Part shown: positions 1-64,000 of the stretch, piece by piece
Position numbering within the stretch: position 1 is the first letter of the stretch
Layout of the letters: every line of letters begins with the position of its first letter
Assembly (NCBI RefSeq): GCF_964204865.1
Contig: NC_135259.1
Span: 10,488,974-10,552,973, forward strand
Length of the DNA: 64,000 nucleotides
Direction of reading: 5' to 3'
Source: Styela clava
Taxonomy: Eukaryota; Chordata; Ascidiacea; Stolidobranchia; Styelidae
The notes under the pieces: model-generated
Told to the model about the DNA's origin: nothing
Database searches by the model: none
What the model saw: the letters and a program-made list of their open reading frames with translations, nothing else
Position numbers and translations under genes: made by a program

Positions 1-3000
1 GATTATTTTAATTTTGCAGAGAGGCGCGTTATGGAATATTTCAATGCGTTGTGACCTTATGTAGAATGAGCCTCTGTCGTTTCCTCCGCACATTCAACTT
101 TCACGATAAAAAATTTCGTACTTTACTACGCAAAAACAAAAAATGTGGGCGAAAACTATTCTTAAATTATATGTTGTTCAATGACGAGAAAACATGCCAC
201 CACGCATCTGCGTTTTATCGAAATTTCAATCAAAAATCTAATCATGAATAATTTTAAGTGAATGAAACTACAACAAAGTTGATTCTAAAATAATTCTATA
301 GAAGAGCTGCATATAAAAACTATCACATAATTTTTGATGCAACAAAATACATCGGCAAACAGTGAATACTCACTCGTATTCTGACATTTAGATTATAAGT
401 TTACACAATCATGCCCGCAATGACCAGTTTTATAATAAAATAAATAGAAAATTTCACACTTTCATTATGGTACGAAGTATGGGTATTTGCGTCCGTCGTA
501 TATGAATCACAAATGAATAAATTGTATATACAGAAATGAGTAACAACAATTTGTAAAAACATGCGTTAGACTATATCGAACCGGGAAGTACGCGTCTTTT
601 CTAACTCTGTTGTTACATGTATAATCCCTATTGTGTATTGTGAAGCGAATTATTTTTCGTCCTGACGAGATCACGGGACTGTTAAAACAATACGAATGAA
701 TCTATAATATCACTGGTCCACCGCGCTGTACACTTACTTATTCATCACAATGATACACACGAGATACTTTATGCCCCATATCCACCCGTCAACAGTGACA
801 AGCAAATTTTCTGTTTTACGTCCACGTTAGAATGGGAAAATAAAATATAACAGCGCAAGTGAAGGGCGCTCTCTTCTTTATAAACAGAAACAAGTTCATT
901 TATTCGTCTTTCGGGCAACCTGTCACCGAAGCCTTTAATATCGATCTCATATATCTTTTGGTGCTTATTTATCCCTCCCGTAGACATACGGTATGAATCT
1001 TCGAAAATTGATAGAACTAGTAGCAGGAATGCCGAAGTACACATTTCTGTGCAGGTGAGACTATGAGCCATTATTGCAGTTTATAGCAAAGCGTATGAAC
1101 GATGACAAGGCGGGTGTTAAAGGTTCATTAGGTGTATATTAAATTTTACCGAACCAAAAAATATTTTTATACAAAAGACAGGTTTTCGGCACATATTTCT
1201 GACTGTGATTGCCAGTCACCCAAAATACGTCAATAACTTTAAATGCACCATTTAATAATAACAAATATAGAGCAATGCATACATTTTTGAATTGGCATGA
1301 CAAATAAATTCAGTTATTTTTTCATTTTCGCAGAGCTCAGATTTTTGCATATCAGTTTACACTATTATACCATATTCGGAAAACGAATATACGAATATGA
1401 CGCAACGAACAAGCAAACTAAAACGAAACCACATTTTTACATTAAAATATAGAACAATTATAATAGGTTTGATCCCCTCCACGTATGCAACCATTCCAGA
1501 ATATGAAATTGGTAGTTATTGATTACCTGAGATAGAAATATACAAAAACGAATGTAATCTATTGTGTTACAAACAGAAGCAGTCAAAACTCGGGTTGAAT
1601 ACTAGGGAATCGTTCACGTCTTCCGTGAATTCCGACAAGAGCACAACCATCTGCCAAAATTGGAAAGGTACATAAACATTCATATTGTAACGTTTCCTAA
1701 ATACGTTATTGTATCATTTGGAAGGATTTTTTGGCATAAACCAAGACTACATGGGAAAATTTATAAATCGTGTTATTTTAAAGTGCTTGTGCACGTCAAT
1801 GAAATTACTAATCGGCCCTTACAGCGAACGCTAGTCTGTAGCATTGATCGAGCCAGGACGCATCATCAAGCCACGTTTGAACAATGGGCGAATGATTCTC
1901 AAAATACACAATTTTTGGTCGACACTCACATACTATCAACGATGGCGTACTTCAAATCTACCATGTTTCCTATTCAACACAATTTTCTCAAAAAATATGA
2001 AGAATTGATGATTACACCTGAAATCTAACTCAATTAATCTTGGCAATCTGGCTTAGTACGTCACTTAGGTAATCTCTGATTTAATATACGGAACAATTTG
2101 AACATATTAAGTTAAATTTGTTTTCTTACTTATGCTATATTTTAGTATAGCGCATGTCCAAGGTGATAATATTACTCAAAGCTATCGCAACTTAAAATCA
2201 TGCCCATTACGCATTTCCTCATAATCCCCTGAGGATCTCATTTTCGAAATAATATTTGCTACAATTTTGAGTGTCAAGGGTGGTTAAGGGCATTAAATTC
2301 TAGGCATTATCGTTTGTGCAAATTATCCTCACTAAGGTGACTGAAAGCTTCCGTCATGTTTGAAAATATATTACTATATTAACAGAAATTTTCCAGAACG
2401 AGCGATTGTTTTTTTACGTGAAATATCTAATTCTCGCATAAATGTTTTCTACGCCTAAAACCAGTTTCGTGTGTATATCTATATTACGTAAATATTTCAT
2501 GCGCTAAATTGCGCATTCGAAACTGCCCATATCAAGAGACACCTGTCAGTGGTCCGTATCATATTCCGTTAAATGAAGTAAACAAATTCATTTTATTGAC
2601 ATCTAATGTTGAATGCACTAAATTAATTTTTACGTCTGAGTATATAGGTGGCTCTTATACGTTTGTTGTAGATATTATTATGACGGCAAAATTGCATGCG
2701 TCTGGTTGTTTTGGTTTCCGGTTTACTAACTCTACCGACTGGTAGTGAAATTTGTACTGATTATCAATTTTGACCACTAATTTCACTTATATCTCAGATG
2801 AAATTAAGGAACTTTGGCTCATGCATTACAAGTAGGAATGAAAATTCCCGTGAAAACATTTAGACTGCTAAATAGCAAAATTTACTGGTTACCCGCTGCT
2901 GGTTATAACAACACCACCAATCGTAGCATAATGAAAAAACGGGCATTTTACGCTCTGATACTGAAGGATTTTTGCACAAATTTGCCCTGAAGTTGATGGG

Positions 3001-3744
3001 AGTTGACCGGATCGGAATGGTCTTGCAACGGATTGCCCAAAAAGAGTATTTGCTTAATTTAGTTTGGCAGAAATCGCAATGATTTAATGATTTGCAATAG
3101 ACGTTCTCAACATTACCGTCATGGAATCATTTTCGAATCACGGGCAACATCTTCTGATCGGAAACTAACTAACTAACATTACGGTATTGCTATCATCAGT
3201 AGCCATCGTTTTTTGAGTTAATTGTAACATTTTTGGTGCAAATCAACTAGTGATCATGAATTGTATAAGTTATTCGTTACCGTCTAAAATCGGTTAACGA
3301 ATTAATTATTCCCAGCCCTAATTATAAGTATGTAACAGTTCAAACAACCAAATATACCAGCGATTTCTTATAATTATTTGAACAATTATCCTACTGATAT
3401 CTTACTGAATAACGCTTAGCTTGTAGTGTAGTGAAAAATAGAACATAAAATCTTTACGTTTAAACAATTTATTTTCCAATATATATGGGCCGTACGGAAA
3501 ATATCAAGCAAGTATCAGTAATTTTATTTTTTAGTTCGGATCATGGCCGCGGATAACCCCGCTGATCGGTACATTACACCCGTGCTGTTTCGTGAGTTAC
3601 ATACCTGATTGTAGATTCCTGAATAGCAATTCAAGAATGTCATTCCAACAAAAACAGGAATAATTCCTGTTGATATCCCTGTGATATGAACTGTCCCGTT
3701 AGGTATTCTAAAAAAATGATATATATAGGGCATATGCTCTATAA
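1..3744. other. Gene-poor AT-rich stretch
   Basis: No convincing gene was found. The longest open stretch is 122 codons on the plus strand at 1660-2028. It has no recognisable domain, no low-complexity signature and no splice context I could support. Other short open stretches look random for AT-rich animal DNA. No tRNA-like or rRNA-like sequence was seen. Confidence 0.5.
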
Positions 3745-4033
3745 CAGGGGTGGGCAATTGCTCTTCTGAGTGGACCAAGTACAGATAATAGACTTGGCCA
3801 TTGTGCTTGAGGCTTGAGACTTTATATGAAAAACTATGAATGAAAATAGTTTATTTACAACAGCTGGGTTTACGTTTATATAATAATAAGAAGGACAATG
3901 TAACAATCGGGGTCATTATGACGTTATTTTCAACGAAAATTTATATCCATGAAAACGATAGTCATAATTTCAGCAGACACAAATGGGCCGGATGAAACAC
4001 TTCGGCCCGCGAGTCGTAATTTGCTCACCCATG
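3745..4033. mobile_element. hAT-type MITE, 289 bp
   Basis: The left end reads CAGGGGTGGGCAATTG. The right end, read on the other strand, is CATGGGTGAGCAAATT, giving an imperfect terminal inverted repeat. The element is flanked by an imperfect 8-bp duplication, ctctataa at 3737-3744 and ctctaaaa at 4034-4041 (7 of 8 match). A CAGGG-type end with an 8-bp target duplication is characteristic of the hAT superfamily. Too short to code for a transposase, so it is non-autonomous. Confidence 0.8.
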
Positions 4034-7000
4034 CTCTAAAATTAAGTATAAAATAATGACCCGCTCAAACCCAATAAAACTAGAATAAATTTCAACTGCC
4101 CTCCGATAAATGCTCGTCTAAATACTCTGCAATCCGTGCTGATTATCTGAGTATCGAGACCTTCTTATAAACCAGGCTTTAGGGTTTTTATCTGACTAGT
4201 TTAAGGTTATTCCAGCTTTGTTACATATTATTATACAGCTTTGAATAAAATATGAATTGTGGTCTGCTTTTCATGTGACGCTGCATATCTTCGCCTGAAG
4301 AAGATTATCACAACTCATTTTTATGTTTGAAACACTTAGTTCAGAATTGAAATCTTCGGCTCTGCTAGCAACAGTTTGTCTAACTAGCAGAATATCGCAG
4401 TGTTGTGTTTAAGACAATGAAAGCAAACGTCATACGCCCCACAATTGAACACAATACAGAGTTTCAAGATACATTGTCAAATCTTTTGTTCATACTCTTA
4501 TCCCATTGTTCCTAAAAAAATCACTATACGTGGTAGATATCAACTGTAGGTAATAGTTAAAGCATAATTTGAAATCTGATTATTGCCGGGAATATTTTTA
4601 TGTTTATATGAAATTTATTTCTAGTTTGATAATATCGTGTTGACGTTTCCGTAACAATAAAATATATAACGGAAGTTATCCTTACACCAGGGCCATTTTG
4701 CTGTCTCAGTATATCGCGATGGAGGCGATGCAAACAAAAGTTTCGTTCTTCAACTGTCGCCTACTCGCCTAGAGTAAACTGAATTATTTTCCTCTTTCAA
4801 CATAATATTGATATTGGGGATATTTTTGAGCAGGATGTGTTAGAATTAGGGTTCTAAGTTCAAACCATACTGTAGATCTCATAAATGACCTAGAGAATAA
4901 GGAGCACCAATTTGGTGAGAAGTGATTGGATTGAAACCGGATGAGAACATTCGCATCCCATCACTATTAAGATGGCCTGTCACCTGTACTCTGTCACGTG
5001 CACGATCAATCAGTCAAGCATTCTTCTCTGCCACAAAACATTACAATATTTAACACAAAAAAGTTTCAAACAGGTCAACAAGGTGCAGAAAAAAAGAAGA
5101 AGGGCAATCATAGCCCAAAAATAAGGTAAAAACGTTCATGAATACTCGCCCATCCACCAGATAACAAAAAAACAACACTCAAAAGGTTTGAAATGTTTGA
5201 GCACGAATGCTAATCATTATCAACACGCGAGCGTTGGTTGTGAATGGATGCGTAGGTGCCGCGCACTGCCATCAATACAGACAAATTATCTACATCAACC
5301 CTATATAATTATATTGTTGAACTTTGATCATTCTAGACACGAAACGCACATGGAGGCGCTTGGTGGCAAATTCACATGTAAAATAGCTTTCTCACACTAA
5401 AAAAAGCATATAATGAAACCAAGTCACAGTCATCTCCGTTAAGTTTTACGCTTCCTGATGAACATAATGTTTCTCATCTATGTATAATTGGATTCCAGTT
5501 TTGAACACAAAATGCTAAATTGTTGTTATAGTTGTTGGAAAACTTTGCTTTCCCAACCACTCGATTTTGAACTTTCAGTGGTTGAAGCCGTTTTGAGGCT
5601 ATTATACCTCCAATTTCACTACAAGGTCCCCGTATTTCACTGCAAAGAAGCCGATATCGAAGCAGCAATTAAACACGAAAGCCCAATGACAAGCCGCGGT
5701 ATCGGTCTATGCGTGTTTCGTCGAAGTATGTTACGTAATCATTGGAACGATTCGAATCCAAATTGGAAATCAAGTCCGTAATCGCAGATGAGCAGTGAGC
5801 ACTAGCTCTGTGGCAAAGATGTCGGACTGGTCTGGCGGCACTCCCACGTGGTAGCGCAGTTTAGCTGAAAATATCAAAATTTTGGGATGAAATATCGAGA
5901 TTCATATGAAAACATCAAATCCGCTCAGTCTAGGTCGACCATCGTCTATTACCTCATCAAAATCAAGATTAAGAGCTAAAGGTATACATTCACATCCCAA
6001 CAACGAGGCTCAACAGACTGCACTTGTCATCGGACTGCAAATGAGCAGAAAGGTGGCGAAGTCATTCCATTGCGTACGGTAGCAGGTCGATAACAAAACG
6101 GTGCTTGGGCATCAGCGAATTGGTTGTTGTCGATTCGTTTAAAATGAATTGTTTACTGCATGAGAAATAAACGAGTTATCTAGTTAACCCGGATTTACGC
6201 AGAAGGACAGTCTTTCCAGAACATCCAAGGGGAAAACCTAGCCCCGTCCGAGAGCATTGATCAACGCCGGTGGTGAGATAGCGGCAGTGGTGTGATCTAT
6301 TAGCTCGCTAACAACATGCCCCCCCCCCCCCAATTCAGAAAATCATGTCACGGGCATTCCGAAAACAGTTCGCGCAAACCCCCTGAATTCCACCACTACA
6401 AAGCGGGCATTGAGTAGTTTCTTTTACACGAACAATTTTGGCATGAATCTCATTTTCAAAGCATACTTCAACTATTTGCATATAGTGTTATACCGATTCG
6501 AACTCAGAACACAGAGTGACCCACCTCTACGGAAATGGAAAAAAAAATTGTTTGCGCTTGAACTTCTGTTTGTGTTTGAGTGTAACCAGAAGTTTCAGAA
6601 ATCTATGACGCTTTGCACAAAAATTATGTTCTCTCTAGTCTAGAATATTTTTCAAATTGACCTCCTTGGTTTTGGTGACAAACTTTCACAGTAGAGCAAA
6701 GATGTCAATCACTCACTTAGGCCGTGAGACGAGGCCCTGAAATACGCCTAGAAAATGAGTTTCGGAGCGCACATAAGGGAACTACCTGGAAATAATTCCA
6801 AAATGTTCCTTAAAAATTTAGTAACAAATAATACCATAATATGCAATTCAAGAGACCTGCTGCACACTAACACAAGTGTATTTCTGCGACGTTTTGTCTG
6901 ACCAAAATCAGACTTCCTCAAACAAGCAGTTTACAACAAAGAACAGCATAAGAAGTTGCATTTATTTTATAGAAGCTATCAAACGTATTTATTTTTAAGC

Positions 7001-8559
7001 AATGAAATCACAAATTAACATCGTGAGCACAAATTCATAAATAAATCAGTTATTTCTCAGAGAAATCTACCGGGAAAGTCAAGAAAATCAAAGGAATACA
7101 GTATGTACATAACATCGTGAACTGTAATATTACAAAATGTTTTTTTCAGTTTCGGTGGTTGTGTATTTGAAACAAAGGCAATATTAGTTATAGAAACAAA
7201 ACCTTCGACAAGTAAATAAATATGAAAAATAGAACTTACAAATAACAAAATCCCAGAGCTCGATCAATCACAGAGGTGCGCTCACTAAAAACACAGAAAG
7301 GAGAGAGCGACATGTGGGAGGCCTCACGGATGCCAGATAATTGGTCGGGTCGAAATAGACAATCAGATAGCAAACAGAATAGGTCAATCAAATCTATTTG
7401 GGATTCGTGTGTTATAAAGCATGGAAATAATACATGCAATTACATATTAGTATGAAATTTGGAATAAGAAATCAGTTCATTTTACCCAATATGATTATAC
7501 TGCGCCTATATAATTAAATGATTATCGCAAGATTATTTTGCACGACTATAAAAAATAGACACAGCGAAAGACATTTCAAGAGCACAACCTAGTGTCCATA
7601 ATTAAAATGCAAAAAGCATTTCCTATCGTTTGTTGAGCTCATATCGTAACTAAAATCATGTTGCTAAAAAGGAGCAATTTTCAATATGGTACAAAAAGAG
7701 TTCATGATACAGCTTTTGCAAAGAGACATAACACAAGAGAGCTACGCACAAATATATGGACACGTTAGACCAGAGCGAATCAGTCCTTACCGGTACCTTT
7801 GACGCTACCGGTACCCTCAAAAAAGTTCTGAATTTCCAGTAGCAAGAATTTTGCAGAATCAAAACGTACAGCCAGTCATGACACTGACTAAAATCCGTGT
7901 TCCCATGGATAAAAAATAATACAGCAAAATTTTAGACGAAATATCAAATTTCATAGAATTCACGCAAAATTTTGAAATAAATAAATGTAATAGCCTTCTA
8001 GCAAAAAAATTAATCTTTAACCACTGAAAATTTCAAAGCAATTGGTCCAGTATTCGAAGAGAAAAGCGACTTTTTAGAAACGTGTCAAAGAACAAGAACA
8101 AGAACAACAACAACAACATAATATTGAAACGATCGTTATGTCCACTACGTGTCCAATAATGTAGAATCATACATCTACTCATTACGACTTTAGCAACCTC
8201 CATCCTCTGAGTGACAGTGTTGAGCACAGCCTGACTCGGAAAAATTACTGGGAGGCAAATCCTTGATGTTTAAAGAAAAGAATAAAAACTGTCCAAATGA
8301 ATTGATAATTGTTAAAATGGCTCAATCACGAACACGGTCAAAGTAGATAGATAGGTTTGTTGCTTGGTCTTGGTGGTTGAAGAGGTGTCAACCGGTTTGC
8401 AGACAATTATTCATTATTCATGAGTCATTATCTGATTATCACGAACAAACAAAAGCTTGATAGTTAATAAATCGACGTAATTATTATTTCAATCAGCATA
8501 TGAAATTTATCTGAGATTCGTTGATTGCTTGTTTTGAGAATATTAATTTTATGTCAAGC
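4034..8559. other. Gene-poor stretch with short repeats
   Basis: No gene is supported. It holds a 13-base C run at 6319-6331, a small hairpin with hammerhead-like flanks near 6887-6915 (see findings), and two TACCGGTA palindromes at 7788-7795 and 7806-7813. A 97-codon open stretch at 5488-5781 has no recognisable domain. The stretch 6180-6310 is unusually GC-rich for its surroundings and may be an old repeat fragment. Confidence 0.45.
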
Positions 8560-9810
8560 TTATGCCTGTTCGATTCTTTCGATATTGAAAATGGATACTG
8601 ACGGTCGCCTGTTTTCTGTTTTGTTTTGCATACAGGGTAATACTATCATTCTCCATTCTTTGAAACTGAAAATGGAAGCAAAAAGATTTAGGTTTGTATT
8701 TAGCAGAGCAGCACCTGTTCCGTCATACCACGAATATCTATTAAATATAGCGGGAAGTACAAAAAATAGAATTTGCGTACAGACAAACGACAATGTTGTA
8801 TAAAAAGATCTGATAGCCAAAGGTTTTACATACGCCAATGCGTTCATTGTTCCCAGCATTTTTTTGGATTCTTCTCTATGTCTTCTTATTGGATGAAGAA
8901 AAAGTGCGAGTAAAAGGGCATCAGTTGTGATTCTCATAGCACCGGCGATAAACAACCATATACCTGATGGTGGCGTGAGACAGTTGGTTAATTTGAGCGA
9001 TCGCAAATAAGACAATGCAATCGTGAATGGAGCTGCTATTACCAATACACACGTACATATGCTCATACGTCTTGTTATTGTGTTGGTCAAGTCGGACATT
9101 AGCGGATTCGTATATATCATCCTCTGTCGACACCATAGGGAGCCAAATAAACATGCATGCATTGAAGCAAAGGCTAATGGAGTGATCTTCCGTCCGATAA
9201 GGCAAAGTTCCGAACGAATCGTGTCGAAAATTACTATTGAAATATTGGAAAGACAGGCAAGTAGTTGTAGTGCTCCAGCACATAATATTAAATACCTCAT
9301 GTATTGCGACCAATCATTTTGAACTCCAAACGAGATTCCTCTTTTAACGTATTTACTTCTGGTCTTTCGATCTCGTTTCATTTTTAGGTCATACTGTATC
9401 AGAAGAATTAGTAAAAATATAGTGATTGTTGAACAAAATATCCTCGAGCCAATCAACCATATCCATTTCGTAACACTGTGGTTGGTGAAGTTTAAATCAT
9501 TTATTGCATTAGAGACGTTACGCAGATCATCGTGAATGCCAATACTGGAATTCATACTGTCCATTGAATTATGTAGAATTTTCTTAATAGATTTAATGAA
9601 GCTTGAATTAAAAACAGCAAACGCCTGGACGATACATGATGATTCGGCAATTTGTTCAGGATATATATTAATAGCTAAGAGAACATATAGAATGCATAAA
9701 AATGAAAATTTACAAAACATAAAAAATCCATGATATATGAGATTTACACTGAGAATTGCATAAAAAGTATACGCTAAAATTACACGCAAAAATTGCGAAC
9801 GTATTTTCAT
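8560..9810 (-). CDS. Orphan seven-transmembrane protein, single exon
   Basis: An intron-less 416-codon frame. The first 30 residues are hydrophobic and could be a signal peptide or anchor, with a second hydrophobic run at 33-49. A loop at about 50-115 carries several possible N-glycosylation sites (NSS, NVS, NFT, NHS). Seven hydrophobic segments follow at roughly 116-139, 171-196, 209-227, 249-268, 283-306, 334-356 and 366-383, then a short basic tail. Segment 5 ends in LFLHPIRRH, leading into a charged loop (residues about 307-330), the layout of a GPCR-like receptor with intracellular loop 3. I do not see rhodopsin-family DRY or NPxxY motifs and cannot assign a family. The length and the regular hydrophobic spacing make a chance frame unlikely. 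Ligand and role are unknown. An upstream non-coding exon is possible. Confidence 0.7.
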   Translation of the reverse strand: MKIRSQFLRVILAYTFYAILSVNLIYHGFFMFCKFSFLCILYVLLAINIYPEQIAESSCIVQAFAVFNSSFIKSIKKILHNSMDSMNSSIGIHDDLRNVSNAINDLNFTNHSVTKWIWLIGSRIFCSTITIFLLILLIQYDLKMKRDRKTRSKYVKRGISFGVQNDWSQYMRYLILCAGALQLLACLSNISIVIFDTIRSELCLIGRKITPLAFASMHACLFGSLWCRQRMIYTNPLMSDLTNTITRRMSICTCVLVIAAPFTIALSYLRSLKLTNCLTPPSGIWLFIAGAMRITTDALLLALFLHPIRRHREESKKMLGTMNALAYVKPLAIRSFYTTLSFVCTQILFFVLPAIFNRYSWYDGTGAALLNTNLNLFASIFSFKEWRMIVLPCMQNKTENRRPSVSIFNIERIEQA

Positions 9811-12800
9811 TAAAACAATTCATAAAGAATCCAGCGATATTTGTATGCATTTCTAAAACAAAATGGCACATATCATTTGTATATACTATTTTTATATAAA
9901 TTACATTCTGACTCATGTGGATATATTCCGTAACATATATATCATCTATATATATTATGTTGTGGCTTTCGCCCGGGTCACTTAGTACTTGATTCAATCT
10001 CACTTATAAGAAAGTTCCTTACTGCTGTTTATATTCTAAATATAGAGGGGGATCGGGATTCTAAATCTTCTTCAATTGCAATCGACCAGGCTGTTTCCTT
10101 CTAAGCAAATCATGACATATCGTTGTGGTTAAAGGTTTTTCGTGTTATTATTCTAAACTAAATCTGAATTTATTCAACTAAGCTATGCAATAACTACGAT
10201 GATCTTTAGTAGTTTACAATCTACCGATACAAAAGACAAGTATATATCGAGTGGTACCTTCATTTTTTTATGAAACAAATATTTCATAAACAATTCCTGA
10301 TTGGGATCACATTGTGAGAATGATGTGAATGATACCACAACGATAATGCAAATATAGTTCTGCACTGCTATTCGATACATGGTAATCCACAAACAATATG
10401 TTGTTTACAAAATCCTCAGCATGTTCGAAAGGTAACATTACCACCACATAGCAGTGTCCTATTACATACCAATACCGATTCTCGGTTATTTTAGTAATTG
10501 ATTATTATCAATGCCGCTCGTGTATATAGGATAGGTATTAACTAATTTTGTGAATGTAAGGGATATGGATACTGTTACGATTTGTTCCCATTTCATGTGT
10601 GTTATTACTTATCGATCTTGATCGATAGTATGTTGATAAGTATTTGTCTTTCTGACTGTTAGACACTTTCGTATGTTACGCGATATCTCACGAAAGCGAG
10701 GTTGAATCTGCTCCAAATTTTGCATGTGCATTCATCATATCTCGGACCAGAAGCCCATTGATTTTGGATTAATTATATAATAATTCGTGTAATTAACGAG
10801 TTATTGATTAATTATAATTTTTTTCATAATTAGTTAATTAGGGAGTTATTAAATAATTAATAATTTATTTTATTTTTGCGGAAGATCGATAAGTCGGCGG
10901 TCTCCGATCGCTATCTCGTTTTAGCTTCATCGTGTTAAGCAAACTTGAATTCAGATATTTTGAATTCAGTTAACGCAGCATCAAAAATTTAGAGTGTACC
11001 TAATAGGAAGATCTATTGCTCGCTAAATAGCAACCACCGTAGTCTTGGCGCTGATAAGTATTACTGGGATAATTACAATATAATTCTGCTATTTTTCAAA
11101 CTCAATTATATTTGCCGATGGATTATAATAATTTAATTTATGATAGTTTTTGCGTCTGCCTTCAGATTATTTAGAATGCCACATACCGTTCGACTTATTT
11201 ATAGTTACATAAAGTGATGAATTGGTAATAGAATAGTTGGGTACGATTTCACATTGATCGAATCAACAGAAATTCAAATAGGTTTAAATGAATACTAAAT
11301 TGGGTCATGGACATTTGTCAGGTTACCAGTCCGAGAAGTGGTAAGATATGAGCTAAGAAACCAGCTCCCATTTTCATGTATATAACGAGGTTGATTAAAG
11401 ACCTTAATATCCGATTGGAGTTCCGCCATCATGCACATTCCATCTGCCTGATATTGTGCAAACTGGTTCACAAAATTCAAACAAACGATAGCAAATACTA
11501 AAATCAAATAAGAAAACTAAGAATTGTATCGCGAACGATCCACATACATATCAAGTCATCTGCTAGGTAGAAATTTACGCAGGGGTGAATAATTGATTTA
11601 ATATAAAATTCACGTACAAAATATAACATGTCAGGTGGAAGAGTTATACGCGAAATGAACGTTACTCCACTATTAAACAGAAACATTCATATATGTAACG
11701 AGTTACGTGTTGCACACATGTTACGTGTGTTACACATGACCATTGACAATTGTTCAAAAACACGCACAAATTTATGGAACTCAAACATTTTGGTTTTCGA
11801 CACTACAACAATATCCATGAAATTCATTGAGGACGATAAAATGCAAGTAATTCAATGACTCTTCTGCTATTGCATTTCTCTCGCAAACATTTGAATCGTA
11901 GCTCCATGTTGCTCGACGAAATATTTATGTACATATCCACACTAATTGAGCGGCTTTGTTGTATTTCAAATTGCTGTTAAAGATTTTACTGTTTCACATA
12001 AGGGTTCCACCAAGGTATCATGGTTGCTGCACTTTTTGATTATTCGTCATTCATTTTAGTCTTCAACGGGGCCCCAAATCCACTTTACTACTACCTGTTG
12101 GTTGGCGATCTTGCTTACGCCGAGCCACCGGGCGATAAAGTCATCATCCATCACGTATCCAGTCACAATTTATAACAAAAATTATCATTAAAAATTAGAA
12201 ATTCGTTGGTTACTGGTTCTCATTCTTTTCTAAAGCATTTTCTTTCATAATGAAATGACAAAAAATGTGTACGACTACAAGAATGAAAAAAGCGGAACAT
12301 GCTTTCACAGAGTAATTTCCTTGAAAAATTGACAAATATCTCTAGAATTGTAAAAAGTCGTAATCGTTTATATATGAACAATATAGTATGTAAACTGTTT
12401 ATTCTGTGATAAACAAACTCCCTCAAATAAAGCGACATAGTTGTACTTTCTGAATAGATTTCAGTTAAAACCAGCAACAAATTGTCTCTGGATTTATGGA
12501 GATATATAAAATATATATCAAACTTTTATAAAACTTGAATAAAATAGGAATAATTACCACTTCTGTCTAACTGACTTCATTCGTCACTTTCATAAATGTT
12601 AAGCACAACTATGCTTTATTTCTGTATCCTCCTCTTTCGGAAACATAGTAGGTCAAATCCACACCTATGTGATTCCAGTGAAAACAAGACCATGAGTCCA
12701 CGATATTATTATAAGACAATATGAGTTGAGAAGTTTGTAAACAATAACAAGAGTGTTTTAATTTTTACAAATATATCGTCAGTGATGTAACCTGACAATT

Positions 12801-13296
12801 ATTAAGCATTGTATGAAATGCATTCATTTCAATTGGCAATGCATTTCATATTTATTTGTGCTATAAACAATTACAGGATAGAAGGCGGTTAAAATCAGGA
12901 AACAGCGTTTCCGTTTTCAATAATTTGAATTCAATAATATTTGAGGTTTCTGAAGCAACACAAAGTCAGCATATATTGAACATGGTGAACTATATATATA
13001 TTATTTTTACTTGACTAAACTCGGTGTGATCATCCATTGCACATGGATTATTATATAAGAAAATTATTTAAAATTGAATCCAAATTGAGTGGGCGACATT
13101 TATTTAGCTACTGGAATAACAAAACAGTCGATAAATTTTTCATCTTCCGATTCAAAGAATTGTCTGCTTTAAAAGTCATGGTACACCGATTTGGTACGAT
13201 TTTTATGCTAATCGGGCTGTTGGATTGTAGTATGTATTAACTTGACATAACAGATTCAAAATCTTGGTTGGGTCAGTTCAAATTACATTTTATACA
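9811..13296. other. Gene-poor stretch before the pogo element
   Basis: No supported gene. Short open stretches (for example minus 11295-11507, 11504-11686 and 12220-12480) have no recognisable domains. The segment at about 10680-10920 has a moderately GC-rich start, then a long A/T-only run built of TTAATTA-like units at 10770-10880, suggesting an old dispersed repeat. Otherwise I see nothing in it. Confidence 0.45.
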
Positions 13297-13800
13297 TATA
13301 GTAGGCCCGTCAAATACGGACACCACTATAGCAAAATCTTAATTTCTCGTAATCTATACCATATAGGAGCGTGACTCCCGTATTAAAATAACCAATTTGA
13401 ACGTGCCCTACAGCCCACTGTCGATTTCGGCAATCCGCTTTTTATTTTGTTAGATATGAGTATTTTTTCCCAAAAAATTTATTCGGGTAAAACGGACACA
13501 TGGATGGGTAAAACGAACATTAAACAAAATTAATTGAACACACTACTGAACTATTTGAATGCGTATAAAACGCCTAAAAAAATCATAAATAATAAGCCTC
13601 GAGCATTACAGTGGGTGCGAGCAACGGTGTTCATATTACCCCATCAGACATGAAAACTTATTAAGCATCCAGGCATGTACTTGCAACTGAACAAAAGCTT
13701 TAGTTGATCAACTGAATGTCTTTTACCATAAATAACATAACGAAACTACCCTAATGAAACAGGCAAGTTATTTATATGTAAATTATTACTGGCTTTCCTC

Positions 13801-15394
13801 TAGGCTTGCACGTAATTGACAAAAATCAATTCCGTAATTACGGCCAAATCGATTACGTAATGACCCCGTAATTGCGATATTTTTTTCACACATTCAAACA
13901 TATCATAACAACCAATTTAATCCACTTCTATTCCGAATGGGACATCGAAGTTTGGTTTTCATATTCCCGGCAGTACTACACGCCGGCGACAGATGTTAAA
14001 GACAAATATCAAGGAGTGAATTCAAAATAATTTTATTCTGATTTTTATCTTTTGTATTAGCTTTGATTTTTTTTTATCCACTTTATCACCAAATTTTATG
14101 CGATCAATTTTATCATTACCAACACTGGTAATATATTTAAGAAACGATAGTTCATGTTTTTAAAATCGTATGAACGTATTAATACGACTTTCGTATTAAA
14201 TAAAAATTCCGGGTTGCTAATTTATTAATCAACTACAAGCGTATTTTCTCGTTTGATTATACTTTCGCTTGCCTGGCGACGAAGACTTGTTATTTCACCG
14301 TTTTTTACAATATCCGACTTTACTACTTAGTTAGCATTTCATAACAATTATTGATGCCGACTTATTGACGATATTCCGAATTCCATGCTTCATTTTACAT
14401 TAAATCATTTCGCGGCCTAAAAGTTATAACATTATTTGCGATAAATTTAGATCAAATATTAATTATTTGCGCATTATTTAAAATACCGTATTTATATGAC
14501 ATGCCTTCTCCGAAAATACAAAGTTACATCGCAAAACAATGCATTTTGTGACATTTATTTTGCACTCATGAAAATATTAATTTATTTTTCTAACTCAAGT
14601 CGACAATCCTATTTGCCAAGATTGACACAAGTTTGGTCGAGTGCCGGTGGTATTCGAGTCGACGATAAATTGCCGCATTTGGTAAAGACAGGTAATCATA
14701 TTTGGCCGACATATTGCGAGGCATTGTGAAAAACATATTGAGCAATGCCAAGTCCTGACAGATATATAACGATGAAATCGGTAACAGAACATCAAGATTT
14801 TGTAATAGAAAATGAATCTCGCGCAGAATAAACACGTGAAATCCCGTCGTATTGTTGTTTCTCCGCCGTCTCAATCGCTTTACCGATGCCGAAAAGACTA
14901 AGTTGCGTTGGTTCATTACGCAATTTCTCTTCCGTCTTTATATTGCTGTTTGATAAGCGCGACATTAATTATCACGGCATTTACAAATAGACCATGTTTT
15001 ATAAGTTGATCTCTTACATTCTTTAGTCATTTCACCCGAAGAAGTTGAAAACCAGGTATGTTGACGTCCATCGGTCTCAACACAATTCTATTTCTTATCT
15101 ACGGTTAATATGTACATTGGCCATCCTAGATAAGTTGATAATAGGTTAGTAAATGACGCGTTATGCCTTCCCCATCTGCCTAACAAGAGAGAGAAAAACG
15201 GCTGCGAATACCGGAACTCTTAACTTCTTTTACTTAAACTTTAATTTTTTACAATCGACGGAATTGACTGTTCTGAAGAGAGCTCGTTTCAATCGCGAAA
15301 GCGCTCGACCACTAATTACGACTTTACGTAATTCGTAACTTCTCTTCCGTAACTCGAAATAATTCCGTAATTCCGTAAATTACGTGCAAGCCTA
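13801..15394. mobile_element. hAT-type element nested in the pogo-like element
   Basis: The left end TAGGCTTGCACGTAATT at 13801-13817 is the exact reverse complement of the right end at 15378-15394. It is flanked by a perfect 8-bp duplication, ctttcctc, at 13793-13800 and 15395-15402. This is a textbook hAT signature. Subterminal regions contain many CGTAATT/AATTACG words on both sides (about 13810-13880 and 15310-15390), probable transposase-binding repeats. I cannot recognise a transposase in its 1.6 kb (a 108-codon minus frame at 14590-14916 has no clear match), so it is probably non-autonomous or heavily decayed. Confidence 0.9.
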
Positions 15395-15560
15395 CTTTCC
15401 TCACATGTGAAAGCTTGAACGTTTCTTCCATAAACACCAGCACAAATGTCATGAAACCATCTGAGGCATTGCTGACATTGTATACTCCTCATCATCGTAA
15501 AAACTGCCTTCACAAAACCCACAAACATCACTATTTCTAACAGCCTTGGCAGATTCTTTT
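15395..15560 (-). pseudogene. Transposase C-terminal PHD-like zinc finger, frameshifted
   Basis: Read on the minus strand, one frame gives CGFCEG followed by an acidic stretch (YDDEE). Shifting frame at that point gives IQCQQCLRWFHDICAG. Together these make a CxxC...CxxCxxWxHxxC finger, which several pogo/jerky-type transposases carry at their C-terminus. The frame change shows the gene is dead. The hAT insertion at 15394 truncates it a little further downstream. Confidence 0.7.
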
Positions 15561-15602
15561 CTGTTTATAATTCTTCCTACTTTGACCTTGCTCACATGAG
15601 GT

Positions 15603-16060
15603 TTATTCAAACTGCTGACCTCTATTTTCTTGGACCCTGCTTTTGCTTTTTTTCTTAGTTATAATATCAGAGTCCTCTTTATTTTCTAGAACTGCTAGTT
15701 CTTTCTTATATCCTTCACTGGTGAGTATTCTCATACAAGTTATGATCGCTTTCTCACGATCACGAGGTGGTTTTAGTCGAGGTGGGGCCTTTGGAAAAGG
15801 CAGAATCTCTTCAAATGAAGTGTCACTCGAATCCAATAAACTATCCTCTGGAGATGCTGGTGAACTACTCTGTTGTTCTGTAGAGATTTGCTGCCTAAAC
15901 TTGGGACCTGATGTTTGCTGAATAGTTTTACTGCAACAAGGTGAATCATTGTCAGCTTGCTGCAAACCACATGCAACAAAATTATTACTTGTCGACGAGA
16001 TAGTAATGGTGAGCGGTGGTTGGGAAGTGATGTTGCTAGGCTCTAATAAATCGAGGTTTA
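15603..16060 (-). pseudogene. Transposase C-terminal linker remnant
   Basis: An open minus-strand frame encodes a Ser/Pro/Thr-rich region that starts near SPCQTLVNLD at about 16060. It passes through SPASPEDS and ILPFPKAPP, and ends in a basic segment with ILTSEGYKKELAVLE. The 'P.PKA' and 'ILT....K..L' layout follows the catalytic core in Tigger/jerky-type transposases. A stop (after 15603) separates it from the zinc-finger remnant. Not an independent host gene in my view. Confidence 0.65.
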
Positions 16061-16104
16061 CTAAAGTTTGACAGGGGCTGCGGTTTTCGTATATTTATCA
16101 AGTT

Positions 16105-16452
16105 TCATATATCGTTCCCGAAACCAGCCTTTCCTGCCATTTTAGCAGATTCTGAAAATTTATTAGAAATTTTGTTCACCATTGCAAATTCATAAGCCAA
16201 CTTTCGAATGTCTTTAACCGTTAATGGGAAGCGTCTCTTTTCAAATTCGAGTATATGTTGCAAATGATCCTTTTTGTTCTGGCCCAAGGTAGGAGAACAA
16301 CCAAGACTCCGTGATCCTGAAGCCTTCTTCAGCGTTCGATAAACATGACAGCGAAGTGTAGCCCTTGGAACCGAATATGTACTTGCTTCAGTCAGGAGTT
16401 TTCCTCCGCTTCGTACCATTTCAATTGCTTTTTTTATGTTTTTTCCATCCAT
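16105..16452 (-). pseudogene. Transposase N-terminal helix-turn-helix remnant
   Basis: The 115-codon frame starts MDGKNIKKAIEMVRSGGK. It contains the Psq/CENP-B-type helix-turn-helix pattern (AIEMVR, then YSVPRATL), followed by the second conserved segment (FPLTVKDIRKLAYEFA). After KAG the frame breaks. Shifting by one base continues WFRERYMK, where the family normally has a W-F segment, so a single-base indel is likely. The DDE catalytic domain that should follow is absent. The next recognisable sequence is already the C-terminal linker, about 60 bases on. Confidence 0.8.
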
Positions 16453-17116
16453 TTACATCTATTACTACTTCTCTTCCATTTACGAGACATATTACTCGAA
16501 CAACAATTCAAAATCTGAGACAGTGTCCCATTTTGGGGTGAAATGGACACTAAAAATAAGAAAGCATATTGTTTTGTACTGTTAGACTGAAATGAAACAA
16601 CTTATATCCCAAATAAACACCACTCAGATAGTGTATAAATCTGACCAATTTTTATTTTGTAATTGCATAACCACAGAGCCTACGATAAAAAATTAAAAAA
16701 TCACCCCCCTAATTGTTATGACGTCATGAAGTTTATTTCGAGCTCCCACAAGCAATCATCTGCGCAGTCGAACTATGCAAACGCCCTTAAAACCTCATGA
16801 GGTAAAGTAAAAAAGCAAACAAATTGTTTATTACCTTATACTTGGTGTTTTGGTCCCACAATTGACGTTGAAACTGAATATGATAGTAAATACCCACTTT
16901 TTCGCCCCTCCAAAATCGACCCCTTCAGAAAATCGCAAGCATGTTGACGAGATTTGCGGCAATGGCGACGTATTCGCTTCAGCGAAACTATGCTTAGTTA
17001 CGTAACAAACGAGCAGTGAAACCGCGGCCGTAGCTCTTTTGGTGTCGCTGTAGGATCAAATCGAAAAAAGGTGTTCGCATTACCCCGCCTGTCCGTTCTC
17101 CCCCGACCTACTATAT

Positions 17117-18186
17117 CTATAATTTCATGGAGGGTACAATATATTGAGATTATAGTCTTTTCAAACCCAGTGAGTGACTGGCTGACTGCACGATCGTTAA
17201 CTGGAAAAAGTGTGAAACGAAAACATTTTTGAGTGATTGGATCACATCAGTACTATATTGGCAATACATAACACGCGACCATGATTCATTGAATGCAATG
17301 TGAGAGGCGTAGGATAGATGATTGTCGGAAATCCTTTCCCAAACATCGTCACAATGAAGCGTGGCTTTCTCGGATATTTTGGCCGCTCAAAATATTTTTC
17401 TATCAAGATTGTGCTTCGTCTACTCGCAGAAGAAATTTTAATATGACTAGAAAAGATTAGTTGTGTATTTGATAGAAGAAATATTTATATATATATATGG
17501 GAAAGCTTAGATATATATTGTTATGTGTAGCAAACGGAAATCACTTAAAATAATACTGAAATTATGGAACCAGTTTCGATAATACAGTTTTCGTACGGCA
17601 TGGGTGAATATCTCAGAAGCTAAATAAGTTGAAGTGTATCAAATATATCTAGCCTCAGTATTACGAAACTAATATCCCCGACCTTTCAAATTAGATATTG
17701 GCCTTTGTTTCCGGCAGCTTTTCGTCCTCATTGAAATTGAGTGCTAACTTTGTGTGGTAATTTGGGTACGATTGGTTCTTGCTGCAGACGAAAATAAGCT
17801 TGACATGACTTCATTGACGAGTGAGGCGTGCAAAGCAAGGAAGGATAGATATAGTCATTTTGATTTCGTGATAAAAATCACGAATTTGTAATCATTTCTC
17901 GCCCATGTATTTGAGTCTGTCCTCGATGCCTCGGGTTTACTTGATTGCAAATTGACCCCTTTGAAAGATTGTTTCGCTTGTAATAAATGATATTTTCAGC
18001 TCTTTTTACCCGTTGCGAGGGCGAATATCAGTATTTTTTACAGCATGTGCATCATGCCCATACGTTGAACGAGAAAATAAATAATAGAACGTCGTGGTCC
18101 GAACCATGTTATTTGTGCAATCAATACTCCCGACCCTGGTTTTATATTACTAAACCTGTGGGAATTGTTGTTGATGATGTTTTATG
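17117..18186. other. Intergenic, no gene seen
   Basis: AT-rich spacer between the pogo-like element and the segmental duplication. It includes a short TA-dinucleotide run near 17490. No coding or RNA feature is supported. It should contain or adjoin the promoter of the first C1-SNARE gene, but no specific element can be named. Confidence 0.4.
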
Positions 18187-18855
18187 GCTTATATAGTATT
18201 ATTGATAATTTGTGAAAATGATTTTATGGCTAAAGTCGGTCGTTTTTCCAAATTTCGATCCGGTACTGAGCTAAAAAGTGACGCGACTTACTACTTTTGT
18301 CGTGACATAATCTTGATATTAAGAGTCAATTGTAAACAGTATTATACTGGTTCTTATAGTATTTTTGTGGCATTGACCAATGAGAAATAAAAATGCCACC
18401 CTTGGTCCTTTTTGAAATTTCGATCAGGTACGAATTTAAAACCCGATGCGGCTTACAAGCGAAAACAGCATTATACTATACGCATCAATTTCTATTCGCT
18501 TATCACTTTCATCACGTATAAACGGCTCCAATTCTCGTGTCAATGCGAAACCATATTTCGTTTTTTATATAAATATCCGGCAGTTCATTTCATACATTTG
18601 GATAATGAGGATTCTTGCGAGTGAATTCTTAGTGAGAGCTAGTAGACCTTGAATGAATGAATGCCAAGAAAATGATTCAATCACCGGATATTTGGAACGA
18701 TTGATATCAACTGCATATTGTTTTAAACATATGCTTATTATAATGTTCGACGTTTATAAAATACGCTGTCGTTCATATTCTTAGCTATTGTAAATTTGAA
18801 AGGAATAAAACTCCTTAGAAAATATTGGAACGGTTCAGAAGAAAATATTGCTAAC

Positions 18856-21800
18856 ATGGACTCTTATGCTGAACATAACTTTCAATGGTATAATTATAAA
18901 CGTCCCACATTCTGTGATCATTGTGGGGGTCTGCTGGTTGGTGCGACGAAACAAGGGAAGAGGTGCAGGCGTGAGTAAAATATATACGGTATTTATGTTG
19001 TACAATGATGAAATTTTAATCCGCAAGAAAAAAAATCTGTGAATACCAAGCGATCTTATACGCGGGGCTGACTCGGGTAGAATATTTGTAGAGTACTCGT
19101 TTTTATTTTTCAAAAAACAACACAATTATTATGATATTCATATTACTTCAATTACTATATGACATTTCAGGGCGCTCCAAAAGTGTGTGTACCAATATGG
19201 GGGTAACTAATTTTGTTCGCCTACTTTACATCAAATTGTGTAAAGGGAGTGGAACTTATGGGCAGGGGGTATATTCACTTGGCTAACATAGACAGTCCCC
19301 GAACTCGTAATAGAACTAAAATATCGAAAATCGGAATAAAATTATGGCCTGACACGAACCTGGTACATACACTGCGGGAGTGGTGTGCATATATATTTTA
19401 GTACTTTTGACTACCATGTATACAATTTAGGGTGCGATCTCGATATTCACGAAAAGTGCGAAGAAATACTTGAAAAACCCTGCATTGAGTTGGTAAGTCA
19501 GATATCTACTTGTCCCCACCATCCCATATTCTTTTCTCTTCCTCCACCTTTGTGGCAGAAAACAGCGACAGTGGAGTGAGTAATATCAGTTTCTAATAAA
19601 TAATTCATATGGAACCAGCCAGTTTGCAAATCAAAAAAATAATTTGCAATAATATGAGATACCATTTCACGGATTCTTTTGAACCGTTCATCACTGCATT
19701 TCAAACGCGTTCCTTAGTATAGCGCATGGTGTTTGAAATGAAAGTGTTGAAATAATATTAAAAAGGTTGCCTTAAAGCCAGTCTGAATATGAATGCCTCC
19801 TCAGACTAGTGCTTCCTTTTTCTGTTACAATACATGACGTACACTTTGCAGTGTAGCGTCGCTTTTCGCTCAACTCAGTCTCAAATACACTCAAAATAGA
19901 TGAAATCTAAATTCTATTATGCGTGTTGTTGATTCTAGCTTCGATAAAAAGATTCAAAATTCTGGCCTTTTATTATTTATTTGCCCAGGTGACAGGACAT
20001 CACAACTTTCGAGAAAAGACTTTCACACAACTAACATACTGTGACTTTTGCAAGAATTTGTTGGTTGGATTTATCAGACAGGGAATGAAATGCTCAGGTT
20101 TTTTCGAATTTATTTTCAATGGAAATCGGGATATATTTATTCTATCTTCTTATAACGTTTGTAATAGTCAGAACTCAATTGTTTGTAGTTTCATACAAAG
20201 TTACATTTTATGTTTTATAGGGGCGATTAAACATTTTTATCTTATTGATTACATTTGTTGATATGCTAGCTGTTTCTTGGCTACTCTTAAAATAATTATC
20301 ATGTTCTCTTTTCAATGCTACTTGATAATCACAAAATGTATATCTAAAATCTACCCAATTCATTTTAAATATGCCGTGGATGACGTAGAGAGGTACCAAC
20401 ATCATATTGATATATTACATTAGCGATTTACATATATATATAATATACTTCATTATTCTCCTCCGATCCTCAAATACGCTTGAAAGACGTGACATGCTTA
20501 TGGCATTGTGAAATATTTGTATTGTTAGCTGTCCAATTTGTCGAAACTGAAGAATTGTTGATTTCCCCCTTGCCGACACAATTTTTTTCATCGATTTAAC
20601 GAATGGCAGTGAAAGTTTAAACAATAACAGTTATGTATAAAAATGAATATATATATATATATATGACGATGACCGTACATTTGAATCCATGTGTATATCG
20701 CGGGTTCAATCAATAGGCGGGTGCTAAAACCCATGGGTTAGGTTAGTATGGGTACAAATATCCGTAAAACCAAAAAAAATTCCATAGGTGCAATGGCATG
20801 CAGCTGCAATTGTCGTGGGTTCAAATGTAATGGAACCATATATGACCCCGGTAAAATAACTCTTTATTTTCTCAAAGAATGTGGAGCGAATGTGCATGAA
20901 AAGTGCCAAGAAAAAGTTGAAGCCTTCTGCAGACAAACACAAAGCAGATTAAACAGAGAAACTGTGTAAGTAAATCATTCTTTGGTTTTTGAAAGGAATA
21001 AGCACATCAGTAAATAACATTTGCTTTAGGTTACTCATCTTTTTTATTTTACAAAGGCTCATTAGCTTCTAAAATGCTAAATAATGGTAGCTAATCAGAT
21101 ATGTCCAAATGAGAACTATTACTGTCGCGTTTCATAACCTACACAATATCTTTAAACAATTCATTTTGCGTCATCCAAAGAGTTTATTTAATTAAATTAT
21201 CCATATTTTTCTTAATTTAGGCCGAAAACTAAACCACCACGATCGCCATCGCCGAGGCCGAAATCGCCACTACCGCCAAGTGAATTTCGTGTTGACCAAC
21301 CTGCCGATTTTCAAGTAATGAAACCAAAATCACGGACTCCTTCAGTAAGCAGATACTCAGATGATATGGATTCTTATCCAGAATGTGATCACGGTATATA
21401 CATTAATGTGACGCTAAGGTTTTTTATTCTGAAGAATTTTTTTTTAGTGAGTCCACGAGGATATGATAACATCAGCTTTTAAAGATATAAAAACGATTAT
21501 CTCTAGAATTTAGCTTAGACATTTTATTTTTATATATATGTACAAGGTTTTGTACGCTTTTCACTCCAAAAAAATCATGAACTCCTTGGTAAGGCGCTAC
21601 CATACTTTGAAAAAGCTGGACTATTTGCGGTTCATATTGATTCTCCAATATACTACATCATAGATATTACGATATATGATTACTTGTTTTTTTATATTCA
21701 ACCTACGATGCAACAATGATAAGAGCGGCGCTTCAATCACTAAACCATTACACCCAGAAATTAAATAAGTATGTATGGAAAATAAAATGCAATAGGAAGA

Positions 21801-22867
21801 CTTGTAAACGCTTTTTAAGATTCTATTGGCACTTCATCTTTGAGCCGACAGGCGTCTTCTACAACTGGTGCATCAAGTCGCCATGATTCAACAAATACAC
21901 CTAACACATCGTATCCCTCAACGTCGAGTGAAGAGCCAAACAAAATTGAACAAATGAAGCAAACGGTTCGTACCAAATTCGAATACTAGCATAAACAGTG
22001 CGTTCTTTGTATGTCCTACCTCTCCAACTCTAAAGTAGTTTCACAAATTATTTCTCATTCTAGGTCGACGATGTGTTCGGAATAATGAAGAATACCTTCA
22101 ACTCTGCTCTTCATAGGGGAGAAAATTTGGACAAGTTGCAAGTTGGTATCAAAATAAAAATAACTTGAATCGACCCGTCATCGTAATATGAACAACAACG
22201 TATCTAGCAGAAAACAAATATTTGTAACTGTATCTTCTACAGCAGTGGTTCTCAAACTTTTTGAGTCGCGCACCCTTTCTAGAATTTGTGAAGTCTCGCG
22301 CCCCACCTCAAAAATAACTAGCTAACAATAGCTACAAATAATAGATAGTAAGGCAAAAGTATGTTTTAATAAAAAAACACGTGAATGGAATGTAAATATC
22401 CAAAATAAAGAAATGTAAATATCTAAAATAAGTCGGAAATATCAAATGTAACAAATATTTTTTCTTTTAATTAGCTTAACCCCTCCTCAAAAAATTGTCT
22501 ACGCCCTCCTACGTTTGTTTCTTACTATATATCGAATTCTCAGTAAAATTGTTAAATTCATTCCATTCTATATGCAGATATGACTCGTGCTTTGATATTG
22601 ACTAAAACAAATTAATGATTTCCAAACTCTATTGTGTATATTTTAGTTTAAGTTATGCATAACATGGTATAGATTGCACATTCCATTCTACAGAAAAAGT
22701 CAAAAGATTTGGAGGAGAGAGCTAATCTTCTGGAAAAGACAGCCAAAAAAGTAAAATACAAGATGATGTGGAAAAACTACAAACTATGGGTCGCCTTAGC
22801 TGTTGCTGCCATTATACTAATTGTTATTATATCTGTTGCTGTGGTATTTAGTAAAAAGACTTCCTAA
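18856..22867 (+). CDS. C1-C1-R-SNARE fusion protein, copy A (eight exons)
   Basis: Coding exons: 18856-18970, 19431-19492, 19989-20097, 20878-20965, 21221-21393, 21820-21965, 22064-22141 and 22694-22867. All have GT-AG ends and compatible phases, giving 314 aa. Residues 7-56 are a perfect C1 pattern (H7, C20, C23, C37, C40, H45, C48, C56) very close to PKC C1b domains, with DAG-site residues P17, G29 and Q33. Residues 64-113 are a second C1 domain. Residues 114-220 form a Ser/Pro-rich, probably disordered linker. Residues about 220-287 are a synaptobrevin-type R-SNARE motif (VDDVFGIMK, central Arg at 249, juxtamembrane WKNYK). A membrane segment spans about 288-309, leaving a five-residue luminal end. 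Expected role: tail-anchored vesicle SNARE whose cytosolic N-terminus binds DAG-type membranes (inferred). The start ATG has a good context (aacATGG). In copy B an in-frame stop lies just upstream, supporting this start. No transcript evidence. Confidence 0.85.
20668..20837 (+). mobile_element. MITE with 9-bp target duplication (copy 1)
   Basis: It starts gatgaccgtacatttgaa and ends caaatgtaatggaacc, an imperfect inverted repeat. It is flanked by identical 9-bp repeats, atatatgac, at 20659-20667 and 20838-20846. It lies in intron 3 of the copy A gene. Arm B has an empty site here (about 28520-28530), so insertion followed the duplication or was lost from B. The same family occurs inverted at 50775-50961. 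A 9-bp duplication suggests a Mutator-like mover, but no transposase is present. Confidence 0.85.
22243..22515 (+). mobile_element. hAT-like MITE remnant in intron 7, arm A
   Basis: It begins CAGTGGTTCTCAAACTTTTT followed by gagtcgcgcaccc, the classic left end of a widespread hAT group. Further on it holds cgccctcctacg, typical of the sequence near the other end. The expected right terminus (ending in ...ACCACTG) is absent, so it is truncated. It is shared with arm B and so predates the duplication. The right boundary is approximate. Confidence 0.6.
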
Positions 22868-23235
22868 CTGAAATGCAATTTGTCTGCACGGAGTCTTTTT
22901 AATTTTCAGCGTTTGCGATTTTGTTCTGAATGGGATTTGAGGTCACTCTTGGGGATAATATATTTGGAATTATACCAGTTCCACTTCGTCTATCCCAATT
23001 TTTTACTAACACTTCGTGATGTTGAGTATAGATAGAGAAACATTCAGATAACAGGTTGCCAATGCTCCCATGTTCTCCATTTCTTACCCCGTAAGGATGG
23101 TGTCAAATTATAGCAGATTATACCAAGACCATAATAACCACGGTAAAATAAGAACAAGACAAATTTCCAAACAAAGAAGTTCAGTTACCTCAAAGAAAAG
23201 GTCGAAAAGCTTATCGAACATTACACCAATGCGTG

Positions 23236-23241
23236 AATAAA
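23236..23241 (+). promoter_or_regulatory. Possible polyadenylation signal, copy A
   Basis: AATAAA lies about 370 bases after the stop codon of the copy A gene. The same hexamer in the same context is found after copy B (31533-31538). Other AATAAA hexamers follow nearby (about 23301), so which is used is unknown. Confidence 0.35.
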
Positions 23242-23414
23242 AAGTTGTTCTGAAATACATTGCTTATATCTACATGAGGCATGACCCTAATTGCTGACAA
23301 ATAAATTGATTAAAAAATAATATTTAATTTTATGCAATAAATGGGTCTACGATAGAAAAAGATTTAAAAATAGTAAAAGAAAGAAATTATTCTTAGATTC
23401 GGCATTGCTTAGAT

Positions 23415-24004
23415 CAGGGTTCCCAAAGTTGACCGCGGGTCAAATTTCGAAGCAGAAGGATATTCGCGGGCCAGAAACGGGGAGCAGCAAAAACGGCTGG
23501 GGTTCAGGAAATTTTGAAAAATAGTCACTAAAATAGGTTGCAAGCTTGATTTTATATACACCCAGCATAGCAGTTTGTTTTGTAATAAAATTAATAATTA
23601 TAATAGTCAGGTGATAGAATACCCGAGGAATAACAAGCACGACTTTCAACAAGGAATTTGTAACTGATAGTCACCAATAAAGTTACTTGCTCATTTTGCA
23701 TACTTGGCTACTTATGGTTTGTTTTGTTACACAAAAAACATCCCAATGTATATAATATAAATATAAAAAAACGAAATTCCAACATTATTAATTGTGTATT
23801 TTTGTACAAACGTGTAATTCGGGTTGGCTCGAAATCAGATGTTCAAAACGTGGCTTCAGTTCATTACATTGTATCCACAACAACGCATTCAATTGATTAT
23901 CTGCCAATCTGGACCGAAGTTTTGATTTGTTCGTTTTCTGAAATCGTTAAGCCATTTTAAATCGTTACGCAGGCCGTAATTAACCCGCGGTTTGGGAACG
24001 CCTG
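23415..24004. mobile_element. hAT-type MITE, arm A
   Basis: The left end is CAGGGTTCCCAAAGTTGACC. The right end, on the opposite strand, is CAGGCGTTCCCAAACCGCGG, an imperfect inverted repeat with a CGCGGG block inside both ends. Flanks gcttagat (23407-23414) and gctcagat (24005-24012) match at 7 of 8 positions, an old 8-bp hAT duplication. The same element sits at the same place in arm B, so it predates the segmental duplication. Confidence 0.8.
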
Positions 24005-24564
24005 GCTCAGATAAATTAGTATAGCTACATATTTCACAATCTTTTCGTGAAATAAAGGAATTATTAGGGTGGAAACTGTCCAATTAATTTTAATTAGTAT
24101 ATTTTGAGTCTTCAAATTTAGAAAAATCCAGTCTTTCGCTTGTATTTAATAACACTGTAAACGGAAAATATCTGAGACGAGAATTATTGACCCTGTTAAA
24201 AAAATAAATACCTGTTGAAAATGTTTTGAACCGGTTAAATTAAAAAACGGAATAAAAAATTAAAGAAAATGAATAATACATACATCTCGTTTATTTTTGT
24301 ATACAATTGACGCAAAACAATCATTGCGTTCAAAATGTCAACATTTAGCTGATTTTGACTTTTGTATAAAAAAATAAACATAGCAAAAAATGACCCCTGT
24401 CATTACCACAGATGTCGGTCTAATTGCGCGAGTAGAAATGTGAAGGTTTCCACATTTCATTTTCCAAATTGTATTCAAAATGCTTTCAAGAATTCTGAAT
24501 AAACACATACATACAAATCAATTCCGCTGGATCAATTGGTAGACCGTAAAATGTCATATTCATT

Positions 24565-24655
24565 CCAGGGGGAGGAAACCCGATAGATGACTTAATCATA
24601 TGGCGAATCACTGGTCACGGCCTTTTCTCCAATGACCAGTTCATGTCGGGCATGA
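24565..24655 (+). mobile_element. SINE 3' fragment, arm A
   Basis: The segment containing gggggaggaaacccgata and cttaatcatatggcgaa resembles the tail half of the SINE at 42681-43010 (gggggagaggaaagccgatg, then the same cttaatcatatggcgaa word). There is no tRNA-like head. It is shared with arm B at about 32863-32945, where part is deleted. Confidence 0.6.
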
Positions 24656-26745
24656 TAGATAGATTGTTTTGCAAACACCGCAATGCACACAAATTAAAAC
24701 TTGAGAATTCTAGAGAGCGAGCAAAACATTCAAACAAGTTAAAGCATGATAGATATAATGTTCCCGCTCACCTGCACACTCACAAAACATACAAGAAACA
24801 CAAACCTATTTAAACAATAATAATAATAACCAATTCATTCTGATACAGTATATGAGCATTAACCGTCTTAGACTTAGAGGGATGCAAATATGAAATTCAA
24901 TTTTCAATCTTTTCGTCAGTGCGTCAATTCCATATGAAATAACTGTACCACACAATCAAACACTTTGTGTCAGAAATCATCACAAAATATGTCAATTATA
25001 CCAAAATTTCTACATTTCAGGCCATTTTTTATAAACCATCAAAAACCTGGTTGAAATTTAAAATTGTTCGATGAAATGAATGCAGTCCAATAAAATTCCA
25101 ATGTCTTTTGATATCAAAAATAAAATAAAATTACTTTCACTACACTTTTTAAAAAATTGATGGAACTCAACTTTTGCTTGGAATGGCGCATAACATGTCG
25201 CTGTAAAAGGCTATGGTAACCTAAAATTTGCGCTTTCGTGTTAGCAAACTCATCCACCATCTTCGTCATATCATTTTTTTCAAAAATCAGTAGCTTACCT
25301 GTTATAATTGTCGTGTAAGTTTTGGAAGAAAATTCATTCGCGCGGGCGCCATCACTTTTGGAGATTGAACACGCATCTGGTTTTCTACCGATACCACCGG
25401 TGCTAGGCCTAATTTCTCCTCAGTTACGTTCGGTATTAATTGTTTCAATTTTGGTTATATTTCGTTTATCTTGGTTACTTTAATTACTTTAATCGTAATT
25501 TCGCCGGTGCGATCAAACCACACGACGCCGAAAATCAACGACTCCGGCATTGTTACGTAATAAAACGATTTGGGCAGAACTAACATCAACATTTATAGGA
25601 TGTGCATTACTGCTTTTGCGGCTTGAATTTCTAAATTTTAACCGCTTGGGGCCCCTTTTCGCTGTGCCCAAAAATTCCAGCCCGAAATTTCATATTGAGG
25701 GGTATATTGAGCATATGGGGTTAATTGAGTACAATGTATAAAAACCTCGCTAACTTTTTTGTATGTTGAGTGAATGGTTTGTACTTTGTAGCGACAATAT
25801 TTCATATCCTATGCTTGCGTATAACTCACTTACCTACCAATGATAAAATTATTTTAGATGTTTGTATGTGAAATTTTGTTCGTGAAAAAAATTGTTTTGG
25901 AAACTTTCACGGGACACTTTTCTGATAGTATATTTTAAACTTTTTGTGATGCCTTTTAGTACCCTAGTAAAGACTCTCTTTGCCCCAGTAGATAATTTTT
26001 GTGTAACTCATTGACTTTTTGTTGTATTGATGTTTGAAAAAATCGAGGTGGCTCATATAGTATTAATGATATTTTGTTAAAATGATTTTATGGCCAAATT
26101 CGGTCGTTTTTCCAAATTTCGATCCGGTACTGAGCTAAAAAGAGACGCGACTTACAACTTTTGTCGTGACATAATCTTGATATTAAGAGCCAATTGAAAA
26201 CAGTATTATACTGGTTCTTATAGTATTTCTGTGGCATTGACCAATGAGAAATAAAAATCCCACCCTTGGTCTTTTTTGAAATTTCGATCCGGTACGAATT
26301 TAAAATCCGATGTGGCTTACAATTTTTGCCATCCTAGTATTGAAGCCGAGCGAAAACAGCATTATACTATACGCATCAATTTCTATTCGCTTATCACTTT
26401 CATCACGTATAAACAGCTCCAATTCTCGTGTCAATCTCAAACATATTTCGTTTTTTATATAAATATGCGGCAGTTTATTTCATACATTTGGATAATGAGG
26501 ATTCTTGCGAGTGAATTCTTAGTGAGAGCTAGTAGACCCTGAATGAATGAATGCCAAGAAAATGATTCAATCACCGGATATTTGGAACGATTGATATCAA
26601 CTGCATATTGTTTTAAACATATGCTTATTATAATGTTCGACGTTTATAAAATACGCTGTCGTTCATATTCTTAGCTATTGTAAATTTGGAAGGAATAAAA
26701 CTTCTTAGAAAATATTGAAACGGTTAAGAAGAAAATATAGCTAAC

Positions 26746-29700
26746 ATGGACTCTTATGCTGAACATAACTTTCAATGGTATAATTATAAACGTCCCACAT
26801 TCTGTGATCATTGTGGGGGTCTGCTGGTTGGTGCGACGAAACAAGGGAAAAGGTGCAGGCGTGAGTAAAATATATATACGGTATTTATGTTGTACAATGA
26901 TGAGCTTTTCATCCACAGGAAAAAAACTGTGGAAACTCTCATTACTACACCAAGCAGTCTTATACGCAGGGCTGACTCGGGTAGAATATTTGTAGAGTAT
27001 TAGTTTTTATCTTTCAAAAAACAACACAGAAGTGTGTGTACCAATATGGATATGGAAGTAACTATTTTTGTTCGCCTACTTTACATCAAGTTGTGTAAAG
27101 GGAATGGAACCTATGCGCTGGGCTATCATGCGCTATCATGTTCACTTGGCTAACACAGACAGTCCCCGAACTCGTAATAGAACTAAAATATGGGAAATCG
27201 GAATAAAATTATGGTCTGACCCGAACCTGGTACACACACTGCGGGAATGGTGTGCATATATATTTTAGTACATATATATGCACTTTTGAATACCATGTAT
27301 ACAATTTAGGGTGCGATCTCGATATTCACGAAAAGTGCGAAGAAATACTTGAAAAACCCTGCATTGAGTTGGTAAGTCAGATATTTACTTGTCCCCACCA
27401 TCCCATATTCTTTTCTCTTCCGCGACCTTTGTGGCAGAAAACAGTGACAGTCGGGTGAGTAATATCAATTTCTATTGAATAATTCATATGAAATCAGATA
27501 CCGGCTAGTTTGCAAATCAAAAAAATAATTTACAATAATATGAGATACCATTTCACGTGATTATTTCAAACCGTTAATCGCTGGGTGTTTGAAATGAATG
27601 TGTTTAAATAATATTAAAAAGGTTGCCTTAAAGCCAGTCTGAATATGAATGGCTCCTCAGACTAGTGCTTCCTTTTTCTGTTACAATACATTACGTATAC
27701 ATTTGCAGTGTAGCGTCGGGCGTGTAGCTTTCATTTCGCTCAACTTAGTCTCAAATACACTCAAAATAGATGGAATCTAAATTCTATTATGCGTGTTGTT
27801 GATTCTAGCTTTGATAAAAGATTCAAAATTCTGGCATTTTATTATTTATTTGCTCAGGTGACAGGACATCACAACTTTCGAGAAAAGACTTTCACACAAC
27901 TAACATACTGTGACTTCTGCAAGAATTTGTTGGTTGGATTTATCAGACAGGGAATGAAATGCTCAGGTTTTTTCGAATTTATTTTCAATGGAAATTGGGA
28001 TATATTTATTCTACCTTCTTATAACGTTTGTAATAGAACTCAATTGTTTGTAGTTGCATACAAAGTTACATGTTATGTTTTGTCTGATTTATAGGGGCGA
28101 TTGACCATTTTTATAATATCGATTACATTAGTTGATTTGCTAGCTATAGTTTTTGGCTACTCTTAAAATAATTATCGTGTTCTCTTTTCAATGCTACTTG
28201 ATAATCACAAAATGAATATAAAAAATCTACCCAATTTATTTAAATAGACCGTGGATGACGTAGAGAGGTACCAACATCATATTGAAATATTACATTAGCG
28301 ATTTACATATATATAAACCTTATTATTTTCCTCCGGTCTTCAAATACGCTGGAAAGACGTGACAGGCTTATGGCATTGGGAAATATTTGTAATGTTAGCT
28401 GTCCAATTTGTCGAAACTGAAGAATTGTAGATTTACCCCTTACCGACACAAATTTCTTTATCGATTTAATGTATGAGCCAATAAAAGTTTAAACAGTAAC
28501 TGTTATGTATAAGAATGAATATATTGTCCCGGTAAAATTACTCTCCATTTTCTCAAAGAATGTGGAGCGAATGTGCATGAAAAGTGCCAAGAAAAAGTTG
28601 AAGCCTTCTGCAGACAAACACAAAGCAGATTAAACAGAGAAACTGTGTAAGTAAATCATTCTTTGGTTTTTGAAAGGAATAAGCACATCAGTAAATAACA
28701 TTTGCGTTGGAGATAGCTTTAGGTTACTCATCTTTTTTATTTTACAAAGGCTCATTAGCTTCTAAAATGATAAATAATGGTAGTTAATCAGTTATGTCCA
28801 AAGGAGGACGATTACTGTCGCGTTTCCTAGCCTTCATAATAATATATCTCCAAGCAATTCATATTGCGTCATCCGAAGAGTTTATTTAACTAAATTATCC
28901 ATATTTTTCTCTATTTAGGCCGAAAACTAAACCACCACGATCGCCATCGCCGAGGCCGAAATCGCCACTACCGCCAAGTGAATTCCGTGTTGACCAACCT
29001 GCCGATTTTCAAGTAATGAAACCAAAATCACGGACTCCTTCAGTAAGCAGATACTCAGATGATATGGATTCTTATCCAGAATGTGATCACGGTATATACA
29101 TTAATGTGACGCTAAGGTTTTTTATTCTGAAGAATTTTTTTTTAGTGAGTCCACGAGGATATGATAACATCAGCTTTTAAAGATATAAAAACGATTATCT
29201 CTAGAATTTAGCTTAGACATTTTATTTTTATATATATGTACAAGGTTTTGTACGCTTTTCACTCCAAAAAAAGCATGAACTCCTTGGTAAGGCGCTACCA
29301 TACTTTGAAAAAGCTAGACTGTTATGGTTCATATTGATTCTCCAATATACTACATCATAGATATTACGATATATGATTACTTGTATTTTTATATTTAACC
29401 TATGCAACAATGATAAGAGCGGCGCTTCAATCACTAAACCATTACACCCAGAAATTAAATAAGCATGTATGGAAAATAAAATGCAATAGGAAGACTTGTA
29501 AACGCTTTTTTAAGATTCTATTGGCACTTCATCTTTGAGCCGACAGGCGTCTTCTACAACTGGTGCATCAAGCCGCCATGATTCAACCAATACACCTAAC
29601 ACATCGTATCCTTCAACATCGAGTGAAGAGCCAAACAAAATTGAACAAATGAAGCAAACGGTTCGTACCAAATTCGAATATTAGCATAAACAGTGCGTTC

Positions 29701-30568
29701 TTTGTATGTCCTACCTCTCCAGCTCTAAAAGTAGTTTTGCAAATTATTTATCCTTCCAGGTCGACGATGTGTTCGGAATAATGAAGAATACCTTCAATTC
29801 TGCTCTTCATAGGGGAGAAAATTTGGACAAGTTGCAAGTTGGTATCAAAATAAAAATAACTTGAATCGACCCGTCATCGTAATATGAACAACAACGTATC
29901 TTGCAGAAAACAAATATTTGTAACTGTATCTTCTACAGCAGTGGTTCTCAAACTTTTCGAGTCGCGCACCCTTTTTAGAATTTTTGAAGTCTCGCGCCCG
30001 ACCTCGAAATAACTAGCTAACAATAGCTACAAATAATAGATGGTAAGGCGAAAGTATGTTTTATTAAAAAAAACACGTGAACGGAATGTAAATATCCAAA
30101 ATAAAAATATGTAAATATCCAAAATAAGTCGGAAATATAAAATGTAACAATTATTTTTTCTTTTAATTTGCTTCACGCCTTCTCAAAAAATTGTCTACGC
30201 CCTCCTACGTTTGTTTCTTACTATATATCAAATTCTGAGTGAAATTGTTAAATTCATTCCATTCTATATGCAGATATGACTCGTGCTTTGATATTGACTC
30301 GAACAAATTAATGATTTCCAAACTCTATTGTATATATTTTAGTTTAAGTTATGCATAACATGGTATAGTATAGATTGCACATTTCATTCTACAGAAAAAG
30401 TCAAAAGATTTGGAGGAGAGAGCTAATCTTCTGGAAAAGACAGCCAAAAAGGTAAAATACAAGATGATGTGGAAAAACTACAAACTATGGGTCGCCTTAG
30501 CTGTTGCTGCCATTATACTGATTGTTATTATATCTGTTGCTGTGGTATTTAGTAAAAAGACTTCCTAA
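26746..30568 (+). CDS. C1-C1-R-SNARE fusion protein, copy B (eight exons)
   Basis: Coding exons: 26746-26860, 27310-27371, 27858-27966, 28559-28646, 28919-29091, 29515-29660, 29760-29837 and 30395-30568. Each is exactly the length of its copy A partner and has the same splice phases. Aligned by eye, the exons differ from copy A at ten positions: one each in exons 1, 3, 5 and 7, four in exon 6 and two in exon 8. Every change is synonymous, so the 314-aa product is identical (two C1 domains, Ser/Pro linker, R-SNARE, TM tail). Introns differ much more, including indels. An in-frame TAA a few codons before the ATG supports the start. The 5' flank differs from copy A beyond the arm boundary: copy B is preceded by the 3' part of arm A, so the two copies may be under different upstream control. 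Confidence 0.85.
29939..30213 (+). mobile_element. hAT-like MITE remnant in intron 7, arm B
   Basis: Counterpart of 22243-22515, beginning CAGTGGTTCTCAAACTTTTC with the same truncated right side. Small differences from arm A show independent decay after duplication. The right boundary is approximate. Confidence 0.6.
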
Positions 30569-30696
30569 CTGAAATGCAATTTGTCTGCACGGAGTCTTTT
30601 TAATTTTCAGCGTTTGCGATTTTGCTCTGAATGGGATTTGAGGTCACTCTTGGGGATAATATATTCGGAATTATACCAGTTCCACTTCGTCTATCC

Positions 30697-31285
30697 CAGG
30701 CCTGCACAAATCAAATCACCACGAGGGCCACGAGCATAAATCTGAAGGCCCGGCGGGCCGCAAACTTTGCCACATACATATTTCACAAGATGAACTACAA
30801 ATCAAAATAATATTGTGAAACAGTTAAATTTAATGAAACACTTTCATTACTGGGGAGCTTAAAAATATGAAGAATCTTATTTACCTGAGTAAAAACAAGG
30901 TACAGTATTTTTGCATATGAGATGGCAAATATGTATTTAGTGGTTCATCCACCTTGAAAACCCAGCCTTCATTTTCAATATTTCTTTTTTATTAGAATTA
31001 GGTATTGCGTGTTGCAGTATAAACTGACTGCAGAAAAATATTTTACTCAGGTTCAGTTTTGTAAAATCGTCCCAGGGTCTAGAGACGAATATCAGGGGTC
31101 GCGAAGGAAACACCAGTTTCACACAAAGTTCGATATTTACTGAAACTAGTGCAAAACATAAATTTCACGATTTCGAATATGATCGGGGTAGCGGCGCGCT
31201 TGCATAACAATGCCGGCTTTGATTGTTAGACCCGAGAAGTGGCGTGTTTCCAAATCATCCGCGGGCCGTATGTTGTGCAGGCCTG
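30697..31285. mobile_element. hAT-type element private to arm B, 589 bp
   Basis: The two ends are exact inverted repeats, CAGGCCTGCACAA on the left and its reverse complement on the right. They are flanked by a perfect 8-bp duplication, gtctatcc, at 30689-30696 and 31286-31293. Arm A has the uninterrupted site (cttcgtctatcccaatttt near 22991), so this is a filled/empty pair proving insertion after the duplication. GC-rich subterminal blocks (ggcccggcgggccgc and ccgcgggcc) lie inside each end. No transposase frame. Confidence 0.95.
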
Positions 31286-31711
31286 GTCTATCCCAATTTT
31301 TTACTAACACTTCGTGATGATGAGTATAGATAGAGAAACATTCAGATAAAGGTTGCCAATGCTCCCATGTTCTCCATTTCTTACCCCGTAAGGATGGTGT
31401 CAAATTATAGCAGATTATACCAAGACCATAATAACCACGGTAAAATAAGAACAAGACAAATGTCCAACCAAAGAAGTTCAGTTACCTCGAAGAAAAAGTC
31501 GAAAAGCTTGTCGAACATTACACCAATGCGTGAATAAAAAGTTGTTCTGAGATACATTGCTTATATCTACATGAGGCATGACCCTGATTGCTGACAAATA
31601 AATTGATAAAAAAATATTATTTAATTTTATGCAATAAATGGGTCTACGATAGAAAAAGATTTAAAAATAGTAAAAGAAAGAAATTATTCTTAGATTCGGC
31701 ATTGCTTAGAT

Positions 31712-32305
31712 CAGGGTTCCCAAAGTTCACCGCGGGTCAAATTTCGAAGCAGAAGGATATTCGCGGGCCAGAAACGGGGAGCGGCAAAAACGGCTGGGGT
31801 TCGGAAAATTTTGAAAAATAGTCACTAAAATAGGTTGCAAGCTTGATTTTATATACACCCAGCATAGCAGTTTGTTTTGTAATAAAATTAATAATTATAA
31901 TAGTCAGGTGATGGAATACCCGAGGAATAAATAACAAGCACGACTTTCAACAAGGAATTTGTAACTGATAGTCACCAATAAAGTTACTTGCTCATTTTGC
32001 ATACTTGGCTACTTATGGTTTGTTTTGTTACACAAAAAACATCCCAATGTATATAATATAAATATAAAAAAACGAAATTCCAACATAATTAATTGTGTAT
32101 TTTTGTACAAACGTGTAATTCGGGTTGGCTCGAAATCAGATGTTCAAAACGTGGCTCCAGTTCATTACATTGTATCCACAACAACGCATTCAATTGATTA
32201 TCTGCCAATCTGGACCGAAGTTTTGATTTGTTCGTTTTCTGAAATCGTTAAGCCATTTTAAATCGTTACGCGGGTCGTAATTGGCCCGCGGTTTGGGAAC
32301 GCCTG
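31712..32305. mobile_element. hAT-type MITE, arm B
   Basis: Counterpart of 23415-24004 with the same ends (CAGGGTTCCCAAAGTTCACC on the left; opposite-strand CAGGCGTTCCCAAACCGCGG on the right) and the same imperfect 8-bp flanks. It was inherited through the segmental duplication. Confidence 0.8.
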
Positions 32306-32862
32306 GCTCAGATAAATTAGTATAGCTACATATTTCACAATCTTTTCGTGAAATAAAGGAATTATTAGGGTGGAAACTGTCCAATTAATTTTAATTAGTA
32401 TATTTTGAGTCTTCAAATTTAGAAAAATCCAGTCTTTCGCTTGTATTCAATAACACTGTAAACGGAAAATATCTGAGACAAGAATTATTGACCCTATTAA
32501 AAAAATAAATACCAGTTGAAAAATGTTTGAACCGGTTAAATTAAGAAACGAAATAAAAAATTAAAGAAAATGAATAATACATACATCTCGTTTATTTTTG
32601 TATACAATTGACGCAAAACAATCATTGCGTTCAAAATGTCAACATTTAGCTGATTTTGACTTTTGTATAAAAAAAAACATAGCAAAAAATGACCCCTGTC
32701 GTTACCACAGATGTCGGTCTAATTGTGCGAGTAGAAATGTGAAGGTCTCCATATTTCATTTTCCAAATTGTATTCAAAATGCTTTCAAGAATTCTGAATA
32801 AACACATACATACAAATCAATTCCGCTGGATCAATTGGTAGACTGAAAATTTCATATTCATT

Positions 32863-32945
32863 CCAGGGGAAGGAAACCCGATAGTTGGCGAATCACTGGT
32901 CACGGCCTCTTCTCCAATGACCAGTTCATGTCGGGCATGATAGAT
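32863..32945 (+). mobile_element. SINE 3' fragment, arm B
   Basis: Counterpart of 24565-24655, slightly shortened: the cttaatcatat word present in arm A is missing here. No tRNA-like head. Confidence 0.55.
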
Positions 32946-33193
32946 AGATTGTTTTGCAAACACCGCAATACACACAAATTAAAACTTGAGAATTCTAGAG
33001 AGCGAGCAAAACATTCAAACAAGTTAAAGCATGATAGATATAATGTGCCCACTCACCTGCACACTCACAAAACATACAACCTATTTAAACAATAAAAATA
33101 ATAATAACCAATTCATTCTGATACAGTACATGAGCATTAACCGTCTTAGACTTAGAGGGATGCAAATATGAAATTCAATTTTCAATCTTTTCG

Positions 33194-33500
33194 ACCCCCC
33201 CCCCCCCCCCCTTGGAAATGTGAAAAAAATAAAATCATTTTTCTGTATCATAGATAGCAATTTTCCGTAGCTTGAAATGCTTTTTGGACCCCCAAGACTA
33301 CTAAAAACACGCGTATTCCAGCGTTCAATCAGACCCGCTAGCTGTTTCAATCTAACTTGGCGAAGAAAAATTTCTTTGAAAATTTCTGGCTACGCCCCTC
33401 GCATCCAGCAACCACCGTGGTCATTGTGGTAATAAATCGTTAAATGGGCGAAGAAATGTTCTACAGCACTGCAAACATTCAAACTTTATTAACTTAAATC
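33194..33500. mobile_element. 307-bp insertion private to arm B with poly(C) edge
   Basis: Arm A reads ttttcg-t-cagtgcgtc at about 24911-24925. Arm B has 307 extra bases between the same flanks. The insert opens with a 17-base C run (33195-33211) and contains tctggctacgcccctc near 33390. On the other strand that reads AGGGGCGTAGCCAGA, a word common at invertebrate DNA-transposon ends and similar to CAGGGGTGCAGCCAGGGG at 53481-53498. No inverted repeats or target duplication are clear, so the type is uncertain. Confidence 0.55.
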
Positions 33501-34647
33501 CAGTGCGTCAATTCCATATGAAATAACTGTACCACACAATCAAACACTTTGTGTCAGAAATCATCACAAAATATGTCAATTATACCAAAATTTCTACATT
33601 TCAGGCCATTTTTTATAAACCATCAAAAACCTGGTTGAAATTTTAAATTGTTCGATGAAATGAATGCAGTCCAATAAAATTCCAATGTCTTTTGATATCA
33701 AAAATAAAATAAAATTACTTTCACTACACTTTTTAAAAAATTGATGGAATTCAACTTTTGCTTGGAATGACCCATAACATGTCGCTGTAAAAAGGCTATG
33801 GTAACCTAAAATTTGCGCTTTCGTGTTAGCAAACTCATCCACCATCTTCGTCATATCAATTTTTTCAATTTGCTTCAAAAATCAGTAGCTTACCTGTGAT
33901 AATTGTCATGTAAGTTTTGGAAGGAAATTCATTCGCGCCGGCGTCATCACTTTTGGAGATTGAACACGCATCTGGTTTTCTACCGATACCACCGGTGCTA
34001 GGCCTAATTCCTCCTCAGTTACGTTCGGTATTAATTGTTTCAATTTTGGTTATATTTCGTTTATTTTGGTTACTTTAATTACTTAATCGTAATTTCGCCG
34101 GTGCGATCAAACCACACGACGCCGAAAATCAACGACTCCGGCATTGTTACGTAATAAAACGATTTGGGCAGAACTAACATCAACATTTATAAGATGTGCA
34201 TTACTGCTTTTGCGGCTTGAATTTCTAAATTTTAACCGCTTGGGGCCCCTTTTCGCTGTGCCCAAAAATTCCAGCCCGAAATTTCATATTGAGGGGCATA
34301 TTGAGCATATGGGGTTAATTGAGTACAATGTATAAAAACCTCGCTAACTTTTTTGTATGTTGAGTGAATGGTTTGTACTTTGTAGCAACAATATATCATA
34401 TCCTATGCTTGCGTATACCTCACTTGCCTACCAATGATAAAATTGTTTTAGATGTTTGTATGTGAAATTTTTTTTGTTCGTGAAAAAAATTGTTTTGGAA
34501 ACTTTCACGGGACACTTTTCTGATAGTATATTTTAAACTTTTTGTGATGCCTTTTAGTACCCTAGTAAAGACTCTCTTTGCCCCAGTAGATAAATTTTGT
34601 GTAACTCATTGACTTTTTGTTTTATTGATGTTTGAAAAAATCGAGGT

Positions 34648-36255
34648 AAAATGAGTCTGTCGGAAATTTACCGTGGGGTAAATCGGGTATATGCATAAAT
34701 GGCCTTTCCCACTGCTATAACACAGGAATATGAGGTTTTGTGTGACTTTTTTGAGCCCTAACACTTTTTTGTAGCCTTTATCATGTCCATCTTTCAATAT
34801 AGGCTTCTATTTTTAATGAATATGAGTGTAAATTCACAATGGGCGATTGTAGGATTTTGAGAAAGCAGTTTTTTTCTTGTAACTAAAAAAAATAGTAAAA
34901 AAGAAAGCTGTGGACAACCCAAGCACAGAGTCCTACTCCACCAGTGAGCTTAGTGCATTTACAAAGGCTTCAGTTGACGTAATCACATTCACTGTCATCT
35001 CCGAAAACATGTAGTAATAATAAAAAAACAGCTGTCCCAGAAAATAAATTCAGGCGAAAACTATATAACGTCAATTGAAAGTATATACCATTACACTGAT
35101 AGGATGGACTTAAAACGGATATGATTGGTAGAAAAACAGCAAATAGAAAGATCATATTAATAGTTCAGAAAAGCAGTAACAGAGTCAGAATTAGATTCGG
35201 CTTTATCGACGACGAGACAGAATATGAAGCAGAATTCTCACATAGTACTGTAGTACAGTAGTACAGCTGATTATAACAGAGGACTAACTATAAGTAGCAT
35301 ATTCTGACATTAATGAAATCAAGACCTTGACTGGCTGGTTGAAATATGGGGAAAGGGAATTCCTTGGCCAAGTTGTCCTCACCGATGTATATAAAATGAA
35401 CTTTGTATGATACCAGTGTATGAAAGAGCTCAAAGATTTTGTGTTAGATTTAACCCAAAATAGGAACATAAAAAGTATCTCTATCAAGGAAGTTGTTGGC
35501 CAAGTCAAACCACCCATTTCTAGTCCATAATGAACTTGTATTTAAACTAAAAGCCTATTTGTGGTAAAAAGTTTATGGAAACCATAATTGTGATCTATAA
35601 TACCAAGTTTAAAGTGATGTCAGATAATTATGTTCCAAGGTTTTTGTAATTACCATTTTTTAAAATAAACTATATGTACCCAAGTTTCTCATGAAGGGGT
35701 TTGATTTGGTTCTAGGGATTTCTTAGATTTGATTTAACTGGTAGATGTCAGTTTACTCAATTATCCTCGAAAAATGAGGTAAATTGTATACTGACTTCCA
35801 AAAAAAATTGCATTTTTAGGTGACTTGAATACATTAAATAAGACTCAAACTGTTATGCAAGGAAGTACAGAGTCAAAATGTTACAGTGAAACCATAATTT
35901 CATGGAGAATTGATTTCCCTCAGATTTTACACCCGTTCAAATGTCAAAAACTACTCAAATAACCCCACCCCCTTATCTATTTAAAAAGAAGAAAAAAGTC
36001 AGCGATAGAGAAGCCCGACCCGAACATAATGATTGACATTTCAGGCCAGAATGTGGCTAATACTGTAATAGATGTTAGTACACAATTGTTATCCTTATTC
36101 TGTTATTGCTGTCCATTTAGCAGTGTTATTTATTACTGTATTAATTATTTTCAATGCTACCACATTGTTTCAATATCTGTAGTGTAATTTGTTAAATGAA
36201 ATAATGTTTAGTGATAGAAGTTCATTGCTGTATGACATTTCATGGTGACAGCATA
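34648..36255. other. Intergenic, no gene seen
   Basis: Unique sequence between arm B and the deubiquitinase gene. Short open stretches only. It should contain the deubiquitinase promoter. I looked for, and did not find, a cysteine/histidine-rich ZnF-UBP exon in this interval on the plus strand. A tttag acceptor-like site at about 36204-36208 could mark a 5' UTR intron. Confidence 0.4.
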
Positions 36256-38710
36256 ATGGCAAAGAAGCGTACTACTAAACAAAGAGCAGCTGCTAATGCA
36301 GCGAAAAACTCAAAGAATGCAACTGCTGGAAATAGGAAAATTGAACAGCAGAGCGATGAAGTGAACTTGACTGAGAATTTGAATATACAAAGGGTGCGTG
36401 ATGTTAAGAAAAATGTCCAAACTGCAAATATGGTGTATGCGCCTCCAAAGGGTCTTGTTAATTTAGGAAATACTTGTTTCTTCAACTCAGTAATGCAAAA
36501 TTTATGCAGAACACCCGGGCTGCTGCACCTATTAACGCATGCAAGCCAGGAAAGTAATTTTGTTGTTGATGGAGAGAATATTCCTTCAATTCAATGTCGA
36601 TTACCACCACTTTGCAAATTAACAGAGGCATTAAGTAATTTCCTAATCACCATGGAAGCAAGTGTGCAAGTTCCTATAAATAGCGCTGGTAGGCAAAGAA
36701 GTCGAACTGAATCTCCTAAGTCTTTGTTCAATCAAATCTGTACTGTTGCACCGAGATTCCGTGGATATCAGCAACAGGACAGTCAAGAAGTTCTCCAAGC
36801 TTTACTTGATGGTGTGAAAACGGAAGAGATAAAACGTCGAAAGCAGGCAATTTTAGCAAATTTGGGACTGCTGAAGAGAACAGCAAAAGACATATCTCAA
36901 GACACAAAGGAAATGGTGAAAAATTATGGACGACAAGCATCAAGGATACCAACAATAGTTGACAGTCTTTTCAGTGGCACATTACTCATTAGTGAGCTCA
37001 GTCTTATGTGATGAGTGTGGACAGATTACTCAAGTAACTGAGGATTTTCTTGACATTCCTTTGCCAATAGTCGAAAGTGTGCAAGCTCATCATCATAATG
37101 TAAATAATAAGAAATCAAACAAGGCGCAACCTATCAAAGATGAATTGAATTCTGGTGAAGATAACAAACATGAAATTACTAAAAAGGTGACTCCTTCAAG
37201 TAAACATGCAAAGAAGAAACAGAGACAGCAATCTCGCAAGAATCACCGCCGTAGAAGAACAAAGTCTCAAAATATTGAAGAGGCTTCGGAAAATGATGAA
37301 ATCAAAGAGATAGTGACTGAAATGCAAAGTATGGGAATCAATGGTCGTGTTGGTACAGATTTTAGTACTAATCAAGCCAGTAACTGGGGTAACAAAAACT
37401 CTGACATAGAGCCGGAAGAAATAAATTCAGAATCCAATAATATCGTTTCAGAGCTACAACAGTGTAAAATTGAATCTGCTGAAATAGGTATCATCGTAGA
37501 CACTGATGAGAAAATTGAGAATGAAAACAAGAAGAATGATGTAGTTTCAGAACTTAATAATAACTATTTAGTCGGTGAAAAAAATTCTCCTGATACTACT
37601 GCGGTGGCGGAAAATGGCACTGCCATAAATGAAACGACCAGTAGTTCATGCGATATTTTGGAAAATAAGGAAACTCAAAATGGTGGGGAAAATTTGCCTG
37701 ATATTACCACAAAGACGATAAAAAACACTGTCGCATTTGAAGAAAGTAGTAGCTCATGTGAGGATATTTTGAAGAATAATGAACAAACTGAAGAGATTCA
37801 TACTCCTGCATGTACAGACGGAAAAATTGTAGCAGAGGATGATGTTGTACAAATGCAGTTATCAAATGGAAATGCTGTTCAATGTGGTTTAATGAATGGG
37901 AACGCCGAAATTAAGCAGTCTGAAGATGAGCAAAACGCCGATTCTACCCCTAGTGATCACACTGAGCCATCTAGTGGCAATGATGAGAAGGAGGAGTCTG
38001 GTAACGAAATTGCAAAAGATAATTGCCCTTCACTATTTGAAACACCTAAAAAAAAGCCTGAAGTCAAATTCACAAGCTTTTGTTCGAAGTTGCCAATCAC
38101 TGTGTCACCAAGATACGAACCTGGAAAACAAGAATGTTCCATACAATCCTGCCTCCACAAATTTACAATGGCTGAAATGCTGACAGGGAACAATAAATTT
38201 GGGTGTGAGGAGTGCACAAAGCGGCAGAGAAAGCTCAGCAATGATAAACCAAAAACTATGTATTGCAATGCGAGCAAGCAAATGATGATCAAAACTCCGC
38301 CTCTAATTTTGACTCTGCAATTAAAAAGGTTTCAACAATCCGGCCGTAGCTTGAGAAAATTCAGCAAAAGGGTCGAAATTCCTATAGAATTTGATTTGTC
38401 CCCATTCTGCGCTAGTGATGACACAAATCACACCGATGATAATGGTCAAATAATGTATAGAATCTATGGCATTGTAGAACACTCTGGCAGCTTATCTCGG
38501 GGACATTACACTTCCTATGTTAATGTTCGTCCTGTGAATAAAAAGTTATTGCAAAAACTAGGACTAAAATGTGAACTCAATAATATGAAATGTGGCGATG
38601 AATTCCATGATCAATGGTTTCATATCAGCGATACTTCAGTATCGAAATGCACTCTTGATAGAGCTCTTAATTCAAATGCTTACTTGTTATTTTATGAAAG
38701 AATATTTTGA
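36256..38710 (+). CDS. USP16/45-like ubiquitin hydrolase, intron-less, frameshifted
   Basis: A cysteine protease that removes ubiquitin. USP16 acts on histone H2A and USP45 in DNA repair. I cannot tell which is the closer relative. The chosen start, MAKKRTTK, resembles the USP16 N-terminus and has a good context (ataATGG). The Cys box GLVNLGNTCFFNSVMQNL puts the nucleophile at residue 74. The GYQQQDSQE box is at about 170-180. The zinc knuckle pairs are CDEC and CEEC, the His box is HSGSLSRGHYTSY, and the end is AYLLFYERIF. A Lys/Arg-rich and then acidic insert of about 300 residues splits the catalytic domain, as in USP16. Oddities: no introns, no ZnF-UBP domain, and a frame break at 36985-36991. 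Removing an apparent 7-nt tandem addition (ctcatta) rejoins the frames as FSGTLVSSVLCDEC and gives 815 aa. It may be a real lesion, an allele or an assembly error. Confidence 0.85.
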
Positions 38711-39233
38711 CAAATTAGATTTCTTGTAAAATTTATTTGTTCCATTGAATTAGGTTCATTTTTCTCAGTAAGCTGTTCATATATAAAACAATATTATGAT
38801 TTTTAGCCAACTCTCTGTAATAGGAAATGATTACCTAATTTAACCATGCTATGCCTGAAAATAGCAGCTACCTCTCTACGAATAATTTAAAAAGCTTGAG
38901 ACCTTCTGGCTAGTGTTATATACTGTTACTCTGTCTTATTATTCCTACCAGGTATTATTGTTCAGGCGCATAATATTCAACAACAGACTTTTTGGTAGTG
39001 TAGGCGTGATCTCTACCCTTCATAATCATGTTTTCAATGTAGAATTTTGGTTTTACAGAATCATGTCAAACCATTTGCATATTTACTTTTCTCTAGTCAA
39101 TGATTTATTATAGTGCAATCAACCCTCTGGTTATTATTGTTGTGAATTTGGGTTGGTAAAGAAAGCCTTTTCTAAGGCATTAATCAGTTATTGTCTTCGC
39201 TGACAAATGATACCACAGAAAAATACAGTTAAA

Positions 39234-39254
39234 CCCCCCCCCCCCCCCCCCCCC
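39234..39254. repeat. Poly(C) tract, 21 bases
   Basis: An uninterrupted run of 21 C within AT-rich DNA. Similar runs are at 6319-6331 (13 C), 33195-33211 (17 C) and 53495-53506 (12 G). The length is likely to vary or be mis-assembled. Confidence 0.95.
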
Positions 39255-39740
39255 TAATCTTGGGCACTAGTTCTTTGAAACCAGAATGGGATTTTACCAT
39301 GTGCAGCACTGACCTTATTTATTTCTGGGTCAATATGCTATATCTAGCATTACCGCTTACCAGGCAAAAAAAAGTAGGTGTGGCACGTGGCAATGTAGTA
39401 ACAGGAAATTGGATTACAGAAAAAGCCTCTTAGTAGAGATGCTGCCCTTCAGAATCCAAAGTTGGGTTGGAGTTGTGGATGTTTCAAAAGAAACGCATGA
39501 ATTTATGCTTCTTAGCGAGAGTGTCTAACAGTGAATTATCATAGCATAAACTGGTATACAACCAGTCCTTGCCAATAATTACTCTGCCTGATTGAGTATG
39601 GCAGTTGCTAAAACAAGATTTTTGGGATTATAGCATTGAGCTTCATAAGATTGACTGTGTATTTCACTGTCAAACATGACAAATTCCCCATTCCAAAAAA
39701 TTCAGATAGTCATCTTAGTAAATAAGGAAAAAAATTTAAT

Positions 39741-39955
39741 ATTTATCCCGGGAGAGCAAGAAGCTGATAAAACAGCTTAATCGTGTGGCAAACCACGGCC
39801 TCTGGTTTGGTTACCAGTAACTGTCTGGTATAGGGATGGTTGACCAGTACTTTTTTGTTAGATGCGTATAGTCCGTCTATCCACCAAAGGATTGGAACCA
39901 GCGCATGGTAATCAGAGGTCTCATGGCAAGCCTATTCCAATCCTAGCTTGAAGTG
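39741..39955 (+). mobile_element. Diverged SINE copy
   Basis: Tail-half similarity to the SINE at 42681-43010: atttatcccgggagag, then cttaatcgtgtggc, aaccacggcctct, and a gttacc/tatagggatgg block in the same order. The tRNA-like half is eroded, with ggattggaaccagcgcatgg and taatcagaggtctcatgg remaining. Boundaries are approximate. Confidence 0.65.
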
Positions 39956-40218
39956 GTAAACACCAAGTCAATACTGCCTCATTGCTTTTGACAAAATCTA
40001 CTGTGCACTATTTTGCTTACAGATTCCTAAACTATATCAACTTGAATCAGTAACTTTAGAATCCTTACCCAATATTGATAAAATCCCTGGTATTGAAAAC
40101 AAACTACGCTCTTGAATATGTTTAAAATTATTATTAATTTAAAATTATAATAAAAAACTTAAAACAATTGGAGCACTATTCCCAAATGGAATACCTATTT
40201 ACGTCAACATCTTTTAAA

Positions 40219-40224
40219 TTTATT
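40219..40224 (-). promoter_or_regulatory. Possible polyadenylation signal of the AFG1-like gene
   Basis: AATAAA on the minus strand about 65 bases downstream of the AFG1-like stop codon, a typical 3' end distance. Confidence 0.45.
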
Positions 40225-40286
40225 ATACAAATTCAGGCTTATGCCCAGAGAATCTAGAGATAAATCTTTACTATAATAAAACAATT

Positions 40287-43200
40287 TCAATTCACAGTCC
40301 TCTTGTTTTTGGCAACTAATTTGTCATGTTCATCCCAATATGCTTTCGATTGCATTTCTTTTAATCTCGAAACTGCTCTCTGAAATGCAAATTGTTCTTC
40401 TTCTCCAGAAAACACATTCAGATCTGTAGTTGTATCATCCTATCCAAATGAAAATAATACAAATGAAAATAATACAATGTTGACACAGTTGAAGAAATCC
40501 CAAAGTGATGAGCATTTGTATCAACTCACTTGTGTCAATGCTAAGTCATCCAGGATCATTGTATTCTGGAGCATGACTTGAGTCTTTTGTTCTTCCGTTG
40601 CTTGTACAAATAAGTTTATTGGGTCAGGAACTGCACCAGACATTACTAACCCAACCTTGTTAATTCAAAATATTAGAAATGAAATTGATTGAAATCTTTG
40701 TACACTCCATGATACATCAGAAGTTTAAATTACGGAATATTGCCATAATATCGCACAAATTGATACACCGGTAAATTATGGGCAGACTCTTCAATTTGTC
40801 ACCCTTTGATGCAAGAGAAATCTTTGCAGCACGACACAACACTTTCTAAACATAACTTCTATTTTTGAGGTGTTGTAATGGGCAAGAATCCAAGATAAAC
40901 ACTCGAATAATTTTGTACTAAACATTTTGTGATGTTAGGTGAAATGCAAATACAGCTTATCAGTTTAAAGACTATCAATGTATTCTGGATGCTTGCTTTT
41001 TAAATCATTAACATCTAAGTTAAGAGTTAATATTGATCCTAAAAATATACCTTTGCGTCATAAAAAGTATCTATCAAAGTGATGAGTCTTCTAGCTTCTT
41101 GCTTTCGAAAAATGTTCAGTAGGGGTACATCACGGATTATTACCACATCAAATCGTTTAGCTAACTCAATGTAATCAACTGCGCCAACAGGCTGAAAAGA
41201 ATGTAAATACTGTCTGTCATATTGCTAATAATGTGTGTTTGTGATCATTTTGCATTGTCGAAATGCATCCTGTAGTGTAGATAGTATTTAATTTATTGAC
41301 AGCACACTGAATACAAATAAATGCCATCAATCATAGAAAATACTATTTAAATTTTCGAAATTGTAATCCTAGTTGGGACATCATGCAATATCACAAATGC
41401 TTGTCCAAGTTCTAGGGCCATTATTCGACTGTCATTTTGCATTTGAAGATAAATATAATTGCACTTCAATCTAACCTTCATACATATGTCTTCAAAACTA
41501 AAATCGGCTACTCCGCCATTGAATTTTGGAACAAATAAATCACGGCCTAGCACTCGCAACGTAGTAGGCTTTGTTTCATATTTTGTCTTCTGCAACGAGG
41601 CATGATAGTTGAAAATATCGTCCAAGTTTGAGTTAACATCATCGTCCGAAGATCTGAAAGGAGAATACTGGTATTAATAGGTAACATTACATAGTGTTTG
41701 AAATTTTTGAAACTGAGCAATAGGCCCAATTTGATTCGTTCAGAAAAGACAAAGTAATATTCCCTAACAATTTCAGTAATATTTCAAATTATTGAAATCA
41801 CCAAACTTTTATTCTTAAATACAGCGTTTACTCATAAAGAAATGTATGGAGTATTTATTAAATTTCACCACCAAATATATTAGCTTTGAATAGGCAAATG
41901 TGTATAACTGAGCCTTTAGTTACCGGATACCTGAAATAGATGATAGCCAGGACTCCATAGTAAACAAGCTTATGTGCAGTTACCGTAGTTCATTAGCATA
42001 TTTCCAAACAAAACATTCCATATGAAATAATGATTTAATGTTAAAATAATGTATATTCAACAATATTTTACAACTCACAACAAATATACTCTTCCATCAC
42101 AGGGTGGACCTAAAAGTCTGTAATCAGTATATGAGTCTATGCAATGTGAATAACAGTGATGGGTTAAAATATTTATAAATGGTAAAAAGTTTGATCGTTG
42201 TAAACCTCCTTTGTACAAATCTGCAAAAGAAAATGGAAAAAACATTAACCAGTGACAATAAAAAAATATTCATATCCACACACTGTATTTAAATACCATA
42301 GAATTCACACAACTACAAAAAATGGAAAATATGCTTGCATAATATTCAAAACGATTACTAAGCTTTGCAATGGAATTTCATGATGAGTAAAAGTGTGGCT
42401 ATAACCTTTCAAACGAGTAAAGCAATATAAAATTCTGCCAGGAAGTCGAAAAACTGTAATTTTCAACTGATTAACACATACCTTCAGGAGCTCTATTGCT
42501 TGTAGCAACCATAACAATACCGTTCTTAAATAACTCTGTGAATAGTCGTTTCAGGATCATTGCATCAGCAATATCAGTTACCTAAATAAGAGACAATAGA
42601 AAAAAAAATCAGGTTACCTCTTACTATGCAAATTGAGTATGAAGATAATGGCCATTAAATAGGATAGAATAGGATTTACATATTTATCCGGGGGAGAGGA
42701 AAGCCGATGAGCTGGCTTAATCATATGGCGAACCACGGCCTCTCGTCCGGTTACCTGTCCAGGATAGGTATGGGGTTAATTAGCCAGTTATTTGTTTTTT
42801 TTCTTCGAAAGCATGGACTTGATAATGGAGGAAGCCGTAACCGACCAGCGGTTACGTGAACCACCCTACGGCGGCAGAAGTCCAGCATTCCTCTCGCACA
42901 TGATCATCCCCGCATGGGATTCGAACGAGCGATCCCACGAAGGGTAATCAGAGATGCAGCGGTGAGCGTATTCCTAACGCTTAGCGCGATGCGCCACACC
43001 GCCGAGCGAGATAAATGAAACTATATTCGGAGGTAAAAACAGAGATTAGTTTCAAGTGTGAAAAACGACTGGACTACTACATATTTATCAAATTTAAGCA
43101 AACTGACCTGAAATTCATCAAAGCAAAGAAGCCATGTTTCATCACTAATTTCTCTGGCAACTGGTCCTATAGGATCATATGGTTGAGGTTTAGAACCATG

Positions 43201-45857
43201 TTGTCGAGGTATTGACTGTTTCAAGCGATGGATTCCTGGTAAGATATAAATCAGATTCAGAAATAATAATTAAACATTTCTGATTTAATATTTCAAGCTG
43301 CCTAAGGTTTGTATTTACTCAAAATTATTAGCACATCTTTTTAAATATCAACATCCCATTGTCTATTTCCGTATTCATTCTGAATTAAATATATTATGAG
43401 ACTTTCACTATGAAAAAGGTTCGTATTAACCAATGAAAAGTTCTGAAAATAGTATGGAAGTATGAGCAAGATCATTGATGAAGATCAAGAACAATGTGGG
43501 CACTAAACAACAGTCTTGATGATTCTGTGGATCACAGTCAAGACAGGGAGAAAATGTGCACCTATTGTAACATATCATGGTCTAGTAATTAGTGATGAGT
43601 TGAGTTGCTACTCCTCTTAATGCCACCATGCATAGCTTATAGATTTGGATTTCAGCATCAATGGTTCAAGCGATAATCAAAAGGGAGTCTCAAAATCTTC
43701 TTTCCTTTCCAGTTTGTCATAGATATCATATCTCAAATAACATAAGACATGGAATGTTTGCTTTGCGAACAGTATGGTCAATGGTTATTTAATAGACAGT
43801 CCTTCGAAATAAAGATCACTGCTCTTTCATGAATTAGGCACTAAATAGAATTGGTCATCTTACTTTGAAACCTGTTTTGTATTGCTAGATATAGAATTTG
43901 TTCTATTCATGCAGCAGGCAAGGGTGTCAAGTTCTGCTACATATCCTGTCGATCTTGCGACTAAAAATAGCTACTTCACACAATGAATAATTGCATACTG
44001 TATAATTTTCCATATATTTAACTTCACAATCTGTAATTAATTCGTGTTGACACTTTGATACATAATTGGCGGATTATTGAAGAATCTACTTGATTTTTGG
44101 TAATTGGACACCGGTATGATTAAGTCAACTATCAGCTTAAACAAATATGGTGGATAAAAATCCTACTCGCATGTACATCAAGCATGAATGCATGAAAATG
44201 AACACGTCGTTTGTTCTTAATTTTGCAGCAATGATAGAATAAATCCATTATCATAGTTTTCCCAGTTCCAACACTTCCATGAATATAAAGTCCTTTGGGA
44301 GGTTTAACAGCTGTTGAAAATATCTAAAAATGTGAAACATACTCAAAAGTGTAGGATAGAAATCACAGTTTGTCTGCATGAAAAGAATCGATTTAGGAGA
44401 TAAAAATATGTTATTAAACGCTGTCGAATGGACACTTCGCTTTGTTGCTACAGCAAAGTTTTTGACCGCCTCAAACAAATAGAGGTTCAAACCATTCCCA
44501 GACCCCTCAAATATAAATCACAAACTGTGCAATTATAAGTGATACTAGTTGTATCTACTCAGTGGTTAAGACCTGTGGCAATATAAGATGATGATTTTAG
44601 ACTTGCCTGGACAGCGGGTATATGTCGGAGTTTCTAGTGAGATTTTGTCCGTTATTACAAGGTGAACTTTACTTGTTTACAGAATCATGATTCATACCAT
44701 GCATGTGAATGTTTCTTTAGTTAGGGATAAATATGAAATCCTTTTCCAAAAGTTGAAATCATTGGAATTTCCAATGTGTCAGCAGTCAGTAAAATAGGAT
44801 TTAGATTTGTGACAATCCCAAAGAACACACTGCATATTATAAAACGAAGCTTTGATTGGGCATCACATCTTACATTTGAAAAAAATCCAGAAGAAGCTGT
44901 AGCCGGACTATATTTTTCTACGTCATCATGTAGTTTATGGAGAAGTTCAATCACTTTTCTTTGTTTTTCATCTTGAGCTATTAAATCTTTTTCTAACAAT
45001 AGATTATATATAGTTTCAGGTTCTGCATTTTGAACATGTGATTGTTCTTCAATGATGTTCTAGGAAAAATATAATTCACAATTTATTTGTATGAATACAC
45101 AAGCAGATTCAATAGACTACCGCAATTTTCAAATGCTGCAAGTGTATAATTTCACAAATTTGCTGAAGGCGATTAAATGAATTTAAGATACGAGTGATGT
45201 GTCTATTTTTAATTATATAAAAGCATGTGAAACCTACCCTAATTTCTTCAAATTGCACTTTATTAAGAGAGGTAGAAGAAGAATAAAATTTAATTTGCAA
45301 AATATTGAAGTCTTTCCCTTTTGATCTTGTGGCCAATCCTGAAATAAAAATATGATAAGGTATAATCGTTACAAATAGGAATACGAGAAGAAAACTCAAT
45401 TTCTTTTCATGGAGAGTTTTCATTTCCAAAATGAATACTTTATTTACCAGTTCGTTAGCCATTTAAGTTCTTATGTTAACGTAAATGTTTTCAGGTATTT
45501 TAATAACTAATCAATGTAAAGTCACAAATTAGAATCTATGTTGAATAATTAAACTGGTTTCATCAAGTGCTAATCCATGCGCCTTCACTGTACAATTTCT
45601 TTTAGACTTATTTTTCTTTAAGTTGAAACGAAGATGCAGTAAAAAAAAAAAATATTTCAGCTTCGTTATGGACCGCATAATATAGGCAACCTACGCTTAG
45701 AAGACAAGTTGAACACCCACTGACCTTTATATAAAATTCTACATCTTGGACACAGATATAAATTTCTATTCACTAGCCTTGTCACAGCATTTGCATATCT
45801 GGCAGATACTATACCATTTTGCAGTGAGTTTCTGAAGAAAACCCCTACCAATGCCAT
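40287..45857 (-). CDS. AFG1L: AFG1-like mitochondrial AAA-type ATPase, 11 exons
   Basis: Homologue of yeast Afg1 and human AFG1L/LACE1, a matrix-side ATPase linked to turnover of respiratory-chain subunits. Coding exons, in transcript order: 45857-45725, 45338-45238, 45059-44874, 44323-44167, 43235-43108, 42581-42482, 42220-42079, 41653-41476, 41191-41051, 40655-40530 and 40439-40287. All have GT-AG ends and compatible phases, giving 514 aa (human about 480). The N-terminus is Arg/Asn/Ala-rich without acidic residues, fitting a mitochondrial presequence. Then come the Walker A motif (GSVGTGKT in exon 4), [19 protein letters not shown], Walker B (LLCFDEFQ, exon 5), [14 protein letters not shown] and the sensor-like [18 protein letters not shown] (exons 6-7). 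The C-terminal signature is [21 protein letters not shown]. Every family block is present in order. A SINE sits in intron 5. Confidence 0.95.
42681..43010 (-). mobile_element. tRNA-derived SINE in AFG1-like intron 5
   Basis: Read on the minus strand, the element starts near 43010 with a tRNA-like head: a box A-like tggcgcatcgcgctaag and a box B, CGTTCGAATCCC, about 65 bases later. An unrelated body follows, ending in the conserved tail word cctctcccccggataaat. Because the gene is also on the minus strand, the SINE is in sense orientation. Diverged tail copies lie at 39741-39955, 24565-24655 and 32863-32945. No clear target duplication was found. Confidence 0.8.
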
Positions 45858-46702
45858 ACAATGGCTTTCTAAAATCTAAATCGAAAATAAAACTCAACTA
45901 ATCAACAATGGTGCATGAATCCAAACTTTTCATCAAGAAAATCGGTAACAAAAAACATTCGGACTTAATTGGAATCAAAAACAAAAAGAGTTACCGGTAT
46001 TGTCATACAAAACACAGTAAATAAGCACAGCAGATACAGTCATACAATATTGACGAACAAAACTGGTCATCTCAAACTCAACTCATATGTTGAAATAATT
46101 AAAAACACATCTCTCATTCAAACTGAACTATATCATATAAAGCATTTGACCAAAGTGAACCTATATCTGGAATGAGCCCACCAATTATGTATAAACGTTA
46201 CTATAGTATATATAACGCAATCAATGCTTTATAAAAACAGGTTATTTTTAAAGTGACAAATTCATCATGATGGTCAATGTGACACCAATCTAAGTGATAT
46301 TTCGTTTCTGATGGTCAAAGTAACATTACAAGTACACATTGACATACATTTAATAGATTGCTAATTATCTTGCTTGTCATATGGACCTAAAAGACCCTGT
46401 AGGTTTCCCTCTCCCAGGATGAATGTAATTTCATATAACTTTTCAAATTTATTGTTCACATGAACCATAAATTTACTTTACTGTCATTATGCAATTAACA
46501 ACAGAGATTTAAAAAACTATATCTTATCATTTTTTCATCGAAAATGGTAATTAAACCTCGTATTTTTATTCTTTTTGAATTGGTTCACACAAACATAAAA
46601 GTAGGAATCATTGTCAAGTGCTAATTTACTATATTAAACTGTTTTAGGCATTCAGCAAGAAAATGAGTATGCAATGAGTATTTTGACATGAAAAATAACA
46701 TA
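45858..46702. other. Spacer between AFG1-like gene and BTB-ZF gene 1
   Basis: Upstream region of the minus-strand AFG1-like gene and 3' flank of the first BTB-ZF gene. It has one TACCGGTA palindrome at 45992-45999. A minus-strand AATAAA near 46564-46570 could serve BTB-ZF 1. No other gene. Confidence 0.45.
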
Positions 46703-48220
46703 TCACGATTCATCAATCACTTCTTCTAAATCTAATAGAGTCATGCTGTTAATATCTAACATCTCATTTTCCCCATCAATTTCTGTCTCATTTGAATCAA
46801 TCAACACTTCGATTGAAGTGGATGAAACATTGTCAGTTTCAGTTCTAAATTTTGGTGTTGAATGAAAATTAAATAAATGATTTGAAAGGTGCCTTTTACT
46901 TTTGAATACTCCATCACAAAGATGGCAATGATGTCCCAATAAAACTGAACAATTTTCTACATGCAACTCATAAGGTTCTTTCCTTCTGTATTTTTTTCCA
47001 CATTTTGCGCAGAGAAAGTTACAAGAGTTGCATTCATTTTTCATGTGTGTAATATAAGCACTACGGCTTTCATAAGATTTATTGCAATCATGGCAAGTGT
47101 GCAACGGTTTTCTCTCCGCATGCTTTTCTTTCCTATGAAGACTTAAACTGCGAGAAGATGTATAAGTTTTATCACATGAATTGCAAGCAAATTTTGGTGC
47201 ATGATTCATGTGAGTTGCTAAATGATTCTTTAAAGTGCTTTTTTGAGTGAATTTTGCGCCACATTCAGAACACACATATGGCTTTTCTCCAGTATGAATT
47301 CTGCCATGAACAATAAGGTCTTTCTTGTAAAGAAACTTCCTTTCACACACATTGCAGACATGTTTTTTCTCTTCATGATTATGGTAATGTTTCTTCAACT
47401 TATTTCTGTTTTCGAAAACTTTCCCACAACCATCAAATGGACAAGCAAAAGGTGGTTCAACCGGAAATATCGAGTCATGTTCAACCACAGGTCTTCCACG
47501 ATTCTGCATCTTGGGATATTTCGAAAGCAATGTGGTAGCTTCAGATGTAGTATCATTTTTTCCACCCCTTCGCTTTACAGAGAACAGCGATTGCAAATTG
47601 TCTACTTTTTCCATAGTTTTTTTCCGTTTATGTTTGACTTTTGTTTTGTTCTTCTCAGTAGTTGAAATTTCATTATGCAAATCAGCTGCTACGCTAGCAA
47701 CAATAATATCAAATGCGCTAACATCATTTTCATTGTCAATATTATCCGATGCTGCTATCACTTGGGATTCATTGGTCATGTCGTATGAAGCATCTGTCAG
47801 CTCAACAACAATTTCTGCATCTTCTAGTATTTCTTCTGAGTTCTCATTATATTCATTATTATCCTCTTTTGAAGGAAGAGATACGCCAAGTGCGTAGCAA
47901 GATTTCACAAAATCATTCATTAAAGATTCATCGTTTACATCGGGAGGTTGACCAGTGTAAACATACAATAGTAAAGCATTGAATCCGGATACAGAAAGAC
48001 CTTGTAAAGCTAACTGAACAATCTTTTTCTGAGATTTGCCAGACTCTTTAACAATTATATCGAATAGAGTTGGACATGCAGCTATTAAAACACACCTATG
48101 AGCCCAAAAAACTGTTTCTTCTACTGAAATGCTTATATCACAAAGAGTGGGATCATTCAACATTCCAAATATTTGTGAAAGAAGATCAAAACAATGATCT
48201 TTCTGAGATGGAAATATCAT
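46703..48220 (-). CDS. BTB-C2H2 zinc-finger protein, tandem paralogue 1
   Basis: Probable sequence-specific DNA-binding regulator (505 aa). A BTB/POZ dimerisation domain covers about residues 14-116 (LCDISISVEETVFWAHR, then LLLYVYTGQPPDV). An acidic, low-complexity region follows (120-190), then a basic patch (KVKHKRKKTMEK, about 194-205) as likely NLS and a conserved module LQSLFSVKRR. An AT-hook-like NRGRP lies at about 240-244. Seven fingers follow at about 260-282, 289-309, 317-337, 346-367, 376-397, 404-424 and 432-453. Fingers 5 and 6 are C2HC type. Only fingers 2 and 3 are joined by a canonical TGEKPY linker. The coding region is a single exon. A splice acceptor-like site (tttattttcag) ends 30 bases before the ATG, implying an upstream non-coding exon. 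Target genes unknown. Confidence 0.92.
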   Translation of the reverse strand: MIFPSQKDHCFDLLSQIFGMLNDPTLCDISISVEETVFWAHRCVLIAACPTLFDIIVKESGKSQKKIVQLALQGLSVSGFNALLLYVYTGQPPDVNDESLMNDFVKSCYALGVSLPSKEDNNEYNENSEEILEDAEIVVELTDASYDMTNESQVIAASDNIDNENDVSAFDIIVASVAADLHNEISTTEKNKTKVKHKRKKTMEKVDNLQSLFSVKRRGGKNDTTSEATTLLSKYPKMQNRGRPVVEHDSIFPVEPPFACPFDGCGKVFENRNKLKKHYHNHEEKKHVCNVCERKFLYKKDLIVHGRIHTGEKPYVCSECGAKFTQKSTLKNHLATHMNHAPKFACNSCDKTYTSSRSLSLHRKEKHAERKPLHTCHDCNKSYESRSAYITHMKNECNSCNFLCAKCGKKYRRKEPYELHVENCSVLLGHHCHLCDGVFKSKRHLSNHLFNFHSTPKFRTETDNVSSTSIEVLIDSNETEIDGENEMLDINSMTLLDLEEVIDES

Positions 48221-49065
48221 GATTTACAGTTATCACTTAATGTAGGAGATCTGAAAATAAAAAAAAGTAAAATAAAATTTATTAGCATGAATATCCATAT
48301 AAATAATATTAAATACAATAACAAAGAAAAATGTGGCAAGGTCTAATATTTGTTGTTAAATAATAAGAGGCAAACTAGCAACGTAAACATGATTCCGATA
48401 TCAATTTTCATCGTGCAAAATCAATATACGATATGAAATAAATAGAAGGCATGTAACAAATTACAAAAACTGATATTGGCTTGTTGCAGTTATTATATGA
48501 TCATAGAGTTTGGTAACTACGGACACAGAGCTTCAGAGATCCTTCCGAGATGAAAAATATCATATCGAGCAACTTATATGATTTTGACGTATGCGCATTT
48601 CAGCAAATAATACGATATGGTTTGTGAAATTAGCTATTTTTAACACCAAATCATCTAATGAATCCAGAATCAGGAATAAAATTGTTATGGACTCGATTGC
48701 CTCTGCAGAAATGTGTATGTTGAATCCTTAATATAATGTGGAATAACAACCCACATTGCTAATTTCGCCATTAAACTACCGGTAATACCCAGGAGTTAGG
48801 GGCATGACTATGAGATCCAAATCATTGTGTGCAAATCTTGGCAATGATTTCTGAAAATATTACAATTGAAACTGAAATGTTGACTAAAGTAGCAACAAAA
48901 TAGAAAAAATATTTGAAGTTGTGATTGCTACACAAAAAAGTAAAGCAACTTTTTTCAACGTAAAATGACATTTGAGCAACAAAATCAGGTGAAAATTGAG
49001 TATTTAAACATGGAAAATCTAGCAACTACCCTGAACGGGTTGGTCATTTGGCTGAAATTGGGAAT
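48221..49065. other. Spacer between BTB-ZF 1 and 2
   Basis: Includes the probable 5' UTR intron end of BTB-ZF 1 (acceptor at 48251-48252), a TACCGGTA palindrome at 48777-48784 and the 3' flank of BTB-ZF 2. No other gene. Confidence 0.45.
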
Positions 49066-50553
49066 CTAATCTTTCCCAATTATTTCTGTCTCATTTGAAT
49101 CAACACACACTTGCACTGAAGCAGCTGAAACATAGTCTGTCTCGGTTTTATATTTTGGTGTTGAATGAAAGGAAAATATGTGATTTGAAAGATGTCTTTT
49201 ATTTTTGAATACTCCATCACAAAGATGGCACTTATGCTTTAAAAACACTGAGCAATTTTCAATATGGAGCTCATAGGCTTCTTTTTTGCGATATCTTCTG
49301 CCACATTCTGCACAATGGAAGTTGCTAGAAATACATTCAGTTTTCATGTGTGCAATATAAGCATTACGGTTTTCATAAGATTTATTACAATCATGACAAA
49401 TGTGTAAAGGTTTTATGTCTGTATGTTTCTCCCTGATATGAAGACTCAAACTGCGAGAAGATGTATAAGTTTTATCACATGAATCGCAAGCAAATTTTGG
49501 TGCATGAGTCATGTGTGTTGGTAAATGACTTTTCAAAGTGCCTATTTGAGTAAATGTTGCACCACATTCGGAACACACATATGGCTTTTCCCCAGTATGG
49601 ATTCTGCAGTGAACAATAAGGTCTTTCTTATATAAAAATTTTCTTCCACATACATCGCAGGCATGCTTTTTCTCTCCATGAATAAAATAGTGTTTTTTCA
49701 TCTTAATTCTGGTTTCAAAAACTTTCTCACAACCCTTAAATGGACAAGCAAAAGGTGGTTCAACCGGCAATATTAGGTCATGTTTAACCTCTGGTTCTTC
49801 ATAATTTTGCATCTTAGGATATTTTGAAAGTAATGAGGTAGAATCAGATGTAATACCAGCATTCCCACTCCTTCGCTTTACAGAAAAGAGGGAAGGCAAA
49901 TTGGCGACTTTTTTTGTTGGTTTTTTCTGTTTACGTTTAACTTCTGTTTTGTCCTTCACAGGTGTTGAAATTTTATTATGCAAATCTCTGTCATAATCAC
50001 CAGCGGAGCTTAAGTCAGCTACTACATGAGTGATAATCTCATCAAGTGAGCTTACATCTTGGTCATTGTCAACATTTTCCAATTTTACAGACACCTGAAA
50101 TTCATTGTGTTTATCGTGTGAAACATTTGTGTCTTCCAAAGTTATTTCTGCATCTTTCTGTAATTTATCCGAATTCTCTAGATAATCTTTATTTTTTTGC
50201 TTTGATGAAAGAGATACACCGAGTGCTCTGCAACATTTTACAAAACCCTCCACAATAGATTCATCATTTACATCAGGGGGTTGACCAGTATAAACATACA
50301 ATAGCAATGCATTGAATCCAGAAGCTGGAAGACCTTGTAGTGTTAACTGAACAATCTTTTTCTGAGAGTTGCCCAACTCTTTAACAATTATGTTAAACAG
50401 AGTTGGACATGCAGTTATCAGAACACACCTATGAGCCCAAAATACTGTTTCTTCTACTGAAATGCTTATATCACAAAGACTGGGATCATTCAACATTCCA
50501 AATATTTTTGAAAGAAGATCGAAACAATGATCCTTCTGAGATCGAAATATCAT
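49066..50553 (-). CDS. BTB-C2H2 zinc-finger protein, tandem paralogue 2
   Basis: Close paralogue of gene 1 (495 aa) with the same order: BTB domain at the N-terminus (MIFRSQKDHCFDLLSKIFG), acidic region, basic patch (KVKRKQKKPTKK-like), LPSLFSVKRR module and seven fingers of the same types. The TGEKPYVCSEC linker again lies between fingers 2 and 3. The AT-hook-like RGRP of gene 1 has decayed to EEPEV here. It ends shortly after EIIGKD, lacking the LLDLEEVIDES-type acidic tail of gene 1, so the C-terminus is truncated by about 15 residues. A splice acceptor-like tttattttcag ends exactly 30 bases before the ATG, as in gene 1. Confidence 0.92.
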   Translation of the reverse strand: MIFRSQKDHCFDLLSKIFGMLNDPSLCDISISVEETVFWAHRCVLITACPTLFNIIVKELGNSQKKIVQLTLQGLPASGFNALLLYVYTGQPPDVNDESIVEGFVKCCRALGVSLSSKQKNKDYLENSDKLQKDAEITLEDTNVSHDKHNEFQVSVKLENVDNDQDVSSLDEIITHVVADLSSAGDYDRDLHNKISTPVKDKTEVKRKQKKPTKKVANLPSLFSVKRRSGNAGITSDSTSLLSKYPKMQNYEEPEVKHDLILPVEPPFACPFKGCEKVFETRIKMKKHYFIHGEKKHACDVCGRKFLYKKDLIVHCRIHTGEKPYVCSECGATFTQIGTLKSHLPTHMTHAPKFACDSCDKTYTSSRSLSLHIREKHTDIKPLHICHDCNKSYENRNAYIAHMKTECISSNFHCAECGRRYRKKEAYELHIENCSVFLKHKCHLCDGVFKNKRHLSNHIFSFHSTPKYKTETDYVSAASVQVCVDSNETEIIGKD

Positions 50554-51406
50554 GATTTACAGTCATTACTTGATATCAGAGATCTGAAAATAAAATATCA
50601 ATTTACTAATTAACATGATATCAATTAAATAAGAGTAATAATATGTATCATAATAAATGAAACATGGAGAATATTTCAGGTACAAGCTTGACTGGGGATC
50701 TCTTGTAAGCTCTAACTTCTTTAAAGAAAATATAAAATCAATATATTTTTCCTAGAATAGAATATATTGTAAACGGTTCCATTACATTTGAACCCACGTA
50801 CATTTGAACCCATGACAATTGCACCTGTATGCTATTGCACCTATGGAATTTTTTTTGTTTCACGGATAGTTAAACCCATGCTAACCCTAACCCATGGGTT
50901 TTAGCACCCGCATATAGATTGAACCCGTGGATATATGCATGGGTTCAAATGTACGGTCACCATTGTAAACATGTCCAATAAACTTATACTGATCATTTTG
51001 GGCAACTATTAACTTATTCATTAAACATAGGCATCTTATCATTTCAAATGATTTTAAATGTGTTTATCAAACTTCACAATTCCACCATCATTTTTAAAAG
51101 ATTTTTATTATGGTTTACACAAAAAGATAAACATCAAGATCATGAACGATGGCAGTAAAGCAGCTTTCTTCAATGCATAGTGTGTTATGTTCAGGGTGAC
51201 CCCAAAAAAGAAACCCATACAATAAGTTCCAAATGGCCTGGGTTCCGTTTTATGGTCATGCTGTATATCCACAATATGATTTTGGCGTCAAAATCAAGTA
51301 CAGCCTATAAATCTTAAAGCGAAAAAGATCTAGTCCCAGCAACTACTTATTCAAACTCTAAAAATGTCACATTGTTAAAATCAAAATCCATTTCTTTCCT
51401 GTGTAT
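50554..51406. other. Spacer between BTB-ZF 2 and 3, with a MITE
   Basis: Holds the MITE at 50775-50961. The rest is AT-rich 5' flank of gene 2 and 3' flank of gene 3. No gene. Confidence 0.5.
50775..50961 (-). mobile_element. MITE with 9-bp target duplication (copy 2)
   Basis: It starts GGTTCCATTACATTTGAACC and ends, on the other strand, GGTGACCGTACATTTGAACC. It is flanked by a perfect 9-bp duplication, attgtaaac, at 50766-50774 and 50962-50970. It is the inverted-orientation relative of 20668-20837, sharing among others the words ggcgggtgctaaaaccca-like and ttccataggtgcaat. Inside it has several further TGAACCCA and GCACCTAT words in tandem. 187 bp, non-coding. Confidence 0.92.
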
Positions 51407-53011
51407 TTATGCCTCATTTGAATCAATACACACTTGAATTAAAGGAGCTGGAATATTTCCTGTCTCAGTTCTATATTTTGGTGTTGAATGGAGAGTAAAT
51501 ATGTGATTTGTTAGAAGTCTTTTATGTTTGAATACTGCATCACAAAGATGACAATGATGATTCTTCAATGAAACTGAACAATTTTCAATGTGCAACTCAT
51601 ATGGTTCTTTTCTGCGATATTTTTTGCCACATTTTTCACAGCAGAAGTAACATTTATTTTCCGTTCGACTTTCGTTAGGTTTCTTGCGATCGCGACGAAT
51701 ATGTAAAGGTTTTTTGCCGTCATGTTCTTTTTTCATATGGACACTTAAATTGCGAAATAATTTATACGCTTTATCACATAAATTACAAGCAAATTTTGGC
51801 GCATCATTTATGTGTGTTTCTAAATGACTTTTCAAAGTGCCTTTGTTGGTAAATTTCATACCACATTCAGCACATTCATATGGTTTTTCTCCTGTATGAA
51901 TTCTGTGGTGGTTAATAAGATCTTTCTTGTTCAAGAATTTTTTTTCACATACAGTGCAGATATGTTTTTTCTTTCCATGAATATATCGATGTTTTTTCAT
52001 TTTGGTTATGGTTTCAAACATTTTTCCACAGCCTGCAAATGGACAACGACAATGGACAACGGGTTCACTTGGAGATAATGAATCATTTTCGACTACAGAT
52101 CTCTTACGATTATGTATCCTAGTATATTTTGAAAGCAATGGTGAGGATTCAGACGTAACACCAGTTTTTCCAATCCTTCGCTTCACAGAAAAAAGTGCTG
52201 GCCCAACTGGAGATATTGAATCATTTTTGACTAAAGATCTTCCATGATTCTGTGTCCTCGGATATTTTGATATCAATGTTGAGGCTTCAGATGTAACATC
52301 AGTTTTTCCAATTCTACGATTCACAGAATATAGTGACTGCAAATTGAAATCTTCTCTCCCTGGTTCTTTTTGATGCATCACATTTTGTTGAGGTTGGACT
52401 TCAGTCTTTTCCTTTTCAGGCATCGCTATTTCATCATGTAAATCTTTGTCAAACTCATCAGCTGTGTTTAAATCATCCACTATACCATCAACAATGATGT
52501 CATGTGGGCTTACATCATGGTCATTGTCAATACCTTCTGATTCTGCTGTGATGTCAGATTCATTGTGTTTGCTATATGAAACATCTGTAACTTCCACAAC
52601 TATTTCAGTGTCTTTCTGTATTTGCTTCAATTTATCATGAAAGTCCTTATTTTTCTTTGTTACAGGAAGAGATACGCCAAGTGCACAGCAAGATTTAACA
52701 AAATCAGTCATTAAAGATTCATCATTTACATCAGGTGGTTGACCAGTATAAACATATAATAGCAAAGCATTAAATCCAGACACTGAAAGGCCTTGTAGAG
52801 TTAACTGAACAGTCTTTTTCTGAGAGTTTTCAGATTCTTTAACAATTATATCAAATAAAGTTGGACATGCAGCTATCAGAATACATCTATGAGCCCAAAA
52901 AACCGTTCCTTCTATTGAGATGCTTACATCACAAAGACTGGAATCGTTCAACATTTTGTAAATTTTTGAAAGAAGATCAAAACAATGATTTTTCTGAGAT
53001 CGAAATATCAT
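51407..53011 (-). CDS. BTB-C2H2 zinc-finger protein, tandem paralogue 3 (diverged)
   Basis: 534 aa, same family: BTB domain (about 14-116), acidic region, fingers at about 323-345, 352-372, 380-400, 409-430, 458-478 and 487-508. Two peculiarities. First, the SVKRR linker module is present twice (about 224-270 and 272-317), each ending in a ND-S-SP-P segment, so the region before the fingers is about 46 residues longer. Second, the fifth finger seen in the other three paralogues is destroyed: both its zinc cysteines are Arg (HIRRDRKK, about 437-444) and about ten residues are missing before the last Cys. Six fingers therefore remain. The open frame is otherwise intact. A splice acceptor-like tttattttcag lies 30 bases before the ATG. 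Confidence 0.9.
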   Translation of the reverse strand: MIFRSQKNHCFDLLSKIYKMLNDSSLCDVSISIEGTVFWAHRCILIAACPTLFDIIVKESENSQKKTVQLTLQGLSVSGFNALLLYVYTGQPPDVNDESLMTDFVKSCCALGVSLPVTKKNKDFHDKLKQIQKDTEIVVEVTDVSYSKHNESDITAESEGIDNDHDVSPHDIIVDGIVDDLNTADEFDKDLHDEIAMPEKEKTEVQPQQNVMHQKEPGREDFNLQSLYSVNRRIGKTDVTSEASTLISKYPRTQNHGRSLVKNDSISPVGPALFSVKRRIGKTGVTSESSPLLSKYTRIHNRKRSVVENDSLSPSEPVVHCRCPFAGCGKMFETITKMKKHRYIHGKKKHICTVCEKKFLNKKDLINHHRIHTGEKPYECAECGMKFTNKGTLKSHLETHINDAPKFACNLCDKAYKLFRNLSVHMKKEHDGKKPLHIRRDRKKPNESRTENKCYFCCEKCGKKYRRKEPYELHIENCSVSLKNHHCHLCDAVFKHKRLLTNHIFTLHSTPKYRTETGNIPAPLIQVCIDSNEA

Positions 53012-53793
53012 GATTTACAGATGACACTCTATATCAAAGATCTGAAAATAAAACACTAAACCATTATCATGAATATCCACGAAAGAATATTAACTACAGT
53101 AGATATGAAGTATATTTCTGAATGTGTGGTTTCTACACGATAAAATATTTCAAGAAATTTAGGTTTGGAATCATATATTTGAATATTGACAACCCCCAGT
53201 CAAGAGCCTTCTAGACAATCCCCTAGAGGCAGTGCTGCCATAATAATGTCCTTATTTCTAAGATTTGTCCTTATTTTGAAGGTCTTTGTCCTTTCTAGTG
53301 CAGAGTATGATTAGACACGGGTCTCACTGGCATGAATGCATTTTGTTTATTACATTTCGTTCCTTGTTATTCTATTATTATGTTTCCCTGATGTCCTTAG
53401 TTTTGGGTTCATATCGATGGCAGCCCTGCCTATAGGTAAATATTTTTAACCGCTTTCTGTGTATGATGAGGGGTTGGATACAGGGGTGCAGCCAGGGGGG
53501 GGGGGGTATAAGTATCTTTTCACACCCTTATGCATTTAATAATAGAAATTAATGAATTATATACACCTCATCATTTTTATTGATTAAAAGTGGTGGATAA
53601 ACCTCATAATTTCATGAAAAGTTCAATTCAACTTTAATTTGGTTTATTTTGGCAATATTGTTCACACCAAGAGAAAATAAATCTTTCACATTAAAATAAG
53701 ATACCTTTGTTAAATGTACAAATGGTTGTTCACAATGGTATAGGAAACTAAATACAAAAATAAGCATAAATGGAGTATATGTGGACAAAAAAA
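53012..53793. other. Spacer between BTB-ZF 3 and 4
   Basis: Contains CAGGGGTGCAGCCAGGGG at 53481-53498 running into a 12-base G run (53495-53506), probably the end of a DNA-transposon fragment, since it resembles part of the arm B insertion at 33194-33500. No gene. Confidence 0.45.
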
Positions 53794-55335
53794 TCATGTC
53801 TCATCAACTACTTCTTCAAGTATCACGCTGTCAAAATCATACATTTCATTTTTCCCATTAGTTTCCACCTCATTCGAATCAATCAACACTTCAATTGAAG
53901 CAGTTGAAACATTGTCTGTCCTAGTATTATATTTTGGTGTTGTATGGAAGTTAAATTTGTGAGTTGAAAGTTGTTTTTTATTTTTGAATGCCCTGTCACA
54001 AAGATGGCACTGATGATCAAATGAAACTGAACATTTTTTTACGTGGAGCTCATAGGATTTTTTCATGTGATATCTTTTGTCGCACTTTGTACAACGAAAG
54101 TTGCAAGAATCACACTCCTTTTTCATATGTGAAATATAAGCAGCACGGCTCTCAAATGATTTATTGCAATTATGACAAATGTGTGAACATTTTTTGTCCG
54201 TATGTTTTTCTTTCTTATGAAGACTTAAACTGCGAGCAGATGTATAAGTTTTATCACATAAGTTGCATGGAAACTTGGGCGCATCATTCATGTGTGTTGG
54301 CAGATGATTTTTCCAAGTGCTTTTTTGGGTAAATTTAGCACCGCATTCAGTACATGCGTATGGTTTTTCTCCTGTATGAATTCTGCAATGAATGGTTAGA
54401 TCGATCTTTAATAAAAACTTTCTTCCACATACATTGCAAATGTGTTTTTTTTCTCTGTGAATATAGTAATGTCTTTTCAACTTATCAAAAGTTTCAAAAA
54501 TTTTTCCACAGCTATTAAATGGACAAGCAAAAGGTGGTTCAGCTGGAAGTATTGGGTTATGTTTTACTACAGGTCTTTTACGTTTCTGCTTTATAGGATA
54601 TTTTGATATCAATAGAGTATACTCAGATGCAACATCATCCTCCCCATCCCTTCGCTTTACTGAAAAAAGTGACTGCAACTTGACATCTTTTTTGGCTGGT
54701 TCCTCTTGATGTTTTGCCTTATCTTCACCTCCTATGTTGTCATTTTCAGGCAAGACATTTTCATCATGCAAATCTTTATCAACCTCATCAGCTGTGTTTA
54801 AATTCTCAAATATATCATTAACACTCAGATCAACCGGGCTTTCAGCATGGTCATCGTCATCCGATTCTGCTGCAACTTCAGATTCGTTGTTTTTGTCATA
54901 TGAAACATCTGTAACTTCCATAACTATTTCTGTATCTTTATGCAATTGCTCCATTTTATCATAATAATCTTTGTTTTCCTTATTTGGAGGGATAGATACA
55001 CCAAGTGCACAGCAAGATTTTACAAAATCATGCATCAAAGATTCATCATTTACATCAGGAGGTTGGCCAGTATAAACATACAATAACAATGCATTGAATC
55101 CAGAAACCGAAAAGCCTTGAAGACTCAACTGAACAATCTTTTTCTTAGAGTTTTCAGATTCTTTAACAATTATGTCAAATAGAGTTGGACATGCAGCTAT
55201 CAAAACACATCTATGAGCCCAAAAAACTGTTCCTTCTATTGAGATGCTTACATCACAAAGACTGGGATCATTCAACATTCCAAAAATTTTTGAAAGAAGA
55301 TCAAAACAATGATCTTTTTGAGATGGAAATATCAT
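53794..55335 (-). CDS. BTB-C2H2 zinc-finger protein, tandem paralogue 4
   Basis: 513 aa from the ATG matching the other paralogues (MIFPSQKDHCFDLLSKIFG). A three-codon extension upstream would need a TTG start and is not used. BTB domain, acidic region (with an SDDDDHAE run), LQSLFSVKRR module, KRKRPVV in the AT-hook position, then seven fingers with the same spacing as gene 1, including C2HC fingers 5 and 6. The first finger is preceded by AEPPFACP, as in genes 1 and 2. The acidic tail (VILEEVVDET) is kept. The acceptor-like ttgattccag ends 30 bases before the ATG. Likely a DNA-binding regulator; targets unknown. Confidence 0.92.
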   Translation of the reverse strand: MIFPSQKDHCFDLLSKIFGMLNDPSLCDVSISIEGTVFWAHRCVLIAACPTLFDIIVKESENSKKKIVQLSLQGFSVSGFNALLLYVYTGQPPDVNDESLMHDFVKSCCALGVSIPPNKENKDYYDKMEQLHKDTEIVMEVTDVSYDKNNESEVAAESDDDDHAESPVDLSVNDIFENLNTADEVDKDLHDENVLPENDNIGGEDKAKHQEEPAKKDVKLQSLFSVKRRDGEDDVASEYTLLISKYPIKQKRKRPVVKHNPILPAEPPFACPFNSCGKIFETFDKLKRHYYIHREKKHICNVCGRKFLLKIDLTIHCRIHTGEKPYACTECGAKFTQKSTWKNHLPTHMNDAPKFPCNLCDKTYTSARSLSLHKKEKHTDKKCSHICHNCNKSFESRAAYISHMKKECDSCNFRCTKCDKRYHMKKSYELHVKKCSVSFDHQCHLCDRAFKNKKQLSTHKFNFHTTPKYNTRTDNVSTASIEVLIDSNEVETNGKNEMYDFDSVILEEVVDET

Positions 55336-58016
55336 GATGTACAACTATTTTTTCATATCGATGATCTGGAATCAAAATGCAATAATTTAATTTATTAAAA
55401 TAAATATTCTTGAAGAATATAAATTAATTATGGAGTATGGAGTCAAAAAAAAAGTATACTGGCGAAAGAATGGCTTAAATCTTGTGTGAGGCAGGCAAAA
55501 ACTTGAATGCTTTGATGTATACATGGACATGAATATTAGGAATTAATGCTGAATAGTTTGTAGGGAGAATAGCAGAATAAGCAGCACAACATTGATTTTC
55601 TTACCGGCACGTTTGTAAAAAAAAGGCCACAGCAATTCTTCTTAATATTGAGTTCTTAAGTAAAAAGAATTGCTGAAGCCTGTATGTGATAACCAGCCAG
55701 TATCAGAATTAAGATCTCTTATTTTTAAAGTTCAAGTGACATTTTGATGAGATGTGTTTCACTCCTTTAAAGGCAACCACTTACCTATATGTTGCGAGCT
55801 ACATTTTAGTTACAAATAGCCTATTTATTAATTTCCCAAATCTTGCGTATGAGCACTTGGCACTAACCCTCAGAGGTCCCATAGTTGCATGTTAGCTCTC
55901 AGACCTTTCGCACATTCGCCAGGCTAATCAGTTAACATGTATAGATCATGTTTATGTGGTCTATAGAAATGTAAGCTTATTTCCTTTCACATGCAAAAGC
56001 TTGATCATATAATATATCGATTACATATTCAACATCATCAATAATTCTAATATGCCATTTGCTTTCCACATAATTCACATTTATACGGATTTACACTGCA
56101 ATGCATCCCGTAATTGCAACTACCGGTAATAATGCATTTACTGCATATATTGTAACTAAATTCCTTTGTGCAATATCACTTCATTAAATGTACAGGTATT
56201 GATTTAAGTCTGATATTTTCAACTCCAGTACAATATAGATGCAATATAGGTATGTATATTATGAAGCTTTATCGTTGTCTACTCCAAAAATTTAACAAAC
56301 CTTCCTTCTTTGTATTTAAATGGTACCAACAGCAGAGCATGCGCCTATAAAGTTGTCACTCACATTAGGTTCATTTGAACAAACTGGTAGTCCAGTATAA
56401 ATGTATACTGATGTTCAGAATACGATACTATTTCATCCACTTTTTGAGCAACGCAACATCACATAAAATGTCATCCTTCACCATAGCGTTGAAGATATTT
56501 TACAGGAGGATGAACAACATAAATCCAAAACTATTTAATTTGAATCAACAATGAACAATTTAATACTAAGTTACATATCTTAATAGGACATATAATTCTA
56601 AAAACAAAAAACAGTTAGTTAAAGGAGTCGATCAAAGCAATGTAATTTCTACAACGGATGTCAAAACAATTAAATGAAATATTGGTTGACTCAAAAATGA
56701 ATATTTCCAGCTAAAAATTCATAAGGATAGTGAACATTGAACTACCAATCTAAACTATTGTACATGAGTAGTGTGTTTCACATCAAATGTAGTAAAAGCT
56801 TCTGAATTGAAATGATTCAGAGTTCAAGAATGCTTCTGGGAATCGTAAAAGAGGATTACCAACAAAAATATATATTTCAACATTCCACACATAAACTTCA
56901 GATTCTACAAAATGTCTATACTGTGTACCATCACCTTCGTCTTGGTATATCCTATATAAATGCCTGTGCCACAATACTAATCTTAAACACGCTTTACCAA
57001 CAGAAATTTTGATAATATGAAGCAACATTATAAATTTAATGTCTATATTATGACCTCTACAAGACTAGTATTTAAAAAAATATAGATTCAATGGTCAGTT
57101 TTATACCAAGTTATGGAATACATGCATGACCAGGTTTGAAACAGAAAATTCAAGCATGTAGCATTAGGCTGGTAAATCGGAAACTAGTAAGAAATAAATT
57201 TGTCTCATTAATATGTATTACATGAACCATGTCCATGAATTCACAACTGTTTTATACAAATTTAATTCAAAAGCAACTATGTAATATGTAACATTCAAGT
57301 TATCCAAAATTTTGTTATTAGTGACAAAAATAGGTATGAATTTGTCTTAATAATCCAGTTGGTCAAGTAAAAACATTCTTATTAGAAACAGAATTGCTCC
57401 ACCAAGCAAATTTCACACCACGACCACAGTAATATTTCCTATTCCATTTTACATTTGAAACAGCTTAAACAGTGGCAGAAAATGATGAAAATGACCAGGG
57501 ATCTGGAGAATTGAGTAAAATCTTATTCAAAATGTGATTTCGTTATTCAGATAATTAATATTATCAATTATCATGAAAAAAATGCTGGAATAAATATACT
57601 GGCATTTTGAGATTATTAAGATCTTGGATTCAAGCTTTAGCACATCCAACTTATGTTCAACCTTTCAAGCAAGATGTAATAAAATGAATAGATGAAGGTG
57701 AGTAACACTGTATTACTTTCAAATTTGGGAGCCCCCTGTAAATTTGAATAATTACATTAATCCTCTCTACAACATTAAAGTATGATACGGAAGTAAATTT
57801 CGTCATGTCAAGGTGAAGAAATCACTGTTCAATTTAACAGTCTTATGGACCAAGTAAAAAACAAAATTATAAACAGCTTATTCAATCTAAGCTGAATAGA
57901 AAAGTTTCCAATAATTCCATCCCTGTTATAAGTATTGGCTTGAAAAAATATAAAAAAAAGAAGATTTATTTACAAAAAAAAAACATTTTTCTCTAAAAAT
58001 ATCATCAGTGTCTAAA
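55336..58016. other. 2.7-kb spacer between BTB-ZF 4 and 5
   Basis: No gene supported on either strand. It includes the 5' flank of gene 4, a TACCGGTA palindrome at 56121-56128 and the 3' flank of gene 5. The proximal part on the minus strand has an AATAAA (57965-57970) about 50 bases after gene 5's stop, a likely polyadenylation signal. Confidence 0.5.
57965..57970 (-). promoter_or_regulatory. Possible polyadenylation signal of BTB-ZF 5
   Basis: Minus-strand AATAAA about 47 bases after the stop codon, within an A/T-rich 3' end. Confidence 0.5.
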
Positions 58017-60185
58017 TCAGAATCCAATTCCAGTTGACTCGAATGACTGTTCATTAACGACCTGCTCAACAGTTTGGTTGAACCAATGGGAGAAATTTTG
58101 CTGGTTTTTACGCTTTGTGGTTTTAGTTAGAAGTTCTTCGTCAAAGTCATGTTCTGCCCACAAATGCTCTTCCCATCTTTTTTTCGATTTAAAGCCTTGC
58201 GGACATCGGTTGCACATAAATTTGGCTTGAGTTTTACACTTTGAAACATGGCGAAGAAACGTATTTTGTTTTTTGTACGACATGAGACAAACAGGACATT
58301 CGTAGTAAGGAGACTGTTGCTCGTGAGGCATCCCGTCTGCAAGATCCCTCTTCTTCCTTTTAGCTCTGTACCTTGATGATACTTTTACTTTCTTAGCTCG
58401 AGGACTACTGATTAGATTTTCATTTTCTAAATTAAGAATGGGTGGTGATTTCGGAGCAGGAGGAGAAGAGGGTGTAGGAGCGGGGGCCTTTCCACGCGTC
58501 TTTAATTTCCTAATTGGCCTTGGTCTTGCAGGAGGTCGAATTTTCGGAACCTCGCCTTCTGGGTGACGAAGATTACAGTGCATGTTGAAGCTTTTAACAG
58601 ATGTGTACTTGGTGTTGCAAACTTGGCACAAAACAATTTGCTTTACTTTACCATGCAACTGTCGTTTGTGCTCTTCCATACTGTGCTTTCGGGTGAAACG
58701 ACGCTTACATACATCACATTGGTATGGACGTTCTTTCTGAGGTCTACCTTCTTTCAATTTCAAGTTTGTTGAATTTGCATCTGCCTCACTTTCAATTTTA
58801 TCTTCAGCATGCTTTACTTTTATATGTTGAAGCAACACATCTTTTCGAGTAAATGCACTACTGCACTGCTCACACTGATGTTTGAGTGGCGCGGGAATTT
58901 TCTTCGGTTGTTTGACTTTAGGTTCATCCACTTGAGTTTCTGATTGCGGTTTTTCCTCTATTTTTGATGGACTGTTAGCACGCTTCTTTGGAGGTATCGT
59001 CACAACGACAGGTACTGTCTTCCCATTTACGCTAGCTAAAAAGTTCTGTACAACATTTTTAGGTTTTAAAATGTTGGGTGAGACGGCTCCCTTACCTCGT
59101 AGTGTGATATACCATTTTCCACATGGCTTGCAATGATAGCGAACTTCTTTACGATTTGGTACTAAAGATGAAGCCGTTGGGGGAGATATTTCCCGTAGAA
59201 CTGCTTGGCATTTTCGACACTGAAACTGCTTAATTTCTGAGGTTTCAGGATCAGGATTTGAAGTTTGAGATTCCGCATTATCTGCTTCGGGCGGCGGTTG
59301 ATCTTCAGAAGCATCTTTAGAATCATCCATTCCTTCCAAGTGAACTTTGTAAACCTGAGCAAACTTATTATCATCACTAGCAGTGGTTTTTGAAGTAACA
59401 GTTTCTTCCAGTGTAACATCTGCATACGAATGGTCTGGCTCAGGAGATTGAACAGCAGAAGCTTCTGCGGAAGGGACAGGATCCTCATGGGCAGAGACAG
59501 AATCTTCCTCAGAATGATAATCAATGAGAGGAGATCTTGCTGCCTCATTAGCCTCTTGCTGCTTTAAAATTTTGATCAAATCTCTCACAGCATGATCCTG
59601 GTTTTTCAATTGTGTCTTTCTAATTTTAGGTTTTGAAAGCCTAATATGTGGTGTATCAAGAACTTCTCGACCAATTGAGAAATCACCCAATGATGGCATT
59701 TCATCATAACTGGGTGAATCAGTGATTACCTGCTGCTGCAGTATAACTTCTATAATTCCATGTTCATTTTTGGGTAAGAGTGCCATCTGTACATCATCTT
59801 TTGGGGTCAGCCAAACAGTCTGCCCAGATTTTACTCCAGGAAATGGAATCTTAAATGCACAACATACTTTTACAAATTCGTCTCGAAGTTTGGTATCAGC
59901 CTCATCTGGTGATTTCCCAGTGTAAATATAATCAATCAATAATTGAAAAGATGACGGGGATAAACCATGCAGTTTCAGGGTTAAATAACTCAGAGGCGTT
60001 CCTTGTGTTGCCCTTGAAATCAAGTTATACAACAAAGGGCATACAGCCGAAAATATAACCCGATGGAGCCGAAATTCTTTTTGTTGAATAATGACAGTCA
60101 AGTCACATAAACTTTTTTGCAATAGAAAGTGATGAACTTGTTCAGTAATCCGTAAGCAATGCTCTTTTTCAGCTGGCAAAACCAT
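58017..60185 (-). CDS. BTB-C2H2 zinc-finger protein 5 (diverged member)
   Basis: 722 aa. The N-terminal BTB domain (MVLPAEKEHC, LCDLTVIIQQKEFRLHR, LLIDYIYTGKSPDEAD; about 10-115) aligns with the tandem set, but the rest differs. A long acidic Ser/Glu/Pro region spans about 220-320. Two CxxC pairs at 323/326 and 352/355 could form a zinc ribbon. C2H2 fingers are at about 438-459, 490-511 and 520-541. A Pro/Arg-rich basic segment (about 545-615, with RAKRKKRD as likely NLS) follows, then a C2HC finger (630-650) and a final C2H2 finger (658-679). Fingers are dispersed rather than in one array, suggesting a different DNA- or protein-binding role. Single coding exon. A possible acceptor (ttttgtag) lies 23 bases before the ATG. 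Confidence 0.9.
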   Translation of the reverse strand: MVLPAEKEHCLRITEQVHHFLLQKSLCDLTVIIQQKEFRLHRVIFSAVCPLLYNLISRATQGTPLSYLTLKLHGLSPSSFQLLIDYIYTGKSPDEADTKLRDEFVKVCCAFKIPFPGVKSGQTVWLTPKDDVQMALLPKNEHGIIEVILQQQVITDSPSYDEMPSLGDFSIGREVLDTPHIRLSKPKIRKTQLKNQDHAVRDLIKILKQQEANEAARSPLIDYHSEEDSVSAHEDPVPSAEASAVQSPEPDHSYADVTLEETVTSKTTASDDNKFAQVYKVHLEGMDDSKDASEDQPPPEADNAESQTSNPDPETSEIKQFQCRKCQAVLREISPPTASSLVPNRKEVRYHCKPCGKWYITLRGKGAVSPNILKPKNVVQNFLASVNGKTVPVVVTIPPKKRANSPSKIEEKPQSETQVDEPKVKQPKKIPAPLKHQCEQCSSAFTRKDVLLQHIKVKHAEDKIESEADANSTNLKLKEGRPQKERPYQCDVCKRRFTRKHSMEEHKRQLHGKVKQIVLCQVCNTKYTSVKSFNMHCNLRHPEGEVPKIRPPARPRPIRKLKTRGKAPAPTPSSPPAPKSPPILNLENENLISSPRAKKVKVSSRYRAKRKKRDLADGMPHEQQSPYYECPVCLMSYKKQNTFLRHVSKCKTQAKFMCNRCPQGFKSKKRWEEHLWAEHDFDEELLTKTTKRKNQQNFSHWFNQTVEQVVNEQSFESTGIGF

Positions 60186-61240
60186 TCTGATCTACCATAG
60201 AACTAGAGCTACAAAAGAGAAACACAAATTTTGAAGTTTCCAACATAAGTATAAAAAAGTTTTGAACGTATGTACAAATAGTGGCAACATTGATATTTAT
60301 GGATAATTTCAACAGTTCAAATATTTTTTATTAGAACTGAACATCGAAATATTATGAATAAATGAACAAAAATGTATCCGGCCATTCACCAAAGGCTTAT
60401 TTAGCTATAAATATAAATTGTGAGATGATAAAAATGCCAAGCTAGTCAGACAAATTGGAAAATAGCATTTGAAACATTGAAAAAAAATCTAGAAGCCTAA
60501 AAACAAAACAAAAAATAGAGTTTATCTAATACTACGGTGACATTAATTTGAATGTTCAGCACAATAGTTTTAATAAAGGTTGTGGTATAATACAAGTTTT
60601 GTCCAAATAATTCAATTTCAAACGAAGAGATTCCTAGCTATCAGTATTCTAGGTTTCAATATTCAAGTTCCCTTCTATCCATTATAAATGAAGAGTAAAA
60701 TGGAACACAAAGTAAACACAGGCTATTCTTCATTCTCGGTTTAATATCAAAACGAAAGTAGTTTTAAATTTAAAATTTGCTATGTTGGGAAAGTTAAAGA
60801 AATCCATTATTGTGAGTTTTACAGTTGCACGTTATTTTCCAGTCTCAAATAACCTTCCTGATATACATAACAAGTTGGTGTTATACAGATCATATCAATA
60901 GAGAAGCAAACTGACTAGTAATTAAGGCAGGTTTCGGCATTTTACATTTATATCTTGCAATGAGAAAACTAGAGTTATTGAAAAAATGAGGCATTTTGAA
61001 ATTTACATTTCTCACAAACTCTAAAATGTCCACCAGTATAAACACTTCACCTCGCAGCAATATAAGAAATGCACCATTTGCCGCACTTCGTGAGTATTTA
61101 TGCACTCACAATAAGAATTAGCTAATGGGGCCTTATAAGCCCTAAATTCATACTTCAACAGATATAGCTAGCAGTAGTGCATATTTCAAGTTACCCAAAA
61201 CAAGTATTCAATACCCACTGAATAAAATCGAAATCTATTG
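60186..61240. other. Spacer between BTB-ZF 5 and 6
   Basis: AT-rich, no gene seen. It contains the 5' flank of gene 5 and the 3' flank of gene 6. Confidence 0.45.
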
Positions 61241-63106
61241 TTAAAACATATTTTCCAAATTGAGTATTTTGACGTCACATGCTTCGGAGGTTTCTACACC
61301 TCCTATAGATGACACAGCTGCTGCCACAGCGTCAAGTTTTTCAGCTTGAGTTTTGTCCGACATGCATTGATGCTCATTACCTTCTTCTTCCGTTTTAAAT
61401 GTAGCACCACATTCGCCACAAATGTAATGAGCTTCTGGTCCATTACAAATGTATTCAGATTGGTGATGATCATCATCTGGTGTCTCTGTAAATTCAATTA
61501 CAGTCTCACCGATGCCTTCATGAATTTCAACTGCAGATTGCAATTCCATTTCTCTTTGTTCATCTGTTTTTTTAGCACGAGGAAGTCTTGGCATCTGTTT
61601 TACCATTTCACTTTCTGGATGAGAGCGTTTTAAATGTTGTTTAACACCTAGTTCGTTACAGTATCGTTTTGCGCAAATTGGACATGAGTGGGGTTTTCCT
61701 TTCTCCACTGCGATTGCCATTCCCTCTTGTGTGTGTAATTTAGCATGATTTCGCAAGCCTTTTTCAGATCTATATTGTTGTCCGCATTGCTCACAGTAGT
61801 ACAATGGAACATCAACAATGTGTACTTTCTTGTGACTAGTCAAAGTTGATTTCTGTGCAAATTTGGCATCGCAGACCTCGCATTGAAATGGTTTTTCACC
61901 AGTGTGGGTACGAATGTGACTGATTAAATCTTTATTATATAAAAACTTCCGTCCACAATGTTCACAAGCATGTTTCTTCTCATCATGAACTCTATAATGC
62001 TTTTTACACTTCTCTCTAGTATCGTAAACTCTGTCACAATTTTCATGAGGACAAGCGAAAGGTGGTTTGTTTGGAAATATTCCATCATTTGCAGCTTTTG
62101 GTCTTCCTCGTTTGAGACAATTGTCTGGATCAAATGGAAACGGCGAAGCGATATTCCTACCAAGTTTGGGCTTCAAAAATTGTTCATCTTCCACTTCAAA
62201 ATCAATATCATTAGTATCAATCAATGTATTTCTTTCACCAGACTTTTTCTTCACAGAAAATAAAGAGCTTATATCCAGACCAGCAACATAATTTTTAGAT
62301 TTGGATCTTCGTACTTTTCTTTTTTTCTTAGATGGCTCTTCGCTTTTATTAATGTTCTCTTTACCACGATTAAGAGATTTAATAGGAGATTCATCATCAA
62401 TATCAGTGTCTGAAGAATCAGTTCCGTCAGCATTAACTGGATTATAAGATCTGTCAGAGTCTGAAAAAGAATCGTCAGGACGAAGAATGTGAACAACAAG
62501 TTGTGATTCTGGTGGATCATCATCTTCAGAGTTATCAGCGGAGAAAATTTCGACATATTCGACTTCTTCATTCAAATTTGAATTCTGTACATTGTCATCT
62601 TGGATTTCCTCAACGTCAGTTTCAACTTGAACTTCATCTGCATCTTCTTTTTCAATTGAATTTATTTTGTCATTTTTCTCAGCAACTGAGATATTTTCCT
62701 TTAAGTTATCCAATTCAACTTCCACTTCATCAAAAAGGCTTGAAGAGATAATAGAATTTTTATTAAAAATACCAAAAAATTCACATGCTTTTTCAAATGC
62801 CTTCATCCCTCTAATATTACTTTTGCGAGGTATTTTCCCTGTGTATACATACGAAACCAAATTTTTGATTCCTACAGCAGTCACACCTTTCGGGGATAAT
62901 TTTACCGTTCCACCATGTTGTTTTTGATTTTCTCTGAGAATCATTTTTTTTAAAGTAGCAGAAGCAGCAGCAAAAACACATTTATGAACTTCAAATATTT
63001 CATTACCAGCAACAATGGAAAGATCGCAAAGACTTTGACCCTGGCTCAAGTTATACATTTGTGACATCATATTGGTACAATGGTCTTGAGGTTCTGGAAA
63101 TTCCAT
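61241..63106 (-). CDS. BTB-C2H2 zinc-finger protein 6, likely relative of the tandem set
   Basis: 621 aa from MEFPEPQDHC (context aatcATGG). The open frame reaches further upstream only through a TTG, so this ATG is preferred. The BTB domain is at about 12-115. A long acidic region follows (about 120-245), then an SV40-like basic NLS (KKKRKVRRSK, about 260-269). The LFSVKKK module shared with the tandem set comes next, and a canonical AT-hook, KRGRPK, at about 332-337. Fingers are at about 352-374, 381-401, 409-429, 438-458 and 474-496, plus an isolated C-terminal finger near 554-575. The NKPPFACP start of finger 1 and the LYNKDLISH, TGEKPF and FAQKSTL segments match paralogues 1-4, so this gene probably reflects the ancestral form from which the array expanded. 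Confidence 0.92.
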   Translation of the reverse strand: MEFPEPQDHCTNMMSQMYNLSQGQSLCDLSIVAGNEIFEVHKCVFAAASATLKKMILRENQKQHGGTVKLSPKGVTAVGIKNLVSYVYTGKIPRKSNIRGMKAFEKACEFFGIFNKNSIISSSLFDEVEVELDNLKENISVAEKNDKINSIEKEDADEVQVETDVEEIQDDNVQNSNLNEEVEYVEIFSADNSEDDDPPESQLVVHILRPDDSFSDSDRSYNPVNADGTDSSDTDIDDESPIKSLNRGKENINKSEEPSKKKRKVRRSKSKNYVAGLDISSLFSVKKKSGERNTLIDTNDIDFEVEDEQFLKPKLGRNIASPFPFDPDNCLKRGRPKAANDGIFPNKPPFACPHENCDRVYDTREKCKKHYRVHDEKKHACEHCGRKFLYNKDLISHIRTHTGEKPFQCEVCDAKFAQKSTLTSHKKVHIVDVPLYYCEQCGQQYRSEKGLRNHAKLHTQEGMAIAVEKGKPHSCPICAKRYCNELGVKQHLKRSHPESEMVKQMPRLPRAKKTDEQREMELQSAVEIHEGIGETVIEFTETPDDDHHQSEYICNGPEAHYICGECGATFKTEEEGNEHQCMSDKTQAEKLDAVAAAVSSIGGVETSEACDVKILNLENMF

Positions 63107-64000
63107 GATTATGATAAGATTTACAGACAAGTGGCCTACTATTATTCTCTAAAACCTGTAGTTGTACAAAACAATCGTATAAAGTTATTCAAATCATATC
63201 TAACGAAAATGTTTCAAATTAATAGATAGATGAAAAATAAGTATGAGAGTAAATTTGAAGAAAATTGAAAATAAACCATTCAAAGGCTATCTATTTCAGT
63301 ATCATCTAGATTTCTCCATCAAAATGGAATATTAAACTGTGACAGGTTTATTAATGTTGAGTACGGTACTGTTCTCCAATTCCAAAACTATTGTGAAACT
63401 GTTATCACTTCAGTGAACCAGATGATATTTGAATAAACAGAAAAAATAATTTAATAATATTGGTTGATTATTATTCACGAGGGTCAGTATGCAAGATTGG
63501 TTAAGTCATAGCAGCTCCCGGCAATGTCAGAATGTGTGTATGATGTATATAATTATTCATTCAGATATAGCATGAGCAATAAAAAATTCATAAAATATAC
63601 ATAGAATAAAATGTGTATGTGTGAATCAGCAATTTAAAATTTTGAAGATACTATAAAGTTGTGATGTTAATTATAGGTGACGTGAAATTTTTGAATCCAG
63701 GGAGGTTCCGAGAATTAGGACAATTATAGAGAGTTAAGTTTTTCAACTATTTATAACCGTATAATAGTTAAGTATATCTGATTTCTTCCCCTCCCCCCCA
63801 AAAAAAAACATACACAAAAATATTAAAAAACAAAAGATTTATAGATTGGGTGAAAAAACTGGCAAAACCTTTAATAAAGTTCAAAACATGTGAAAATACC
63901 AGCGCCAGTTTAGTTTTTCGATTGTACCTATTTTTGCAATTAAATATTCATCGGACAAGTACAGTACCATACAGTACGGTACCGGTACTGGGCTCAAACC
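63107..64000. other. Right edge, 5' flank of BTB-ZF 6
   Basis: No gene seen. It should hold the promoter and any 5' non-coding exon of gene 6. It contains TACCGGTA at 63980-63987 within a longer GTAC/GGTACC-rich stretch (63960-63990). Confidence 0.4.

Follow-up and report, generated by a model that had tools for sequence, protein, structure and literature searches.

A predicted tunicate gene joins two C1 domains to a synaptobrevin-type R-SNARE and occurs as tandem copies with an unlinked paralog

Introduction

R-SNAREs are usually sorted by their N-terminus, which is either short (brevins) or a longin domain. The locus described here lies in a 64,000-nucleotide stretch of genomic DNA from the ascidian Styela clava (the window), and was predicted to encode an R-SNARE that carries two diacylglycerol (DAG)-type C1 domains instead. 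We asked whether these parts belong to one gene, where they could have come from, and what a pair of C1 domains might do on a SNARE.

Results

Gene structure and domain organization

The gene spans 18856-22867 on the plus strand. Its eight exons, of 115, 62, 109, 88, 173, 146, 78 and 174 nt, chain in phase (intron phases 1, 0, 1, 2, 1, 0, 0) to give 945 nt, that is, 314 amino acids and a stop, without an internal stop codon. All seven introns have GT-AG borders, and an in-frame stop is found 5' of the start codon at 18757 with no ATG between. Exon 1 (18856-18970) holds the start codon and the first half of the first C1 domain, C1a (residues 1-38, matching Pfam C1_1), and ends in phase 1 at the donor GTGAGT; exon 2 (19431-19492) completes C1a, to residue 59. 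The second domain, C1b, is likewise split between exon 3 (19989-20097, residues 60-95) and exon 4 (20878-20965). Exon 5 (21221-21393) encodes a Ser/Pro-rich first part of the linker, and exon 6 (21820-21965) its Ser/Thr-rich second part together with the start of the SNARE motif. An alternative start of exon 6 at 21852 was discarded since it breaks the frame, while the start at 21820 keeps it and yields the 314 residues. Exon 7 (22064-22141) contributes the N-terminal half of the R-SNARE motif including the zero-layer Arg249, and exon 8 (22694-22867) the C-terminal half, a basic WKNYK juxtamembrane segment, the transmembrane (TM) helix and the stop. No RNA family or tRNA was found in the window.

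The encoded order is thus C1-C1-Ser/Pro/Thr linker-R-SNARE-TM. Pfam assigned C1_1 (PF00130) to two stretches of the protein (E 4.6e-29, over the curated cut-off) and Synaptobrevin to residues 223-308 (E 1.3e-23, 83.1 bits versus a curated cut-off of 26.4). The GT-AG model and Pfam together bear out the original prediction of a 314-residue protein of this architecture, encoded by eight phase-matched exons. At E<=1 Pfam gave 13 matches to the protein, none of them to the longin family or to a kinase, PX, C2 or MUN domain. Among PDB sequences, the C1 part best matched the PKC-beta tandem C1 region (6e-19), and the SNARE part alone best matched VAMP2 (5.9e-11), VAMP4 and VAMP8. The N-terminus ahead of the SNARE motif comprises 220 residues including the two C1 domains, and the best 19-residue hydrophobic window starts at residue 290 (mean 3.34). 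Judged by profile and layers the predicted protein is an R-SNARE, yet by its N-terminus it is neither a brevin nor a longin.

A tandem copy reveals constraint on the coding sequence

Self-comparison of the window identified two tandem units on the plus strand, one holding the gene described above (unit A, 18185-26049) and one holding a second copy, copy B, which the original prediction did not mention (unit B, 26049-34647); the two units abut head to tail. Copy B (26746-30568, plus strand) encodes an identical 314-residue protein. Its exons 1-4 lie at 26746-26860, 27310-27371, 27858-27966 and 28559-28646, and its exons 5-8 at 28919-29091, 29515-29660, 29760-29837 and 30395-30568, so that every exon and splice site is kept. 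Between the two coding sequences there are 10 differences in 945 positions, all of them synonymous, and no indels; the differences fall 1, 0, 1, 0, 1, 4, 1 and 2 to exons 1 to 8, exons 2 and 4 being identical. In the introns, 178 of 2774 aligned positions differ (between 2.4 and 9.1% in each intron), and there are 28 gap runs. With the differences placed on sites at random, 10 synonymous differences out of 10 would have a probability of about 2e-7 (1.8e-7), and the contrast between coding and intron differences has a Fisher p of 2e-13. This comparison of sequences shows strong purifying selection on the coding sequence. Because the tandem copy has only synonymous coding changes and its exons and introns contrast in this way, chance is excluded as an explanation of the gene, and the exon-wise counts of differences indicate that the linker exons are constrained as well.

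Copy B might instead be an uncollapsed haplotype, with two alleles misassembled in tandem. Tunicates are very heterozygous, the copies are highly similar and the two units abut exactly, all of which would fit. We nevertheless consider this quite unlikely, given that a single long contig carries both copies, in head-to-tail order. The constraint on the coding sequence counts equally whether copy B is an allele or a gene, and the paralog described next is independent of it.

An unlinked paralog has the same exon structure

Both Pfam families, C1_1 and Synaptobrevin, were searched for across all 379 contigs (376.6 Mb) of the genome. On the minus strand of another contig, C19, two C1 matches lie about 3.6 kb upstream of two synaptobrevin matches. 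This gene also has eight exons (115, 62, 109, 82, 113, 200, 78 and 174 nt), with intron phases 1, 0, 1, 2, 1, 0, 0 equal to those of the window gene, and its 310-residue protein has two C1_1 domains (2.5e-31) and a Synaptobrevin domain (5.9e-28, 97 bits). Compared with the window protein, 35 of 50 residues are identical in C1a and 39 of 50 in C1b (70-78%), 28 of 60 in the SNARE motif (47%) and 16 of 32 in the juxtamembrane segment plus TM helix. The C1 domains have a pS of 0.96, which is saturated, and a pN of 0.14; for the SNARE part pS is 0.71, a strong divergence, and pN 0.32, and in the linker 25 of 81 aligned residues are identical (pN 0.58). Since synonymous sites are saturated in the C1 domains while the domains are conserved, the fusion is old relative to the window/C19 duplication, and it has been kept. 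In a whole-protein genome search that listed 28 matches and scored only the best candidates, no listed locus besides the window gene, copy B and C19 combined C1 and SNARE parts.

The C1 and SNARE exons belong to one gene

These comparisons bear on a simpler explanation, that a tandem-C1 gene and a VAMP gene are neighbors that only look joined. The SNARE side is closed upstream: each of exons 5-8 has an in-frame stop shortly upstream with no ATG between, in four of four cases in the window gene (at 21213 for exon 5 and 21816 for exon 6) and in four of four in the C19 gene. Reading of the SNARE exons must therefore either start at an internal Met or come in from an exon further 5'; of the upstream exons, only those of the linker and the C1 domains fit in phase at both loci. 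The linker exons have the same phases (2, 1, 0) at the two unlinked loci, and the five differences between the tandem copies in linker exons 5 and 6 are all synonymous. Two observations would suit separate genes. A C1-only product could result if the exon 5 donor were left unspliced and translation ran on to a stop soon after it (ORF 21216-21482), and in copy B, where three of the four exons are closed in the same way, exon 7 is preceded by one in-frame ATG, at 29706. We find separate genes highly improbable on sequence evidence, namely the in-frame stops, the phases and the C19 paralog. The claim that C1 and SNARE are fused in one gene is strongly supported by the tandem copy and the unlinked paralog, and on these grounds we take the exons to form one genuine gene, with two copies in tandem at this locus and a single unlinked paralog.

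C1 and SNARE residues

The zinc-ligand pattern HX12CX2CX13CX2CX4HX2CX7C, predicted for both C1 domains, is exact in both, from residues 7 and 64 (a spacing of 57 residues), as it is in the two C1 domains of the C19 protein. A typical DAG-responsive C1 has the groove residues Pro11, Gly23 and Gln27 and an aromatic residue at position 22, a position that tunes DAG affinity. Thr12, Leu20-Leu21, Gly23 and Gln27 are kept in all four C1 domains of the window and C19 proteins, and Pro11 in three, the exception being Leu11 in C1b of the window gene. Position 22 is Val in four of four and aromatic in none; in nine other C1 domains that we compared it is Trp (4), Tyr (3), Arg (1) or Lys (1). Val22 in all four domains, with Leu11 in the window C1b, could indicate that DAG is bound weakly or not at all.

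The zero-layer Arg249, the WKNYK segment and the terminal membrane helix were all found in the window gene as predicted. With layer positions taken from VAMP2 numbering, layers -7 to +8 of the window SNARE motif are hydrophobic or the zero-layer Arg except for Thr242 (-2) and Ser260 (+3). The C19 motif matches the VAMP2 pattern at all 16 layers from -7 to +8, including Asn at -2 and Arg at 0 (Arg245). The SNARE layers thus seem functional. In the linker, which has about 100 residues, Ser, Pro and Thr make up 46% in the window gene and 34% in C19, with five and four SP/TP sites, respectively.

Origin of the parts

An intron interrupts each C1 domain of the fusion after Cys31, residue 32 and one further base. 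GT was found at this exact place in seven of seven half-C1 exons at five other loci, which we take to be PKC/PKD-like; the count is a biased one, these exons having been picked because their matches ended at that point. Two Munc13-like C1 domains of the genome run continuously through the same place without an intron, which disfavors Munc13 as the donor of the C1 domains. On the SNARE side, a phase-0 intron after Leu-Gln in the motif is common to the fusion and a VAMP4-like gene on contig C10. Because the place and phase of the C1 intron and the SNARE intron match in this way, the C1 part has the appearance of exons of PKC/PKD type that were placed ahead of a gene of VAMP type.

Only one of nine inner branches was supported in a SNARE tree of 12 rows (VAMP2 with VAMP2), so that orthology of the SNARE part to VAMP8 or VAMP4 received no support, and a supported clade of the two C1-SNAREs was not found in this tree of a short motif. 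By identity, the sequence closest to the window SNARE in the tree set is the C19 C1-SNARE (48%). The genome has separate VAMP2-, VAMP4-, VAMP7-, VAMP8- and Ykt6-like loci, named from our reading of their sequences; the fusion therefore seems to be an addition rather than a replacement.

Bacterial and archaeal genomes scanned with a two-protein alignment gave no confirmed relative (171 pattern stretches), nor did viral contigs scanned in the same way (18 pattern stretches), as expected of an animal gene. Elsewhere, a GT2 cellulose-synthase-type frame (Glyco_trans_2_3 1.9e-16, Cellulose_synt 8.6e-7) is followed, 1.8 kb downstream and in the same orientation, by a GH6 frame (9.9e-11); a GH6-fused GT2 cellulose synthase is a mark of tunicates, and the locus points to a tunicate as the probable host. 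Mitochondrial COX1 had no match in the assembly.

Discussion

A possible DAG-responsive SNARE

DAG sensing by this protein is plausible, and the reading that we slightly favor is of an R-SNARE that its tandem C1 domains recruit to DAG-rich membrane. The C-terminal helix would anchor this integral-membrane protein in a vesicle membrane, leaving the two C1 domains at a cytosolic N-terminus. DAG made on the target membrane, or on the same membrane, for example at the trans-Golgi, would cause both C1 domains to insert together, and the unstructured-looking linker would let them reach across or fold back. DAG could in this way concentrate or orient the SNARE at DAG-rich sites before it zippers with Q-SNAREs into the four-helix complex through which R-SNAREs drive fusion; it would place or free the SNARE, through a tether across membranes or through sorting or autoinhibition within one. 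The linker is perhaps also controlled by phosphorylation. Since all four C1 domains have Val22, each probably binds weakly and DAG affinity may be modest, in which case the pair would work through avidity, responding where the local DAG concentration is high. Val22 and the Leu11 of the window C1b count against this reading, as do the Ser at layer +3 of the window SNARE motif and the poor conservation of the linker between the paralogs.

The fusion could also be real and its C1 domains atypical, serving as structural or protein-binding modules in localization or regulation without DAG. Many known C1 domains do not bind DAG, and the Val22 and Leu11 substitutions would fit such a role. We find it rather unlikely, however, with Gly23, Gln27, Leu21, Thr12 and every zinc ligand kept in all four domains and Pro11 in three. 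The C1 residues are also strongly constrained (pN 0.14 at saturated synonymous sites), and Val22 occurs in the phorbol-binding C1 of MRCK.

If recruitment by DAG is right, the lipid might act in the membrane that already holds the TM helix, a vesicle or the trans-Golgi, with the SNARE sorted into DAG-rich carriers or held inactive. PKD-type tandem C1 domains act at the trans-Golgi and VAMP4 is a trans-Golgi/endosomal SNARE, so the PKC/PKD-type place and phase of the C1 introns and the Leu-Gln intron in common with the VAMP4-like gene would both suit this arrangement. The linker, on the other hand, would be longer than reach within one membrane needs, and kinship to VAMP4 found no support in the SNARE tree. 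We regard action within one membrane as a tentative possibility.

With recruitment to DAG-rich membrane taken as the starting point, a bolder proposal, which we would sooner doubt than assert, is a DAG-gated R-SNARE: a fusogen whose own tandem sensor tethers the vesicle to membranes with phospholipase C (PLC)-made DAG, so that a single polypeptide would couple signal to fusion and need neither Munc13 nor PKC. Such proteins would form a third class of R-SNARE, next to brevins and longins, kept as a small gene family in a tunicate lineage. They would offer a natural blueprint for a lipid-gated fusogen. If DAG is bound, one small protein would contain the DAG step of exocytosis, which elsewhere is divided between Munc13/PKC and the SNAREs, and one could ask directly whether, with the sensor built into the fusogen, target-membrane DAG alone speeds SNARE fusion.

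Comparison with known systems

The C1 part resembles the tandem C1 regions of PKC and PKD in having two C1 domains in a row and in the place and phase of the intron within them; it differs in its 57-residue spacing and Val22, and the protein has no kinase domain. Munc13 likewise uses a C1 to tie DAG to vesicle priming, but as a separate protein, and its C2 and MUN domains are missing from the fusion, as is the fusion's C1 intron from the Munc13-like C1 domains.

Lipid-binding domains on SNARE proteins are a known principle. Amisyn (STXBP6), an inhibitory protein, combines a PH domain with an R-SNARE motif and so pairs the same kinds of parts, although its lipid-binding domain is not a C1 and it has no TM anchor. 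In the yeast SNARE Vam7, according to PMC12324414, a PX domain binds PI3P. Unlike the fusion, which has no PX match, Vam7 is a soluble Qc-SNARE without a TM helix and responds to a phosphoinositide rather than DAG. For C1 domains on an R-SNARE, the literature searched gave no description of the architecture, in agreement with the statement that no such family had been described. Automatic, unnamed protein predictions with it may well exist in eukaryotic protein databases.

Among R-SNAREs, the longins (VAMP7, Ykt6 and Sec22) also have an N-terminal regulatory region; the fusion has C1 domains in its place and no longin match at E<=1. With the synaptobrevin/VAMP family (VAMP2, VAMP4, VAMP8; PF00957) it has in common the R-SNARE motif, the zero-layer Arg, a basic, Trp-containing juxtamembrane segment and a C-terminal TM helix, at only 33-36% identity to human-type VAMP2, VAMP4 and VAMP8 over 64 columns. 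Brevin-type R-SNAREs, however, have a short N-terminus without a folded domain, in contrast to the 220 residues with two C1 domains here. If kept by strong selection at unlinked loci, a C1-C1 N-terminus would add a third type of R-SNARE.

Divergence between the tandem C1-SNARE copies

We compared the introns of the C1-SNARE gene with those of its tandem copy B, and found that intron 5 (21394-21819) differs from its counterpart at 29092-29514 by only 10 of 422 positions (2.4%), well below the remaining six introns, which have diverged by 4.7 to 9.1%. This low divergence may reflect constraint or gene conversion. Intron 3 of the gene contains one copy of a 160-bp inverted repeat (20670-20829 and 50799-50959, 88.9% identity).

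Neighboring genes

A ubiquitin-specific peptidase (UCH) gene with a long acidic/repetitive insert lies on the plus strand at 36205-38710; its two overlapping frames are probably two exons. Six long frames encoding BTB and C2H2 zinc-finger domains occupy the minus strand of the window between 46703 and 63148. The first four (46703-48223, 49066-50556, 51407-53014 and 53794-55344) resemble one another at the DNA level; the others are at 58017-60191 and 61241-63148.

R-SNARE-like frames on other contigs

Synaptobrevin matches were also found on two contigs of the same assembly. The frame on contig C9 (L026:5498-5953, about G000:C9 1116498-1116953; 151 aa, E 5.2e-13) has a Cys-rich tail, CKYYCPCCYCCVGCC, in place of a TM helix. 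On contig C6, a single open frame of 293 aa (L025:5259-6137, about G000:C6 2918259-2919137; E 2.5e-15) lacks a TM helix; its N-terminus is long and basic, and its C-terminal end reads FWKN followed by eight Cys. This R-SNARE may be anchored to the membrane by palmitoylation.
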